NCBI GenBank assembly: GCA_030524175.1
Contig: JAUNHC010000035.1
Location: 1-61,558, forward strand
Origin: Eubacteriales bacterium
Lineage (GTDB): Bacteria > Bacillota > Clostridia > Lachnospirales > Lachnospiraceae
Length of the DNA stretch: 61,558 nucleotides
Direction: 5' to 3'
This document shows, piece by piece, positions 1-61,558 of this stretch. The number at the start of each line of letters is the position of its first letter. The first letter of the stretch is position 1. The position numbers and the translations under genes are program-made. A model generated the notes under the pieces. That model worked only from the letters and a program-made list of their open reading frames with translations. It made no database searches and was not told the DNA's origin.

Positions 1-21
1 GATAAATGGAGGAAAACAAAA

Positions 22-267
22 ATGGCAGTTAAAATCAGATTAAGAAGAATGGGACAGAAGAAAGCACCTTTTTATAGAATCGTAGTTGCAGATTCCCGTT
101 GCAAACGTGACGGAAGATGCATCGCTGAGATCGGTACTTATGATCCTACTAAAGATCCCAGCGTATACAAAGTAGACGAAGAAGCAGCTAAAAAATGGCT
201 TGCTGCAGGTGCTCAGCCTACAGAAGTAGTGGCTAAAATTCTTAAAAACGCCGGAATCGAGAAATAA
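22..267 (+). CDS. rpsP: 30S ribosomal protein S16
   Basis: S16 binds 16S rRNA and is needed for assembly of the small ribosomal subunit. The 81-residue product has the expected length and the canonical N-terminus ([20 protein letters not shown]) followed by the VVADSR segment typical of the family. The start is set by a good ribosome binding site (GGAGG) at about 8-12. It is the first gene of an rpsP-khpA-rimM-trmD-queA run. No promoter is visible because the window begins just before it, so transcription probably enters from an upstream gene. Confidence 0.98.
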
Positions 268-270
268 GAG

Positions 271-288
271 AATACCAGGAAAGGTATT
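271..288 (+). other. Small intergenic hairpin in the rpsP operon
   Basis: A perfect 6-bp stem (AATACC/GGTATT) with a 6-nt loop lies right after the rpsP stop codon. No long T-run follows, so it is more likely a processing or stabilising hairpin than a terminator. The role is inference. Confidence 0.35.
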
Positions 289-327
289 TCTGTTACGTCC
301 CAAGAGGGCGGGTCAGGGAGGTATGTA

Positions 328-558
328 ATGAAAGAATTGGTAGAAGTAATTGCAAAATCTCTTGTTGAAAATCCGGATGAAGTAGTCGTTACCCAGACTG
401 AGAAGGATGACTCACTTGTCATCGAACTTAAGGTAGGCCCTTCCGATATGGGAAAGGTGATCGGACGTCAGGGAAGGATCGCCAAGGCGATCCGCACTGT
501 AGTCAAAGCGGCTTCTTCTAAAAGCAGTAAAAAAGTGATTGTGGATATTCTGCAATGA
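328..558 (+). CDS. khpA: KH-domain RNA-binding protein KhpA (YlqC family)
   Basis: This is a 76-residue single-KH-domain protein. The hallmark GxxG loop is visible as GRQG within SDMGKVIGRQGRIAKAIRTV. In Firmicutes KhpA pairs with KhpB (Jag) to bind RNA and influence cell division and envelope growth; that role is known for the family and not shown here. The start follows GGGAGG at about 316-321. Its place between rpsP and rimM is the classic Firmicutes arrangement and supports the call. Confidence 0.95.
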   Translation: MKELVEVIAKSLVENPDEVVVTQTEKDDSLVIELKVGPSDMGKVIGRQGRIAKAIRTVVKAASSKSSKKVIVDILQ

Positions 559-567
559 AAACAGGGG

Positions 568-603
568 TCAGGAGCTGTGGAAATCATGGCTCCTGATATT
601 TAA
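568..603 (+). terminator. Intrinsic terminator or attenuator between khpA and rimM
   Basis: An 8-bp perfect stem, TCAGGAGC (568-575) with GCTCCTGA (589-596), is followed by TATTTAATT. The tract is only moderately T-rich, so partial read-through into rimM-trmD is likely. A TTGACA at 604-609 directly afterwards, with a weak TTTAAC 17 bp on, could restart transcription. Both readings are inference from sequence shape. Confidence 0.5.
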
Positions 604-654
604 TTGACACAAGCATGCCGCAGTTCTTTAACGTTTAAAAGGGAGTATGGACAG

Positions 655-1161
655 ATGGAAGATTTGCTGAAAGTCGGAGTTATCACTACAACCCACGGGG
701 TTCGGGGTGAGGTTAAGGTGTTTCCCACCACAGACAGCGCTGAGCGTTTTCTTGATTTGGAATATGTACTTCTGGATACAGGAAAAGAGCTTCGAAAGCT
801 GGAAATCCAGAACGTGAAGTTCTTTAAAAACCTAGCAATCCTGAAGTTTCAAGATATAGATAATATAAATGATATAGAGATGTATAAAGGCCGCGACCTC
901 TGGATACCAAGGGAGGAAGCACAGGAACTGGCAGAAGACGAGTATTACGTAGCTGATCTTCTGGGAATGGAGGTTGTCCTGGAGGATGGAAGTCCGTTCG
1001 GAACTCTTAAGGATGTGATGGAAACTGGCGCCAATGACGTGTATGTGGTGACAGCAAAGGACGGAAAAGAAGTTCTCCTTCCTGCCATCAAAGAGTGTAT
1101 TCTCAAGGTAGATGTAGAGAAAAATACAATGACTGTACATTTGATGAAAGGACTTATTTAG
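655..1161 (+). CDS. rimM: Ribosome maturation factor RimM
   Basis: RimM binds S19 and helps mature the head of the 30S subunit. The product of 168 residues has the RimM N-terminal barrel (VGVITTTHGVRGEVKVFPTT) and a C-terminal PRC-barrel (EYYVADLLGMEVVLEDG). I place the start at ATG 655, 9 nt after GGGAG at 641-645. The in-frame TTG at 604 would add 17 unrelated residues and coincides with a possible -35 element. The stop is directly adjacent to the trmD start, so the two are translationally linked. Confidence 0.95.
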   Translation: MEDLLKVGVITTTHGVRGEVKVFPTTDSAERFLDLEYVLLDTGKELRKLEIQNVKFFKNLAILKFQDIDNINDIEMYKGRDLWIPREEAQELAEDEYYVADLLGMEVVLEDGSPFGTLKDVMETGANDVYVVTAKDGKEVLLPAIKECILKVDVEKNTMTVHLMKGLI

Positions 1162-1926
1162 ATGGATTTTCATGTACTGACTTTGTTCCCGGAAATGATA
1201 GAAAACGGAATGAATACCAGCATTACAGGACGGGCCATCTCCAAAGGACTGCTGTCTCTGGAAGCTGTAAATATCCGGGATTTTGCATTTAACAAGCACC
1301 AGAAGGTTGACGATTACCCTTACGGGGGAGGGGCAGGTATGCTTATGCAGGCAGAGCCTGTCTTTCTTGCCTGGGAGTCCATTGCACAGCGTATCGGAAG
1401 GAAGCCAAGGGTGGTCTATCTCACCCCCCAGGGAAAGGTGTTCAACCAGGAAATGGCAAAGAATATGGCAATGGAAGAAGATCTTGTATTTCTCTGCGGG
1501 CATTATGAAGGGATAGACGAGCGTGTTCTGGAGGAGATTGTGACAGACTATGTATCTATCGGTGATTATGTCCTTACAGGAGGCGAACTTCCTGCAATGG
1601 TGATGATGGATTCCATTTCCAGGATGGTTCCGGGAGTGCTCAGCAACCAGGAATCCGGTGAGACGGAATCCTTTGCCGGAAATCTTCTGGAGTATCCCCA
1701 GTATAGCCGCCCGGAAGAATGGCATGGCAAAAAAGTACCGGAGGTTCTTCTTTCCGGCCATCATGCCAATGTAGAGAAATGGCGCAGGGAACAATCGATC
1801 ATAAGGACTGCCAAATGGAGACCTGATCTATTGAAGAGGGCAGAGTTGACAAACCAGGAATGGAATTATGTGCGTCAGTTGAAAAAACAGTGGAAAGAGG
1901 AATCTGAGAGAAATGAAGACATCTGA
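1162..1926 (+). CDS. trmD: tRNA (guanine-N1-)-methyltransferase TrmD
   Basis: TrmD methylates G37 of tRNAs next to the anticodon using S-adenosylmethionine and prevents +1 frameshifting. The 254-residue protein opens with [12 protein letters not shown] and carries the family motifs [12 protein letters not shown] and [12 protein letters not shown], and the knot region [13 protein letters not shown] that binds SAM. Length is normal. It starts immediately after the rimM stop and overlaps queA by 14 bp. The usual downstream neighbour rplS (L19) is not present here. Confidence 0.97.
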
Positions 1927-2938
1927 TTTTTATTATGACCTCCCCCAGGAGTTGATCGCCCAGGACCCCCTGGAGGACAGAAGCTCATCCAGGCTTTTGC
2001 ATTTGTCAATGGAAGACGGGAGTATCGAACACCGTCATTTCACAGACATTCTGGACTATCTGAACAAAGGGGACTGCCTTGTCATCAATGACACTAAGGT
2101 CATTCCCGCTCGTCTGTACGGACATAAAGAAGACACAGGGGCAGTGATTGAAATCCTCCTTTTGAAGCGCAAAGAAAACGATATCTGGGAATGCCTGGTA
2201 AAACCAGGAAAAAAAGCCCGCCCAGGGGCGCAGATCACCTTCGGGGACGGAATCCTGAAAGGCGAGATCATAGATGTGGTGGAGGAAGGCAACCGCCTTA
2301 TCCAATTCCACTATGAAGGTATTTTCGAGGAAATACTCGACCAGCTTGGAGAGATGCCTCTGCCTCCTTATATTACACATAAACTGAAGGACAAGAACCG
2401 TTACCAGACTGTATATGCGAAAAATGAAGGTTCCGCGGCTGCGCCTACAGCAGGCCTTCATTTTACCCAGGAGCTTCTGGAGCAGGTAAGGGAGAACGGT
2501 GTAAATATTGCCCATGTGACCCTTCATGTTGGCCTGGGAACCTTCCGCCCGGTAAAGGTGGACGATGTGGAGAGCCATCATATGCATTCCGAATTTTATG
2601 TGGTGGAGGAAGACCAGGCAAAGCTTATCAATGACACCAAAAAAAATGGCGGACGAGTGATATCCGTGGGAACTACGAGTTGCAGAACCCTGGAATCTGC
2701 TGCAGGAGAAGACGGCATCCTGCGTGCCGGCAGCGGCTGGACAGATATTTTTATCTATCCGGGATACCGTTTCAAGATAATAGACGGTCTTATCACCAAT
2801 TTCCATCTGCCGGAATCCACCCTTTTGATGCTGGTTTCCGCTCTGGCCGGGAAAGAAAAGATCATGCATGCATACGAGGAAGCGGTGAAGGAAAGGTATC
2901 GGTTTTTTTCCTTTGGGGATGCCATGCTGATCGTATAA
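1913..2938 (+). CDS. queA: S-adenosylmethionine:tRNA ribosyltransferase-isomerase QueA
   Basis: QueA transfers and isomerises the ribosyl group of SAM onto preQ1 at tRNA position 34, giving epoxyqueuosine. The 341 residues match the family length. Motifs include [20 protein letters not shown] at the N-terminus, [10 protein letters not shown] in the middle, [10 protein letters not shown] and the C-terminal [19 protein letters not shown]. The start overlaps the end of trmD, implying coupled translation. The gene ends the operon before the terminator at 3011-3056. Confidence 0.97.
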
Positions 2939-3010
2939 AACCCGACGGCATGTTATGTGATTGAAATTTATCAAAAGTCTGTTAACGAAATTAGTCTTAA
3001 AGAGTCAATT

Positions 3011-3056
3011 AAAAAACGGCAAAGGCATCGTGTTGGATGCAGTTGCCGTTTTTTCT
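3011..3056 (+). terminator. Strong intrinsic terminator after queA
   Basis: A 10-bp stem, AAAACGGCAA (3013-3022) with TTGCCGTTTT (3043-3052), encloses an internal AG/AG bulge and a further GCATC/GATGC stem. A run of T follows. The A-rich 5' side may let it work on both strands. Confidence 0.9.
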
Positions 3057-3122
3057 TCCTCAATCTACTGGGTATAGAAGAGTTCCGTAAAGTTTTTAAA
3101 CGGATTGCTGATGATGTTTGAC

Positions 3123-3167
3123 TTTATTCCGAATAAAATTGATTTTATTCCGAATTGGAGGTATACT
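3123..3167 (+). promoter_or_regulatory. Promoter embedded in a palindromic operator
   Basis: A sigma-A-like promoter is visible: TTGATT at 3139-3144, a 17-bp spacer, TATACT at 3162-3167. The -35 box lies at the centre of a 9+2+9 perfect inverted repeat at 3131-3150 (GAATAAAAT, TG, ATTTTATTC). TTTATTCCGAAT also occurs twice, at 3123-3134 and 3144-3155, exactly 21 bp (two helical turns) apart, and the first copy forms a 15-bp odd palindrome (3123-3137). This looks like a repressor site that would block polymerase. Autoregulation by the HTH of the downstream protein is inference. Confidence 0.7.
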
Positions 3168-3193
3168 AATTTAAAGAACTTGGAGGTGTAATT

Positions 3194-5062
3194 ATGAGCG
3201 ATACCATGACTGTAAAGGAAGCTGCAATGCTGTGGGGAATCACAGAACGCAGAGTAACCGTCCTATGCAAAGAGGGGCGGATAGAGGGAGCACATAAGAA
3301 TGGCCGCAGTTGGGTGATTCCTACAGAGGCCGAGAAACCTGCAGACAACCGGATCAGGACTGGCGTATATAGAAAAAGCAGAATGCCATCTGACCTGCCG
3401 TTGCCGGTTGGAATTTCGGATTACCGTTTAGCTTCATCGGAATACTATTATGTTGATAAGACTATGATGATCAAGGATTTTTTGGACGAGCGGCCAATGG
3501 TTTCTTTGTTTACCCGTCCGCGTCGTTTTGGAAAGACTTTAAATATGGATATGTTTCGTACCTTTTTTGAAAAAACGGACGAAGATACTTCGGTTTATTT
3601 CACGGACAAAAAGATTTGGCAATGTGGAAAAAAATACCGCGACTATCAGGGGAAATATCCGGTAATTTTTATCACCTTTAAGGATGTAAAACGGGAAACC
3701 TGGGAGGAGACCTATGATCAGATCTGCAAGATTCTGAGGCAGGAGTTTGAACGCCATAGTGAGCTGTTGGAAAGCGAACAGTGCAGCAAATATGAGAAAA
3801 CATATTTTAAAGCTATTATGGAGGAGAATGCGGACAGCACGGACATGATGATGGCCCTGCAAAGACTCTCTCAAATGCTGGACGAGCATTATGGGATACC
3901 ACCGATTATTATTATCGATGAATATGATACGCCGATCCAGCAGGGGCATATGAGAGGCTTTTACGATGACGTGATTCTCTTTATGCGCAACCTGTTTTCT
4001 GGCGGTTTGAAGGATAACCGCCATCTTTCCTATGGTTTTTTAACGGGGATTCTTCGTGTCGCAAAAGAAAGTATTTTCAGCGGTTTAAATAATCTCGCAG
4101 TCAATTCAATCTTGGATAGCCGATATAGCGAATATTTTGGCTTTACTCCCGCAGAGGTACAAGCGATTGCCCACTATTATCATGCAGAAGAGAAGTATGG
4201 GGAAATCTGTACATGGTACAACGGGTATCGGTTTGGAGATTCGGAAATATTTAACCCGTGGTCTGTTATTAATTATTTTAGAAATCATTGTCAGCCCAAA
4301 GCCTTTTGGCAGTCAACCGGCAGCAACGAGATTATCGGTGAAGTCTTGGCAAATGCAGGAGAAGATATCTATAAACGCCTTAATGCTTTATTGCAGGGAG
4401 AGTCTTTCCTAACGTATATTGACACCGGCGTTATTTATCCGCAGATTCGAAACAACCCTTCCTCTGTGTACAGTTTCCTTCTGGTTGCCGGATATCTGAA
4501 AGTTGTAAAGGTAGAGCCTGCTTTTAGCGGCGATTATATGTGTGAGGTGGCGTTGCCTAACCAAGAGATTGCGTTTGTCTATAATAAAGAGATCCTGCAA
4601 AAATTAACGGATATCATTCCCCAGGCTACTGCGATATCAATTCAAGAAGCGTTATTTTCCAATGATGTACAGCGGCTGCAAAAGGAGATGCACAAGCTTC
4701 TCCTTCAATCGGTAAGCTGCTACGATACTGCCGGAGAAAACTTTTACCATGGATTTGTCCTGGGTCTCTGCGCTATGATGGATAACCGCTACTTCATCAG
4801 CTCGAATGGGGAGTCAGGCAAAGGCCGATACGATATACAATTATTGCCTAAGTCGGAAAAGATGCCAGGCATTTTGATTGAGCTTAAGGCTGTTAAAAAT
4901 TTTTCTGGTGATAAATTAAAGCAACTGTCAGAAACGGCTTTGGCGCAGATTGAGGAGCGTAAGTACGATACTGATATGTCCGCCAAGGGTATTAAGACGA
5001 TTTTCAAGTACGGAGTTGCCTTCAGTGGGAAACAAGTTGAGATTACGACAGCTTCCCAATGA
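3194..5062 (+). CDS. HTH / AAA-ATPase-like / PD-(D/E)XK nuclease-like protein
   Basis: This 622-residue protein has three parts. Residues 1-45 form a MerR-like winged-helix segment (MTVKEAAMLWGITERRVTVL). Residues about 65-300 are an AAA-ATPase-like domain (PF09820 type) with the P-loop variant RPRRFGKTLNMDM at 108-120 and a Walker B-like IIIIDEYDTPI near 238-248. The C-terminus is a PD-(D/E)XK nuclease-like domain (PF08011 type) with RYDIQ near 543-547 and ELKAVK near 562-567. Such proteins are common and multi-copy in Clostridia and Bacteroidetes, and their job is not established. The start follows GGAGGTG at 3182-3188. It is monocistronic with its own palindromic promoter. Confidence 0.85.
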   Translation: MSDTMTVKEAAMLWGITERRVTVLCKEGRIEGAHKNGRSWVIPTEAEKPADNRIRTGVYRKSRMPSDLPLPVGISDYRLASSEYYYVDKTMMIKDFLDERPMVSLFTRPRRFGKTLNMDMFRTFFEKTDEDTSVYFTDKKIWQCGKKYRDYQGKYPVIFITFKDVKRETWEETYDQICKILRQEFERHSELLESEQCSKYEKTYFKAIMEENADSTDMMMALQRLSQMLDEHYGIPPIIIIDEYDTPIQQGHMRGFYDDVILFMRNLFSGGLKDNRHLSYGFLTGILRVAKESIFSGLNNLAVNSILDSRYSEYFGFTPAEVQAIAHYYHAEEKYGEICTWYNGYRFGDSEIFNPWSVINYFRNHCQPKAFWQSTGSNEIIGEVLANAGEDIYKRLNALLQGESFLTYIDTGVIYPQIRNNPSSVYSFLLVAGYLKVVKVEPAFSGDYMCEVALPNQEIAFVYNKEILQKLTDIIPQATAISIQEALFSNDVQRLQKEMHKLLLQSVSCYDTAGENFYHGFVLGLCAMMDNRYFISSNGESGKGRYDIQLLPKSEKMPGILIELKAVKNFSGDKLKQLSETALAQIEERKYDTDMSAKGIKTIFKYGVAFSGKQVEITTASQ

Positions 5063-5132
5063 AAAAGCTGAGAAAGCTGAACCTGTATAACATTGATATC
5101 GAATGAAAATTTAGTCAGGGAATTTGTTTCTA

Positions 5133-5161
5133 TTGACAAAAGCAGATCTAAAGGTTATATT
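5133..5161 (+). promoter_or_regulatory. Promoter of the tetR gene
   Basis: A near-consensus promoter, TTGACA (5133-5138), 17-bp spacer, TATATT (5156-5161), precedes the TetR gene. The palindromic operator at 5168-5186 covers the expected transcription start, consistent with autorepression. Confidence 0.8.
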
Positions 5162-5167
5162 TAATTA

Positions 5168-5186
5168 ACATACATGCGTATGTACA
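5168..5186 (+). promoter_or_regulatory. TetR-type operator, copy 1
   Basis: The sequence ACATACATGCGTATGTACA contains the inverted repeat ACATAC-N4-GTATGT. It differs by a single base from the site at 5896-5914 in front of the ABC genes. Placement around +1 of the tetR promoter suggests autoregulation by the adjacent repressor. Confidence 0.8.
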
Positions 5187-5199
5187 GGGAGGTGATTAT

Positions 5200-5844
5200 A
5201 TGCCACGTTACGATCCGGACCAAAAAACAAAACAGCATATATTAGAAACCGCTATACGTCTTTTTTCCGAAAAGGGTTTGGAGAATGTTAATGTTGAAGA
5301 TGTTGTGAAAGAAGTTGGTGTTACACGGGGAGCATTTTACCATTACTTCAAATCCCGGGAAGAATTGATTGCGGGCGTTATGTATAAATCTTTTGAAGAT
5401 GATAATCCATATCTGCTCGCTGATAAACTAAAGGGACTTAATGCTCTTGAAAAGCTTCGTTTTGTAATAAAACTTACGCTACGTCCTCGGTTAGATGTAA
5501 GTGATAGTATGAGGGAACAGATGAAAAAGTTAGCGAACAACTCTGTTATTGTTAAGAACGAGATGATTTTTCAAGTAAATGTAATGGCTGGTTATATGGA
5601 GAAGCTATTGCTTGAGGGAAACAAAGACGGGTCCATGAATGTCTCCCATCCAAAGCAGGTAGCACAAATTACTATGTTAATTGTATTGTGGCTTACCCCG
5701 TATGTATTTGAAGTCCCTTATGAGGAATACATCGATAAAGTAGTATTTTTTGAGCAGCTTGGAATATTGCTGGGTGTTCCTTTTATGGATGAAGAAATAA
5801 AAGAGCTGTATTTGAAACTTGGTGAACAGGAATTGAAAAGATAA
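5200..5844 (+). CDS. TetR/AcrR family transcriptional repressor
   Basis: The 214-residue protein has the TetR N-terminal HTH (residues about 10-57), seen as LETAIRLFSEKGLENVNVED followed by VGVTRGAFYHYFKSREEL. The remaining helical part would bind a ligand. It starts at ATG 5200 after GGGAGGTG. It probably represses itself and the ABC exporter downstream, because both are preceded by the same palindrome. The inducer cannot be read from sequence; drug or lipid-like substrates would fit the DrrAB-like transporter. Confidence 0.92.
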   Translation: MPRYDPDQKTKQHILETAIRLFSEKGLENVNVEDVVKEVGVTRGAFYHYFKSREELIAGVMYKSFEDDNPYLLADKLKGLNALEKLRFVIKLTLRPRLDVSDSMREQMKKLANNSVIVKNEMIFQVNVMAGYMEKLLLEGNKDGSMNVSHPKQVAQITMLIVLWLTPYVFEVPYEEYIDKVVFFEQLGILLGVPFMDEEIKELYLKLGEQELKR

Positions 5845-5853
5845 TAGCGTAAT

Positions 5854-5887
5854 AATTTTGCTGCCTTCAGCAAGGCAGTAAAATTTT
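5854..5887 (+). terminator. Terminator-like hairpin between tetR and the ABC genes
   Basis: A long stem pairs AATTTTG-CTGCCTT (5854-5867) with AAGGCAG-T-AAAATT (5872-5885) around a CAGC loop. The T-rich 3' side allows termination. It separates tetR from the ABC operon, which therefore needs its own promoter near the second operator. Confidence 0.75.
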
Positions 5888-5895
5888 AGATAAAA

Positions 5896-5914
5896 ACATA
5901 CATACGTATGTACA
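5896..5914 (+). promoter_or_regulatory. TetR-type operator, copy 2
   Basis: ACATACATACGTATGTACA holds a perfect 14-bp palindrome (TACATACGTATGTA) and matches the site at 5168-5186 at 18 of 19 positions. It sits 17 bp before the ABC ATPase start codon, overlapping the probable promoter, although I could not define clear -35/-10 boxes. Confidence 0.8.
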
Positions 5915-5930
5915 TTATAGGAGGACAAAC

Positions 5931-6785
5931 ATGTCAGAAAAAATAATTGAAGTATCTGGACTACAAAAATCTTATAAGGAAAATCATGTTTTAAAAGGTG
6001 TCAGTTTTACGATTGATAAAGGGAGTATTTTTGCCCTTCTTGGTTCAAATGGTGCAGGAAAAACAACCATTATCAAAATTCTTTCAACCCTACTTAAACC
6101 AGACGGTGGCAGTGCTATTATTAATGGATTTGATGTAGCTAAAAACGCCGACAATGTACGAGAATGTATCAGCCTAACAGGGCAATTTGTGGCGGTAGAT
6201 GAAGTTTTAACAGGCAGAGAAAATTTAAGGCTTATCGGACAACTGAAACGTCTGCCGAACTTGAAAAGCACTGTAAATGAGTGGCTGTCTTTTTCAAGAT
6301 TAGAAGATGAAGCGGATAGAAAAGTGTTTACCTATTCAGGAGGTATGCGACGCAGGCTTGATATAGCAATGAGCCTTATGGGAAAGCCCGATGTACTTTT
6401 CCTTGACGAACCGACAACAGGGCTTGACCCACAAAACCGTATTGCCATGTGGGATTTGGTAAAAGATTTGGCAAATGCAGGTACAACTGTGTTTCTCACA
6501 ACACAATATTTAGAAGAAGCTGAATATCTTGCTGATAATATTGCTATTTTACATGGCGGTAAAATTATTGCGGAGGGCACGCCGAAGTATCTGAAAGAAA
6601 TAATGCCAGAGAGAGGGATGCGGCTTATCTTTGACAGTGAGGTAAAAGCTAATTCGGCAATAAAGCTATTAATAGAAAATGGTATTTCAGCTGACAGTAT
6701 AGAACAAAATCTGCCATCCTTAGAAGATGTATTTTTAACGCTAATTGATGAAAAAAAGGAGAGAAATCAACATGAAAAAATCTAA
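5931..6785 (+). CDS. ABC transporter ATP-binding protein (DrrA-like)
   Basis: The 284-residue ATPase energises export with the permease encoded next. Walker A (GSNGAGKTT, near 38-46), the ABC signature (YSGGMRRRLDIA, near 136-147) and Walker B with D-loop (LFLDEPTTGLDP, near 157-168) are intact. The C-terminal extension is typical of DAN/DrrA-type drug and antibiotic exporters. The start follows AGGAGG at 5920-5925. The 3' end overlaps the permease start by 14 bp. Control by the upstream TetR is inferred from the shared operator. Confidence 0.95.
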   Translation: MSEKIIEVSGLQKSYKENHVLKGVSFTIDKGSIFALLGSNGAGKTTIIKILSTLLKPDGGSAIINGFDVAKNADNVRECISLTGQFVAVDEVLTGRENLRLIGQLKRLPNLKSTVNEWLSFSRLEDEADRKVFTYSGGMRRRLDIAMSLMGKPDVLFLDEPTTGLDPQNRIAMWDLVKDLANAGTTVFLTTQYLEEAEYLADNIAILHGGKIIAEGTPKYLKEIMPERGMRLIFDSEVKANSAIKLLIENGISADSIEQNLPSLEDVFLTLIDEKKERNQHEKI

Positions 6786-7536
6786 TAAAAATATATCTCT
6801 TGATACATGGGTTATGTTCAAACGCTGTTTAACTATCTCTTTGCGAAATCCCGAAACACTCCTGACAGCAACACTGATACCATTTTGCTTAATTCTTTTA
6901 TTTGGGACTGTATTTGGCAGTATATCAGATGTTGGAGATTATAATTACATTGATTTTATTGTGCCAGGAATTATTTTGCAAAGTATCGCTCAAGCGTCTC
7001 AATATTCGGCGATGAATGTTACCGCTGATATGACAAAGGGGATCATAGATCGTTTTCGCTGTATGTCTATTTCAAAATCTGCTGTGTTGATCGGTCATAC
7101 AGGTGCTGGAGTTATACGAGGTATTATTTCAAACGTTGTCATTGTGGCAACGGCTCCTATTCTTGGCTTTAGACCACAAGTCGGGCTTGTAGATTGGTTT
7201 GGAGTTATAGTACTTCTTTTGCTGATAAACATTACATTTACCCTAATCGCTGTACTTTGTGGAACTGTTTCGAAGTCAGTAGAGGGAGCAACCGGACTAC
7301 TGTTCCCACTCTTTATCCTACCTTTTATGAGTTCGGGATTTGCTCCCGTTGACACGATGCCGGGAGGTATTAGCTGGTTTGCTTCGATACAACCTATGAC
7401 ACCCATGATTGATAGTTTGAGAGCCTTGACACTTGATCTGCCTTTGGGAAATAGTTTATGGATTGCACTTGTATGGTGCTTGTTATTAAGTATTGTGAGT
7501 TTTGCTGTATCAATGTGGACATATAATCGCAGGTAA
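6772..7536 (+). CDS. ABC-2 type transporter permease (DrrB-like)
   Basis: This 254-residue membrane protein has the ABC-2 permease layout: a cytoplasmic N-terminus ending in SLRNPETLL, then about six hydrophobic segments including LLTATLIPFCLILLFGTVFG and a conserved SSGFAPVDTMP-like loop before the last helices. ATG 6772 is chosen because of AAGGAGAG just upstream; an earlier in-frame ATG at 6745 lacks such a site. It pairs with the ATPase whose gene it overlaps. The substrate is unknown. Confidence 0.93.
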   Translation: MKKSNKNISLDTWVMFKRCLTISLRNPETLLTATLIPFCLILLFGTVFGSISDVGDYNYIDFIVPGIILQSIAQASQYSAMNVTADMTKGIIDRFRCMSISKSAVLIGHTGAGVIRGIISNVVIVATAPILGFRPQVGLVDWFGVIVLLLLINITFTLIAVLCGTVSKSVEGATGLLFPLFILPFMSSGFAPVDTMPGGISWFASIQPMTPMIDSLRALTLDLPLGNSLWIALVWCLLLSIVSFAVSMWTYNRR

Positions 7537-7543
7537 ACATAAA

Positions 7544-7715
7544 GGTACATTTATTAGCCAATTTCTAGATCATGTGTTGTTAGAGGTATCTAAGGGTGAA
7601 ATCATCGGACTGCTTGGTGAAATATGAGCATTTAACTGCTTATGAAAATTTGTCCATACACCTTGAATATATAGGTGCAAAAGCTGATATAAATAAAATT
7701 TTATCCCTTGTTGGT
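7544..7715 (+). pseudogene. Remnant of a bacitracin-type ABC transporter ATPase
   Basis: Two pieces of an ABC ATPase are readable in different frames. The first ends in LEVSKGEIIGLLG, the sequence leading into Walker A. After a stop and frame change the second reads EHLTAYENLSIHLEYIGAKA, the Q-loop region typical of BcrA/LanF-type ATPases. The Walker A motif itself and about 50 residues between the pieces are missing, and nothing follows. It is a deleted, non-functional relic, lying just after an intact ABC operon of a different type. Confidence 0.7.
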
Positions 7716-7720
7716 GCCAT

Positions 7721-7888
7721 GTGTTTTCAAAATCCTCTTATGATGCAAAAGCGCTGAAAGTGGCAGCAGATTTGGACGCGAAACCAGTGACCGCAGAGCT
7801 GTTCATGGGGGCTTGGGGCAACGCCCTCAACAAAGAATCGAACGTTATTGCTTGCCGCTATAACATATGTAAAAATTTCCAGTCTTAA
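7721..7888 (+). other. Open frame of unknown origin, probably a gene fragment
   Basis: A frame of 55 codons, GTG to TAA, encodes KVAADLDAKPVTAELFMGAW in its centre. Its codons are richer in G+C than those of the ABC genes before it. It has no ribosome binding site and overlaps the 3' end of the convergent araC-type gene. I do not recognise it. It is most likely a fragment left by a deletion. Confidence 0.25.
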
Positions 7889-8697
7889 GGCAGTAACCGC
7901 AGATCATCCGAAGGAAGTCTGCCAAAGACTGCCTTATATGTTTTGGAAAAATAGGAGTCATTGTTAAAACCGCTTAAAGCAGCGCTTTCACTGACGCTGT
8001 GGTTTCCCTCCAGCAGCAGGCTTCTCGCATGCTGGCATTTGAGGAAATTTACATATTGGATAATGGTATTACCTGTCATTTTCTTAAATGAATGACACAG
8101 ATAAAACTTACTGTAACTGGTGTCAGCGCACAATTCATCGATGGTAATGTGTTCAAGAAAATGCTCACGCAGATACGAAATTATCTTTTTTACTGCCTGT
8201 ACCTGCTGATTATCCGAAGATTTCCGTTTGGCCGTATTATCAAGATACTCCCGCATCAAAAGGATGACAATAGAAATAATCTCTGTCTGTACAGCCTGTT
8301 TGTAATAAGCATCCTTTCTTTCCATTTCCGAGATGATTCGTCTGATGGATGCTTCCATTCGGGCATCCTTTATCTTTTTAAAAAAAACAAACAGATGTGG
8401 CTCAAGCCTCAGAGGGCTGTATAGTGCGCTCCCCAAATCCAGGGAATACATGCGGCATTCGGATTCCGTAAGAACATCATGGATATCACCGGAATTGACG
8501 ATCGCAATATCGCCCTCTTCCACGAAAATACGGTCACTGCCGGAAATCACCCAGCCCTGCCCGTATTCACAATAAATGACCTCTATACAGTCGTGCCAGT
8601 GGAGATACGCATCGTCAGGATGACTGGTAGAGAGTACCCTGCATCCAAAAATAAGCGGGAATTCCGCATCAAGATCATTGTGTAATTCATACTTCAT
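7885..8697 (-). CDS. AraC family transcriptional regulator
   Basis: The 270-residue protein has an N-terminal cupin-like sensor (residues about 20-90, with DAYLHWHDCIEVIYCEYGQG) and a C-terminal double HTH (about 170-265, ITIDELCADTSYSKFYLCHS and the second motif SVSESAALSGFNNDSYFSKT). AraC proteins of this layout bind a small effector and usually activate an adjacent gene. It is divergent from the MATE exporter at 8910, the likely target. A minus-strand promoter TTGACA (8805-8800), 18-bp spacer, TATACT (8781-8776) precedes it. Confidence 0.92.
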   Translation of the reverse strand: MKYELHNDLDAEFPLIFGCRVLSTSHPDDAYLHWHDCIEVIYCEYGQGWVISGSDRIFVEEGDIAIVNSGDIHDVLTESECRMYSLDLGSALYSPLRLEPHLFVFFKKIKDARMEASIRRIISEMERKDAYYKQAVQTEIISIVILLMREYLDNTAKRKSSDNQQVQAVKKIISYLREHFLEHITIDELCADTSYSKFYLCHSFKKMTGNTIIQYVNFLKCQHARSLLLEGNHSVSESAALSGFNNDSYFSKTYKAVFGRLPSDDLRLLP

Positions 8698-8725
8698 TTG
8701 TCATCGCACATCCTTCCGTAGAACA

Positions 8726-8827
8726 ATATCGTGTTATATCGTGACAATATACTTTCTTCTTATTCCTTGAATTCTAGTATATAATGCTCTTATGTTCATT
8801 GTCAAACTATATTAGCACGGACAATAT
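8726..8827. promoter_or_regulatory. Divergent araC/MATE control region with repeats
   Basis: Between the divergent genes lie a direct repeat ATATCGTG (8726-8733 and 8736-8743), GACAATAT at 8743-8750 and again at 8820-8827, and its partial inverse ATTGTC at 8798-8803. The minus-strand promoter (TTGACA 8805-8800, TATACT 8781-8776) lies among them. AraC proteins often bind direct repeats, so these are candidate operators. A convincing plus-strand promoter was not found. Confidence 0.5.
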
Positions 8828-8909
8828 AAGAGCAGTTTTTTTGCGGAATTCCCCTATTGTAGAAGTGCAGACGGGAAGCGTTAGAGTCCATTAGAAGGAG
8901 TAAACACAT

Positions 8910-10292
8910 ATGTTGCAGGAGAAGGATAAGGCTTTTTACGGCAGAGTGACCAATATAGCATTGCCCATTCTGGCCCAGGGGCTGTTAACCTATTTAGTTG
9001 GTTTTGTTGACAATATCATGGTGGGGCAGATTGGAACGGAGGCCATGTCAGGAGTGGCTATCGGGAATCAACTGCATTTTGTCTATGCCACCTGCCTTTT
9101 AGGGATTGTCGCTGGAGGGAGTGTGTTCGGCGCACAATTTTATGGCGGTAAGGATATGAACGGTTTTAGAGAGTCGTTTCGGTTCCGTTTTCTTGTCTGT
9201 CTGGCTTTATCCGTCATTGCGTTTTTTATCCTGCTTGTGTTTGGAAAAAGCTTTATTTCCCTTTTTTTATATACAAGAGGGGATGGGGCGGACGCAGCCA
9301 TGACCCTGCTGTATGGAAAGCAATATTTGTCTATTTTGTTGTTCGGTATGGCTCCTTATGCGCTGACACAGGTATATGCGAGCGCCATGAAGGATATGGG
9401 TAAAACGCTGATACCTATGATCGCCAGTATCACAGCAATCTTGTCCAATACTGTCCTGAACTATCTGCTGATTTTCGGGACGTTTGGCTTTCCCAGGTTA
9501 GGGGTAAAGGGTGCGGCGATCGCCACGGTCATATCCAGACTGACAGAGCTTTTCATTATCCTGTTTGCAGTATACAAACCGGAAAGCGCTTTTAGGGATT
9601 TACACCGCGCATTTGGAAAACACAGGAAGAAAGCCGCATTAAGCAGGAGGATTTTAGTTAAGGGTCTGCCGCTTATGGTCAATGAATTTTTTTGGTCGAT
9701 CGGAACCGTCATTATGCTGCAGTGCTACTCTTTCAGGGGGATTCAGGTGGTGGCGGGATTAAACATCGCTACGTCCATGTATAACATCTTTACGGTAGTA
9801 TATCAGTCTGTGGGCGGTACGGTGGCGATTATGATGGGACAGTTAATTGGCGCAGGCAAAATGCAGGAAGCAAAAGAAGTGAACAAGAGGTTATTTTCCA
9901 TTGCCGTCCGGTTAAGCGTTATCTGCGGGATAGCGTTGTTTGCCGCCGCCCCCTTTATTCCACGGCTATATGCCACCACCCCGGCAGTAAAAGACCTTGC
10001 GGCACAGCTTATGCGCATTTTGGCATTGTGCCTGCCGATTTCCTGTTTTACTCATGTTGCCTTTTTTACAATACGTGCAGGAGGAAAAACGATTGTCACG
10101 TTGTTGTATGATAGTTTAAATCTTTGGGTTATCAATATCCCGTTGGCTTTTTGCCTGACAAGGTACACCGATATGCCCATTGTGCCTGTTTATTTTATAT
10201 GTCAAATGGCAGAGATAGTGAAGCTCATTGCCGGATATATTCTGGTGAAAAAGGGAGTCTGGCTGAATAATATTGTGAGGGAAACTCAGTAA
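8910..10292 (+). CDS. MATE family efflux transporter
   Basis: The 460-residue protein has the length and twelve-helix pattern of multidrug and toxin extrusion pumps, which use Na+ or H+ gradients. Recognisable stretches are IALPILAQGLLTYLVGFVDN near the start, VGQIGTEAMSGVAIGNQ after helix 1, and the second-half repeat beginning with ILVKGLPLMVNEFFWSIGT. The start ATG follows AGAAGGAG. Being divergent from an AraC regulator suggests inducible expression. The substrate is unknown. Confidence 0.93.
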   Translation: MLQEKDKAFYGRVTNIALPILAQGLLTYLVGFVDNIMVGQIGTEAMSGVAIGNQLHFVYATCLLGIVAGGSVFGAQFYGGKDMNGFRESFRFRFLVCLALSVIAFFILLVFGKSFISLFLYTRGDGADAAMTLLYGKQYLSILLFGMAPYALTQVYASAMKDMGKTLIPMIASITAILSNTVLNYLLIFGTFGFPRLGVKGAAIATVISRLTELFIILFAVYKPESAFRDLHRAFGKHRKKAALSRRILVKGLPLMVNEFFWSIGTVIMLQCYSFRGIQVVAGLNIATSMYNIFTVVYQSVGGTVAIMMGQLIGAGKMQEAKEVNKRLFSIAVRLSVICGIALFAAAPFIPRLYATTPAVKDLAAQLMRILALCLPISCFTHVAFFTIRAGGKTIVTLLYDSLNLWVINIPLAFCLTRYTDMPIVPVYFICQMAEIVKLIAGYILVKKGVWLNNIVRETQ

Positions 10293-10571
10293 GACAATGG
10301 ACATGCGTTATACGTTTGCCCTGCCTGCCATTTTGCGGAATCCTGGAAATGGTGCGGAAATGGCAGTAATAGACATTCCTATTCCCCCAATCTACAACCA
10401 TAAGGGAATCTTTGATATTTTGCTAGTGCTGCATTGTTGCGGTGCATTATTGTTCAGTTCGGCGGCTATCGTTTTTTTATCAAGTATAGACACAGCAAGC
10501 GGAATAAGGATGACAAAAACATTCAGTGTCCTTAAATGATGAACAAGAGTATATAAAATGGAGGAGCTACT
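10293..10571. other. Intergenic stretch without a supported gene
   Basis: No gene with a ribosome binding site or recognisable product is visible. An 80-codon frame at 10297-10539 begins just after the MATE stop but its product (PIPPIYNHKGIFDILLVLHC) has no family resemblance, so I treat it as chance. Confidence 0.4.
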
Positions 10572-10619
10572 ATGAAAATTGTTATTGTGGTGAATGCTGG
10601 TAAAGGGGGATATGTATGA
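10572..10619 (+). other. 15-codon frame resembling a flavodoxin N-terminus
   Basis: A good ribosome binding site (GGAGGAGC) precedes an ATG encoding MKIVIVVNAGKGGYV, whose TGA overlaps the next start as ATGA. The peptide resembles the first beta strand and the phosphate loop of flavodoxin-like proteins. It may be a truncated gene start now acting as a leader that couples translation to the DUF3795 gene. Confidence 0.35.
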
Positions 10620-10840
10620 AGAAAGCGTATTGTGGAATGAATTGTGAATGCTGCGTGGAGTTCCCCCGTAGATGTCAGGGGTGCAATACTACAGCCGGAA
10701 AGCCACTTTGGACAAGCGAATTTGATGATTGTGTGTGTCCAATCTATGTTTGCTGTGTTTTGAAGAAACAACTTTCCGACTGTTGGGAATGTCATGAAAC
10801 GATATGCGCTATAAAGAAGAAATTGGAAATGCCTATGTAA
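10616..10840 (+). CDS. DUF3795-type cysteine-rich protein, short
   Basis: The 74-residue product has eleven cysteines, with the order AYCGMNCECC, CQGC, CPIYVCC and CWEC, matching the DUF3795 family found across anaerobes. The function is not established; a metal- or Fe-S-binding role is likely. It ends sooner after the last Cys pair than its relatives and runs into a foreign sequence, so it may be truncated at the 3' end. A GGGGGA site precedes ATG 10616. Compare the longer family member at 26049. Confidence 0.65.
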   Translation: MKKAYCGMNCECCVEFPRRCQGCNTTAGKPLWTSEFDDCVCPIYVCCVLKKQLSDCWECHETICAIKKKLEMPM

Positions 10841-11180
10841 ATATTGCTTTTGATGAACCAACCCTTTTTGGATTTTTGTTTTTGGATGGAAGCGGTGGCT
10901 ACTGTATAGGTGGTATGGAAACAATATATGAATTGTCAGAAAATAATGACTTAATCAAAAAAACGAATTTTTTGACGTTACCATAAATAATGCGGCTGAA
11001 TATATTGGGAATTGTACCATATATTCACATGGCATATTAGCACTTGCAGTATCGGGCGCTATAAAAAGTGATAAGGATCAAGTATTGCAAATGATTGACA
11101 ATGCTGGCTATGCTTTTCTCTTAAAAGCAGGCGGAAATATTGATTTTACAATGGGACTTAATAACAAATTCGAAAGGTAG
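10804..11180 (+). pseudogene. Unidentified gene broken by a frameshift in an A-run
   Basis: The first part reads EEIGNAYVNIAFDEPTLFGF and continues to ENNDLIK at an A7 run (10967-10973). One extra A would join it to the second part, NEFFDVTINNAAEYIGNCTI, which stays open to TAG at 11178-11180. The combined product would be about 125 residues. I do not recognise the family. The 5' end overlaps the DUF3795 frame and lacks its own binding site, so the true N-terminus may be lost. Confidence 0.6.
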
Positions 11181-11185
11181 AAAAA

Positions 11186-11284
11186 ATGACCTCTAGTGAT
11201 ATAATAGATTATGTAACAAAATATGACCATGAGATTGGCTCAATAAGTAAAATTTTTGTAGGTTTGATCGATTCTGTAATTTAA
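11186..11284 (+). other. 32-codon frame, function unknown
   Basis: A short frame starts six bases after the preceding pseudogene and encodes TSSDIIDYVTKYDHEIGSIS. There is no clear ribosome binding site. It could be the N-terminus of a truncated gene. I cannot assign it. Confidence 0.2.
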
Positions 11285-11395
11285 AAACTTAAATATTCAT
11301 CCTTACTTTCTTGACGATATAAACATACCAATATATACTATAAACACCAATTGAACAAAATATTGTGAAAATTAGAAGCTGCAAGGAGAAAGAGT

Positions 11396-11890
11396 ATGCT
11401 TTTAACCATAGAATGTGTGATTGCTTGTATTATTTTTGCAGTAATAATACTACCAACACAGTATAAAGACCCTGTTAAATATATTATGTCATACCCTCCA
11501 GAAATTAGAAAAAGAGTAGAATCTTTGCCGCAATATAAAAATTCTATTAAAAGGACTGAAAAAGGGCATATATTAAAAAAACTTATTGCTGTATTTGTAT
11601 TCATTCCTCTTTTGTCGGCAGTGGCCTATTATTCTGGAGCAAAAAACTTTCAGACAGCATTTGTACATGTGTTTATCTTATTCCTTTCCGTTAATTTATT
11701 TGATGTAATCGTGCTTGATATTGGTGTGTTTTGCCATAGTAAAAAATTAAGGATAGCAGGGACCGAGGATCTTGACAAGGAATACAAGAATTATTTATTC
11801 CATGTTAAAGGAGGCATGAAAGGAATCGTGTTAGGAATTGCGGTCGCTCTTTTATCGGCGGGCGTTGTTCACATGGTATCTATGATATAA
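11396..11890 (+). CDS. Hypothetical membrane protein with four helices
   Basis: The 164-residue protein has hydrophobic segments at about 4-20, 61-78, 84-105 and 142-162, and a polar loop between the first two (LPTQYKDPVKYIMSYPPEIR) that recurs, from memory, in uncharacterised clostridial membrane proteins. AAGGAGAAAGAG precedes ATG 11396. It stands alone in the same direction as the beta-lactamase gene 88 bp downstream. No function can be assigned. Confidence 0.7.
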   Translation: MLLTIECVIACIIFAVIILPTQYKDPVKYIMSYPPEIRKRVESLPQYKNSIKRTEKGHILKKLIAVFVFIPLLSAVAYYSGAKNFQTAFVHVFILFLSVNLFDVIVLDIGVFCHSKKLRIAGTEDLDKEYKNYLFHVKGGMKGIVLGIAVALLSAGVVHMVSMI

Positions 11891-11978
11891 ATATATAAAG
11901 TTCAGTTTATCTGGGAAAATAACTAATTGGTGAAATGCGGAATTAATTTTATAAATCAGAATCAGTGGAGAAAATAGG

Positions 11979-12881
11979 ATGAGAAGATTTTTAAAACTTT
12001 TTTGTGTATCAATAATTTGCCTTATGATACTATGTGGATACTCCAAGGAACAGAAGATAGAGGTAAAAAAAGAACCAGAACAGATAGCGCAGCTGGAAAT
12101 TAGTAATAAAGCAGAGCAGATCGAGACTCAAAATGTCATAGAAGAAAGTGTTGATCTGAGCAGTGATTTTGATGGTACTAATGGTTGTGCAGTATTGTAC
12201 AGCCCATCAGAAAATAAGGTTTCTTTTTATAACAAGGATATGGCACAACAGGAAGCTTCTCCCTATTCGACATTTAAAATCGTGTCTGCATTATCAGGGT
12301 TGCATAATGGTATTATTAAAGATGAAACTTCTACAATGGATTATAATGGAACAGAATATCCAAACCCGGACTGGAATGGAAACTTGACCTTACAAGATGC
12401 ATTTCAGACATCATGTATATGGTATTTTCGTCAGGTTATAGATGCTGTAGGACAAGATGAGCTGAACAAAGAGTTGGGTGGGCTGAAATATGGCAATTGC
12501 GATATCTCTGAATGGGATGGCAGCAATATAAATCCATATAAAGAGTTAAATGGTTTTTGGCTGGATTCATCTTTGAAGATTTCACCCCATGAACAAGTAC
12601 AGGTTTTGTCGAAATTATTTGAAGGGCAAAGTATTTTTAGCTGTGACGATATTGAAATACTGGAAAGAATCATGCTGGTTCAGGATAACGGAATACAACA
12701 GGTATATGGAAAAACTGGCTCAGGTCCCGATGGAGAGGCCTGGTTTGTAGGATATAGTGAAAAAGACGGACAACGTGAATATTTCGCTGTATATCTTAAT
12801 GATCATTTGCATAAGGAACACATTACCGGCAGTGCAGCGAAAGAAATAGCCCTAAATATAGTGGATGATTCTCAATTATAA
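11979..12881 (+). CDS. Class D beta-lactamase family protein
   Basis: The 300-residue product has a hydrophobic N-terminus (VSIICLMILCGYS) that could be a signal or a poor lipobox around Cys19, then a charged linker and a penicillin-recognising domain. Class D motifs are in order: STFK (97-100) with the catalytic Ser97 and Lys100, SCI (145-147) at the SxV position, YGN (171-173), and KTG (245-247) followed by WFVGY. Such enzymes hydrolyse beta-lactams; the same fold also serves as the sensor of BlaR1. As there is no metallopeptidase part here, an enzyme is more likely. GGAGAAAATAG precedes the start. Confidence 0.85.
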   Translation: MRRFLKLFCVSIICLMILCGYSKEQKIEVKKEPEQIAQLEISNKAEQIETQNVIEESVDLSSDFDGTNGCAVLYSPSENKVSFYNKDMAQQEASPYSTFKIVSALSGLHNGIIKDETSTMDYNGTEYPNPDWNGNLTLQDAFQTSCIWYFRQVIDAVGQDELNKELGGLKYGNCDISEWDGSNINPYKELNGFWLDSSLKISPHEQVQVLSKLFEGQSIFSCDDIEILERIMLVQDNGIQQVYGKTGSGPDGEAWFVGYSEKDGQREYFAVYLNDHLHKEHITGSAAKEIALNIVDDSQL

Positions 12882-13013
12882 GTAAAGTATGAAAGCATCC
12901 GCAGTACCAGCAGATGTTCCTAAAGTTATGGAGAAACTTAGCATCCGACCATGTCTGTACTTTTCCGTGCAAAAAACACAGACCAGCGGCAGCCATTAGA
13001 AGGGGGATATCAT

Positions 13014-13520
13014 ATGTCATCAGGAAAACCGGTTGTGCGTCAGATTGCATGGCTGTCAATAGTTCCACAATTATTTATAATGGGGATATTGGTTTTAATC
13101 TTTCATTTATTTGTAAAGCCTTTTAAGTCCGCATTAATCCTCGCCATGATAATTTATTTGGCGGTTTCTTTAATATTGCGGCGTTGTGTTCCGCATCATC
13201 ACAGAAAAGGTATTTTATTATATCAGCAGGGAAACTATGAGAAAGCTATCGAAGAGTTTAGAAAAAGCTATGATTTCTTTTGCAGGCACACGTGGATTGA
13301 TAAATACCGCTGCATCACATTGCTATCTTCCAGCAGAACTTCCTATACGGAAATGGCATTGCTGAATATTGCTTTTTGTTATACGCAATCTAATAATGCA
13401 AAGCTTTCAAAGGAATATTATCAAAGGGTACTTGAGCTTTTTCCTAAAAGTGAAATGGCTAAAAGCGCATTAAATATGATATCTTCATTTGAAAACGAAG
13501 AAGATGATATTGACGGTTGA
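13014..13520 (+). CDS. Membrane-anchored TPR-like protein
   Basis: The 168-residue protein starts at ATG 13014 after GAAGGGGGAT. Two transmembrane segments lie at about 12-30 and 38-53, followed by a soluble part with tetratricopeptide-like helices: KGILLYQQGNYEKAIEEFRK and MALLNIAFCYTQSNNAKLSK. It ends in an acidic tail. Such small TPR anchors usually mediate protein contacts. No partner is evident from the neighbourhood, which is full of broken genes. Confidence 0.7.
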   Translation: MSSGKPVVRQIAWLSIVPQLFIMGILVLIFHLFVKPFKSALILAMIIYLAVSLILRRCVPHHHRKGILLYQQGNYEKAIEEFRKSYDFFCRHTWIDKYRCITLLSSSRTSYTEMALLNIAFCYTQSNNAKLSKEYYQRVLELFPKSEMAKSALNMISSFENEEDDIDG

Positions 13521-13577
13521 TCTGTACCATAAAATGAACATTATATGAAATTTGTAATACGTAGGAGGTCTCAAAGG

Positions 13578-14346
13578 ATGCAGGAAACAAAAAAGATAGA
13601 TGAGAAGCTGTTATTAAATATCAACGGAGTACGGCAAGGCATGTTCCTCAAAGGTGCAGACATACATAATCCGGTGCTTCTTTATCTGCACGGCGGTTCC
13701 GGCTCATCTGAGATTGCGTTAGGCTCCCGAAAGGTTTTTCGCCTATATAGGCGTGGGTCAGGTGGCTTGGCAGCTTCGTTCAGAGCAGCTCGCCTATGAT
13801 TATATGTTAGAGAAGTTTCAATCAGTCAATGACAATGCAATGATAAAAAAGCTAAAAAAGTATGATAGGGACACCTGCGCATATGAAATAAAATATTTAT
13901 CGTCTGTGCGCTCTGAGGGGATGCAGAAGCTGGGTATCGGTATCATGCATAAAAGCAGATCTATGGCGCAGGAAGTGAAAAAGGTGCTGCGTTTTCGTGA
14001 ATATACTTGGGCGGAAAAGCTGAAATTTGCTGCCGGAAGCAGTTTTTCTGTCAAATCCTCCCTACAGGATTTTGTACTGAACACAGATATGGTCAATTTC
14101 CCCATCAAATTGGAAATTCCCATTTATGTATTTCATGGTATTTTCGATTATCAAATTTCGTATGTGATTGCAAAACAGTTTGTACAGAACACGGATGCAC
14201 CCCTGAAGGGGTTTTATACATTTGAAAATTCAGCACACTCTCCGTGTTTTGAGGAAGCGGATAAAATGTGCCGTATCATACGGGAAGATGTGTTTTTGGG
14301 TAAGAATGATTTGGCAGACAAAGGAAAAGGAGAAGAATGCCAATGA
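13578..14346 (+). pseudogene. Alpha/beta hydrolase with an internal deletion and frameshift
   Basis: The gene starts well (AGGAGGTCTCAAAGG before ATG 13578) and encodes NPVLLYLHGGSGSSE, the oxyanion-hole strand of proline-iminopeptidase-like hydrolases. At about 13735 the frame changes and the later part follows: AYIGVGQVAWQLRSEQLAYD through the acid and His regions (HGIFDYQIS, NSAHSPCFEEAD). The roughly 70-100 residues that should carry the GxSxG nucleophile elbow are absent, so the enzyme is dead. This is a deletion and not a sequencing slip. Confidence 0.8.
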
Positions 14347-14775
14347 ATCCAAAATTAACTATGCTGCCATCTCTTGAAATAGAATCGTGGTCAGAAGAAA
14401 TGCTGTCTGATCTGACTTATTATAAGTATTTAGAAGACCGTGTCAGTATTGCACATATTGTAATTTCGACTGCATTAGGGCTGTATGCGAATGATGTTCT
14501 TTTTTTGAAAGATATGACGGCATTTATACACCTACCTCGAAGGTTCATTATCTGCACAGAAAATGACAAAACCAAAAGGAAAATGTTTATGCGGCTATCA
14601 TAAGGGAACATGGGACAAGTTGCCATGTATGTATAAATAAATACTTGAATATGCCAAACAAAATAATTTACCCCTCAAAGGTTATGCTTACGAAATAGGG
14701 TTAAATAAATTTGTCATCGCTGACTTAACGGAATATGTTACAAAAATAATGATTAAAATTGAAGAACACATTTGA
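14343..14775 (+). pseudogene. Decayed effector-binding (GyrI-like) domain of a MerR-type regulator
   Basis: Three frames are needed to read this region. The first gives IESWSEEMLSDLTYYKYLED, a middle piece gives YTPTSKVHYLHRK, and the last gives KGTWDKLPCMYK, a stop, then ILEYAKQNNLPLKGYAYEIG ending at TGA 14773-14775. The last part matches the GyrI-like ligand-binding domain that follows the HTH in BmrR/BltR-type MerR proteins. No DNA-binding part is present upstream. It is a multiply frameshifted relic. Confidence 0.6.
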
Positions 14776-14880
14776 TTTTACAGTTAGAGTATATTTTGTT
14801 TTTAAAGCTATTCCGGATAATACCTTTTGGGCATGTTTGAGTACCAGTAATATTTTTTATAGCAGATAAAATATTGTCAT

Positions 14881-14924
14881 AAAAGAGGACTTCTGCATAC
14901 GTTAGGTGCCAGAAATCCTCTTTT
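14881..14924. terminator. Bidirectional terminator
   Basis: AAAAGAGGA (14881-14889) pairs with TCCTCTTTT (14916-14924), with an inner TTCTG/CAGAA stem. A on one flank and T on the other suit termination from both sides. It closes the minus-strand redox cluster and any read-through from the decayed region. Confidence 0.88.
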
Positions 14925-15014
14925 GTAAGCTATTTTTACAACCCGTGTACTTTTTGGGGTTGATCTGCTGAGGTCAATATCATCAACGACACCTCTGCTG
15001 TGTGTAGTCAATAT

Positions 15015-16271
15015 CTAGCTGATCTGCTTTTCCAACAGCTCATTGACCGTATTTGCCCAGTCATCTTTGGTGGTGGCCCCCATAACCGTTTTGATCACTT
15101 CACCTTTGTCGTTGAGGAAAAAACTGGTAGGGAAGGCAGTCACGTCCGGCAGAATGTCAGACTGAAGCTTTTCTCCGGGGATGATGTTCGTATAGGTAAC
15201 ACCGGTCTTTTCCACGATCTCTTTTGCCAGATCTAACTGATCCTGGCCTACCTCTCCTTTCTCGTTTACCACATCGGCTGCGATTCCCACGACCTTGAAA
15301 TTTTTCCCTGCAGCGGCAAATTCCTTGTTCAGCTCTTCCAAGTGAGGCATTTCCTCCAGACAGGGATTACAGAAGGTGGCCCAGACGTTCACCATCGTGA
15401 CTCCGTCTTTTGCCAGCAGATCCTCCGGCAGGGCTTTGCCGTCCAGGTCGGTCCCGTCCAGTGCAACATCCTGGAACAGTTCATTGCTGTCCGCGTAAGT
15501 CATCTCTGCGCTGGAATCGCTTGCCAGCATTGCTTTCATGTCATATTCCTTTAAGATTGCCGAAGCCTGCTCTACCAGCTTTTTCGCCTCCTCAGCAGTG
15601 GCGCAGGTGACAGTGTTTCCAAGGAAATAGCCGTCTTTACTGGTACCGGTCAGCTTAACCACATCTTCGGTAGTTACGAAGATCTCATACAGCGGTGCAT
15701 TTTCTTCCGTGAGTCCTCCCACCTTGCCTTTTTCGCTATAGCCGTACAGTCCGGTGATCTCATACTCTGCCTTGCCAAGCGGCGTATCCACAGTTACCTT
15801 ATCGCCCACCTTTTTTCCCATACTTTCCGCCATAGAAGCCGGGATCACACAGCCGCCGGTGGAACCGTCTGCCGGGACCTTGCCCTCCGTCAGCTCATAA
15901 GTGACAAACAGTCCGTTTTCCTCCAGTTCAGGCTCTCCGCTGAGGAGCAGATCCTTATTGTCAGCCAAAGATACATTGTCAATATAACCTGAGATATGGT
16001 TTGGGCATTCCATTCCGGGCAGTTCCATTACTTTTTTCCATGTATCATAGCTGAGTTTCTTATCCGCTGTGAAACGGACACTGCAGTCCATCAGTTTCTG
16101 GTCTTCCTCACTGATAGGATCCTCTTGTACGATATCGCTTATGTCCGGTGCCGGGCTGTCACTGTCTGCAGATGCGGACTCAGATGAGGAAGTGGCGGCA
16201 GAGGAGGTGCCGCAGACAGCAAGGGAAATTGTCAGGCCTAAGGCCAGGAATAATGTAGATAATTTTTTCAT
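15015..16271 (-). CDS. Lipoprotein fusing an FtsX-type extracellular domain to a TlpA-like thioredoxin
   Basis: The 418-residue protein has an N-terminal signal with a candidate lipid Cys20 (SLAVC; Val at -1 is atypical). A Ser-rich linker follows, then residues about 60-250 resemble the extracellular core (MacB_PCD-like) of FtsX permeases: CVIPASMAESMGKKVGDKVT and YEITGLYGYSEKGK. Residues about 270-418 are a TlpA-like thioredoxin with WATFCNPCLEEMPHLEEL (Cys301, Cys304) and the cis-Pro region AFPTSFF. Thioredoxins of this class reduce or exchange disulfides outside the membrane. It is followed by a Fe-S membrane protein, a CXXC microprotein and an ABC/FtsX pair, so it likely works with them. 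Confidence 0.88.
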   Translation of the reverse strand: MKKLSTLFLALGLTISLAVCGTSSAATSSSESASADSDSPAPDISDIVQEDPISEEDQKLMDCSVRFTADKKLSYDTWKKVMELPGMECPNHISGYIDNVSLADNKDLLLSGEPELEENGLFVTYELTEGKVPADGSTGGCVIPASMAESMGKKVGDKVTVDTPLGKAEYEITGLYGYSEKGKVGGLTEENAPLYEIFVTTEDVVKLTGTSKDGYFLGNTVTCATAEEAKKLVEQASAILKEYDMKAMLASDSSAEMTYADSNELFQDVALDGTDLDGKALPEDLLAKDGVTMVNVWATFCNPCLEEMPHLEELNKEFAAAGKNFKVVGIAADVVNEKGEVGQDQLDLAKEIVEKTGVTYTNIIPGEKLQSDILPDVTAFPTSFFLNDKGEVIKTVMGATTKDDWANTVNELLEKQIS

Positions 16272-16313
16272 GATTTTATCCTTTCATTTGTTTAAAATAT
16301 ATGTTTGTGAGTA

Positions 16314-17285
16314 TCAGTTTTTAGGCCCTTCTTTTGGGGCAGACTTTCCGGTGCATGACCCGGCGCAGGAAGCACATGAACCTGTACAAGATGACACCGC
16401 TGCTTTTTTGCCAATGCCAAAGCCTTTTGTGAGGGCTCCTGTGGGACATGCCCGGACACAGTCTCCACAGCGGATGCATTCGGGGCTGTTTGGCGTCTTC
16501 CGTGGATCGATGCCCATTTTGCAGGTCTTTTTGCAGATGCCGCAGTTCACACATTTATCCTCATCCAGACGCAGATGGTAGAGGGAAATAGGGTTAAATA
16601 CGCCGTAGACCGCGCCCAGCGGGCAGAGGAACTTGCAGAAAGGCCGATAGCTGAACATGGAAAGCACCAGGATGAATATCAGCAGAAAGACCTTCCAGTC
16701 AAACAGCCAGCCAACGGCAGCCTGCAGATCAGGATTTCCCGCTACCAGAGGAATGCCTCCCAGCAAGGTGCCTGATGGACAGATCCACTTGCAGAACCAG
16801 GGGTCTCCCTGGCCAATGATGTTCACCGCGAACATGGGCAGCAGCAGGACGAACACCGCAAGAATGACATATTTGAGATACTTCAGGTATTTTTCCCCCG
16901 GCAGCTTTTTTATCTTTGGCACCGGAATCTTATGCAGTAGATCCTGAACCAGTCCAAAGGGACAGAGGAAACCGCAGACCACTCGTCCGATCAAAGCTCC
17001 AATAGCCATCAAAAAACCGATGATGTAAAAAGAAAACTGGTAGTTACGGCTGCTGATAACTGCCTGAAGGGAACCAATGGGACAGGCTCCCAGGGCACCG
17101 GGACAGGAATAACAGTTAAGCCCCGGCACACACAGTGCTTTTGTAGGCCCGGTATAAATTTTTGACTGGATAAAGCCATTCACATAGCCGTTTGTCAGTG
17201 CGGCAAATATAATCTGTACCCAGAGCCGGATGCCTTTTTGGGGCCGCTTGTTTGTAGCTTTTTTTGTGACTTTTTTATTTTTCAT
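16314..17285 (-). CDS. NapH/YccM-like membrane ferredoxin (4Fe-4S)
   Basis: The 323-residue protein has about six membrane segments with Cys motifs at the membrane edges (CGFLCPFG, CKWICPSG, CKFLCPLG), then two 4Fe-4S cluster motifs, CVNCGICKKTCKMG and CIRCGDCVRACPTG. Proteins of this kind pass electrons across or along the membrane. A further Cys-rich tail (SSCTGSCASCAGSCTG) follows. The start follows TAGGAGCAG and lies 10 nt after the CXXC microprotein gene. It probably delivers reducing equivalents to the thioredoxin-like lipoprotein encoded next; that link is inference. Confidence 0.9.
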   Translation of the reverse strand: MKNKKVTKKATNKRPQKGIRLWVQIIFAALTNGYVNGFIQSKIYTGPTKALCVPGLNCYSCPGALGACPIGSLQAVISSRNYQFSFYIIGFLMAIGALIGRVVCGFLCPFGLVQDLLHKIPVPKIKKLPGEKYLKYLKYVILAVFVLLLPMFAVNIIGQGDPWFCKWICPSGTLLGGIPLVAGNPDLQAAVGWLFDWKVFLLIFILVLSMFSYRPFCKFLCPLGAVYGVFNPISLYHLRLDEDKCVNCGICKKTCKMGIDPRKTPNSPECIRCGDCVRACPTGALTKGFGIGKKAAVSSCTGSCASCAGSCTGKSAPKEGPKN

Positions 17286-17294
17286 ATACTGCTC

Positions 17295-17441
17295 CTAACC
17301 AATTCCTATACATTCCAGGCAGATTGCCGCTGCTTTTTTTAGTACCGTCAAATGTTCCTCCCGGAGTAGTCCGAGTCCCACAGATGCCAGACCCAGGATG
17401 AAGCAGGCAATGCCCATGTATTGTCTTCTTTTTTCTGCCAT
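17295..17441 (-). CDS. CD1871A-family CXXC microprotein
   Basis: A 48-residue protein is encoded between the ABC ATPase and the Fe-S gene. It starts MAEKRRQYMGIACFILGLAS, has one membrane helix (about 9-25), and ends with AAAICLECIGIG, giving the CLEC (CxxC) pair on a short soluble tail. This matches the CXXC microproteins found beside the same genes in clostridia. ATG 17441 overlaps the ATPase stop by one base. It may shuttle thiols between the Fe-S protein and the thioredoxin domain. Confidence 0.88.
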   Translation of the reverse strand: MAEKRRQYMGIACFILGLASVGLGLLREEHLTVLKKAAAICLECIGIG

Positions 17442-18124
17442 CAGACCTCACCTCCCTTCCCCATGTAAACCAGGCGGCCGCCTTTGTTCAATCCCCAGAT
17501 TTCATCCGCACAGCGGGTGATTTTATGGGAATGCGTTACAATGATCACGCATTTGTTGTGCACATGGGCCAGATCCACCAGGATGTCCATCACATCACGC
17601 TCTGTCTCCCGGTCCAGATTGCCGCTTGGTTCATCCGCCAGCAGCAGGTTAGGCTCGTGGGACAGGGCACGGGCAATGCCCACCCTCTGCTGTTCTCCGC
17701 CGGAGAGCCCCAGTACGCGGCGCCCCGCCGTCTCCTCGTTAATGCCTACGCTGTCCAGCAAAGACAGGGCAAAGGCACGGTTGCTTTTATGACGGACCCC
17801 GCTGATGGACATGGAAAGCTCAATGTTCTCCAATGCGGTTTTATTTAACAAAAGGTTATAGCTCTGGAATATAACGCCTATTTTTTCGGCGCGGTACCGG
17901 TCCCTGTCAAGCTCACGCAGATCCTCGCCCTCATACAGGATGGTTCCCTCCGTACAGATGTCCAGTCCGGCTAAGAGGGAGAGCAGGGAAGTCTTGCCCG
18001 CCCCGGATCTTCCCACGATACAGTAGACCCTGCCCGGTTCAAACTCTGCATTTAATCCCTGAAATACCGGTTTTGTGGTTTTTTCATAGGTATATCCCAC
18101 GTTTTTAAGTGTTAAAACAGCCAT
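17441..18124 (-). CDS. ABC transporter ATP-binding protein (LolD/MacB-like)
   Basis: The ATPase of 227 residues has Walker A GRSGAGKTS, signature LSGGEQQRVGIARAL and Walker B LLLADEPSGNLD, typical of ATPases that drive FtsX-type permeases. I place the start at ATG 18124 (MAVLTLKNVGYTYEK), preceded by GGAGGAAGT; an upstream in-frame ATG at 18175 lies within the permease gene and lacks a site. It follows the permease gene by 16 nt and overlaps the CXXC microprotein gene. This type usually powers conformational change and not classical transport. Confidence 0.93.
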   Translation of the reverse strand: MAVLTLKNVGYTYEKTTKPVFQGLNAEFEPGRVYCIVGRSGAGKTSLLSLLAGLDICTEGTILYEGEDLRELDRDRYRAEKIGVIFQSYNLLLNKTALENIELSMSISGVRHKSNRAFALSLLDSVGINEETAGRRVLGLSGGEQQRVGIARALSHEPNLLLADEPSGNLDRETERDVMDILVDLAHVHNKCVIIVTHSHKITRCADEIWGLNKGGRLVYMGKGGEV

Positions 18125-18140
18125 GTTTACTTCCTCCATT

Positions 18141-19517
18141 TCAATTTCGCTGGCGCAGGATGCGCATAGGCTCATACTTCATTGCACAGGCTGAGCTGAC
18201 CGCACCTGCGATTGCTGTCAGGATCAGGGCGATGCCTGTAAGCTCTGTGATGGTAGTAAGACTCAGCGCTGCTTTGATGTGGGTGATGGGGCTGTTGTCC
18301 GTAGCCAGCCCGCCATAAGAGGCGCCGCCCATACTGCCTGTAAGGTTAGGTCCGCCCATAGCCTGGGACATCTGGTCTGCCAGCAGCATATCGGTGACTG
18401 GCTGGGCCAGCAGACTGCCCAAGGCAATGCCAAGGATCAGGCAGACAGCCATGATGAGTGCAGATTCCAGGATCAGCTGCGCTGCAACTTTACTTTTTTT
18501 CATACCCATAGACCGTAAGACACCGATTTCATATTTCTGTTCCCTCACTACTAATGCGGAGAGGATGATCAGGATCGCGGCCCCCAGCACCAGGACTACC
18601 CACAGGAAGATCATGGAGATCACGCACATCTGCTCAATGGGTTTCACAAAAGCGTCGTAGGCAACCGTATCGGTACTCAGACTGTAGTATTCGGAGAGAC
18701 CTGCGGCATAGGCTTCCCGGGCAAATGCATCCAGATCCTTTGGGTCTTTCAGGAAAAATTTCGTATTAAATATAGGTTCATACGTATAACGCGGATCGAT
18801 CAGGAGCTTATAATTGGTAAAGATCTCATCGTCGCGGTCCATTTCACCTTCACTGTATTCTCGGTGGTAGATGCCGCTGACTTTGAGGGTCATCTCTTCC
18901 AGCGGCTCCCCCTGCTTGTCCGTGTGGTAAATACTTTTCGCCCGGAATGTATCACCGGGTTTTAAGTTGTTCAGCTCTGCCAGTGTGTCAGAGATCAGGC
19001 ATTCGTTATCCTCCGCCGGAAAACTCCCGCCTTCGGCAAGTTTGGCCTGCCCGCTTTGGAACGGCTCCGCCTGGCTCATATCCTCGAACCCATTTAAATA
19101 GTACTGGGGAGAACGGGTCTTTACGCGATTTTCTCCTGCCCGCTGCATCTCCATATCCCCGTAGTCGATGGGCCTGGTGTATTTCAGATCATCTGCCACG
19201 GCCTCCATCTGAACGTAGTACATCGCCTTTTTCAGGTACTTGGAGGCAGACATTTTTCGAATCAGTCCATCAGTAAGCTCAGGCCGTCTGAATGTTTCAT
19301 CTTCTTCACTGGCTTCACCGACCTTCCTCTCATCCACATCCAGGAGCACTTCCGTGCTCAGCCGGTCTTTGTACTGCTTGGCAATGGCATCTGCATCGTT
19401 GTAGACTACCAGTGCCACACAGCTCATAGTGATGACCACCAGGAATATCCCGGCCGCCAGCAGATTCCTTCCTGCATTTCTGTACAGGTTTTGAAATGCA
19501 TTTTTTAAAATATACAT
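18141..19517 (-). CDS. FtsX-like ABC permease
   Basis: The 458-residue protein has an N-terminal helix (about 18-38), a large extracellular domain (about 40-290) and three C-terminal helices with the FtsX signature EQKYEIGVLRSMGMKKSKVA. This is the MacB/FtsX layout. A long extracellular segment rich in acidic residues could contact the fused thioredoxin lipoprotein, which carries a similar domain. It is the first gene of the minus-strand operon and lies divergent from the two-component genes at 19678, which probably control it. Confidence 0.92.
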   Translation of the reverse strand: MYILKNAFQNLYRNAGRNLLAAGIFLVVITMSCVALVVYNDADAIAKQYKDRLSTEVLLDVDERKVGEASEEDETFRRPELTDGLIRKMSASKYLKKAMYYVQMEAVADDLKYTRPIDYGDMEMQRAGENRVKTRSPQYYLNGFEDMSQAEPFQSGQAKLAEGGSFPAEDNECLISDTLAELNNLKPGDTFRAKSIYHTDKQGEPLEEMTLKVSGIYHREYSEGEMDRDDEIFTNYKLLIDPRYTYEPIFNTKFFLKDPKDLDAFAREAYAAGLSEYYSLSTDTVAYDAFVKPIEQMCVISMIFLWVVLVLGAAILIILSALVVREQKYEIGVLRSMGMKKSKVAAQLILESALIMAVCLILGIALGSLLAQPVTDMLLADQMSQAMGGPNLTGSMGGASYGGLATDNSPITHIKAALSLTTITELTGIALILTAIAGAVSSACAMKYEPMRILRQRN

Positions 19518-19633
19518 AACATGTTCTCTCGTTTCTTTTAGGATTTTTTTCAGTATAGCACAGGATATGTTAATTCTGAGGCAAGACCAAACTGTTTAAA
19601 AATTATATTTTTGTTTTGTCCAGACACTGCTTG

Positions 19634-19642
19634 TGGTATACT
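19634..19642 (+). promoter_or_regulatory. Extended -10 promoter of the two-component genes
   Basis: TGGTATACT (TG at 19634-19635, TATACT at 19637-19642) forms an extended -10 box. No good -35 at 17 bp was seen, which fits the extended -10 class or activation by the encoded regulator. The start codon lies 36 bp downstream. Confidence 0.6.
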
Positions 19643-19677
19643 ATATCAATATAAATTTAGAATGGCAGGTGAGGGCA

Positions 19678-20346
19678 GTGCGTTTATTGATAATTGAAGA
19701 CAATACTGAACTGGCGGATTTGATGAAGGAGAAGCTGTCGGGATTTGGATATGTATGTGATATGGCTTATGATGGAGAAAGCGGAGACTTGAAGGCTTCC
19801 GATAACGATTATGATGCGATCCTGCTGGATCTGAACCTGCCGGACAGAGATGGTTTTGAATTGCTGGAAGACTGGCGGAGCCAGGGTATTACTGCACCAG
19901 TGCTCATTGTGACTGCCCGGGGAGAACTGGAACAGCGGGTCAAAGGCCTGCAGCTTGGCAGCGACGACTATATCACAAAGCCCTTTGAATTCGCAGAACT
20001 GAATGCCCGTATCCAGGCAGTGATCCGGCGGTTCCGGGGACGGGCAAATCCCGTTATTGTCATCAGGGAACTGTCCTTGGATCCGGCCATCCGGCGGGTA
20101 GAACTGAAGGGATGTGAGGTTTCTCTCTCCGCTAAAGAATTTGATATTTTGGAATATCTGGCAAGCTGTTATCCTCGCATTGTATCCAATGAGGAGTTGG
20201 CAGAGCATGTCTATGACGAAAATTTTGATCCCTTTTCCGGAGTCATCCGGGTCCACATGGCCAACATCAAGAAAAAGCTGAAAACAGGAGATACATCCAT
20301 TCTCTGCAACGCGAAAGGAAAGGGGTATTATCTATGTCTGGAATAA
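19678..20346 (+). CDS. OmpR/PhoB-type response regulator
   Basis: A receiver domain (VRLLIIEDNTELADLMKEKL, phospho-acceptor in AILLDLNLPDRDGFELL, Lys in DDYITKPFEFAEL) is joined to a winged-helix DNA-binding domain ending GVIRVHMANIKKKLKTG. The start is GTG 19678, 222 residues, because AGGTGAGGG lies just upstream; the earlier in-frame GTG at 19633 overlaps the promoter. The stop overlaps the kinase gene by 13 bp. It likely regulates the divergent FtsX/ABC/redox operon. Confidence 0.94.
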   Translation: MRLLIIEDNTELADLMKEKLSGFGYVCDMAYDGESGDLKASDNDYDAILLDLNLPDRDGFELLEDWRSQGITAPVLIVTARGELEQRVKGLQLGSDDYITKPFEFAELNARIQAVIRRFRGRANPVIVIRELSLDPAIRRVELKGCEVSLSAKEFDILEYLASCYPRIVSNEELAEHVYDENFDPFSGVIRVHMANIKKKLKTGDTSILCNAKGKGYYLCLE

Positions 20347-21377
20347 AAAAGCAAACCTGGTTTTTGATCGCCGGATATACTATTGTATTAAGTTTGAGTA
20401 TTGTTGCATGCTTCTATCTGTTTGTGCGCAATTCAAGCGCAGATACCAGCGGGCTGCCGGAGACCCTGTTCTATGCTCCGCAAAGCGGACAGGTTGTCAT
20501 GAACAGTTTTGTCACCTCAACCGAGCTGCATGATTATTTCCGCACGGCCTTTTTCCGCTATCTGCCCTTACTCATTATAGCTGTCTGCCTGCTGGTCCTT
20601 ATGCTTTCCTGTGTACTGTTGCTTTGTATCCATGCGCTGGAGCGCAGGCATAACAGGATCATTGCCAGTGATCTGCGGGATTTATCTGAATCGGAGCCTG
20701 AGCGTATCCGGGAAACGGATCTGAAGGAGGAGTATCAGAACATCCATACACGGCTTTCTGCGTATGAAAAGGACCAGCAGCGTCTCCATTCCTTCATTGC
20801 CCACGAGCAAAAAAATTTGGTCATGCTCATCAAAGCCCGGCTCAATGAGTCCTCTGACCCCCTGCTGATACGGGATATTGAGAAACTGGCTCAATCCGTA
20901 GATGATATTCTGACTATCTCTGCGCATCGGGACTCCAGCCGTGAAATGGTGGACCTGGCGCTGATCACGGCGGAGGAATGTGATACCTACCGAAGCATTT
21001 ATCCCAATCTCTCCTTCTGCTTTGATGAAGACGCTTCTTATGAAATGTTAGGTAAAGAGCAATGGCTGCGCCGGGCCGTTGACAATCTGCTGGATAACGC
21101 GGTCAAATACGGCAACGGAAGCTTGATCGAGGTATCCCTGGAACAGCAGCATGACAGCGTTTTGCTCCACATACGGGATCATGGCATGGGAATGAGTGAA
21201 GAGGAGGAAGAGCCGATATTTGAACACGGTTATCAGATTAGAGAATTAAACAAGGACGGCTATGGGATCGGGCTGAGCCTTGTTCAGCACGTATGCACAT
21301 TGTGCGATGGTTTTGTCCGTGTGAACAGCCGTGAGGGGCGCGGAAGTGAATTTGTTTTGGCATTTCCTTCAGCCTGA
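20334..21377 (+). CDS. Sensor histidine kinase
   Basis: The 347-residue kinase has two membrane helices (about 10-31 and 80-104) around a short extracellular loop of roughly 45 residues. The dimerisation segment carries FIAHEQKNLVMLIKARLNES, where His is followed by EQKN and no Pro, unlike the common HExRTP box. The ATP-binding part has DNLLDNAVKYG (N box), HIRDHGMGMSEEE (G1) and GYGIGLSLVQ (G2). Its partner is the overlapping regulator gene. The signal could be envelope redox state, judging by neighbours, but this is inference. Confidence 0.92.
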   Translation: MSGIKKQTWFLIAGYTIVLSLSIVACFYLFVRNSSADTSGLPETLFYAPQSGQVVMNSFVTSTELHDYFRTAFFRYLPLLIIAVCLLVLMLSCVLLLCIHALERRHNRIIASDLRDLSESEPERIRETDLKEEYQNIHTRLSAYEKDQQRLHSFIAHEQKNLVMLIKARLNESSDPLLIRDIEKLAQSVDDILTISAHRDSSREMVDLALITAEECDTYRSIYPNLSFCFDEDASYEMLGKEQWLRRAVDNLLDNAVKYGNGSLIEVSLEQQHDSVLLHIRDHGMGMSEEEEEPIFEHGYQIRELNKDGYGIGLSLVQHVCTLCDGFVRVNSREGRGSEFVLAFPSA

Positions 21378-21706
21378 ATCCCTTAGGTGTTCAGTTTTTT
21401 GCTTTTATATCTGACCTTCTATTTCTGAAAAGATCCAAAGTGTCTCCCTGCACTGCTCTGCATAGAGAATTGCAACCGTCGATTAGTAAATACATGGATA
21501 AAAGGGCAATGGAATAATCCATTGTCTTTTTTCATGGGTACATTTCCCGTATATCATCCGTACTACATAGATATGCACTATTATTTTTGGAGAAAAGGGA
21601 GGACAAATAAAAATTGAAACAGCACTATCTTTTTGCAGTGTCCATTCGTTATACATAGTAGAAACAAAATGCGCATTTGTTTTCAAAAACGGGAAAGGAG
21701 GATTTA
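21378..21706. other. Intergenic stretch before the ECF sigma gene
   Basis: Apart from the terminator at 21505-21532 this 329-bp stretch has no supported gene. The last 80 bp should contain the sigma-factor promoter, but I could not identify matching boxes, which would fit an ECF-type autoregulated promoter. Confidence 0.4.
21505..21532 (+). terminator. Intrinsic terminator after the kinase gene
   Basis: A 9-bp stem GGCAATGGA/TCCATTGTC (21505-21513, 21518-21526) with an ATAA loop is followed by six T residues. It ends the two-component operon. Confidence 0.9.
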
Positions 21707-22231
21707 GTGGATATTGATTTTTGGGTGATACAAAAAATGAAGCGTGGAGATGAAAACGCTTTTGATGCATTTATCCGTAAACATTATGAAGAAATACTAA
21801 AATATTGCAGCTACCATTGTCCTGACAGATCATACGCAGAAGATTTGACACAGGAAACTTTTTTACGCTTCTTTGAAAAATTATCTGATTACCGTTATAT
21901 GGGGAAAACCAGGAATTATCTGTATACCATTGCCGGAAATCTTTGCCGGGATTCTTATAAAAGGATCAGGGAAAGTTTCTTAGATGAACAAGCCTTAGAG
22001 AAACAAGATCCTTTACGTCCTCCGGAAACAGAGGAGCTTCTTAACAGATTGGAAATTAGGGAAGCTCTGGATAGATTGCCGGCTGAATTAAAGGAGGTGA
22101 TCATTCTGTATTATTTCCAGGAATTAAAACTTACAGAAATAGCCGACACCTTACAAATAGGTCTTTCATTAGTAAAGTATCGGATAAAACAGGCAAAAAA
22201 GCACTTAGAAAAGCTGCTGAGAGAGGAGTAA
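21707..22231 (+). CDS. ECF-type RNA polymerase sigma factor
   Basis: The product of 174 residues shows sigma region 2 (YCSYHCPDRSYAEDLTQETF) and region 4 (LDRLPAELKEVIILYYFQEL and TEIADTLQIGLSLVKYRIKQ). It would direct polymerase to a small regulon. The start is GTG 21707 preceded by AAAGGAGG at a spacing of 6. It is co-directional with a membrane protein and an ABC exporter, a common Firmicutes arrangement where the sigma factor controls its own operon. No classical zinc anti-sigma gene is present; the membrane protein next to it may do that job. Confidence 0.92.
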   Translation: MDIDFWVIQKMKRGDENAFDAFIRKHYEEILKYCSYHCPDRSYAEDLTQETFLRFFEKLSDYRYMGKTRNYLYTIAGNLCRDSYKRIRESFLDEQALEKQDPLRPPETEELLNRLEIREALDRLPAELKEVIILYYFQELKLTEIADTLQIGLSLVKYRIKQAKKHLEKLLREE

Positions 22232-22235
22232 TCTC

Positions 22236-22994
22236 GTGAATATTGAAGAACAACTCAAAAAGTATAAAGAAACCCAGAAAATAATTCCTGATGAACAGCA
22301 CTTAAAAGAAACTGTAAGAAAATCTATGGAAGCATATTGTTCCTTTGAGCAGGAAAAGCAGTTAACCCACTGGGAATTTTTATGGACAGAATTACGGCTT
22401 ATACGAAAACGGTGGTGGCTGCTGCAAACGCTTTTGCTGTGCATCACTGCTATGCTTTTGCCATATGCATTAAACAATCTGTATCTGGTAAGGATGCTGG
22501 GCTTGATAGGGGTACTTTTTATTGTTTTGATAATACCGGAATTTTGGAAAAATAAGACTTGTGACTGTATGCAGGTTGAAGCGGCCTGCCTTTATTCCCT
22601 ACGCCAGATTTATGCGGCCAGAATGTTTTTGTTTGGTATTGTTGATGTATTTTTGATAAGTCTTTTTTGTGTATGGATCAAGAAAAGTATCAATTTTGTA
22701 TTACCTGAAATTCTGATTCATTTTCTATTTCCGGCTGTAGTTGCCGCGTGTATTTGCTTTGGTACATTGTGCAGCAAGCGTCCGGTGAGTGAGGGGACAT
22801 CCATTATTTTCTGTCTGTTATGGAGCGCGATATGGTGGACAGTTATCAGTAACGAAAAGATTTATTCCTTCATTACATTTCCCATATGGTGTGTCCTGTT
22901 GGGAACTGCCGTTGTTTTCTTAGTGGGTGCGATTTATAAAACGATATATGACTGCAATAAATACTGGGAGGGATTTAGATGGAATTACAGTTAG
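22236..22994 (+). CDS. Membrane protein, possible anti-sigma-like partner
   Basis: This 252-residue protein starts at GTG 22236 just after the sigma gene (GAGAGGAG site). The first 60 residues are charged and helical, then about six hydrophobic segments follow, including LLQTLLLCITAMLLPYALNN and ILIHFLFPAVVAACICFGTL. I do not recognise a named family. The cytosolic N-terminus plus position directly after the sigma gene suggest it may hold the sigma factor at the membrane; it could equally be a subunit of the ABC exporter, whose ATPase gene it overlaps by 16 bp. Confidence 0.75.
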   Translation: MNIEEQLKKYKETQKIIPDEQHLKETVRKSMEAYCSFEQEKQLTHWEFLWTELRLIRKRWWLLQTLLLCITAMLLPYALNNLYLVRMLGLIGVLFIVLIIPEFWKNKTCDCMQVEAACLYSLRQIYAARMFLFGIVDVFLISLFCVWIKKSINFVLPEILIHFLFPAVVAACICFGTLCSKRPVSEGTSIIFCLLWSAIWWTVISNEKIYSFITFPIWCVLLGTAVVFLVGAIYKTIYDCNKYWEGFRWNYS

Positions 22995-23857
22995 TTGATC
23001 TGACAAAAAGTTTTGGGGACTTTAACGCGGTAGATGGCATGAATCTCACGATCGAAAATGGTGTGTACGGACTTTTGGGTGTAAATGGTGCGGGAAAAAC
23101 CACTTTAATGAGAATGATCTGCACGTTATTGACTCCCACAAGAGGAAAGATATTATGTGACGGAAAAGATATTTTTCAGATGGGGGGAGAGTATCGAAAC
23201 CTTTTGGGATATCTGCCTCAGGACTTTGGGTTTTATCCTGAATTTACGCTTAAAGATTATCTTTTATACATTGCAAGCCTAAAAGGGATCCGTCCGATCG
23301 TGGCAAAGAAAAGAGTAAAAGCACTTCTCACACAAGTGGGGCTTAGTAAGTTAGCCAACAGGAAAATGAAGAAGTTATCGGGAGGGATGAAGCGCAGAGC
23401 CGGGATTGCACAAGCTATGCTAAATAATCCCAAAATACTGATCATGGATGAGCCAACTGCAGGGCTTGACCCTACGGAGAGAGTCCGTTTCCGCAATCTG
23501 ATAAGTGAACTTTCAGAAGAACGGATTGTAATATTGTCTACGCACATTGTTTCTGACATTGAGTATATCGCAAATAATATTTGGCTGATGAAAGACGGCA
23601 GAATCGTGCAGCAGGGGAGTTTAGACAGTATATTATCCTCCATGCCGGAAAAAGTATGGTCTTGCTTTACCACACATGAAAAAGCGGCAAAACTTATGAA
23701 GCAATATAAAGTGTCAAATATGAAATCAGAAAATGGTGGTGTAGAATTGCGGATCATCTCTGCCGGGCCGCCGTTTGAAAATGCAGAACAGGTACAGCCG
23801 ACTTTAGAAGATGTATTCTTGTTCTATTTTGGAGAAAAGGGGGATGATATGGAATGA
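22979..23857 (+). CDS. ABC transporter ATP-binding protein
   Basis: The ATPase of 292 residues has Walker A GVNGAGKTT, signature LSGGMKRRAGIAQAM and Walker B ILIMDEPTAGLDP, in the CcmA/NatA-like class that pairs with ABC-2 permeases. The last 60 residues form an extension. It overlaps both neighbours (16 bp upstream, 4 bp downstream), so the four genes are one operon. The substrate is unknown. Confidence 0.94.
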   Translation: MELQLVDLTKSFGDFNAVDGMNLTIENGVYGLLGVNGAGKTTLMRMICTLLTPTRGKILCDGKDIFQMGGEYRNLLGYLPQDFGFYPEFTLKDYLLYIASLKGIRPIVAKKRVKALLTQVGLSKLANRKMKKLSGGMKRRAGIAQAMLNNPKILIMDEPTAGLDPTERVRFRNLISELSEERIVILSTHIVSDIEYIANNIWLMKDGRIVQQGSLDSILSSMPEKVWSCFTTHEKAAKLMKQYKVSNMKSENGGVELRIISAGPPFENAEQVQPTLEDVFLFYFGEKGDDME

Positions 23858-25077
23858 TCCGGTTTGAAATAAAAAAGATTTTTTCAAAAACAGTAAATAA
23901 AATCGGTCTTGTAGTATTGTTGGCGGCATTGATAGTTACCTGTTATTTTGCAATCTCCTCTATGAGCTATGTGGATGAAGCAGGAAATACCCATGTGGGG
24001 ATCACAGCTGCAAGGAATCTACGGGATAAGAAGCTGGAATGGACAGGAGTGTTGACGGAAGATGTGTTTCAAGAAGTCATCCGGCAGAATCGTCTTGTAA
24101 ACGAAGCCTATCCAAACGATCCGGCAGATATACAAAAAAGTGAAATTGGTTATTCAAAAAAACAGGGATTTTCCGACATTAGGGATCTGATTAATTCCGG
24201 ATTTTCTGATTTCCGGGAATATAATTATTATCGGGCAGATAGCGTATCGGAGGATGAGGTTGGCAGAGTGTATGAAAACCGCACTTTAAATCTGGAAAAA
24301 TGGCTCAATTCTGAGGAAGCAAAAGACAAGTTCAGTGAAAAGGAAAAGACCTTTTTGATCAGTCAATATGAAAAGTTAAAGACACCCATTTATTATAAAT
24401 ATATGGGAGGCTGGGATGCCGCTTTGAAATATGCTACTACAATCATTATGCTGGCTGTTCTGATCTTAAGTTTTTTCGTATCCGGTATTTTTTCTAATGA
24501 ATTCCAATGGAAATCAGATTCAGTTTTCTTTTCTGCCAGATATGGGCGAGATAAAGGAGTATTATCAAAAATAGCGGCTGGATTGACTGTGATTACAGGA
24601 ATATATTGGTTGGTAATGCTGGTATATTCCGTTGTCATACTTAGTGTTGCAGGCGTTGATGGCGCAAACTGTGTAATCCAGACGGGCTGGACTTTCTGGA
24701 AAAGTTTTTATAATATTACGTATTTGCAGGCATACCTATTGACAGTTGTTGGCGGATACGTGGGAGCTTTATTCATTTTATCGGTTTCTATGCTGGTATC
24801 TGCAAAAACGCACACAATAGTTTTGGCTGTTACAATTCCATTTGTCTTAATATTTATTCAATCTTTTCTGGGAGGCTTTACGGCGCTGTCAGATGTGTTG
24901 GGACTCTTGCCGGATCAGCTTTTGCAGATAAATATGGCTATCAAAACCTTTAATCTTTATGAGATTGGGGGGAAAGTAGTAGGGTCAGTTCCAATTATTT
25001 TGACAGTATATTCAATTTTGTTTTGTGCTATCCTGCCTGTTCTGTATCTGGTATATCGAAAAACAGAAATAAAATAG
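23854..25077 (+). CDS. ABC-2 type permease with a large extracellular loop
   Basis: The 407-residue protein has a first membrane helix at about 16-34 (VNKIGLVVLLAALIVTCYFA), a soluble loop of about 170 residues, and five or six more helices from residue 195 on (YATTIIMLAVLILSFFVSGI, then SNEFQWKSDSVFFSARYGRD between helices). This matches ABC-2 permeases of the exporter class with an extracellular domain. It belongs to the ECF sigma operon and pairs with the ATPase. Confidence 0.9.
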   Translation: MIRFEIKKIFSKTVNKIGLVVLLAALIVTCYFAISSMSYVDEAGNTHVGITAARNLRDKKLEWTGVLTEDVFQEVIRQNRLVNEAYPNDPADIQKSEIGYSKKQGFSDIRDLINSGFSDFREYNYYRADSVSEDEVGRVYENRTLNLEKWLNSEEAKDKFSEKEKTFLISQYEKLKTPIYYKYMGGWDAALKYATTIIMLAVLILSFFVSGIFSNEFQWKSDSVFFSARYGRDKGVLSKIAAGLTVITGIYWLVMLVYSVVILSVAGVDGANCVIQTGWTFWKSFYNITYLQAYLLTVVGGYVGALFILSVSMLVSAKTHTIVLAVTIPFVLIFIQSFLGGFTALSDVLGLLPDQLLQINMAIKTFNLYEIGGKVVGSVPIILTVYSILFCAILPVLYLVYRKTEIK

Positions 25078-25477
25078 CATATCGGTATACCTATACCTGC
25101 TTTATTATGCCGCCAGAGCTGCCTTATTCAGACAAAACAGCGTTTTGTATCAGGTTTATAGGAATTGATGGAACGCAGCCCGATTGTGTGGAGAAACGAG
25201 TATGTATTATTCCACATGCCTGGAACGGAACAAAGTCATAGGCGCTTTACAAAAGCCTTATGCTTATAATTCTCCAGTATGATCTGTGCTAAATCAGGAA
25301 CAACAGGATGGAAACCCTACAATGGTATACTTATAGTTTGATATGATGTATAATGAGTTCATGTGGAATGGAAGATATACTGAATGCATTTCATTTGAAA
25401 AAACTCTTGAGTTGATGAATAGATAAAACCCTGTTTATCAAACTGGAAAATCAGAATTTGCAGGAGAAAAATTTATT
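25078..25477. other. Intergenic stretch without a supported gene
   Basis: In this 400-bp gap I see no gene. A TATAAT at 25349-25354 could belong to a promoter for the lipoprotein copy at 25478 but has a poor -35. A 30-codon frame (VEKRVCIIPHAWNGTKS at its end) has no recognisable family. Confidence 0.4.
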
Positions 25478-25943
25478 ATGAAAAGAGCTGGCAGCTATTT
25501 ATTAGTCTTGTTTATGTGTATCATATTGACGGGGTGCAACAACGGTTTTGCCAAAAAAGAATATAAATAATGATATAGATAAGATTGCTGAAACAGAAGA
25601 TAGGTATGCAGAAGAAAGTTTTGTTTTTAGTCCAATTGATGGTGGCTGTTCATTAGTTGTAGCAAAGTTTGATGGCCGGGATACCTTATGGACAAAATCA
25701 CTCGAAGATAATAAAGAGATTGAGATAAAAATAAAACTGAGTTTATCTGAAGGAACCATCAAAGTTGTTCATATAGATGAGGATGGGGACGTTATTACAA
25801 TAATTGAGTATACGGGGGATAATTCAACAGACGGATATGTTTCAAAGAAAGTTTCTTTGAAAAAAGGGCTTAACAGAATAAAAATTGTCGGATATGGATG
25901 CAGGAATATTAATTTAGAATTATTATCATCGGATTTTGCATAG
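25478..25943 (+). pseudogene. Lipoprotein gene, copy 1, frameshifted
   Basis: The gene starts like the intact copy at 34715: KRAGSYLLVLFMCIILTGCN with lipobox LTGC, then NGFAKKEYK and a stop at 25568-25570. One extra A around 25564-25567 puts the rest out of frame; the second frame then reads DIDKIAETEDRYAEESFVFS to the natural end (LELLSSDFA). The rest matches copy 2 almost residue for residue. The 25 bp upstream are also conserved. The family is not recognised. Confidence 0.88.
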
Positions 25944-26048
25944 TAAAGAAATGTCAGTAAAAGAATATTTGTATTTTTGTTTTAAACTCAAACAATAAGA
26001 TTCCGGTTTAGTCAATAGAAAAATTAGAAATTTAAAGGAGGTGCTGAA

Positions 26049-26552
26049 ATGTACGATTTACCTTATGGCTATTGTGGTATTATGTGCGCTTTGTGTAACC
26101 GCCATATCGTTAATGGAAATAGTGCCTGTTCTGGCTGCTCTCAAGATGGTTATTATTCTGAACCATGTAAGATTGCCAAATGTTGTAAGGAAAAGAAAAT
26201 GCTCCATTGTGCATTATGTAATGAATTTCCTTGTGAAAAAGTAAAAAAAACCGGAGATTTCAGTGACCTAAATACTAATGAACATTATACGAAGGTTTGT
26301 CATTGTATATTGGAAAACGGATTTGATATCTGGTATCAAGAATATGAAGAACGAAAAAATCTTTTAATGACAGCTTTAGAAAAGTATAACAACGGCAGAA
26401 TGAAGCGGTACTTATGCGAATTGTTTATGCGTGAAGATTTAATATATTTACGAGAGATAATGAAGGTTGCCAATAATAATTTAATTGGGACACCAAAAGA
26501 GCTTTCTATCCAGTTTAAGTCTATAGTAAATAGCATTGTCAAATCGAGATAA
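26049..26552 (+). CDS. DUF3795 family cysteine-rich protein
   Basis: The 167-residue protein begins PYGYCGIMCALCNRHIVNGN and has the ordered Cys groups CSGC, CKIAKCC, CALCNEFPC of DUF3795, then a helical C-terminus without Cys. The function of the family is unknown; metal binding is likely. AAAGGAGGTGCTGAA precedes ATG 26049. It stands alone between the broken lipoprotein and an acetyltransferase gene. A shorter relative is at 10616. Confidence 0.88.
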   Translation: MYDLPYGYCGIMCALCNRHIVNGNSACSGCSQDGYYSEPCKIAKCCKEKKMLHCALCNEFPCEKVKKTGDFSDLNTNEHYTKVCHCILENGFDIWYQEYEERKNLLMTALEKYNNGRMKRYLCELFMREDLIYLREIMKVANNNLIGTPKELSIQFKSIVNSIVKSR

Positions 26553-26650
26553 ATTCTAACTTGTGGTGGTGAAAATTTGAATTCATCCTCATATTGGGTA
26601 TAGCGATAATTTTACTTTATTGGTTTGAAAAAAGCGAAAGGGCTGACATA

Positions 26651-27277
26651 ATGAGCGTAAGAGAAATAAATCCGAAAGAAACAACAAGAGCTTCGGCCTA
26701 TGAGCTATGGATGAAAGCTCCGAATCCGATGGTCACATTTTTTAAGACCTACGACGTAATGCCGTTAATTAAAGCAAGCAAAAGTCGTGGGATGAAATTT
26801 AATATGCTGCTTGATTTCTGTATTGGCAAAGCAGCAGTGTCTGTAAAAGAATTTTATCTGCTGCCTGTGGGTGATAAGCTGATGCAGTATGATAAAATTG
26901 CTGTCAATACCATTGTTGCAAATAAAGACGGAGAGGTCAGTTCCTGCGATATTGCATATACGGATGACCTGGAAAAATTTAACACGGATTATCTGCAATA
27001 TACAAAAGAGGTACACGATACCTGTACCGACCATGACCTATCTGATGATTATATGATCATTGGTACCTCTGCCATCGTAAATGTAGAGTTAGATGGCGCT
27101 GTGGGTATGAATAGCGGTATTTTTAATAATCCATTTATTATATGGGGAAAATACCGCATTGATGGCGATAAGGCACTTTTGTCTATCTCGTTTCAGTTCC
27201 ACCATACACAAATGGATGGCGCACACGCAGGTAAATTCTTAAAGAACCTGCAGGATGAAATTGAGAATATGAGGTAA
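26651..27277 (+). CDS. Chloramphenicol acetyltransferase-like O-acetyltransferase
   Basis: The 208-residue product has the CAT fold markers: early RASAYELWMKAPNPMVTFF and the active-site motif HHTQMDGAHAGKFL (His184/185, Asp189, Gly190), with SFQFHH before it. Enzymes of this family transfer acetyl groups from acetyl-CoA to chloramphenicol or related alcohols; many chromosomal relatives have untested substrates. The start at ATG 26651 is chosen because residues from SVREI on match the family; earlier codons encode an unrelated hydrophobic segment. It is likely monocistronic. Confidence 0.82.
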   Translation: MSVREINPKETTRASAYELWMKAPNPMVTFFKTYDVMPLIKASKSRGMKFNMLLDFCIGKAAVSVKEFYLLPVGDKLMQYDKIAVNTIVANKDGEVSSCDIAYTDDLEKFNTDYLQYTKEVHDTCTDHDLSDDYMIIGTSAIVNVELDGAVGMNSGIFNNPFIIWGKYRIDGDKALLSISFQFHHTQMDGAHAGKFLKNLQDEIENMR

Positions 27278-27421
27278 AGGAATATGCATAAACGAACAGG
27301 ACAGTAATTTAAGTGCGATTACTAGCACCACAGCGAACAACATAGTTTATCTGGGAGTGAAAATTAAAATTTGTACGTTATAGGCAAATAAAATTTATAT
27401 TTTGTGAACGAGGTGAGGGCT

Positions 27422-28183
27422 GTGAACATATTGATACTATATTATTCTGGTGTAGGTAACACTAAAATGGTTGCCGAAAAAATATTTGATTTACTGCATG
27501 GTTCGCATGAAGTTACCCTTGCTTCTATTGAAAAATTAACAACGGATATATCCATAGATAATTATGATAGTTTGGTGATAGGTTTCCCCACCATTCATGC
27601 TTCCCCTGCACAACCAATACTTACTTTTATCGAACAGATAAAGCAACTAAAAAAATCTATTCCAACTTTTCTTTTTACAACCTGTGGATTATATTCAGCA
27701 AATACTTTACGGATATTTGCTAAACAGTGTGAGAAGAAAAACTTCATTACGATTTTAAGTAAGAATTATCGCTGTGCTGCTACTGATGGCGTTCTAATTG
27801 CACCTACCATGAATATATGGTCATGCCATGAGAAACGATTAGACAAAAAAGTGGAGAACGATGTCAGCGATTTTATCAGGCATTGTAATAGTCCGGTAGT
27901 AGCTAATATTCCGCGTTTTAAGATATATAGTATTTTGAACTACCCCAATAAATTTTTCGGACAGAGGTTTTCTCCACAAATATACACTCATAAAAAAAAT
28001 TGTGTTTTATGTGGAAAATGCGTAATGAATTGCCCTGCGCAATGTATCTACAAGGATGACAAAGAATACCCATTGTTTGATAATGAAAAGTGCATACATT
28101 GTTATAGATGCATTCATCATTGTCCTAAAAAGGCATTGTCATTGTCAAAGAAGTATCCCCCATTAAAAACATTGTACTATTAA
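27422..28183 (+). CDS. EFR1-type flavodoxin/ferredoxin fusion
   Basis: The protein of 253 residues begins with a flavodoxin domain (NILILYYSGVGNTKMVAEKI, with the SGVGNT phosphate loop) and ends with two 4Fe-4S motifs, CVLCGKCVMNCPAQCIY and CIHCYRCIHHCPKKAL. This EFR1 layout is frequent in gut anaerobes and serves electron transfer with an unknown partner. I choose GTG 27422 because GAGGTGAG lies 5-12 nt upstream. Two earlier in-frame GTG codons (27404, 27413) are less well placed. Confidence 0.9.
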   Translation: MNILILYYSGVGNTKMVAEKIFDLLHGSHEVTLASIEKLTTDISIDNYDSLVIGFPTIHASPAQPILTFIEQIKQLKKSIPTFLFTTCGLYSANTLRIFAKQCEKKNFITILSKNYRCAATDGVLIAPTMNIWSCHEKRLDKKVENDVSDFIRHCNSPVVANIPRFKIYSILNYPNKFFGQRFSPQIYTHKKNCVLCGKCVMNCPAQCIYKDDKEYPLFDNEKCIHCYRCIHHCPKKALSLSKKYPPLKTLYY

Positions 28184-28342
28184 TGAACATTTTGTTTAGT
28201 ATGTCATATGGGGATAAGACGTTAAGACAACTCCCAGTTTGTAGGGCCCTTTAAGTACGCTTTATTGAAATAAGGCAGTATTCTACCTACAAGAAGCCGT
28301 ACAACAGAGTTAGGTAATATGAGAAAGGATTTGAAGGAAGAT

Positions 28343-28813
28343 ATGATTCAACTTAGAAAAATGGAACACACGGATTTGCCCGTTTTCAAGAAATGGCTGT
28401 ATATGCCACATGTTGCCACATGGTACCATGATCCACTGGATTGGATCAATGAAGTTGAGGAGCAGGACGGAGAGTTTTGCTGGATTCATCACTTCATTGT
28501 TGAGTATGAAGGTCGTGCCATCGGCTTTTGCCAGTATTACGCCTGCAAAGACAGCGGAGAGCTGTGGGAGGGCTACACAGCGTTGGGCGGGTCCTACAGC
28601 ATAGACTACATGATTGGGGAATCCGACTGCCTCCGCAGGGGCTTTGGCAAAATGATTGTGGCGGACTTGGCAGGCAGGATTGCCCTCTGCCCTGACGCCA
28701 AACGAATCGTGGTACAGCCTGAGCCGGAAAATAAGGCTTCCTGCGGCCTGTTGCTGTCCTGTGGCTTTGTGTTTGACACGGAAAAAGAGATATATGTAAA
28801 ACTTTTGCCTTGA
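28343..28813 (+). CDS. GNAT family N-acetyltransferase
   Basis: The 156-residue product has the GNAT fold: VEYEGRAIGFCQYYACKD for the central strands, the acetyl-CoA loop as CLRRGFGKMIVADLAGRI, and VVQPEPENKASCGLLLSCGF near the end, similar to AAC(6')-like enzymes. ATG 28343 follows GAAGGAAG closely; ATG 28319 is an alternative adding eight residues. Codons in the second half are much richer in G+C than those of neighbouring genes, a sign of separate acquisition. The substrate is unknown; aminoglycosides are possible. Confidence 0.85.
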   Translation: MIQLRKMEHTDLPVFKKWLYMPHVATWYHDPLDWINEVEEQDGEFCWIHHFIVEYEGRAIGFCQYYACKDSGELWEGYTALGGSYSIDYMIGESDCLRRGFGKMIVADLAGRIALCPDAKRIVVQPEPENKASCGLLLSCGFVFDTEKEIYVKLLP

Positions 28814-28869
28814 ATATCAGGCAAGGATAGACTATTCGACAAATCGAAAATTTCGGAGGAGATTGGAAA

Positions 28870-29169
28870 ATGGAAAAATCAATGTACATGATGATGATTG
28901 AGAAAAGTAAGACCTATAATAGAATCACAAAGAAAGTGGTTGAAGAACATGTTGCAAACATAAGAAAATTAGATGATGAAAATAAGCTGGAAATCTGCGG
29001 AGTTTTTAAAGGTTATCCAGGGGTGGCAGGTATGTATATCTTGAAAGTAGAAAACCGTGAGGAAGCAAAGGAAATTTGTGATAATGAGCCATTGGTTGTC
29101 GGGGGATATGCAACATACAAACTGATAGATTTTTTTGTTGCAAATCGGGATAACAATTATCTGCTCTAA
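28870..29169 (+). CDS. YciI-like protein
   Basis: The 99-residue product resembles the YciI/YCII dimeric ferredoxin-like fold: YMMMIEKSKTYNRITKKVVE, VANIRKLDDENKLEICGVFK and KEICDNEPLVVGGYATYKLI. The function of the family is not settled. GGAGGAGATTGGAAA precedes ATG 28870. It follows the GNAT gene by 56 bp. Confidence 0.75.
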   Translation: MEKSMYMMMIEKSKTYNRITKKVVEEHVANIRKLDDENKLEICGVFKGYPGVAGMYILKVENREEAKEICDNEPLVVGGYATYKLIDFFVANRDNNYLL

Positions 29170-29383
29170 CAGAAAGTGTTTCATATATTTGAATTGCTGT
29201 TCGTTGGAATAGCACCGTTTGCCATGAGTGGCGCAATCGTTGGGGTTTGATTGACACGGAAGAAATGATTTACCATTTCCATAATCTTGATTTCTGATAC
29301 GACTTTTGATTGAATAAAACTGTGGTTTTGAGCATACGGACTACACAGATTTGACGTTCTATATTAATGAGGAGCTTACGGAT

Positions 29384-30097
29384 GTGTTTAAGATAGCAAT
29401 CTGCGATGATGAGCAAGCTCTTATCGTTGAGTTAAAGAATCATTTAAAAAGATATGCAGACGAAACGGAAAAGACGTTCTGTTTCTTTGAATTTCATGAT
29501 GGAACGGAACTGATTGAAAATTATCAGCCAGACTTTGACCTGATCTTTATGGATATAAAGATGGAGAGGCTGAACGGTTTGAAAACTGCTGAGGAGATCC
29601 GAAAGACTGATAGTACGGTAGGCTTATTTTTCCTGACATCTCTATCCAGGTATGTGTGGAAGGGCTATGAATATGGAGCGTTAAATTATCTGCTTAAACC
29701 GATTAAATACGGCAGGCTTAAAATGGAGCTTGACCGCTTTTTCTCACACTATCAAGTGGGAGAGGATTTATATATCAGCTTTTCAAACGATAACGGAAAA
29801 TTCAAAGTGCTGTATAAAGATCTGCGTTATGCCGAAACCGCCAGGCGCAATGTACTTCTTCACTTTGATAGCGGGGAACAGGTTATTTACAAGAGCATGA
29901 AAGAAATCGCTTCGCTTTTAGAAGCACAGCAGCAGTTTGTCCGCTGTCATGTAAGCTATATCGTGAATATGGCGTATGTGAAAAGCGTGGAAAATCTGGA
30001 GGTGGTTTTGACCACAGGCCAGCGTGTTCCTATCAGCCAGCCGAAACGGAAAGAGTTTATGCAGCGACTGGCGGATTACTGGGGGGATATGCTGTGA
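29384..30097 (+). CDS. LytTR-type response regulator
   Basis: The 237-residue product has a receiver (FKIAICDDEQALIVELKNHL, Asp in DLIFMDIKMERLNGLK, Lys in NYLLKPIKYGRL) and a C-terminal LytTR DNA-binding domain (VRCHVSYIVNMAYVKSVENL). Such regulators control peptide or bacteriocin-related genes in Firmicutes. The start is GTG 29384, 9 nt after GAGGAG at 29369-29374. The stop overlaps the kinase gene by 4 bp. The likely targets are the ABC genes at 31575-34661. Confidence 0.93.
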   Translation: MFKIAICDDEQALIVELKNHLKRYADETEKTFCFFEFHDGTELIENYQPDFDLIFMDIKMERLNGLKTAEEIRKTDSTVGLFFLTSLSRYVWKGYEYGALNYLLKPIKYGRLKMELDRFFSHYQVGEDLYISFSNDNGKFKVLYKDLRYAETARRNVLLHFDSGEQVIYKSMKEIASLLEAQQQFVRCHVSYIVNMAYVKSVENLEVVLTTGQRVPISQPKRKEFMQRLADYWGDML

Positions 30098-31399
30098 TGT
30101 GGCTTTATTATTTGTTGGATGTCACAGCAACAATAGTGGAAGCGGTTATTTTTTATGTGATCAGTTTATGTTTCTGTCAGACCTGCCATTTTCAAAAGGC
30201 AGTCAGCCGAGTTGTGCCACCTGTTATTTATGCAATCGTAGTTATCATTTTAACATTTTTTACAGACATAGGGGCATATCGTATGTTCATTTTATTGTCT
30301 TTGATGGTAGGGCTGATTTTGCTATTTTATAAAGAGCCTTTCCAGCGTGCACTGATTGTTATGGAGTTAACATTTCTAGTGCAGATACCGCTTTCTGAGT
30401 CTGTGGGATTGTCTATTATGAGCTTTGTTTATCACGGTGATGTGATGATGCAAATAGATGGAACATCCATTATTAAATGGCAGGTGGCAGGTATATATTT
30501 TTTTAATAATGATAAAGCTGCTGTTTTTGACAGTAACTTATCGGCTGCTAAAGAATTTCAAATGCGAAATTCAGCTAAAAGATACTGCCATATTATTCGT
30601 CAGTTTCCTTTTGGTGTTCTGCATATCGTTCGCCAGTACATACAGTTTTCTGGACTTAGGATCCTTTGATACCTTGGTTTTGGATTTGGTTACATCTTTT
30701 CTGGGGGTATTCTTTATCATACAGTTTCTGTATTCTCGAAATGTATCGTTCCTCCGAGAGCAGGAACAGAAAGACAAGCTGCAGATCACACAGCTTCAGC
30801 AGCAGTATGCCTATTACCGGGATAAAGCAAAAAACGAGGAATGTATCCGTTCTATCTATCACGATATGAAAAATCACCTGCTTGTGCTTGAGGGCAGTCA
30901 TGGGACAGAAGCTGCCTGTAAGATGGTGCATCAGCTGCGTTCACAAATTGCCGGCTACGAGGATTATATCCATACCGGCAACGATTTCCTTGATATCATC
31001 ATCAGGGACAAGGCGGAAAAAGCCCGTGAAAAGTGTATCGATTTTTCAGCAAGCCTTGATTTCAGTAATATAGATTTTATTGAGCCGCTTGATATCAGTA
31101 CCTTTTTTGGTAACGGGATAGACAATGCGATTGAAGCGAGTGAAGGGTTGGCTGAGGATGAACGGGTGATACTTGTAAAGGCGCGCAAGGTGCAGGATTT
31201 TGTGTCTATCGTGATAGAGAACAACTGTACAGACGATCCGCACAGCGGCAGCCGCACAACAAAGACAGATACGTTCCTGCATGGTTTAGGCATTTCCAAT
31301 ATGAAAAAGGCGGCCGAAAAGTATAACGGCATTTGCACCACAGTGCAGAAAAATGGGAAATTTACCATGAAGATTTTGCTGCCTGTTCCCAAGAGGTAA
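30094..31399 (+). pseudogene. GHKL sensor kinase gene with a T7-run frameshift
   Basis: The first part encodes membrane helices (WLYYLLDVTATIVEAVIFYV onward, about four segments) up to IIKWQVAGIYF. At the T7 run (30498-30504) the frame changes; with six T it would continue as FLIMIKLLFLTVTYRLLKNF, more helices, the His box SIYHDMKNHLLVLEGSHG and the GHKL ATP-binding part (NGIDNAIEASEG, HGLGISNMKKAAEKY). The whole would be about 434 residues. The change of one base in a homopolymer may be a real mutation, phase variation or a read error. Its partner is the LytTR regulator. Confidence 0.85.
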
Positions 31400-31423
31400 A
31401 ATTCAATATCATCACCTGCCACC

Positions 31424-31457
31424 GAGAGGTTTTCACTTATGAAAGCCTCTCTTTTTT
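31424..31457 (+). terminator. Intrinsic terminator after the GHKL gene
   Basis: GAGAGG-T-TTTC (31424-31434) pairs with GAAA-G-CCTCTC (31441-31451) around ACTTAT, and six T follow. The ABC genes downstream therefore need their own promoter; TGGTATAAG at 31526-31534 is an extended -10 candidate. Confidence 0.85.
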
Positions 31458-31525
31458 CTGTTCATTTATTAGATTTTGCGGTGTAGATGTTAGATTTTGT
31501 GCCTGCTATTGCTCTTTTTTATATG

Positions 31526-31534
31526 TGGTATAAG
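31526..31534 (+). promoter_or_regulatory. Candidate extended -10 promoter for the ABC genes
   Basis: TGGTATAAG matches an extended -10 box 41 bp before the ATPase start. A -35 box at normal distance is poor, which suits control by the LytTR regulator encoded upstream. Confidence 0.4.
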
Positions 31535-31574
31535 ATTATCCGTAATATGCTCAAAGCTTAAGGAGGAAATTTAT

Positions 31575-32240
31575 ATGCCAATTTTATGTGCATCTCATTT
31601 GAAAAAATATTATGGTAAGGACGAGAACCTTGTCAAAGCACTTGACAATGTGAATGTATCTGTAGACAAAGGACAATTTGTTGCTGTTATCGGAACATCG
31701 GGCAGCGGAAAATCCACCCTGCTCTATATGCTCGGCGGCTTGGATGTCCCTACTTCAGGCAGTGTGCAGGTGGAAGATCAGAGCATTGAAAAAATGAGCG
31801 AGGAGCAGCTCACGGTGTTCCGCAGAAGGAGGATAGGCTTTATCTTTCAAAACTACAACCTTATCCCCTATCTGACTGCATATGAGAATATCGTGCTGCC
31901 TGTCCGCCTTGACGGAAAAAAAGAGGATAAGGGGTTTTTAAAGGATATCGTACAGTTCCTGGAACTTGACAAGAAGCTGCAAAATTATCCGAGCCATCTT
32001 TCCGGCGGTCAGCAGCAGCGTGTGGCGATTTCGAGGGCATTGGTGTCCAAGCCGGCCATTATCCTTGCGGATGAGCCAACAGGAAACCTTGACAGCCGAA
32101 CAGGCGATAAGGTTATCGATCTTTTGAAAATGACAAGTGAAAAGTTCAGCCAGACGATCGTGATGATCACCCACAACTCTAAAATCGCGGAAAAGGCAGA
32201 TGTGCAGATCCGCATTGAGGATGGAAAAATTCGTTTATAA
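31575..32240 (+). CDS. ABC transporter ATP-binding protein (BceA/LolD-like)
   Basis: The 221-residue ATPase has Walker A GTSGSGKST, signature [15 protein letters not shown] and Walker [16 protein letters not shown] 31575 (MPILCASHLKKYYGKD) follows AGGAGGAAAT; longer in-frame versions begin within the promoter. It pairs with the FtsX permease 12 bp downstream. With the LytTR/GHKL genes upstream the set resembles peptide-antibiotic sensing and detoxification modules. Confidence 0.94.
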   Translation: MPILCASHLKKYYGKDENLVKALDNVNVSVDKGQFVAVIGTSGSGKSTLLYMLGGLDVPTSGSVQVEDQSIEKMSEEQLTVFRRRRIGFIFQNYNLIPYLTAYENIVLPVRLDGKKEDKGFLKDIVQFLELDKKLQNYPSHLSGGQQQRVAISRALVSKPAIILADEPTGNLDSRTGDKVIDLLKMTSEKFSQTIVMITHNSKIAEKADVQIRIEDGKIRL

Positions 32241-32252
32241 GGGAGTGAAAAA

Positions 32253-34661
32253 ATGAGCAGTAATAAAATAACGAAAAAAATGATTTCTCAGATGTCAAGG
32301 CAGAGTCTGAAATCCAGCCGTATGCGCAACATCTTTGTGATGATCACCATTGTTCTGGCGTCTGCTCTGCTGACGGCGATTCTGATGTACACAGCCGGTC
32401 AGCAGGAATATACGAAAAGGCAGCTTTCCCATATGCAGCAGGTAGGATATTTCAACCTCTCTGAAGGTCAAGCAGAAGCCCTGGAAGCAGACGAGCGTAT
32501 TGCTTATCAAATCCAGGTTAAGACAGGTACGCCTTCTGAAATGGATGGTTTTGAGGTCATCCCCTTCTATGTGGACGAGATGTCCGATAAGATCCAGATC
32601 GGAGAGCTGGAATCCGGCACACTGCCCGAAGGAGAAAATGAAATTGCAGTACAGGGAGCAATGCTTGAAAAAATGGGGATTGCTCCGGAGATTGGCACTC
32701 AGGTCACTTTAGACTTTTATGATGAAAATACTGAAACCTTTACGGTAGCGGGTATTTTGAAGGGCGGTGAAGCCGCCAAGCGGTTTTCTGTATTCTTTTC
32801 CCGAAGCTATGCCGAAAATGGAAGCCAGCTAAAAGATTCTCCATATGAGGTCTACGCGAAATTGTATGGTGCGGCCACAATGCATCCTGAAGAATGTAAG
32901 GAAGCAATGTACCTGATCGGCAGCGATGCAGGTATTGAGAGAAAGTACATCAACCCGTCAAAACCTTTCCTGGACTCTTTATCTATCAATATGCAGGATG
33001 TTTTAATTTTTGGCTTGGTTGGTGTTGTCATCCTGCTTGCCTGTATCCTGGTCATTTACGGCGTGTTTTATCTGTCTGTTATCGGAAAAATACACCAGTT
33101 CGGGCAGCTTTGCACCATTGGCATGACAAAAAAACAGATGAAAAAACTGGTGTCAAAGGAAGGCCGCAGGCTGTTTCTATATGCTTCTCCTATCGGCATC
33201 CTCATTGGCGGCGTGGCAGGTTACTTTATCATTCCCTCAGGCTTTGATTTAGGGAACACCCTGCTGATCGCGGCCTGCGTGTTTACCATCATCTGTCTCA
33301 TCACAATGATTTCCGTACATAAGCCTGCAAAACTGGCAGCTCTTGTATCCCCTATGGAAGCGCTGCGTTATGTGCCGCAGGACGATATGGAAAAGACCGC
33401 TAACAAGAAGATGTGCCGCAGCCTTACCCCGTTTGGTCTGGGCGTGATGAACTTTTCCAAAAATAAAAAGAAATCAGTTATCACGATGCTTTCTCTTGCT
33501 TTTGGTGGTATACTCTTTATGGTGGCAGCTACTTATATATCTTCCTTTGACAAGGCAAATTATTCAAGGCAGTCGCATTTTACACATGCAGAGTTTGATA
33601 TTTTCTATTCACAGTCTGCTATAGAACTAAATGAAAATGGAATGAGCGAGCTGCAGTCAAAAGTGCCCCTTGACAGTCAGATGATCCAGGAGATCATAGC
33701 TATTGATGGTGTGGAAGGAGTGGAACAATTAAAAAATTTTGGCATCATTTATGACTTTCCAAAACTAGATGAGTTTAACAACAAGGATACGATCTATCCT
33801 CTGAACGATGAAGAAACGAAAACTATCGGGAATTATATAGAGGATGGCTCGGCTGACTATGATAAACTGATGTCCGGTGATTATGTACTGGTAACTGGTA
33901 ATTCCAATGTCATGGAAATTTATGGATGGCAGTTTCATGTTGGAGATGTGCTGACATTCCATTATTATGATGGGACTCAGATGGCAGAGAAGGAGGTAAC
34001 GATTCTCGGAATCTTGAATGATCAATATACTCTGGATAACGACCATCTGGAAGGCTGGTTCCTAATGCCTGAGCAGGTTATTTTGAATTTAGTATCCTAT
34101 GATAGCCTGAATTCCAATCTGCTTGTATCAACTGACCCTGAGAAGGAAGCTGCTGTTGGCGAAGTCTTAAGCCAGATGGTAGATGAAAGAATGGAATTGG
34201 GTATGCAGACACTTGCAGACAGAAAGATTGCAGATGCACATACAGTCAATACTCTTTTCGGAGCGATCAGCGGACTTGCCATCTTTATCATGACGTTCAG
34301 CGTTTTAAGTATGATGAACACGCTGATCACCAATATCGTAACTCGGAAACAAGAGCTTGCAATGCTTGAATCCATCGGTATGGCGAAAGCTCAAATCCGT
34401 AAAATGCTTTTGGGAGAGAGCCTGTTTTTGGTCCTTATGACTGTGGGCACCACAATGACTATCGGTACGATGTGCGGTTATGTTCTAAGTAAGATGCTTT
34501 ACAATAGGGGGGCTTTCTATATGGCGTTTAAGTTCCCGACGGTTTTTGCGCTTGTATATGCAGCTGTACTGATCGCAATACCGCTTATCATCATCCTGGT
34601 GTCTATGAAGAGCTTTTCAAAGGAGGCTCTTGTGGAACGCCTTAGAGGGGTGGAGTGTTGA
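32253..34661 (+). CDS. FtsX-like ABC permease with two FtsX domains
   Basis: The 802-residue protein has a first helix near 27-47 (NIFVMITIVLASALLTAILM), an extracellular domain, three helices around 250-380 with GKIHQFGQLCTIGMTKKQMK, a second helix/extracellular domain unit beginning ITMLSLAFGGILFMVAATYI, and three C-terminal helices with the second signature RKQELAMLESIGMAKAQIRK. This is the duplicated FtsX layout. It works with the ATPase encoded just before, probably in resistance to a membrane-active peptide; the substrate is unknown. Confidence 0.93.
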   Translation: MSSNKITKKMISQMSRQSLKSSRMRNIFVMITIVLASALLTAILMYTAGQQEYTKRQLSHMQQVGYFNLSEGQAEALEADERIAYQIQVKTGTPSEMDGFEVIPFYVDEMSDKIQIGELESGTLPEGENEIAVQGAMLEKMGIAPEIGTQVTLDFYDENTETFTVAGILKGGEAAKRFSVFFSRSYAENGSQLKDSPYEVYAKLYGAATMHPEECKEAMYLIGSDAGIERKYINPSKPFLDSLSINMQDVLIFGLVGVVILLACILVIYGVFYLSVIGKIHQFGQLCTIGMTKKQMKKLVSKEGRRLFLYASPIGILIGGVAGYFIIPSGFDLGNTLLIAACVFTIICLITMISVHKPAKLAALVSPMEALRYVPQDDMEKTANKKMCRSLTPFGLGVMNFSKNKKKSVITMLSLAFGGILFMVAATYISSFDKANYSRQSHFTHAEFDIFYSQSAIELNENGMSELQSKVPLDSQMIQEIIAIDGVEGVEQLKNFGIIYDFPKLDEFNNKDTIYPLNDEETKTIGNYIEDGSADYDKLMSGDYVLVTGNSNVMEIYGWQFHVGDVLTFHYYDGTQMAEKEVTILGILNDQYTLDNDHLEGWFLMPEQVILNLVSYDSLNSNLLVSTDPEKEAAVGEVLSQMVDERMELGMQTLADRKIADAHTVNTLFGAISGLAIFIMTFSVLSMMNTLITNIVTRKQELAMLESIGMAKAQIRKMLLGESLFLVLMTVGTTMTIGTMCGYVLSKMLYNRGAFYMAFKFPTVFALVYAAVLIAIPLIIILVSMKSFSKEALVERLRGVEC

Positions 34662-34714
34662 TGAGTGGATAATGACAAAAAGCACGGTTAGAATTTGTAG
34701 GAGAAGAATGTATT

Positions 34715-35263
34715 ATGAAAAGAGCCAGTAACTATGTATTAGTGTTGTTTATGTGTGTCATGTTGACGGGGTGCAACAATGGTTTTGCCAAAAAAGAATA
34801 TAACGCCATAGATAAGATTGCAGAAACAGAAGATAGGTATTCAGAAGAAAGTTTTATCTTTAATCCTATTGATGGTGGTTATTCATTAGTTGTAGCAAAG
34901 TTTGATGGCCGGGATACCTTATGGACAAAATCACTCGAAAATAATAAAGAGATTGAGATAAATATAAAACTGAGTTTATCTGAAGGAACTATCAAAGTTG
35001 TTCATATAGATGAGGATGGGGACGTTATTACATTAATTGAGGATACTGGGGATAATTCAACAGATGGATATGTTTCAAAGACAGTATCTTTGAAAAAAGG
35101 GCTTAATAGAATAAAAATTGTTGGATATGGATGCAGGAATATTGATTTAGAATTATTATCATCGGCTTTTGTCAATAATACATCTGCAAAACAAAGGACA
35201 AACTTTGAAACAAAGACAGCTTTCCATTTTGGAGGGCTGTTTTTGTATTTGTCCCGTAAATAG
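34715..35263 (+). CDS. Lipoprotein, copy 2, with a chimeric C-terminus
   Basis: The 182-residue protein has a lipoprotein signal (VLVLFMCVMLTGC, Cys20) and a beta-rich domain (SLVVAKFDGRDTLWTKSLEN, IKVVHIDEDGDVITLIEDTG, SLKKGLNRIKIVGYGCRNID). The matching copy at 25478 ends after LELLSSDFA; here the frame runs on for about 30 residues into sequence that abuts a UvrA-like remnant, so the tail (TKTAFHFGGLFLYLSRK) is not native. The start follows GTAGGAGAAGAATG. No family was recognised. It lies 53 bp after the permease gene and may belong to that module. Confidence 0.8.
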   Translation: MKRASNYVLVLFMCVMLTGCNNGFAKKEYNAIDKIAETEDRYSEESFIFNPIDGGYSLVVAKFDGRDTLWTKSLENNKEIEINIKLSLSEGTIKVVHIDEDGDVITLIEDTGDNSTDGYVSKTVSLKKGLNRIKIVGYGCRNIDLELLSSAFVNNTSAKQRTNFETKTAFHFGGLFLYLSRK

Positions 35264-36736
35264 ATTGATTGTTTTTACCGGGGTATCGGGCAGTGGTAAA
35301 TCAACACTGGCTATGGAAACATTACAGAGAGAATGCCAAAGGCAATATATGGAATCTATGGGGATGACTATGGAAATAGGTTCAAGACCTATGGTGGATT
35401 CCCAAAGAATTAAGCTGGCTTCCATTTTAGGAAGCAATCTAACCGGAGTGTTATATGTATTAGATGAACCTTCTGCCGGCCTGCACAGCCGGGACACCGA
35501 AAAAATAATCTGCGCGCTTCGTCAGCTACGTGATATGGGAAATACGGTAATTGTTATCGAACATGATCTTGATATTATAAGGGCCGCAGACCACATCGTT
35601 GACTTCGGCCCAGGTGCTGGCAGAAATGGAGGGCGGATCGTTGCCGCAGGAACAGTATCTGAGATTATTCAAAGTCCCGAATCTGTTACAGGTAAGTATT
35701 TAAGCGGTCGAGGTTCTTATACTCGCAGCATGAGATTTGCCGGAAATGGACAAAGTATCCAAATACGCCATGCCAAAACAAATAACCTGAAGGATCTTAA
35801 TTTAGATATACCGTTGGGGAAATTTGTAACTGTAACAGGCGTTTCAGGAGCGGGAAAATCCAGCTTGGTGTTCGGAGAATTGGGTGAAGCAGCCGATGCA
35901 TGGTTTCATCAGCCAAAGAGAAACCACAGGGATAACTGCAAAGGGCTAGAAAGTCTCGATAATGTAGTCATGATCGGTCAGACAACGATTGGCCGCTCTA
36001 CCCGGTCAAACGCAGCAACTTATACGGATATTTTTTCTGAAATCAGGAATCTGTATGCCTCTATTTCAAAAAACAAAATATAGGATTGCAGGCAAAGGAT
36101 TTTTCTTATAACGTCCCCGGTGGAAGGTGTGAAAAATGTCAGGGAGCGGGAAAACTGTCTATTTCCATGAATTTTCTTCCGGATGTAGAGGTGATTTGCC
36201 CCCTTTGTCGCGGAAAGCGGTATCAGCAGCGGGTTCTGTCCGTAACTTATAAAGGATATAACATTGCCGAGGTGCTTGCATTAAGTATTGATGAAGCGGC
36301 TCTGCTATTTGAACAAGAAAAGGACATTTTGAAGAAATTGAGAGTGCTTCAGGACGTAGGGCTTGGATATATCAGCCTGGGTCAATCAGCGACTACACTT
36401 TCTGGCGGAGAGGCGCAGAGGCTAAAGCTGGCGCGGGAATTATCGAAACCGACAGGAAATCATGTCCTGTATCTTTTCGATGAACCGACCTGTGGGCTTC
36501 ATCCCCATGATGCACAACAATTAATTGGTGTATTTCAACGGCTTGTAGAAAGGGGAAACAGTGTAATTGTAATTGAGCATAACCCGGACGTTATATTATC
36601 TTCTGATTGGATTATTGATTTGGGGCCTGAGGGGGGAATCTGTGGAGGCGAAATCGTGGTGCAGGGGCCACTTGAAACCATACGGAAATGCCCGGAATCC
36701 ATGACCGGGAAAGTCTTAGAACAATATACCTCTTGA
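35253..36736 (+). pseudogene. UvrA-like (UvrA2) ABC ATPase remnant
   Basis: Readable parts are in UvrA order. The start [20 protein letters not shown] holds the first Walker A but lacks its own N-terminus. An internal deletion then joins it to GSNLTGVLYVLDEPSAGLHS, so the signature, insertion and UvrB-contact regions are missing. The second ABC half follows (VTGVSGAGKSSLVFGEL). An extra TA at about 36077-36082 shifts the frame before DFSYNVPGGRCEKCQGAGKL, the zinc module CPLCRGKRY and the last motifs (TLSGGEAQRLKLARELSKPT, YLFDEPTCGLHP). UvrA2 proteins are linked to DNA repair or drug tolerance. This copy has three lesions. Confidence 0.88.
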
Positions 36737-36825
36737 ATCGGCCAGTTGTGCAAGCTCGATAGTGCCGACGAAGTTGTAAACAATCTCAAGTTAGCCCGGA
36801 GTAGTTGACCCGCTGGAAAAGAAAA

Positions 36826-36925
36826 GCGCCCGTCCGGCAAACGACCAGACAGGCGCAGGATTGACAGGTTTCGACTACATGGAGAGCGTAGCTGTCCCGC
36901 CGTGTAACACGGCTTTTATTATTTT
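36826..36925 (+). ncRNA. Stack of three hairpins ending in a terminator, candidate small RNA
   Basis: Three stems follow one another: GCGCC.GTC.GG with CC.GAC.GGCGC (36826-36856, loop CAAACGA); GACAG/CTGTC with CTAC/GTAG inside (36863-36896); and GCCGTG-TAA-CACGGC (36899-36913) followed by TTTTATTATTTT. The last is an intrinsic terminator for the plus strand. The first two have no obvious coding or operator role. A structured transcript is possible; the terminator is well supported, the RNA is inference. Confidence 0.45.
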
Positions 36926-36940
36926 CTTTTTACACAAAAT

Positions 36941-38734
36941 CTACTCGTTAATACTTATTTCCGTATATCCATGATTGCTGATTTTCACTGTTGGTTCGCC
37001 ACTACCCAAACGATATGTTTTAGTCCATCCGGCAGGTAACACAATTTCACCACGGCAGGAAGATACATCCAATTTAAGATTTTGCGGCATTTGATTGAAA
37101 ATTAGTTCACATTCTCCTTCACTCGTTACTGAAATATCGCTGGAAATGACAGCCGCTATGATAGATACACTTCCAGAAAGATTGTTTATATGATATATCC
37201 CTTTGGATATATCCGTATCGGAAAGTGAAATTGAGCTATCATCAGCTTCTATACTAATCGCTGCATTGAAATCTGGTAGGGTCACGGGTGCTCCATCAAG
37301 TGTCAGGGTAATCTTTTCAAACTCTTTATCAGGTATACCAATCTGAACCACATTGGAATAGTTCGGGCCGCTTTCATCAATATAATAATGCCCAGCGGTG
37401 GCCAGGGCCGCTGTTCCGTCAACAACTATTTGTAAAACATTATCAGTCGCCATTGTGTAATTGACTTTGAACTTTGTTGTGTCAGTAATACCCAAATAGT
37501 CAAGCGTAAACTTTCCATTGTCTGATTTAACCAGTTCAATCCCGCAACTATCTACTGTTAGCGTGATAGACTTTACGTTATTTGCTTCTAAATCCTCTAA
37601 TGCAGAAATCGGCGTTGTCGTAATTGTTGGGGCTTCTATATTGCTCGGTGTATTGGGCTTTTCGGTATTGCCAATAGATACTGGCGGCATTTGCGTCTTT
37701 GCATAGGCACCTATGGCCGTTGCACCTGTCACCATTAGGAGCGTGATAGTGAGCGTAATAGTTAGCATTATTTTTGATGTTCTCTTATATTTCATGATCG
37801 CCTCTAACCTTTCTTTCAATAGTTCCTTACTTTCATTGAGAGTCACAGAAGCAAGGGAATTTTTGTAGCTTCCCCCGTCCAATATCGCGTTTATCAGTGT
37901 ATCGCCATAGGCCCGCCGTCCTTGTGGTTCAAGCGCCTTGATAACTGCTTCATCACAGGCAAGCTCACACGCCCGGCCCACTTCCCGACCCATCACATAG
38001 ACGATTGGGTTAAACCAGTGCAGGCAGATAACAAGCTGAACCAACCACTTATAAAACATATCCCGCCGCTTGTAATGCGTCAGTTCGTGCAGGATGGTAT
38101 TTTCAAAATCGGCGGGTGCAAGAGCGGTGGTGGGGAGCACGATACAAGGGCGAAAAAAGCCAAGCAACAACGGCGAGGAAATGAGGCTGTTTGTGCATAA
38201 GTCTACTGGCCTTTTAACGCCTGCTTGCTCTCCGATCAGCGCCAAACGGTCTAAAATCGCCGTGTTGGAAACCTCCGCGCGTCCAGCCCTGATATATTTC
38301 ACAAAACCTTGGTAGATTGTAATTTTCCGTATTATCAGAATAAGCGCCACTACCAGCCAAACAAGCCAAAGATTTTGTATAAGAACTGTAAAAATACTTT
38401 GTAGTGTTGGTGCGGCTTCCGTTTCCCCATTTTTCGGAGCAGTATCATTCTTAACCGCTGTATCATCTCCCGATTGGGGGGCGGGCGCTATATTTTGTCC
38501 GGGAGTGGTGTCCGTCTGCACAATCACACGGTCTACCTGCTGGAACAGAGTGCCGACGGGACTTGTCTCCGGCGTAAACGGCAAGAGCAGACGGGCGATT
38601 ACCACCAGCCAGATATAATACTGCCAACGCTTGCTAATCCTGTTCCTGATTAGGGGCTTGCAGAGAAGAAGAACAAGAATTAACAGCGACCCGGAAAGGG
38701 AGAGCGACAAGACAATTTTCAATATCTCGTTCAT
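36941..38734 (-). CDS. BlaR1-like M56 metallopeptidase with a beta-helix-like sensor
   Basis: The 597-residue protein has N-terminal membrane helices and the M56 zinc protease motif HELTHYKRRD (His216, Glu217, His220). After the fourth helix (about 325-345) the extracellular part (about 380-597) is rich in short Asp/Ser/Ile repeats and resembles DUF4097-like beta-helical domains. It is not the penicillin-binding domain of true BlaR1. The expected role is to sense an envelope signal and trigger removal of the BlaI-like repressor encoded just upstream. Start and repressor stop overlap (ATGA). Confidence 0.9.
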   Translation of the reverse strand: MNEILKIVLSLSLSGSLLILVLLLCKPLIRNRISKRWQYYIWLVVIARLLLPFTPETSPVGTLFQQVDRVIVQTDTTPGQNIAPAPQSGDDTAVKNDTAPKNGETEAAPTLQSIFTVLIQNLWLVWLVVALILIIRKITIYQGFVKYIRAGRAEVSNTAILDRLALIGEQAGVKRPVDLCTNSLISSPLLLGFFRPCIVLPTTALAPADFENTILHELTHYKRRDMFYKWLVQLVICLHWFNPIVYVMGREVGRACELACDEAVIKALEPQGRRAYGDTLINAILDGGSYKNSLASVTLNESKELLKERLEAIMKYKRTSKIMLTITLTITLLMVTGATAIGAYAKTQMPPVSIGNTEKPNTPSNIEAPTITTTPISALEDLEANNVKSITLTVDSCGIELVKSDNGKFTLDYLGITDTTKFKVNYTMATDNVLQIVVDGTAALATAGHYYIDESGPNYSNVVQIGIPDKEFEKITLTLDGAPVTLPDFNAAISIEADDSSISLSDTDISKGIYHINNLSGSVSIIAAVISSDISVTSEGECELIFNQMPQNLKLDVSSCRGEIVLPAGWTKTYRLGSGEPTVKISNHGYTEISINE

Positions 38735-39111
38735 CTGTCCTCACCTCCACCTTCCCAAAACTTTTTCAAGTCCTCGTAGTCCGTGGCGGTGAGCATTTCC
38801 TTTTGTATCAGCGTAGATACAAGCCCCTTTGCGTCACCCTCATAGAGCTTATCGAGTAAGGTTTTTGTTTGTGCCGCTTGATAGTCCGTTTCGGTTACGA
38901 TAGCCGTATATTCGTTGCGTCGGCCTATCTTGTTGGTTTTCAGCAGCCCTTTTTCTACCAGACGGGAAAGCAAAGTAATCACCGTGTTTTTCTGCCAGTG
39001 GTTGCCCGTTTCCGCCAGTGCGTCCATTATCCGGGCATACAGGGCCTTGCCTCCCTCGGCCCAGATAATTTTCATCAATTCCAATTCAGAATCCGATACC
39101 TGCCCTATCAT
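38731..39111 (-). CDS. BlaI/MecI/CopY family repressor
   Basis: The 126-residue protein has the BlaI winged helix (VSDSELELMKIIWAEGGKAL, then NTVITLLSRLVEKGLLKTNK) and a C-terminal dimerisation and cleavage region. BlaI-type repressors are inactivated through the adjacent M56 protease. A ribosome binding site AAAGGAGG precedes ATG 39111. Two operator-like repeats lie in its promoter (39133-39173). It likely controls its own operon and perhaps other genes. Confidence 0.93.
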   Translation of the reverse strand: MIGQVSDSELELMKIIWAEGGKALYARIMDALAETGNHWQKNTVITLLSRLVEKGLLKTNKIGRRNEYTAIVTETDYQAAQTKTLLDKLYEGDAKGLVSTLIQKEMLTATDYEDLKKFWEGGGEDR

Positions 39112-39132
39112 TTTCTCTCTCGTCCTCCTTTG

Positions 39133-39184
39133 ATAACATCTTGTAGTCCATATTTATAATAACACTTTGTAGTCCATTTGTCAA
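39133..39184 (-). promoter_or_regulatory. BlaI promoter with two tandem operators
   Basis: On the minus strand TTGACA (39184-39179), a 17-bp spacer and TATTAT (39161-39156) form a promoter. ACTACAAAGTGTTAT (39173-39159) lies across the spacer and -10, and ACTACAAGATGTTAT (39147-39133) lies downstream. The two differ at two central bases and are spaced by 26 bp. They resemble TACA-N-TGTA BlaI operators. Confidence 0.8.
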
Positions 39185-39248
39185 TGTCTTCGTGATTGAC
39201 ACTGTTTTTCGGGGTTTTGCAAAGTGGCCAGCCCTGCCAAAACGCTTG

Positions 39249-39361
39249 TTGGGAAGCCTTCCCAAACCCCGGACTTCGGGCCAACTTGGCCCGAAGTGAA
39301 CGCCACGCTTCGCGTGTCGGCTGCGCATCCTTCGGACGCTTGTTCCGGGCGCGGCCCGGAA
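39249..39361. repeat. GC-rich island with four hairpins
   Basis: In about 110 bp there are four inverted repeats: TTGGGAAG-C-CTTCCCAA (39249-39265), ACTTCGGGCCAA-C-TTGGCCCGAAGT (39273-39297, perfect), CACGC-TTC-GCGTG (39304-39316) and TTCCGGGC-GCG-GCCCGGAA (39343-39361, perfect). The base composition is far higher in G+C than both flanks. It looks like a foreign, perhaps mobile-element derived, insertion. The function is unknown. Confidence 0.75.
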
Positions 39362-39531
39362 GGATAGCACAGGCCGGAAACCGCGCCTATGTAGCCCGTT
39401 TCGTGGGCGCAGATCGCCGCCATCAATCCGTCGAGAAACGGCAGCTTGTCCGGATTGTTGTTCGTTACGGAACGTGAGTTAATACACCAGAGTTGTAAAC
39501 TGTGGCATAATTAAGGCTGGAGGTGAACTTT

Positions 39532-39585
39532 ATGAATCAATATTTACGGTCCAAGTATATGTTGAAAAAACTGAAAATTTGTTGA
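39532..39585 (+). other. 17-codon frame with a strong ribosome binding site
   Basis: GGAGGTGAACTTT precedes ATG 39532, which encodes MNQYLRSKYMLKKLKIC before TGA. It may be a leader peptide or the start of a truncated gene. It is basic and short, and I cannot assign it. Confidence 0.3.
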
Positions 39586-39608
39586 TCGAAGGTTTTTGAG
39601 CCAGCCCC

Positions 39609-39639
39609 TTGACTATTACTATTAGATATATTACTATTA
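39609..39639 (+). promoter_or_regulatory. PadR promoter with a direct repeat
   Basis: TTGACT (39609-39614), a 17-bp spacer and TACTAT (39632-39637) precede the PadR gene. The spacer and -10 hold a direct repeat TATTACTATTA (39614-39624 and 39629-39639, 15 bp apart). This could be the PadR binding site. Confidence 0.55.
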
Positions 39640-39661
39640 TTATAAAGGAAAGGAGGTTGAC

Positions 39662-40243
39662 ATGGACATTATCATATTAGGGCTTCTCATGATCCAGAAT
39701 TGCACAATCTACGAAATGAAGAAGGTTATCGAAAAAAATTTTGGCAATATCAGTAGCAGCAGTATAGGAAGTATGCAGGCGGCGGTAAAAAAATTACTGA
39801 GTAAAAATATGATTTGCTACAGTGAGTATGTTGAAAACAGCGTAAATAAAAAAGTATATGAGATTACGCACGAGGGCAAGGAGCATTTTCTCTCCACTAT
39901 TTCAGAGCCTATGCTTTACAAAGAAAAGAACATGGAATTGAGCAAATTTTTCTTTATGGGGTTTATCTCAAAGAGTAAGCGACTGGAACTTGTTGCAGCA
40001 TATGTGTCTGAGCTGCAGAAAGAGCTTATTCGCCTTGAACAGATAAAAGCGGATGCCGAAATCCAACCCGATTTTGATGAGGAATACCTATCAATACTCA
40101 AAGAGAAAGGTGCTGCTGAAATACAAGGCATTACAGATGTACAAGAAATTGCTTTTTTTCAGTTGGCAATGCTCGATTTGTCAATTGATAAGATCAAGTT
40201 TGAGATTCAATGGTTTGAAAATTTCAAACAGAATTTATTGTAA
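39662..40243 (+). CDS. PadR family transcriptional regulator
   Basis: The 193-residue protein has the PadR winged helix at the N-terminus (IIILGLLMIQNCTIYEMKKV and SIGSMQAAVKKLLSKNMICY, wing VYEITHEGKEHFLS) and a helical C-terminal dimerisation domain. PadR proteins usually repress their own gene and a stress or export gene. GGAGGTTGAC precedes ATG 39662. A GNAT gene follows by 54 bp in the same direction. Confidence 0.9.
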   Translation: MDIIILGLLMIQNCTIYEMKKVIEKNFGNISSSSIGSMQAAVKKLLSKNMICYSEYVENSVNKKVYEITHEGKEHFLSTISEPMLYKEKNMELSKFFFMGFISKSKRLELVAAYVSELQKELIRLEQIKADAEIQPDFDEEYLSILKEKGAAEIQGITDVQEIAFFQLAMLDLSIDKIKFEIQWFENFKQNLL

Positions 40244-40297
40244 GAAAGAGCAATTCCTATGGATAACAATGATATGCATTTGTAATAGGAGATTCAT

Positions 40298-40918
40298 ATG
40301 CAAAATAAAACAGAATACGAAATCAAGAAGCTCTCTGAATTGAATCGCTTGCAAGTCGAACAGGCTGTTGCAATTTTTATAGACGGTTTCTATTACATCT
40401 ATGAAAAAGCCGTTTCAAAGGATAAAACTTTACTGAAAAAGTTGTTTATTGACGCTTTTGATCATGACATGGTTTTTGTCTGCCTTCATGAAGGACGGGT
40501 AGTTGGCTTCCTAGGTTTAGGCAATAGCCATAAACGCTGTGTAGCTTTAAGCAAGGAAACCTGCAAGCGTTTATTCGGAAAGTTTAAGGGTGCTGTGCTA
40601 TATATGCAAATAGGCGGAATGCTGCACGAAATAACCGTTCATGAGAAAAACGAAGGATACATTGATTACATAACAACCGATGATAACTATCGGGGAAAAG
40701 GTATTGCAACACGGCTTATAAAATATGCTTGTGATACCCTTTCCTATGAAAGTTATACTCTTGATGTGCTATCGAAAAACACGACGGCAAAAAGGTTGTA
40801 TGAGCATTTAGGATTTGTACAGACTAACATCAAGAAAAATCCATTGATAATGCTTGGAGGTTTTGGCAATCAGATTGTGATGAAACTTGATGTAGCCAAA
40901 GTTAAAAAGGAAAATTGA
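40298..40918 (+). CDS. GNAT family N-acetyltransferase
   Basis: The 206-residue product has the GNAT signature ITTDDNYRGKGIATRLIKYA (acetyl-CoA loop) followed by VLSKNTTAKRLYEHLGFVQT. The N-terminal part (AIFIDGFYYIYEKAVSKDKT) is longer than usual. ATAGGAGATTCAT precedes ATG 40298. Co-direction with PadR suggests joint control. The substrate is unknown. Confidence 0.88.
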   Translation: MQNKTEYEIKKLSELNRLQVEQAVAIFIDGFYYIYEKAVSKDKTLLKKLFIDAFDHDMVFVCLHEGRVVGFLGLGNSHKRCVALSKETCKRLFGKFKGAVLYMQIGGMLHEITVHEKNEGYIDYITTDDNYRGKGIATRLIKYACDTLSYESYTLDVLSKNTTAKRLYEHLGFVQTNIKKNPLIMLGGFGNQIVMKLDVAKVKKEN

Positions 40919-40925
40919 GACGCAG

Positions 40926-40971
40926 AGCCGATGAACTTGTGAGAATAAGTCACAGCTCATCGGCTTTTTTG
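40926..40971 (+). terminator. Strong intrinsic terminator after the GNAT gene
   Basis: AGCCGATGA (40926-40934) pairs with TCATCGGCT (40957-40965), with an inner TGTGA/TCACA stem, followed by a T run. It lies between convergent genes. Confidence 0.92.
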
Positions 40972-41008
40972 CCCCCTTTGTATTTATGATTTGACGGTAT
41001 ACCCATAG

Positions 41009-42142
41009 TTACTGGAAACAGTAGGGCGGCAGTACAATGGATTCGGCCTCATAGATACCTCCGGCGAGGAGCTTTTCTTTTCCGGCCTTAAAGATATCAA
41101 GTGCCAGGCGCTGCAGCTCTGTTGAAAACAGCTCCGCATCTTTTTCTTCCAGACTTTTCAGCAGGACTGTAGTTGAGCGTGGATCAAATCTGAAAGCATA
41201 GGGCTTTACGTCATTGAGTGGATAACCCAGATACTGAAAGTACATCAGTCCGTCCAATATCTCTCTCAACGCAGGTGACTGCGCTTGTTCTCTCAGAAGG
41301 TTAAAACAGACGCCAAAGGCCATGTAGTAATCCTTGGAGACCTGAATGTTTTGCAGCCAGGATATGGTTCCCTGAATGGAACGCTCTGATAGCGTGGGAA
41401 AAACAACCCGGGCAACATCTTTGCAGATGATCAGGATGATCTGCATGCTCTGCAGATATTGGAGCAAAGCTTTTTTCAGATTCGGGGTGGAAAACTTAGA
41501 AATTGGCGCAGGGTTATCCAATCCCACCAGCACACGCGTTCCTTTTCCGGGGATAGTTTCTACAATTCCAATGTCGCTGAGTATTTTTACAGCCCGGCGG
41601 ACTGTTATCAATGGCATAGAATATTCTTTTGCCAGAGAAGTAAAGGCGGGGAGGAATTCCAGGTTCCCAAAAGAGGAATAAATCTTCCGGAGAAGCTTCA
41701 TAGCCAGGTTAAAACTCACCAGGGGACGTTCGGAAAAATAATTCCATTCATATGGGATCGGTTCAACCGGAACCTGCGGCAGGGGCAGCGACTCGTGGTA
41801 TAGGCGTATGGCTTCAATCTGTTTCTGGTAAAGACGAACAAGCAGATCTTTTAGCTGCCCGTAGTCAGATGTCTGGCATAGAGAAAGTATCTGTGCGGTC
41901 TCTCTTTTTAAATAGGTCATATAACCATAGACATATGCTTTATCCCCCAGATGCATGATCGTGGAGTGGCCAAATAAACTTGTGCTCATATATAAATTGA
42001 GAAACAGAGGATTTCCCAGTACATTCAGGATTTGAAAGAAAAATTCAAAAAACGGATATTCGTTATAGGGCGACATCCCCTTAAAGATCTCTGTGAGTTT
42101 TTTTATATCATTGTCACCACACAAAACTGGGCAGCCTATCAA
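41009..42142 (-). CDS. GntR-type regulator, probably truncated at the N-terminus
   Basis: The 377-residue product has a GntR winged helix in its middle (FLPAFTSLAKEYSMPLITVR, then GIVETIPGKGTRVLV) and a long helical C-terminus. Its relative at 42743-44194 has the same central HTH and C-terminus but also a second HTH at its N-terminus; this copy instead begins MIGCPVLCGDNDIKKLTEIF, in the region after that first HTH. Its start lies 5 bp from the start of the divergent chemoreceptor fragment and has no clear ribosome binding site or promoter. It is therefore likely a 5'-truncated gene. It could still be translated from an internal start. Confidence 0.7.
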   Translation of the reverse strand: MIGCPVLCGDNDIKKLTEIFKGMSPYNEYPFFEFFFQILNVLGNPLFLNLYMSTSLFGHSTIMHLGDKAYVYGYMTYLKRETAQILSLCQTSDYGQLKDLLVRLYQKQIEAIRLYHESLPLPQVPVEPIPYEWNYFSERPLVSFNLAMKLLRKIYSSFGNLEFLPAFTSLAKEYSMPLITVRRAVKILSDIGIVETIPGKGTRVLVGLDNPAPISKFSTPNLKKALLQYLQSMQIILIICKDVARVVFPTLSERSIQGTISWLQNIQVSKDYYMAFGVCFNLLREQAQSPALREILDGLMYFQYLGYPLNDVKPYAFRFDPRSTTVLLKSLEEKDAELFSTELQRLALDIFKAGKEKLLAGGIYEAESIVLPPYCFQ

Positions 42143-42147
42143 ACAGT

Positions 42148-42567
42148 ATGCGTGAAATGTCAGATAAGATCTTTGATTATATGCGTGCGATTTCCGAGGC
42201 TATGCAGCAGTTGGCAGAGGGGAATCTGGACATACCCGGTTATGAAACATTTCAGGGAGATTTCCTGCCTGTACAGGAGTCTCTTCTTATTGTGATCAAT
42301 TCCCTGAATGACACTATGTCAGAAATCAACATGTTGGTCGACGGCACCGATAAAATGATATCTAAAATAAATCAGATCGCGGAGGCATCAAAAAAGCAGG
42401 CTGCTGCAACCGAAATGGTATCTGCAGGTATCAATCAGATATCCGATGTGGTACAGACAAACTCCGCTACTGCGGAGGAGTCGGCCGCTGCGTGTGAAGA
42501 GCTATACGGACAGTCTCAGCTTTTAAAAAACAGGGTGAGCCGCTTTAAGCTGCATGCCAATAAATAG
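42148..42567 (+). pseudogene. Fragment of a methyl-accepting chemotaxis protein
   Basis: The 139 codons begin in a HAMP-like stretch (AISEAMQQLAEGNLDIPGYE) and jump, around residue 64, to the C-terminal part of a chemoreceptor: INQIAEASKKQAAATEMVSA, TNSATAEESAAACEELYGQS and NRVSRFKLH. The N-terminal sensor and membrane helices and most of the signalling hairpin with its kinase-contact tip are absent. It is an internally deleted relic adjoining the truncated GntR gene. Confidence 0.85.
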
Positions 42568-42669
42568 ATGCAGTGTATGACAATGATATACTATAAATAG
42601 CATTACTTTTATTGTATGGATTCACAGTGCCAGCCACGAGTGATAACAAAAGTAAATTGTGAGGACTAA

Positions 42670-42703
42670 AACAGCCAGGAAAATTATTTCCTGGCTGTTG
42701 TCA
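42670..42703. terminator. Bidirectional terminator
   Basis: A perfect 13-bp stem AACAGCCAGGAAA/TTTCCTGGCTGTT (42670-42682, 42687-42699) with an ATTA loop separates the chemoreceptor fragment from the convergent double-GntR gene. T-rich flanks are present on both strands. Confidence 0.9.
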
Positions 42704-42742
42704 TTTTCAAATATTTATATACAGCAGGCTTTTCTGTTGGAT

Positions 42743-44194
42743 TTACGCTTCGTCCGGAATGAGAATATTTCCTGCCCCCGGAATCTTAAGTTTGAACAAA
42801 GAATCCATGGTCTGTCGAAACTCATGGAGCATCAATTCTTCCAAAACCACTGAGAACCGGGAATGATCTCCTTTTTCCAAAGCACAGGTTATCTTATCAT
42901 AATAGGGATCATATATGGCGTTTATGGTGTCCTGTTCCTTGTTCATTCCCCGCAGGGCATAAGCCCAAAAGAACTGGCGGAGCAGTTCAGAGTAAACAGT
43001 ACGGATGGCTTGATAAGGGGCGTGTTGCGCAATAAGATTTATTATGAAATAAGAAAAAGTCTCACCGCGCTGTCTTTTTTTATGCAGCTTTATTTTACTG
43101 CATAATTCCTGAATCTGCCGGGCATCAAGATGAGAAAGCGTCAGCCGGGACACATCCCTACAGGACAGAGTGAATACCTGAATGCTCTCCGCCATATCCA
43201 CGAGCCGCCTCTGAAGAACAGGCTTGGTAAAATCACTGTTGGCTGTGGCCTGATCAAAGGGAAGAACCTGTGTGCCCACGTATCTGTAAGACTTTATGGC
43301 CCCCACACTGTGCAGAAGCTCCAGTGCCCGGCGCACCGTACTCACAGAAACACCTTTTTGCTCTGCAAGCTCCTTTTGGGAGGGCAGGAGACTTCCGGGG
43401 GGATACACACCCTGACTGATGGACAGGAGCAGTTCCATGGCAAGAGAATAGCATAGCTGCTGGCTTTTTTTATAGGAACTCCAGGTAAAAGTTATCTCCT
43501 TTTCCGGGGACGGCATAGTGATCCTTGCTTTGTAAAACCGGTTAAGAGATAAAGAGAGCATGTCAATGGATTCATTTATTATAGTGCGCAGTGAAGGCCA
43601 GTCCTTTTCCCGGCAATAGGTCGAAAGTTTTGGAACATAATCGCCAAATCCGTCAAAATACTGCAGATTATCTTCTATGCTCAAAAAGGGGTTATGCAAA
43701 AACATAAAGGTCTGCCATGCCAGGCGCATGAGCAGAGAGTTTCCGAGAGAGGCGTATTTCTGGTTAAGCTGTTTCAGCATAGCGTAAGGGGCTTTCGCAT
43801 CTTTTTCCTGGTTAAGCTGTTCCATGGCCTGCAGTGTTGTCATGGAAATGTTTTTTAGTCCGTACCACTGGGCATTGCCAAATAAAGGCTTCATGGAAAG
43901 TCCAAGGTCAGTCATTGCATTTTTGCGGACTGAAAAAAAGGTCTGTATAAATTCTTCTGTTTCCTCAGCATTGTACCTGACTTTAACCGTAGCGCCTACA
44001 TTCTTTGACAGGGTAATATAACCTTGTTCCTTAAGTTTCAGGTATGCAGCGCGGGCAGTATCGACCGATACATGGAGCTGTGTACTGGTCTCCTCTATGG
44101 TAGGAAGCTTGTCTCCGCCATGACAGACGCCGAATTGTATCTGGTTAAGCAGAACGCTTGTAACTACCGTGCGCAATTCTGTGCTGTTATTCAA
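42743..44194 (-). CDS. Regulator with two GntR winged-helix domains
   Basis: The 483-residue product has one GntR HTH at the N-terminus (LPTIEETSTQLHVSVDTARA with LKEQGYITLSKNVGATVKV) and a second in the middle (LLPSQKELAEQKGVSVSTVR with VGAIKSYRYVGTQVLPF), separated by a helical region of about 180 residues, with another helical region after. Ordinary GntR proteins have only one HTH. The start is TTG 44194 preceded by GGAGGAATCAAT. It is divergent from the hybrid kinase gene at 44374, the probable target. The shorter relative at 41009 lacks the first HTH. Confidence 0.88.
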   Translation of the reverse strand: MNNSTELRTVVTSVLLNQIQFGVCHGGDKLPTIEETSTQLHVSVDTARAAYLKLKEQGYITLSKNVGATVKVRYNAEETEEFIQTFFSVRKNAMTDLGLSMKPLFGNAQWYGLKNISMTTLQAMEQLNQEKDAKAPYAMLKQLNQKYASLGNSLLMRLAWQTFMFLHNPFLSIEDNLQYFDGFGDYVPKLSTYCREKDWPSLRTIINESIDMLSLSLNRFYKARITMPSPEKEITFTWSSYKKSQQLCYSLAMELLLSISQGVYPPGSLLPSQKELAEQKGVSVSTVRRALELLHSVGAIKSYRYVGTQVLPFDQATANSDFTKPVLQRRLVDMAESIQVFTLSCRDVSRLTLSHLDARQIQELCSKIKLHKKRQRGETFSYFIINLIAQHAPYQAIRTVYSELLRQFFWAYALRGMNKEQDTINAIYDPYYDKITCALEKGDHSRFSVVLEELMLHEFRQTMDSLFKLKIPGAGNILIPDEA

Positions 44195-44295
44195 ATTGAT
44201 TCCTCCATTTTCAACGATTTTATAACCTATAATAGATTCAGTATATCATTTTTCTGGTGGTGTTTCTATAATTCATTCCAAATTTCGGTTCACAG

Positions 44296-44324
44296 TTGCT
44301 ATTTTCAATGTTATTTGCTATACT
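44296..44324 (+). promoter_or_regulatory. Promoter of the hybrid kinase gene
   Basis: TTGCTA (44296-44301), a 17-bp spacer and TATACT (44319-44324) with an extended TGC box (44316-44318) form a good promoter in the gap between the divergent GntR and kinase genes. Confidence 0.75.
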
Positions 44325-44373
44325 CAGAATAAATATGTATGTGAACAATAGGGGCTGTAAGGAGTTAAAATAG

Positions 44374-47019
44374 ATGCGGAAATATAGCAAAAACAAGGAT
44401 TATTCTGTAGGCCGGAGTCAACAGATCAGTATAGTCAGTACCGTGATACTTATAGTTCTTATGCTGTGCTATCTGGTGATGACTGTCAGCAATTCCTCCA
44501 GTCTGGCGGCACAGACGGAAATCATATCCAATCACCCTTTTGAGGTGGTGATCTCAGCAGGAGATATCAAACTTTATGTGTCAGAGATGAGCCTGCGCAC
44601 AGACCGGCTGAAACGCCATCACAACAGTGAAGATATACGCATTGCCGGAGATAAGCTGGAAGAATTGGAGGGTTCCCTGGAGGAACCGGTTTCTCGTTTG
44701 GAAGAATTATATTTAGGCCAGAAGGAGGATGTACAGGCGCTCAGAAGTACCCTTGTATTTTTACAGACGGAGCAGGATATTTATCTTGAGTTCTGTAAAC
44801 AGGAGGAGCTGACTGAGGAGGATATAGAGACTTATGTGGAAGAGCATCTGCAGCCTGTTTATGACCGTGCCCTGGAGCAGGCAGACGGAATCATTTCAGT
44901 TGCCCAGGAGAAAAAGGTAAGCTATGGCATTACTGCGGAAAGACTGCGTCTCATGAACCTGAACGGTTCCATTTTGCTCATGGGACTGATGGTGGCTGTG
45001 CTGTTGGTTTCTCAATTTGTCCTGCACCGTCAGCGGAAGGAACTGGTTTACCGCAGTAAGCTTTTTGATAACTTGTCCCTGAGTATTGACGATGCGTTTA
45101 TTATCAGGGATGCAGAAACAGGGGTTGTAAGTTACTGCGGACTTAATCTGGAGCGGATACTGGGAATCAATACCATGGATATGCAGAGTATTTGCAAGGG
45201 ACTGAAGGAAGAGGATATCCAGGCATTCAGGAAGGGAGTCAGTGATATCAGGGTTGATTTTCCCTTTGAAAGACTGGTAGAGTACACAAAACCCAATAAG
45301 GAAAAAAGTTGGATGCTCGTCCGTATATACCGTGTGGAGGACATGAAAGCACCGCAGTTAATTACTGTATTTTCCGACCGCACAGGTGAAGTACAGTCGC
45401 GCCAAGTGCTGCAGGCGGCCATGCTCACTGCCGAGCGCGCAAATATGGCGAAAAGTGAGTTCCTGTCCCGGATGAGCCATGAGATCCGTACCCCTCTCAA
45501 TGCTATTATTGGTATGACCACTATTGCGGCAGCTTCTGTCAGGGACCCTGCCAGGGTGGAAGACTGCCTGTCAAAAATCACATTTTCCTCCAAGCATTTG
45601 CTGATGCTGATCAATGATGTGCTGGATATGTCAAAAATCGAGAGCAATAAAATGATGCTGCACGACGATCCCTTTGATATCTTTGAAATTGTCAATGGGT
45701 TTGTTTCTACTGTTTATGCCCAGGCAAAAGGAAAAGGGATTGAGTTTTATGAGACTATGGAGGGATTTGGAGACAATACTGTTTTTATAGGGGATTCCCT
45801 TCGGTTAAACCAAATCCTTTTAAATCTCAGTTCCAATGCTGTGAAATTTACTCCTCCGGGCGGGAGCATCCGCCTGAATGTTTCAAGGCATAAAATTGGA
45901 AATACCACAGATGTTCTCCGTTTTATTCTCTCCGATACAGGAATCGGCATGACGAAAGAAACTGTTGAGCGGATTTTCCAGCCCTTTGAACAGGCTGATG
46001 CCTCTATCGCTAAACGCTTTGGGGGGACAGGACTTGGCATGTCCATTACCAAAAATCTCATCGTTCTCATGGGCGGCCAGATCCAGGTAGAGAGTGAGCC
46101 TGGGGTGGGAACAACCTGTATAGTGGATCTGCCGTTCCAAAAGGGAGAAGAGAGCTGTCTGCCGGAGCCTGATTTTGCCCGGCAGGGTCTGCGGGCTTTG
46201 ATCGTGGATGATGACAGGCAGGTGTGTGAGCAGACTGCTGTTCTTCTGGAAAAAATTAAGATTGATGCACAATGGTGCTTGTCTGGTTCCGACGGTGTGG
46301 AACGGGTGAAGGAAACACACCGGGAGGGCAAAGATATTGACCTGTGTCTCATTGACTGGAAAATGCCGGATATGGATGGTGTTGAGGTGGCACGCCGTAT
46401 CCGCCGTGAGGTTGGAAACGATGTTCCTATTGTAATGATTTCAGCGTACGATATCTCTGAAGTGGAAGAAGAAGCGCGGGCGGCGGGGGTTAACGGGTTC
46501 CTTCCCAAGCCTCTTTACCGGTCTTCTGTCTATGCTGCGATTAAGGAGGCACTGGAGCACAAGGGGCAGCTGATCACTCACCAGGAGAAAAAAACATCAG
46601 AAAAACCTTTGGAAGGTTTCCATTTGCTGATGGCAGAAGATAATGTTTTGAACCAGGAGATTGGGGCAACACTGCTGCGTATGAATGGGGCGGCAGTAGA
46701 ATGTGTGGAGGACGGACAGCAGGCACTGGAGGTATTCCTCAGATCCAGGCCGGGGGATTACGATGCAATTCTTATGGATGTACAGATGCCGGTTATGGAT
46801 GGGCATGAAGCCACGAAGCATATCCGGGCCTCTGCTCATCCCCAGGCTTACACAATCCCTATCATCGCCACAACTGCCAATGCTTTCAGCGATGATATCT
46901 CTGCTGCGCTGGCAGCCGGGATGAATGCTCATGTGAGCAAACCGCTGGACGTGGTGCAGCTTTGTAAAACACTCAGGGACTGTATCAGCAGAGCGGACAG
47001 CAGGAAACAAGGATTGTAA
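44374..47019 (+). CDS. Hybrid sensor histidine kinase with two receivers
   Basis: The 881-residue protein has membrane helices at about 18-38 and 197-217 around a helical extracellular domain, a PAS-like segment (about 225-335), HisKA with [15 protein letters not shown] (His369), HATPase ([34 protein letters not shown]), and two receivers: Asp661 in LCLIDWKMPDMDGVE and Asp802 in [12 protein letters not shown]. Both receivers look active. It lies divergent from the double-GntR gene and is followed by a terminator, so it is transcribed on its own. It probably signals to the adjoining operon at 47286, whose first product has a receiver. Confidence 0.95.
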   Translation: MRKYSKNKDYSVGRSQQISIVSTVILIVLMLCYLVMTVSNSSSLAAQTEIISNHPFEVVISAGDIKLYVSEMSLRTDRLKRHHNSEDIRIAGDKLEELEGSLEEPVSRLEELYLGQKEDVQALRSTLVFLQTEQDIYLEFCKQEELTEEDIETYVEEHLQPVYDRALEQADGIISVAQEKKVSYGITAERLRLMNLNGSILLMGLMVAVLLVSQFVLHRQRKELVYRSKLFDNLSLSIDDAFIIRDAETGVVSYCGLNLERILGINTMDMQSICKGLKEEDIQAFRKGVSDIRVDFPFERLVEYTKPNKEKSWMLVRIYRVEDMKAPQLITVFSDRTGEVQSRQVLQAAMLTAERANMAKSEFLSRMSHEIRTPLNAIIGMTTIAAASVRDPARVEDCLSKITFSSKHLLMLINDVLDMSKIESNKMMLHDDPFDIFEIVNGFVSTVYAQAKGKGIEFYETMEGFGDNTVFIGDSLRLNQILLNLSSNAVKFTPPGGSIRLNVSRHKIGNTTDVLRFILSDTGIGMTKETVERIFQPFEQADASIAKRFGGTGLGMSITKNLIVLMGGQIQVESEPGVGTTCIVDLPFQKGEESCLPEPDFARQGLRALIVDDDRQVCEQTAVLLEKIKIDAQWCLSGSDGVERVKETHREGKDIDLCLIDWKMPDMDGVEVARRIRREVGNDVPIVMISAYDISEVEEEARAAGVNGFLPKPLYRSSVYAAIKEALEHKGQLITHQEKKTSEKPLEGFHLLMAEDNVLNQEIGATLLRMNGAAVECVEDGQQALEVFLRSRPGDYDAILMDVQMPVMDGHEATKHIRASAHPQAYTIPIIATTANAFSDDISAALAAGMNAHVSKPLDVVQLCKTLRDCISRADSRKQGL

Positions 47020-47037
47020 AATACATAAAAGGATGAA

Positions 47038-47071
47038 GGAAAGATGTCAGTTATCTGGCACCTTTCCTTTT
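47038..47071 (+). terminator. Intrinsic terminator after the first hybrid kinase
   Basis: GGAAAGATGTCAG pairs with CTGGCACCTTTCC (one mismatch, one wobble) around a TTAT loop, followed by six T. Confidence 0.88.
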
Positions 47072-47125
47072 TTGTTACAGCCTGTTTTCCTTGAATAGTG
47101 TGTTCTGTTAAATGACTATTGCCTG

Positions 47126-47285
47126 TTGCAAAAGAGGGGATTTTGCATTATAATAATTTGGATAGGGTTCCAAGAAAAGGCCTGCCAGGATGATCATTTG
47201 GTCTATTACACGCGGAGACAACTTATGATGCCCCGCGTTTTATTCTGAAAGCCTGATTACCTGTATCATAGAGAGGCGATAAATA
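47126..47285 (+). promoter_or_regulatory. Operon promoter and leader with a hairpin
   Basis: TTGCAA (47126-47131), a 17-bp spacer and TATAAT (47149-47154) form a strong promoter. The leader of about 125 nt holds ACGCGG (47210-47215) pairing with CCGCGT (47233-47238), then TTTATT, which could act as an attenuator. The start codon follows GAGAGGCGATAA. Confidence 0.75.
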
Positions 47286-49373
47286 ATGAACAAAAAAGTA
47301 AAGAGCCAAAAAGAAAAGATTCTCATTGCAGATGATTCTGAAATCAACCGGGCATTGTTAGCAGATATTTTATCTCCGGACTATGAGGTTTTAGAAGCAT
47401 GTGACGGAGAAGAAGCCGTGGCTTGTCTGGAACAGCAGCATACTCAAATCGCTCTGGCCATATTGGATATTATGATGCCAAAACTGGACGGTTTTGATGT
47501 GCTGGCAGTCATGAACCTGAAGGGCTGGATCCACAGCATCCCTGTCATCATTGTCTCGGCAGAAACATCACCTTCATATATTGATCATGCCTATCAACTG
47601 GGCGCTTCAGAATACATCAACAGGCCGTTTTACAAAGTGGCCGTACGTCACCGCATTGAAAACACGGTCAAACTCCATGCCAAACAAAAGTATCTGGAAC
47701 ATATTGTGGGGGAGCAGATATTTGAGAAAGAGAAAAGCAATATGGTGATGGTGGACATTCTCAGCCATATTGTAGAATTCCGCAATGGTGAGAGCGGTCT
47801 TCATGTACTTCATATCCGCACCATAACAGAAATATTGCTTAAGCAGTTAAGCCATAACTGCAGCACATATGATTTGTCTCCGTCAAGGATCGCACTTATC
47901 ACCAATGCCTCAAGTCTCCATGATATTGGGAAGATTTCCATACCTGAGGATATCCTTAATAAACCGGGGAAATTAACGAAGGAAGAATTTGAAATAATTA
48001 AAACCCACAGTGAAGTGGGTGCGCAGATGCTGGAGGGCCTTATATACTATCAGGATGAAGCTCTGGTGCAGACGGCAAGAGATATCTGCCGTTGGCATCA
48101 CGAACGGTATGATGGCAGTGGTTATCCGGACGGATTAAAAGGCGATGAAATTCCCATTTCTGCACAGGTGGTAGCCATTGCAGACGTGTATGACGCCTTG
48201 ACCAGCAAACGTGTATACAAGCCGGCTTATTCCCATAAGATGGCAATGGATATGATTTTAAACGGGGAGTGCGGCCAGTTTAATCCTTTACTTCTTGATT
48301 GCCTGAAAGAAGTGGGAGATTATCTGCAAAACCAAGTCAAAATCCGGTCAGCGGGGAAAATCACCAGTGATTCTATCCATACGCTGGCTTATGATGCAAT
48401 TCACAGCTATAACGTATCTGACAGGACTTTAGACCTGCTGGAGCAGGAGCGGACCAAGTATCAGTTTTATGCTTCTATGACAAAAGAAATCCAGTTTGAG
48501 TACAGCTATGAGACCGACACACTCATTCTTTCGGAGTGGGGGGCTGCCCAGGCAGGGGTAAAAGAGTACATACCTCATCCCCAAAGCGACCCCGCATTGC
48601 TTCAGATATTTTCCAAAGAAGATTTTTGTGACCTTGTGGAGCGCCTGAAAAGTGCAGTACCCCAAAACCCTATTGTCAGCCAATTATACCGTTTGACCAT
48701 CCACGGCAAGCCGCGATGGTACAAATGGATAGCCCGTCCCATTTGGGGGCTGGATGAAGATATACCTCCAACAAAGGTTATCGGGAAATTGGTGGATAAC
48801 CAGGAGGAACAGAGCACTCTGGAAAAGCTTACCCTGCAGGCACAGAGGGATGACCTGACAGAACTGCTAAGCAGAAATCATGCTTACGATGAAATCGTAC
48901 AGCGTCTTTCAAATTTGAAAACCCCCAAGGCGGCCCTGATCATTCTGGATCTTGATACATTTAAAAATGTGAATGACAGCTATGGACATTCTTATGGGGA
49001 TCAAATGTTGAGAGCCTTTGCAGATCGCTTGAAGAGCAGTGTCCGCAATTCAGATATCGTGGCCCGGATCGGAGGCGACGAGTTTTTGGTGTATATGGAA
49101 TTTAAAGAAAATATCGAAAAGCTGGCAGAGCGTATTTTTCACAGGATATCCGGCACTTATGAGGGATTTGACATTTCAGTAAGCATGGGGATTGCCCAGG
49201 CACCGGAAAACGGCGCTACTTACGAAGAACTCTTTTTGTGTGCGGATCAAGCATTATATGCCTGCAAGCAGGCTGGGAGAAATGAGTGGCGTTTTTATGA
49301 TAAATCCATGGAGACGATTTTATCGTCCTACTCCCGGCAGGATTCGGAAGGAAATGAGGAGGAAACGATATGA
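47286..49373 (+). CDS. REC-HD-GYP-GGDEF response regulator (c-di-GMP enzyme)
   Basis: The 695-residue protein has a receiver (KILIADDSEINRALLADILS, Asp61 in LDIMMPKLDG), an HD-GYP phosphodiesterase (HDIGK at 212-216, HHERYDGSGYPDGLKGDEIP at about 271-290), a PAS-like part (about 395-505) and a C-terminal GGDEF diguanylate cyclase (GGDEF at 596-600). The product-inhibition I-site RxxD (RNSD, 587-590) lies five residues before GGDEF. Both enzyme halves look intact, so phosphorylation could tip the balance between making and degrading c-di-GMP. It is the first gene of the operon and overlaps the next by 4 bp. Confidence 0.95.
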   Translation: MNKKVKSQKEKILIADDSEINRALLADILSPDYEVLEACDGEEAVACLEQQHTQIALAILDIMMPKLDGFDVLAVMNLKGWIHSIPVIIVSAETSPSYIDHAYQLGASEYINRPFYKVAVRHRIENTVKLHAKQKYLEHIVGEQIFEKEKSNMVMVDILSHIVEFRNGESGLHVLHIRTITEILLKQLSHNCSTYDLSPSRIALITNASSLHDIGKISIPEDILNKPGKLTKEEFEIIKTHSEVGAQMLEGLIYYQDEALVQTARDICRWHHERYDGSGYPDGLKGDEIPISAQVVAIADVYDALTSKRVYKPAYSHKMAMDMILNGECGQFNPLLLDCLKEVGDYLQNQVKIRSAGKITSDSIHTLAYDAIHSYNVSDRTLDLLEQERTKYQFYASMTKEIQFEYSYETDTLILSEWGAAQAGVKEYIPHPQSDPALLQIFSKEDFCDLVERLKSAVPQNPIVSQLYRLTIHGKPRWYKWIARPIWGLDEDIPPTKVIGKLVDNQEEQSTLEKLTLQAQRDDLTELLSRNHAYDEIVQRLSNLKTPKAALIILDLDTFKNVNDSYGHSYGDQMLRAFADRLKSSVRNSDIVARIGGDEFLVYMEFKENIEKLAERIFHRISGTYEGFDISVSMGIAQAPENGATYEELFLCADQALYACKQAGRNEWRFYDKSMETILSSYSRQDSEGNEEETI

Positions 49374-51313
49374 ACCGCAGAGTTATCAGGTGGATCACCT
49401 GTATATTGTGTGCTGTTCTGCTGCTTTCGGTGCTGTCAGGCTGCGAAGGGAAGACAGGAAAAGATAAAACCGTGATCAAAATTCTCTATTCCAACAACTT
49501 TAAACAGGTGGAGGAACTTGTGGAGTCAACCTATGACGATATTGATCTGCAGATAGAACTATCTCCCTATCTTAGTGAACAGATCCGCCGTCTGGAGAGA
49601 GGGGTAGGGCCGGATCTGATTATCACGGCTCAGCCGGATTCCAACCTGGTGCGGAAATATTTGCTGGATATCAGCGACACGAAAGCCAGCGCGGCTTATG
49701 ACGGTACTATTATGAATGCTGCTAAGCTGGATGGAAAAACTTATATGATTCCTTTGCCCGGTGTGTACAGCGGATATGTTGTAAATGAAACACTGTTTGA
49801 GCAGGCGGGTTTGTCTCTGCCCGCAAATAATACAGAATTGGTCACAACTCTATCTGAATTAAAAGAAAAAGGAGTTGGAGTCGGAGAAGACGGTGTCAAT
49901 TTTTCTATCATGAGCGACTACAACACTGCAGTGGGATTGTTCTACGTTGGATATATGGTGCCTGATTTTCTGGGTTCAGTGGAGGGTGTAAAGTGGCTGG
50001 CAGATTTTAAAAATAAAGAGGCTACCTTTACCGGTGTTTGGGAACGAAGCTTCAATCTTTCAGATGCTCTTGTAGATGCCGGCGTCATGGATCCAGCTGA
50101 TATTGCCAGGCAGCGCAATATCGTCCTCTGTAAGAATCGTTTGAGCGACGGGACTCTTGCGGCTGCTTTTGGTGATTCCGCATTATATTATGAGTGTGTC
50201 GCCGGGAACCGGGAAGCGGTTAAGGAAGGGACAGCGGAAGCATATACCTACCGGATGCTGCCGTTTTTCAGCGACGAAGGAAATAACCCCTGGTTCCTTT
50301 TCTCTCCGTCTGCCCTTATGGGAATCAATAACAGCATCAGTGAAGAAAAAAGAGACGCCTGCAAGCGTATACTGGAATTACTTTCCACACCGGAGGGCCA
50401 GGAAGCTTTTATTGAAGATTTAGGCGGGGGTACGTCCTGCCTTACTGATTATGAACAGCAGCAAGATTCCATTCCAAGGGGTGTAGAAGAGTTTGTGGAA
50501 TCGGGATATATTTACAATGTTTTGTTCCCCAGTAAAATAGTTGAATATTTTGGCGGTTACGTGAGGAATATCATGTCCGGCAAATGCTCAGTGGAAGAAG
50601 CCTTGCAGTCTATTGACCGATTCTATTATGAAGATACGGACGAGTCTTCTTATAATTTTTCAGTTATTGGCACGGTAAGCCATGATCTTCTGCTGGAAAA
50701 CTTCAATGTCCGGCGTAAGGAGACTGAACTTGGGAATTTCTTAGCAGACTGTGTTGCCGAAGCTTCCGGTACCTCCATTGCAGTGGTAAACGGCGGCGGG
50801 ATCCGGGCCAGCTTTTATCAAGGGGTGGTCTACGGCGGAGATATTGAGGTGGTGTGCCCCTATGACAACACGATCATTGTACTGGAAATGAATGGACAAA
50901 CCCTGTGGGACATGGTGGAAAACGGATTGTCTACCTGTACAGACGAGTTCCCCAGCGGACGGTTTTTACAGGTTTCCGGGATCCATTATACTTTTGACAG
51001 CAGCCAGCCCGTTGGCAGCAGACTTGTAAGTGTGACAATGCCCGATGGGACTGAACTTGATTTAAATGCCAGCTACCAGGTGGCGGTGACGGATTATATG
51101 GCCGGCTCTAAAACCTATGTGGAAGGAAACGGGGATGGGTATACAATGCTCAATTGTTATGACGATGAAACCCCGAAAGGCAGTGTGGCACTGATAAAGG
51201 AAACCGGGCTCACCTACCGCGATGCTTTAGCGCAGTATTTTGAAAAACATCAGGACAGCGCTGTGGATGTGAATCTTGAAGGAAGAATCACTGATCTGGC
51301 CCAGGAGAAATAA
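49370..51313 (+). CDS. Solute-binding lipoprotein fused to a 5'-nucleotidase C-terminal domain
   Basis: The 647-residue protein has a lipobox (VLSGC, Cys25). Residues about 35-410 form a periplasmic-binding-protein-like domain ([40 protein letters not shown]). Residues about 430-640 match the C-terminal domain of 5'-nucleotidases (PF02872 type): NGGGIRASF (474-482), [13 protein letters not shown] (530-542) and NGDGY (587-591), the parts that bind phosphate and base. The metallophosphoesterase domain that would normally precede this part is missing, so it should bind but not hydrolyse nucleotide. It overlaps the c-di-GMP enzyme gene and precedes two sensor kinases, suggesting a ligand-presenting role. 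Confidence 0.9.
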
Positions 51314-51315
51314 AT

Positions 51316-53907
51316 TTGGCCGGCAGAAAGGATGGGGGATTATTGAAAATTCACAAAAAAAAGAATGAAAAGCAACGGATGCTGGCTTTTATTTCTGGGT
51401 TGATTGTGATGGTTACCATCCTTTGCGTGATAGCGGTTGCAATGTACCAGAAAGTATCAGAACGTACCGTGACCAATATCAGCGGTGTTTACCTTCGGGA
51501 AATGACTGCCCAGCTCAGCAGCCATTTCCAAACGAATCTGGATAGTCAGTTTTCCCAAATCCGTACAGTTACCAACGCAGTATCGGAGAATGAGCTGAAG
51601 GACGAAGAGAGCCTTAAGCGTTTCCTGACACAGGTACAGTCGGATAATGATTTCACCCACATTGCGTTTATCAGTGACAAGGGAATAGCTTATTCTCCCG
51701 AAGGTGTTTTTCCTGCCATGTCTAAAATTTCCGGCCTTGATAAATTGCTGGAAGGCACAGGCGGATTGGTGTCTGTCAACGAGAACATCTGGGAAAGCGG
51801 TACTATCCTGCTGGGTACCAGTATGATTCCTGTGCAGTTTCAGGAAAGCCAATTGGTAGCCGTTATCATTGGTATCCATACTTCCGACATTGGTTTGAAG
51901 CTGGGACTGGACAGTGAGACAGAAACAAATTCTTACACAAATATTGTCACCAGAAACGGGGATTTTGTAATCAAAAGTGCATTTTCAAAAGAAGTTTTAC
52001 AAGGGACAAATCTTTTCACTATTTATGAGCAGCAGGCGGACTTTGACAAAGGTTATGATTACCAGTCCTTCCGCGATTCCGTCAGCGAGGGAGAAAGCGG
52101 TATGACACTGTTGACTGTGGGAACACATCATGTTTACCTTTATTATGTTCCTATTTCCGGAACAGACTGGTATATGGTTACCAGCATGGCATACGAAACA
52201 GTCAACAATCAGATTGTATACCTCAGCCAGTTTATGATACTTGTAGGGGTTGGGATTTTTTGTCTGGTTCTGGGAACAGTGCTTACCTTCTTCTTACTGC
52301 TGAGACGTAATGAAAGACGCAGCAATGCGCTGCTTTTAATGGAAAAAGAACGTGCGGAGACGGCAAACCGTGCGAAAAGCGATTTCCTTTCTCAAATGTC
52401 ACATGAGATCCGTACCCCTCTCAATGGTATCATGGGTATGGCAGAACTGGGAAAAAATCATATCGGCGAGCCCGGCAAGATGCGTAATTGCCTTGATAAG
52501 ATCACGCTTTCGTCAACACACCTTCTCTCTCTGATCAATGATATCCTGGATATGTCAAAAATCGAGAGCGGAAAAATTGAACTTCATTGGGAGCAGTTTG
52601 ATCTGGGACAGCTTCTCCGTGCGCTTACCACTGTATTTCATGTGCAGGCCGTAAACAGGAAGATCGATTTTCAAATTTTTCTTTGCGGTGAGGTCACCGA
52701 GTATCTGGTGGGAGATGCACTTCGTCTTAATCAGATTTTGACCAACCTGCTTTCCAATGCAGTGAAGTTTACGCCTTCCCACGGACATGTGAGTTTAAAG
52801 GTGGAGCAGCTGCGGTGTGATGAAAGTAAAATATGGCTGCGTTTTGAGGTGAGTGATACCGGCCGTGGAATCGCCCCTGAAAATATAGAGCGGGTGTTTG
52901 AAGTTTTCACACAGGAAAACAGCGGGATTGTGCGGCAATACGGAGGCACCGGACTTGGCCTGCCCATTACGAAAAATTTTGTGGAGCTGATGGGCGGCAC
53001 TATCACAGTTTCCAGCGAATTAGGCGTGGGCAGTATCTTCGCAGTGGAGCTGCCTTTTGACTATCCGGCGGATGGAACAGAGGGAAATATGGAGCGCTGC
53101 GGGAACGGCCAGCTTGTCCTGGTTGTAAATCAGATGACAGAATTGAATATACATCTTGCCGATATGCTGAAAAAGGAGAATTTACAGGCAGACTCTGCAT
53201 ATAGCGGGGACACTGCCCTGGAGATGCTCCAAAGAAAGGCACAAACAGGTATACCCTATGAATTATGCTTTGTCAGATGGGATGTTTGTCAGGATATGAA
53301 GCTGTTTGCAGCAGAGCTTAGAAAGCAGGGAGGGAATGCCGGACTTAAAATTATTTTAACCGGGCAGGATCAGGATGAACTTGACGACACTGCTGCTTTG
53401 TGCGGTGCGGATGCTACCTTGTGCCGGCCTGTGTTCCACTCAGATATTGCGGCGCTGATGACAGCACTGACGAATCAGAAGCCTGTGCACCGGAAACTGG
53501 AAAAATCTGCTGTACTTGCCGGTAAACAGGTTCTGGTAGTAGAGGATAATGAAATTAATCTGGACATAGCCTCAGCCCTGCTGCAAGACGCGGGAGCCAT
53601 TGTCGCCACAGCACAAAACGGAAAAGAGGCTGTTACACGTTTTTCCCAATCATCCCAGGGGTTCTATGATTTAATCCTGATGGATGTACAAATGCCGGTC
53701 ATGGACGGATACACTGCAGCCCAGACTATCCGTGCACTTCCCCGTTCTGACGCAGCAGAAATCATAATCATAGCAATGACGGCAAATTCCTTTCATGAGG
53801 ATATCCAAAGATGTCTGGACAGCGGCATGAACGCGCATATTGCTAAACCTTTTATGATGAAAGACATTACAGATACATACACAGCTATATTGGAGGAAAA
53901 TATTTGA
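51316..53907 (+). CDS. Hybrid sensor histidine kinase with one degenerate and one active receiver
   Basis: The 863-residue protein starts at TTG 51316 behind AGGAGA (51303-51308). Helices near 24-44 and 305-328 enclose a Cache-like extracellular domain (about 50-300). HisKA has [15 protein letters not shown] (His363); HATPase has [25 protein letters not shown] and GGTGLGLPI. The first receiver-like domain (about 599-720) has lost its acidic pocket and Asp: N605/Q606 replace the acidic pair, Arg654 stands in the Asp position (LCFVRWDV), and CRP replaces the KP pair. The second receiver is intact (Asp790). It overlaps the next gene by 4 bp. Confidence 0.94.
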
Positions 53908-56000
53908 AACCGATAAATAAAAAACAGTGGCGTACAGTTTTTTTGTTATTGCTTTATGCAGCGGCTGTTACAGTCAGTATTGTCTATGCAGTATCTTACT
54001 TTATGAATAATTCTACGGAACGTGGACTGCTTGCATTTGAACGCTTTTCAGAACAGATCACTTACCGTGTGTCGGATCATCTGAGCAAATATACAGAACA
54101 GATGATATTATTGAAGAGTGAACTTATTGACCGGCAGATTACGGATCTGGATGAAATTCAGCACACCTTCCAGCGCTACCTGGATAATTCTGCGCTGGAA
54201 GGGATCGGCTTTGTCCTGAAAGACGGCACTGCCCGTTCTTATACCGGAGAGATGGAAGTATTTGACGAACCAATAGATGTTTTGGATGTACATAATTATC
54301 CTTATACGGTTACACTTTCTAAAAATGCTGTAAACGGAGAGGATCAGCTGCTGTTCCGTATTCTGTGGGATGGACAAGGGGATGATTCTGCGGTTGCTAT
54401 TTACAGTTATCTGCCCCTAAGCATCATCTCTGATCTGCTCAAGGACACAACATATGGGGATGCAGGCGCCTTTGTGGCGATTGTGGATCATACAGGGAAT
54501 CATCTTTGGAACAGTTCCGACACTCTGGAGGATAAAGAGGGCCATAACGTTATCAGTGATCTGGAGGAATACCGCCTGAACGATGGAGCTACAGCACGGG
54601 AAGTTGCCACACGGCTGGAGCTGCAGCTCTCCGGTTTGGTGACTTACACTGCATTTGGGGAAGAACGTGTGCTGTTTTACGAGCCGCTTGGCTATAATTA
54701 CTGGACCTTGCTTACTATCACACCTCGTGTTTCTGTGCTTAACACAAGTAATGAGATTAAGATGATCCTGGTTTTAACTGCCGGCATCCTGGCCCTTGTG
54801 GTAGTTGCGGTATGGGTGATATACAAAAACCGTAAAATGCAGTTAGCACTGACTGTTGCCCAAAAGGAAAATATTTTTAAAGGAAAATTTCTTTCTAATA
54901 TTTCCCATGAGATCAGAACACCCCTTAACGGAATTTCAGGGACTCTTCATCTGCTGAAAAATTGCGGCCCGGACTCATCTAAGCAAGGAGAGTATGTGCT
55001 TCAAATGGAAGATTCGGTGCAGCAGCTTACTGATATTGTAAACGATGTGCTGGATATGGCAAAAATTGAAAGCGGATACGTAGAAATACAGTCTGAACGA
55101 TTTGATTTGTGTTTATTATGCGAAAAAACATTACGCATATTCGACGCTTCTGTCCAAGAAAAAGGAATTGAACTGCATATGGATCTTTCTAAGCTGAAAA
55201 GCCGTTTCTATGTGGGAGACTCAAAAAAGATCCAGCAGATATTAACAAATCTGCTTTCTAATGCAGTGAAATTTACTGATCAGGGATCAGTTACCCTTTC
55301 ACTGGCGGAAGAACAGAGCGGAGAGATCCGCATCCTTGTGACGGATACCGGATGCGGCATGAAAGATGATTTTCAGAAAATCCTGTTCCAGCCCTTTACC
55401 CAGGAAGACACTACCTACGGCCGTACCCAGGTCGGCACAGGACTGGGGATGTCAATTGTTTCAGAATTAGTCCGGCTTCTGCATGGAACTATTTCAGTGG
55501 AAAGCGCACCGGACGAAGGGACAACTTTTACGGTGGTGCTTCCCCTTAAGACAGACCCTGATCAGGGCGTGACGGAAACAAAGCCGGCACAGCAGCAGGT
55601 TTCCTTAAAAGGAATCCATATTCTTATGGCAGAGGATAATGCCATTAATTCAATGATTGCGGAAGAACTGCTGACGCGGGTGGGTGCAGAGGTAAAAACC
55701 GTGGAAAACGGTCAGTTGGCAGTGGACTATTTTCTGGATCCGTCGGACAAGCCTGTGGATTTGATTTTAATGGATATACGTATGCCTGTGATGGACGGCC
55801 TGGAAGCTGCCCGCCGTATTCGTGCTTCCGGTCACCCACGTGCTGAAAGTGTACCAATTCTGGCACTTACAGCCAACGGACTGGAGGAAGAGAACAAGGA
55901 GATTTTAAATGCGGGCATGAATGAGAGACTTTCTAAGCCGCTCTCAGTTCAGCTTCTCTATGAAACTATTGAATCTTATGTAAAGGGGAATGAAAGATGA
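53904..56000 (+). CDS. Hybrid sensor histidine kinase with one receiver
   Basis: The 698-residue protein starts at TTG 53904 after GGAGG, overlapping the previous stop. Helices at about 12-33 and 286-307 enclose an extracellular Cache-like domain. HisKA has [15 protein letters not shown] (His335), HATPase has [23 protein letters not shown] and GTGLGMSIV, and the receiver has Asp624 in [13 protein letters not shown]. It overlaps the Cache-like membrane protein gene by 4 bp. It is the second kinase of the operon and third of the locus. Confidence 0.95.
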
Positions 56001-56881
56001 GACGAAAAATAGGCCGTATTTGCTGCCTGGTTATGGCTGTGTGCTTTATTTTGTCACTGTGCACCGGCGCTTTCAGTTATTGTACCATGGCAGCAGAATC
56101 CAGCTGTCTCAGTGCACAGGGACAAATCCGAAACAATTTGCAGTCCACTTTGAATTTACTGGAAGTAATATCCCAGGAATCTTGGATGCTTCCGGAAGAT
56201 ATTCCATATCAGGAAAAGGCAGAACGTTTGGATCATTACAATGAAATCTGGGGTTATCAGATGATCCGGGCTGTGGATACGTCCGGGGGTGTTTATCGTG
56301 CTGACCATGAAGAGGCAGTATCCAATTTAAACAGCCGGGAATATATCCAGACCTTGTGGGTTACAGACGAGCCGCAGATTACGGATGTTTTTCTCGCCGG
56401 CGCAGACGGCACTACACTGAATTATACGGTTGCGATGGCGGTTGCCGGCAATGCCCAGGACAACGGCGCCGTATTTGCTGCCATTTATGACAGCGATATG
56501 CGGGCAGTTTTGGCATCACAGCCCATGCATACTATTTTGCTGGGCAAAAACCAACAATGTATGTCGGGCAATGATGAATCATTTCTGGGCATTACCTTGG
56601 AATCCCGGCTTCAGGGTAAAAAAATCTTCGGCGAAAGCTTGGAATCCGCTTTGCTCCGGGTGAAAAATGAGGAGAGCGGGACTATTTGGTTTCTGGACGG
56701 AATCATACCAACCTGTTACGCCTTTCAAAACGTGGGACTGGACAGCGGCTGGACGGTTCTTACATCCGCGTCATACGCAGATGTGAATGGTCTGCTGATA
56801 CCTGCAGTCGTGATTTCCGTAATCGGAATCCTTGTTTCCATTGCCGTTTTTATCTTTCTGGGACGGCGTTCTGAAAAGTAA
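55997..56881 (+). CDS. Membrane-anchored Cache-like sensor without output domain
   Basis: The 294-residue protein has an N-terminal helix (about 9-30), an extracellular domain (about 35-262) with Cache-like features (MIRAVDTSGGVYRADHEEAV, NSREYIQTLWVTDEPQITDV, GLDSGWTVLTSASYADVN), a second helix (about 264-288) and only six further residues. No kinase, HAMP or enzyme part follows. It resembles the sensor portion of the preceding kinases, so it probably partners with one of them in trans. It is the last gene of the operon and overlaps the kinase stop as ATGA. Confidence 0.85.
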   Translation: MRRKIGRICCLVMAVCFILSLCTGAFSYCTMAAESSCLSAQGQIRNNLQSTLNLLEVISQESWMLPEDIPYQEKAERLDHYNEIWGYQMIRAVDTSGGVYRADHEEAVSNLNSREYIQTLWVTDEPQITDVFLAGADGTTLNYTVAMAVAGNAQDNGAVFAAIYDSDMRAVLASQPMHTILLGKNQQCMSGNDESFLGITLESRLQGKKIFGESLESALLRVKNEESGTIWFLDGIIPTCYAFQNVGLDSGWTVLTSASYADVNGLLIPAVVISVIGILVSIAVFIFLGRRSEK

Positions 56882-56924
56882 GGGCTTTAAAAATTATTTA
56901 TTCGTCCACGGATCCGACGGTATT

Positions 56925-58736
56925 TTATAACTCGTTTATGGTTTCAGTTACAGATATATTCCGGATACGTTTTGACGGACCATAGACAGAAATGACAGCA
57001 GCGGCAAAAACACACAGAAGTATTATCAGCAGAGGAACAACAGGGATACTCCAAACAGCATAGCTGAAATGAGAAGTTATGAGAGTATGGTACAGCAGTC
57101 TGCTGAGGGGCAGACCGATCACACAGCCTGCGGCGCAGCCGGACAGAGCATAGGTAAAAGCTTCGGATGTTATCATTTTGGTGATCTGATATTCATCCAT
57201 ACCAACTGCGCGCATGGCTCCATACTGCTTTATTCTCGCAGATACACTCATAGAAATGCTGTTGACAATATTTAATACACTAACCAAAGTGATGATCACA
57301 AGAAATCCGTATACACAAAATACAAAAGCAGTGTACGTGCCGGCAGTGCTTTGGTCCCGTTTGTCGCTGAATGTATATTCGTCGCCTGTTGCTCTGCGCA
57401 TTTCTGCCACATCGTCGTCAGTTGCGTCTTTTGTTGTCTGGATCATGATCAGTGAATAGTCGGTGATCCCGGTGAGACGGACAAAGGTTTCCCCGGAAGT
57501 AATGAGGGTTATTTTGCCATTTGTGGTGCCGTCACTGTTAAAGGGGTCGTACTTTAGCAATCCTGCTACTTCTAATTCCTCTGTGCCTGTGTGTATTTTA
57601 TCACCGATTTCTAAGGGACTACTTTCGTCCCATGTGGCAAGGACATAATTGCTGTCACCGTATACCTTAGAGATGTCGCTGCCTTTTTTCAGCATGTTAT
57701 CTTTGGTCAGGCAGTCTAAATCAAATTTATCATAAGAAATAATATCAACAGTACCCGGAATCACATTTCCCTTGTCCCATTCTGCCGGGACATCAAAGCT
57801 GCTTCTTCTGCCGAAAACCTGTTTTACGCCCTGTATCCCCTTAAGTGTATCCGGCAGCTTACTGTCTATTGGATTGGAACTGTAGCTGGCTGAAATATCA
57901 ATATCAGAAGCGGCAGAAGACTGGGGCATAAGTATTCCGACAAAATCTATTAAAACTGAAAAACTTAAAAATAGAATAATACTGAGAGCAAATGAGCCAG
58001 TCATAAGTATTAAGTTTTTCTTAACAGATACTGCGTGATGAATACCCAGTGCTGTTTCAATTTTGAAAAACCGTGTTTTAACTCTGTGAGATTCACACTT
58101 CGTACTTTCGGAATTTCCTGAAACTGCAGTGACAGGAGATACCTTTGCCGCCCGTTTTGCCGGTGACCTTGCAGCAATGAGTACCGTAACAATACCCACA
58201 AAAATTCCGCCCACAATGCCGGCTATACTGATGCCAAACAGGGGGATGTGAGAAAATTCTTCACCAACCAGGAACCGGAGCACAGCGCACAAAGCCCATG
58301 TAGTTACAATTCCAAGTACAAGTCCTATAGGAACCGCAGTTTTACACCAGTTTAGAGCTTCCAGCCTTACAAAAAGAATGATCTGCTCTTTGCTCATACC
58401 GATACAGCGCATCGTTCCGAAAAATTTTGTTCTTTGGGCTACATTACTGTTCAGACTGCTTGAGATCATCAAAACTCCCGCGATCAGTATCATTATAAAT
58501 AATGCTGCAGCGATGAGAAACAGGGACTGTCCCATGTCACTGCGGATCAAGTCTTCCAGCTTAAAACTTCCATGTTTATCTGATAATCTTATTTGTTCCA
58601 TGCGTACACCCATCTCGGCCATACTGAAAACGGCTGTCACTAAAAATACGGCAAAGATGATGCATAAAAGGGTCAGGCGATTCTGCCTTTTGTGTACTTT
58701 GGCGGAAATAGGAATCAGTCCAAGATAACTTCTCAT
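56925..58736 (-). CDS. FtsX-like ABC permease (BceB-like)
   Basis: The 603-residue protein has an early helix pair, an FtsX segment with [20 protein letters not shown], a long extracellular domain (about 285-440) and C-terminal helices with [20 protein letters not shown]. This is a duplicated FtsX permease that pairs with the ATPase encoded just upstream. ATG 58736 overlaps the ATPase stop (ATGA). Together with the intramembrane-type kinase it resembles Bce-like peptide antibiotic resistance modules; the substrate is unknown. Confidence 0.93.
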
Positions 58737-59416
58737 CCACAACACCTCCCGAAATCAGTGAGTATGCCGTCAGATACCTGCAGTATCCGGTCTGCCGTCT
58801 GTGCGATACTTCGGCTGTGGGTGATCATGATAATAGTCTGTGCATATTTTTTTGCTGCTTCTTTCAGCAGTGTGATCACTTCACTGCTGTTCTGTGTGTC
58901 TAAATTTCCGGTTGGTTCATCGGCAAGGATAAGTGCCGGGCGTGTGATCAGTGCCCGTCCTATTGCAACACGCTGTTGCTGTCCCCCGGATAACTGGCTG
59001 GGAAGATGGTTCACACGTTCTTTCAGATTCAGAACAGTCAGTAATTCTTTCAAATATTTTTTATCAGGTTTTTGATGGTCAAGCAATAGGGGGAATATAA
59101 TATTTTGCTCAACTGTCAATTCCGGAATGAGATTAAAACTTTGAAAAATGAAACCGATATTTCTTCGGCGGAAGATAGTTAAACTGCTGTCTTTCATTGC
59201 AAAAATATCTTTACCGTCAATAAAAACCTTGCCGGAAGCCGGGGTATCAAGTGCACCTATTATGTTCAAAAGTGTGCTTTTACCAGACCCGGATTCACCT
59301 ACAACAGCTACGAATTCTCCTTTTGGAACGGAAAAATCAGCGTTTTTTAATGCGCGTACAGCAGCTTCACCGTTTCCGTATGTTTTAGAAACTGATTTTA
59401 CTTCTAATAGATTCAT
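58733..59416 (-). CDS. ABC transporter ATP-binding protein (BceA-like)
   Basis: The 227-residue ATPase has Walker [10 protein letters not shown], signature [15 protein letters not shown] and Walker [13 protein letters not shown]. It starts at ATG 59416 after GAAAGAGGTG. It drives the overlapping permease. The kinase gene of the same module ends 73 bp upstream on the same strand. Confidence 0.94.
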
Positions 59417-59476
59417 GAATGAAACACCTCTTTCTGTCTTGATATGAAGAGATTATCACGCCCATACTACTGAAAG

Positions 59477-59503
59477 ATGACATTCATCCTACAATTTTGT
59501 AGG
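59477..59503 (-). promoter_or_regulatory. Inverted repeats before the ABC genes
   Basis: CCTACAATTTTGTAGG (59488-59503) is an inverted repeat that spans the kinase stop codon, and GATGACATTCATC (59477-59489) is a second. They lie between kinase and ABC genes and may be the response regulator site. TAGTAT at 59469-59464 (minus) is a possible -10. Confidence 0.4.
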
Positions 59504-60526
59504 AATTAAAAAATTGATCGTAAAAGTTGTGCCGGTTCCCGGCTGGCTGTCAACCTCTATTGTTCCGTTGTGTGATTCAATAATGGATTTTGCAATAGGA
59601 AGACCAAGGCCCATACCTTGTGTATCCTTTGAAAAACGGCTGCGGTAAAATTTTTTGAATATATGGTACAGATCCGCCGGGTGGATACCGCTGCCATTAT
59701 CTCTTATAACAATTTGGATTATGGATGCAAATTGCCGCCATTCGATAAAAATGGTATTGCCTTTCTCTGTATGGTCAAAAGCATTTTTAACAATATTGCT
59801 GATAGCTTCAAGCAGCCAGCCGCGGTCACATAATAACAGAACAGAATCATCGCCTGTAAGGATCAGCTCCTTTTCTTCTTGTTCAGCCCGGTATAAAAAA
59901 TGCTTTTGAATACGGGTCATCATGTCAGATACATTTTCCTTTGTCTTTTCCATCACGATTGCCCCGGCATCAAGTTTTGTGATTTTCAAGAGATTTTGTA
60001 CAAGAACCTCTATCCGTTCCAGTTCCTGCTCTGAAAGAGCAGCAAATTCATTGACAGTGGGTATGTCTTTTGCTTCGTCCTGTATAATACCATTATAGAT
60101 ATTGAGGGCGGCAAGAGGAGTTTTTAACTGATGTGAGATGTTAGAGATGGTATCTTTTAAAAAGATTTTAGCAGATCCTTCATTTTCTGCCTGGGCATTC
60201 AAAATAGAAACTAAAGCATTTATTTCATGAAACAGTCTGTTTAGCTCACCTTCATCATCACATTCAATGCGTGCATTCTGGTTACCTGAAATATATTCTT
60301 TGATCTGCATTATGGCATTTTCCATAATGTTATTTTGTTCCTTAAAATAAAAGTACATAGCTGCCAATAGGAGCATACCCATGCACAGGGAAGATATCAG
60401 TATGTATAATGCTGCGTTTTTTACGTTTAAACTCAAGAAGACAACTGAAATCAGTGTAAATGCCAGGATGGACCACAGCGCCCGGAAAAAGAGCAGTTTA
60501 ATTTTTTTATTTGCCAGTATTTTCAT
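59489..60526 (-). CDS. Intramembrane-type sensor histidine kinase
   Basis: The 345-residue protein has two closely spaced helices (ALWSILAFTLISVVFLSLNV and ALYILISSLCMGMLLLAAMY) with only a few residues between, the layout of intramembrane-sensing BceS-like kinases. It has HisKA with NISHQLKTPLAALNIYNG, and ATP-binding motifs NIVKNAFDHTE, DNGSGIHPADL and GMGLGLPIAK. ATG 60526 is chosen because GAGGTGTGAT precedes it; ATG 60553 lies within the regulator gene. Such kinases usually sense flux through their partner ABC permease. Confidence 0.92.
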   Translation of the reverse strand: MKILANKKIKLLFFRALWSILAFTLISVVFLSLNVKNAALYILISSLCMGMLLLAAMYFYFKEQNNIMENAIMQIKEYISGNQNARIECDDEGELNRLFHEINALVSILNAQAENEGSAKIFLKDTISNISHQLKTPLAALNIYNGIIQDEAKDIPTVNEFAALSEQELERIEVLVQNLLKITKLDAGAIVMEKTKENVSDMMTRIQKHFLYRAEQEEKELILTGDDSVLLLCDRGWLLEAISNIVKNAFDHTEKGNTIFIEWRQFASIIQIVIRDNGSGIHPADLYHIFKKFYRSRFSKDTQGMGLGLPIAKSIIESHNGTIEVDSQPGTGTTFTINFLIPTKL

Positions 60527-60534
60527 ATCACACC

Positions 60535-61221
60535 TCAATCTCCGGTATTCCATTTATAACCCATACGCCGGATTGTGACTATTTTCCGGGGTTCTCCAGG
60601 ATTGTCTTCAATTTTTGTACGGAGTCTGCGGATATATACGGTAAGAGTATTGTTATCTATATACTTTTCATCACAATCCCAAAGTTTGCTCAAAATCTGT
60701 TCTGGTGAAAGAACCATATCTGCATTTTCCATAAACAGGCACAACAATTTGTATTCGCCGGCAGTCACATCAATCTGCCTTCCGTTTTTATAAACTTCCC
60801 GTTTCAGCAATTGTACTTGGATGCCGTTGGAGTTTAATTCAGTATCAGCCTGATTAAAGTTATCGCATCTGCGGAGCAAAGCGTTGATTCTTGACAGGAA
60901 CACAGCCAATTTAAATGGCTTTGTGATGTAGTCGTCCCCGCCCATATCAAGCCCCATGATTATGTCTGTTTCTTCGTCAGCCGCAGTGAGAAATATAATG
61001 GGTACCTTTGATGTCTTACGGATTTCTTTACATATATCGTAGCCGGAGCCGTCAGGAAGTGATACATCCAAAATGACTAAATCATATTTCCCATTTAACC
61101 ATAAGTCATGTGCTTCAAGGCTTGTACGGGCAATTACTATTTCATACCCTTGCTTTTTAATGGCAAAGGATAATCCGTTGATCAAGCTTAAATCATCTTC
61201 TACAAAGAATATTCGTTTCAT
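60535..61221 (-). CDS. OmpR-type response regulator (BceR-like)
   Basis: The 228-residue protein has a receiver (KRIFFVEDDLSLINGLSFAI, Asp in LVILDVSLPDGSGYD, Lys in DDYITKPFKLAVF) and a winged-helix C-terminus (YIDNNTLTVYIRRLRTKIED). It begins at ATG 61221 after CAGGAAAAGG and is first of the four-gene minus-strand module. A promoter lies at 61277-61305. Confidence 0.94.
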   Translation of the reverse strand: MKRIFFVEDDLSLINGLSFAIKKQGYEIVIARTSLEAHDLWLNGKYDLVILDVSLPDGSGYDICKEIRKTSKVPIIFLTAADEETDIIMGLDMGGDDYITKPFKLAVFLSRINALLRRCDNFNQADTELNSNGIQVQLLKREVYKNGRQIDVTAGEYKLLCLFMENADMVLSPEQILSKLWDCDEKYIDNNTLTVYIRRLRTKIEDNPGEPRKIVTIRRMGYKWNTGD

Positions 61222-61276
61222 TCCTTTTCCTGCCTCTTTCTTTTCTGCTTACATCTTCTGATTTTATCTAATGTGA

Positions 61277-61305
61277 ATTATATACGGTGAGCACAATAAA
61301 AACAA
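61277..61305 (-). promoter_or_regulatory. Promoter of the BceRS-like operon
   Basis: On the minus strand TTGTTT (61305-61300), a 17-bp spacer and TATAAT (61282-61277) lie 56 bp before the regulator start. Confidence 0.7.
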
Positions 61306-61339
61306 TAGGGTTTCCGGAACAGGATGATTACTAGGAACT

Positions 61340-61384
61340 GGCGCTGCCGCATCTGTGATTTTACAATTGTGGTGCGGCGGCGCC
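61340..61384. other. Long GC-rich hairpin
   Basis: GGCGC-T-GCCGCA (61340-61351) pairs with TGCGGC-G-GCGCC (61373-61384). No T-run follows on either strand, so it may end the Cys-rich gene in a non-classical way or stabilise its mRNA. Confidence 0.5.
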
Positions 61385-61454
61385 TTATGAGATTATGCTC
61401 AGCAGATCAGCTTCAAATTAAATGCATTATCCGTATTTTTGCCTATCCTGATGC

Positions 61455-61558
61455 TTATTGATGCTTACAACAGGGGCAAGGCAGCTTGGGAAAGCATGGC
61501 TTGGGAGGACATGGCGGTTCACAGCAGCACTGTGGTTCGCAGCAGCAAGGAGGTTCCG
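61455..61558 (-). CDS. 3' end of a Cys/Pro-rich protein (partial)
   Basis: Only the last 34 codons are inside the window. The product ends EPPCCCEPQCCCEPPCPPKP followed by a CFPKLPCPCC stretch and KHQ, with TAA at 61455-61457. The repeat unit EPxCCC with Pro and Cys suggests a metal-binding or cross-linked surface or spore-coat protein. It is not recognised further. The start lies outside the window. Confidence 0.55.
   Translation of the reverse strand, partial: EPPCCCEPQCCCEPPCPPKPCFPKLPCPCCKHQ

Follow-up and report, generated by a model that had tools for sequence, protein, structure and literature searches.

A putative five-gene operon of Lachnospiraceae linking an SBP-5'-nucleotidase lipoprotein and hybrid kinases to a predicted c-di-GMP enzyme

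The window, the whole stretch of 61,558 nucleotides analysed here (contig JAUNHC010000035.1 of a Lachnospiraceae genome), carries the following genes and signals.

42743..44194, minus strand: double-GntR regulator, a single chain with two GntR-type winged helices (Pfam)
44374..47019, plus strand: hybrid kinase HK1, HisKA-HATPase-REC-REC (Pfam)
47025..47075, plus strand: terminator-like hairpin and T run 3' of HK1 (folding against shuffles)
47122..47175, plus strand: conserved promoter block, TTGCAA-17-TATAAT (matches to three relatives)
47176..47285, plus strand: site at which three relatives carry an HPt gene of about 370 bases; no HPt gene at this site in the window
47286..56881, plus strand: five-gene operon (enzyme, lipoprotein, HK2, HK3, Cache protein)
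47286..49373, plus strand: response regulator, REC-HD-GYP-(tentatively PAS-like)-GGDEF (Pfam and motif reading)
49370..51313, plus strand: lipoprotein, SBP and 5'-nucleotidase C-terminal domain (lipobox by reading; Pfam)
51316..53907, plus strand: hybrid kinase HK2, weak dCache_1, HisKA, HATPase and C-terminal REC (Pfam)
53904..56000, plus strand: hybrid kinase HK3, HisKA-HATPase-REC (Pfam, hydropathy)
55997..56881, plus strand: sensor-only membrane protein of dCache fold (predicted structure)

All the open reading frames were confirmed at their positions, and the domains given for them in an earlier note on this DNA agreed with Pfam, except for the Cache sensor, which gave no Pfam match and was recognized as dCache by its model. 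Neighbouring genes of the operon overlap by 4 bases at three of the four internal junctions, as the note had claimed for all junctions unless tightly spaced; the lipoprotein and HK2 genes are separated by 2 bases, or by about 29 if HK2 starts at 51343. Relatives of HK2 begin at the position equivalent to 51343, which is probably the true start. The stoichiometric expression that the note had drawn from these overlaps does not follow from them. Its single promoter ahead of the five genes was borne out by conservation: TTGCAA-17-TATAAT at 47126-47154 lies inside a 54-base block matched in Murimonas (49/54), in genome G149 (41/54) and in Eisenbergiella (38/54), each time immediately 5' of the gene that opens the operon, while the next-best placements in the three loci reach 27-29. 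A promoter consensus scan alone was weak (39 sites against 29.1 expected from shuffling).

HK1 does precede the operon, as noted earlier. Because a terminator-like hairpin (-19.2 kcal/mol, z -4.19, equalled by none of 200 shuffles) and a T run follow it, HK1 looks like a separate transcription unit, and is probably not part of the operon. No terminator was detected 3' of the last gene, where 56875-56935 folds worse than shuffles. A riboswitch in the leader was rejected: Rfam gave no match at the gathering score over the whole window, with two weak matches to unlikely families (E 0.14 and 0.58) at E up to 1 within 43900-47400, and the folding of the leader is no stronger than that of shuffled sequence (z -0.59). 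The double-GntR gene is divergent from HK1, and the two halves of its product align with each other (39% over 56 residues). Among seven loci compared, its orthologue (66%) stands beside an HK1 orthologue only in Murimonas (L007); nothing relevant to double-GntR proteins was found among the literature matches listed.

The first gene of the operon encodes a predicted switch for making and breaking c-di-GMP, the motifs of both domains being intact (HDIGK and HHERYDGSGYP of HD-GYP, GGDEF, and the I-site RxxD). Its receiver has Arg in place of Lys. The stretch between HD-GYP and GGDEF gave no Pfam match, and PAS-like is our guess for it. The corresponding gene in G149 is split by an internal stop codon.

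The second gene encodes a lipoprotein in which an SBP domain (residues 68-360) is fused to 5_nucleotid_C (residues 432-581), the only part of the 5'-nucleotidase family matched by Pfam; the catalytic metallophosphatase domain, N-terminal in that family, gave no match. Since this domain is absent, the lipoprotein should bind without hydrolysing. Six pocket positions, R448, N474, R479, Y/F498, Y576 and D589, align with a Thermus 5'-nucleotidase and are kept in kind in all 18 lipoproteins compared; their roles are presumably those of the equivalent residues in CD73 and UshA. The C-terminal substrate-binding domain of the family is thus present with its pocket residues, two Phe positions of the 5'-nucleotidase pocket being Tyr in the window protein. 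The AlphaFold model of the lipoprotein, made from 8 sequences, reached a pLDDT of 34.3, and the pocket is therefore defined from sequence. Its conservation makes nucleotide-type sensing by the operon plausible. By title and the start of the abstract, no published account of an SBP-5NT_C fusion was found among the matches listed.

The SBP part itself resembles carbohydrate-binding SBPs (BlMnBP1, MsmE and maltose-binding protein) and 3quf, and a cellobiose trio of SBP, kinase and regulator, CuaDSR, is described in the abstract of a study of Ruminiclostridium (PMC10384115). The ligand might then be a carbohydrate or oligosaccharide held by the SBP domain, with the 5'-nucleotidase C-terminal domain as a structural spacer or docking part. 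This is possible, if less than probable: all six pocket positions are kept in kind, and between clades the 5'-nucleotidase domain is better conserved than the SBP domain (45-52% against 34-37% identity).

The remaining three products are membrane sensors or kinases. The ectodomain of HK2 matches dCache_1 weakly, below the Pfam cut-off, and its middle receiver reads as degenerate, while the ectodomain of HK3 lies between two predicted membrane helices. The product of 55997..56881, without a Pfam match or a cytoplasmic output domain, was modelled as a dCache fold (pLDDT 81.9), with chemoreceptor dCache sensor domains as the top PDB matches. Extracellular purine sensing by dCache_1PU, where the dCache domain is itself the purine-binding part, can control c-di-GMP, according to the excerpt of PMC11245519. 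The published purine motif of those sensors, Y-R/K-W-F-D/N, was not found in the operon ectodomains by a simple pattern, whose spacing was taken from residue numbers of McpH and not from structural alignment; as purine sensors they were accordingly rejected, and the lipoprotein would have to account for any nucleotide sensing.

The earlier note had made conserved neighbourhood the test of its proposal, and conservation was found. The lipoprotein gene is directly followed by the same HK2 gene in all 18 intact loci, which span two deep clades and identities down to 38%. The full layout of enzyme, lipoprotein, HK2, HK3 and Cache protein recurs in three of nine other close-clade loci (Eisenbergiella, Murimonas and G149), where HK2 is followed by an additional GntR-like gene; a double-GntR gene is located 3' of HK2 in 8 of 10 close loci. 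The excerpt of one report cautions that adjacency of an sbp and a kinase gene does not always mean a functional link (PMC11113362).

REC-HD-GYP-GGDEF genes adjoin the lipoprotein-HK2 pair in just 4 of the 18 loci, and the enzyme is evidently dispensable to the pair. One other locus (L040) has a REC-GGDEF gene beside the pair, and in L008, L009 and L011 GGDEF or EAL genes of other kinds occur in the vicinity. As a single clade the five-gene layout was rejected: on the lipoprotein tree it takes 4 changes to explain, where shuffling gives a mean of 3.8, and this scatter makes it likely that the extra genes (enzyme, HK3, Cache) were lost or exchanged. The functional unit could accordingly be only the lipoprotein and HK2, with the following double-GntR gene, its output being gene regulation through HPts in trans, and the enzyme, HK3 and Cache protein being a separate module that shares the transcript in some strains. 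The 14 loci without the enzyme gene beside the pair and the scatter on the tree both point that way. We nevertheless consider it improbable, because the extra genes, where they occur, keep their order and place across four genera, and because other lipoproteins are found with the same partners. In a same-genus genome (L060), a distant SBP-5NT_C lipoprotein, in which the pocket residues do not align, belongs to a cluster of HPt, REC-HD-GYP-GGDEF, double-GntR and hybrid-kinase genes, and at L068 another SBP lipoprotein accompanies HPt and REC-HD-GYP-GGDEF.

In all three relatives with the full layout (Eisenbergiella, Murimonas and G149) the promoter block is separated from the enzyme gene by a stand-alone HPt gene, whereas in the window the distance from block to enzyme start codon is 110 bases, against 456 in Murimonas. 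The note had proposed that the kinases phosphorylate the enzyme receiver directly; this was rejected within the operon in favour of a relay from hybrid-kinase REC through HPt to enzyme REC, because the operons of the three relatives begin with the HPt gene. HPt genes adjoin 15 of 19 REC-HD-GYP-GGDEF genes examined, including 7 of 7 in the subset of loci chosen blind to HPt position, and the HPt His is invariant in 15 of 15. No HPt hidden in the leader was detected by six-frame translation of 46991-47300 and tblastn with two HPts. A 28-residue tblastn match there was rejected as HPt, being the promoter region, which in Murimonas happens to be in frame with the HPt gene that follows it. A 3' HPt relic was likewise rejected: 19-20 of 32 positions were identical, against a best chance level of 18-19 taken over 30 kb, and the match is partly ribosome-binding site.

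Elsewhere in the source genome, which is 90.7% complete so that a further HPt could be missed, the HPt subfamily has one full-length match (E 2.1e-32), on contig 51, a contig without an HD_5 match. Since the operon HPt gene is missing, the relay of the window genome must use this contig 51 HPt or be uncoupled. Under uncoupling the kinases would no longer reach the enzyme, which would be constitutive or run by its middle domain, in agreement with the lack of an HPt gene between promoter and enzyme and with the location of the only other subfamily member away from any HD_5 match. Uncoupling nevertheless appears somewhat unlikely, given that the operon genes are intact, that their proteins diverge no faster than those of relatives, that an HPt of the same subfamily does exist on contig 51, and that 3 of 18 other REC-HD-GYP-GGDEF loci likewise lack a neighbouring HPt.

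The operon resembles LuxPQ-LuxU joined to an RpfG-type output, and appears to belong to neither family. LuxP-LuxQ-LuxU of Vibrio consists of an extracytoplasmic SBP, a hybrid kinase, a stand-alone HPt and a response regulator. The operon shares the SBP, a HisKA/HATPase/REC hybrid kinase with extracytoplasmic ectodomain (Pfam; helices by hydropathy) and the response regulator, the relatives' operons also carrying a stand-alone HPt; it differs in that the SBP is of another family fused to 5NT_C, the output is a c-di-GMP enzyme, and the window operon lacks the dedicated HPt, with one same-subfamily copy elsewhere in the genome. Pfam includes LuxQ and LuxP models; at E up to 0.01 it gave neither a LuxQ-type ectodomain nor a LuxP (ribose-binding-like) SBP, just dCache_1 and SBP_bac_8/1, and the NCBIfam LuxQ model scored 289 against its 1200-bit cut-off. 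RpfG carries a REC domain, and the window enzyme likewise combines REC with HD-GYP of intact motifs. In Xanthomonas, according to the excerpt of PMC5391125, RpfC-RpfG pairs a hybrid kinase containing an HPt step with an HD-GYP c-di-GMP phosphodiesterase regulator; hybrid kinase and REC-type HD-GYP regulator are common to both, as is the HPt step where the relatives' operons are compared. In contrast, the HPt of those operons has a gene of its own instead of forming a domain within the kinase, the regulator here also has GGDEF, and the sensor is a lipoprotein with a dCache-type ectodomain instead of a short fatty-acid sensor. In CuaD-CuaS-CuaR of Ruminiclostridium cellulolyticum the SBP gene likewise adjoins kinase and regulator genes, and the SBP binds the kinase; the system triggers expression of cellodextrin uptake genes, and the abstract names no 5'-nucleotidase domain, HPt or c-di-GMP enzyme, which are found in the window operon or its relatives (PMC10384115).

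Taken together, we consider it fairly probable that the operon is an outside-to-inside multistep phosphorelay setting c-di-GMP, fed by the SBP-5'-nucleotidase lipoprotein. The membrane-anchored lipoprotein would bind an extracellular ligand, most likely containing a nucleoside or nucleotide and held in the conserved pocket of the 5'-nucleotidase C-terminal domain, and would dock on the HK2 ectodomain. HK2 would pass phosphate from its own His to its own receiver, and in the relatives the stand-alone HPt encoded by the first gene would carry it to the enzyme receiver, where phosphorylation may switch the enzyme between making and breaking c-di-GMP. HK3 and the Cache-only protein could feed a second signal into that relay. 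In the window genome the phosphate would have to pass through the contig 51 HPt, or the enzyme would be uncoupled. The full history, of a 'headless' 5'-nucleotidase fused to an SBP and turned receptor for nucleosides or nucleotides outside the cell, driving c-di-GMP through kinase and HPt in a lineage that dropped its dedicated HPt for a genome-wide hub HPt, is a speculative and rather improbable extension.

The substrate-binding half of an enzyme has apparently been reused as a receptor. The operon is a candidate route in gut Clostridia by which nucleotides or nucleosides outside the cell, compounds that double as danger signals of the host, may be coupled to c-di-GMP. With relatives that hold the gene beside a copy that lacks it, the family would also offer a natural test of how a phosphorelay survives the loss of its dedicated HPt.

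All of the open reading frames in the finding of the earlier note are present, with the domains named there, and the catalytic motifs of the REC-HD-GYP-GGDEF protein are intact. The five-gene unit is composed as follows:

47286-49373, plus strand, REC-HD-GYP-GGDEF protein
49370-51313, plus strand, lipoprotein with an SBP domain and a 5'-nucleotidase C-terminal (5NT) domain
51316-53907, plus strand, hybrid kinase HK2
53904-56000, plus strand, hybrid kinase HK3
55997-56881, plus strand, Cache protein

The unit starts with a promoter-like site at 47126-47154, and three of its junctions (49370, 53904 and 55997) are 4-base overlaps, the lipoprotein/HK2 junction being a gap of 2 bases, or about 29 bases with the start used by its relatives (51343). 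A terminator-like hairpin lies directly 3' of the upstream hybrid kinase HK1 (44374-47019), which looks like a separate transcription unit. The divergent GntR protein (42743-44194, minus strand) carries two winged helices, its halves being 39% identical across 56 residues; the product of the neighbouring, related GntR-type gene (41009-42142, minus strand) matches it over residues 18-374. The window corresponds to contig C49, one of the 119 contigs of a 5.95 Mb genome (completeness 90.7%), and the majority of the named relatives of the operon are Lachnospiraceae. Elsewhere in the window are a predicted AAA-ATPase that ends in a PD-(D/E)XK nuclease domain (3194-5062), a protein with a weak MacB-like and a redoxin domain match (15015-16271, minus strand) and a BlaR1-type M56 peptidase gene (36941-38734, minus strand).

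The lipoprotein and HK2 are inherited together. The related-locus search with the lipoprotein gave 7 loci at 72-79% identity; it was found in 14 of 397 genomes of the family searched, its own included (E <= 1e-60), and a search across 392 genomes of the order (E <= 1e-80) gave 5 genomes, one of them new (G653, of a different family). Neighbourhoods were examined in G653 and in 12 of the 13 other genomes from the family search, G220 being left out since its gene is split across two contigs. Once duplicates were removed (G046, G250 and G015 being the source genomes of L006, L007 and L008), the set comprised 18 intact loci (the window, L005-L011, L037-L045 and L071), in all of which HK2 is located directly 3' of the lipoprotein on the same strand. 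These form two clades, ten loci at 70% identity or above and eight at about 40%, between which the 5NT domain (45-52%) and the kinase core (45-54%) are better conserved than the SBP domain (34-37%) and the kinase ectodomain (28-31%). A double-GntR gene is located 3' of HK2 in 8 of the 10 close-clade loci, the exceptions being the window and L008, and none was found in the 8 loci of the other clade, although the contigs of L039 and L043 stop less than 450 bases past HK2.

The C-terminal domain of the lipoprotein matches Thermus 5'-nucleotidase (2z1a, E 6.7e-29), CD73 and UshA, and no catalytic nucleotidase domain was matched in it by Pfam. Residues R448, N474, R479, Y498, Y576 and D589, which correspond to the nucleoside-contacting positions of CD73 and UshA, are conserved in 18 of 18 lipoproteins (Y or F at position 498). 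The retained pocket and the lack of a catalytic domain match suggest binding of a ligand without hydrolysis. Because the SBP domain resembles carbohydrate binders, a sugar, a nucleotide and a sugar-nucleotide are all candidates. A dCache purine motif has been published (PMC11245519); a pattern for it was not found in the four ectodomain stretches tested.

The REC-HD-GYP-GGDEF gene 5' of the pair and the HK3 and Cache genes 3' of it are present in 4 of the 18 loci: the window, L005 (Eisenbergiella tayi), L007 (Murimonas intestini) and L038 (genome G149). Different GGDEF genes are located near the pair in 4 of the other 14, including L040, where a REC-GGDEF gene is immediately 5' of it. The GGDEF or GGDEF-EAL genes found there, REC-HD-GYP-GGDEF being absent, are:

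L040:9343-10719, near the pair
L008:14728-15765, near the pair
L009:16071-20347, near the pair
L011:5364-9670, near the pair

The operon proteins of the window give no sign of decay in their sequences, since for all five genes they are at least as close to the L007 orthologues as the L005 proteins are. At L038:10975-13014 a stop codon in the REC-HD-GYP-GGDEF frame splits REC from most of HD-GYP and GGDEF. When the receiver of the 47286-49373 product was aligned with those of L005, L007, L053-L065, L068 and L072, the usual conserved Lys was replaced by Arg in 15 of the 18 proteins, Lys being kept in L058, L059 and L063.

In L005, L007 and L038 the interval from the promoter block to the REC-HD-GYP-GGDEF gene contains a stand-alone phosphotransfer (HPt) gene, with Pfam Hpt above cut-off in all three. 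The 54-base block (47122-47175) shares 49 identical positions with L007, 41 with L038 and 38 with L005, the next best places giving 27-29, but 110 bases separate it from the start codon in the window, against 456 in Murimonas. The HPt gene was either lost from the window copy or never acquired; loss is the more parsimonious explanation, given that HPt is present at all three of the remaining loci with this layout. Two Hpt matches were detected in the window genome, a 686-residue frame, probably CheA-like, and a stand-alone 116-residue protein on contig C51 that matches the operon HPt subfamily over its full length (E 2.1e-32). Against this one HPt stand 67 HisKA matches (66 above cut-off) and 41 GGDEF matches (40 above cut-off), and the C51 protein may thus be shared by several hybrid kinases.

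The association of HPt with REC-HD-GYP-GGDEF extends beyond these loci. Nineteen regions were taken from two sets of REC-HD-GYP-GGDEF matches, a 20th, L071, being a lipoprotein locus; four of them (L066, L067, L069 and L070) show the order GGDEF-REC-HD-GYP and no HPt. Together with the window and L005, L007 and L038, the other 15 fetched regions give a set of 19 loci; several further matches, among them G741, G736, G756:C150 and the bulk of the REC-HD-GYP-only hits, lie outside this set. HPt is in the same cluster at 15 of the 19 and an immediate neighbour in 14, the exception being L068, and no HPt was found in the cluster at the window, L054, L056 and L057. It was present in 5 of the 8 loci from the first match set, chosen with HPt positions already known, and in 7 of the 7 from the second, chosen without that knowledge. 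In the L068 cluster, HPt comes after the SBP lipoprotein and hybrid kinase genes, and REC-HD-GYP-GGDEF and a GntR-type gene are also present. L060, from the window's own genus, contains in a row (L060:1880-12756) HPt, REC-HD-GYP-GGDEF, double GntR, a hybrid kinase, an SBP-5NT_C lipoprotein and an SBP-type hybrid kinase with SBP_bac_3 domains. This lipoprotein is a distant SBP-5NT_C protein (5_nucleotid_C E 9.5e-14), and its pocket residues fail to align with those of the other lipoproteins.

No Pfam match was obtained for the last operon protein (55997-56881). Its predicted model (pLDDT 81.9) is matched by 131 PDB chains (E <= 0.001), the top ones being chemoreceptor dCache domains. The protein stops after its second membrane helix and is therefore a sensor without output. 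Orthologues of 296-306 residues are encoded in L005, L007 and L038, and its distant kin (27-28% identity) are Cache-GGDEF proteins.

Neither this combination nor the SBP-5NT receptor was found among the open-licence papers listed, those on HPt and HD-GYP relays included; each principle of the proposed relay is already known from LuxPQ-LuxU, RpfC-RpfG and CuaDSR. Adjacency of an sbp gene to a kinase gene does not imply an interaction (PMC11113362). In the favoured model, with the protein contacts, the direction of phosphate flow and the ligand all taken as putative, the lipoprotein and HK2 would act as the sensor, HPt would relay the phosphate, and the REC-HD-GYP-GGDEF enzyme would respond via c-di-GMP, HK3 and the Cache protein providing a possible second input.
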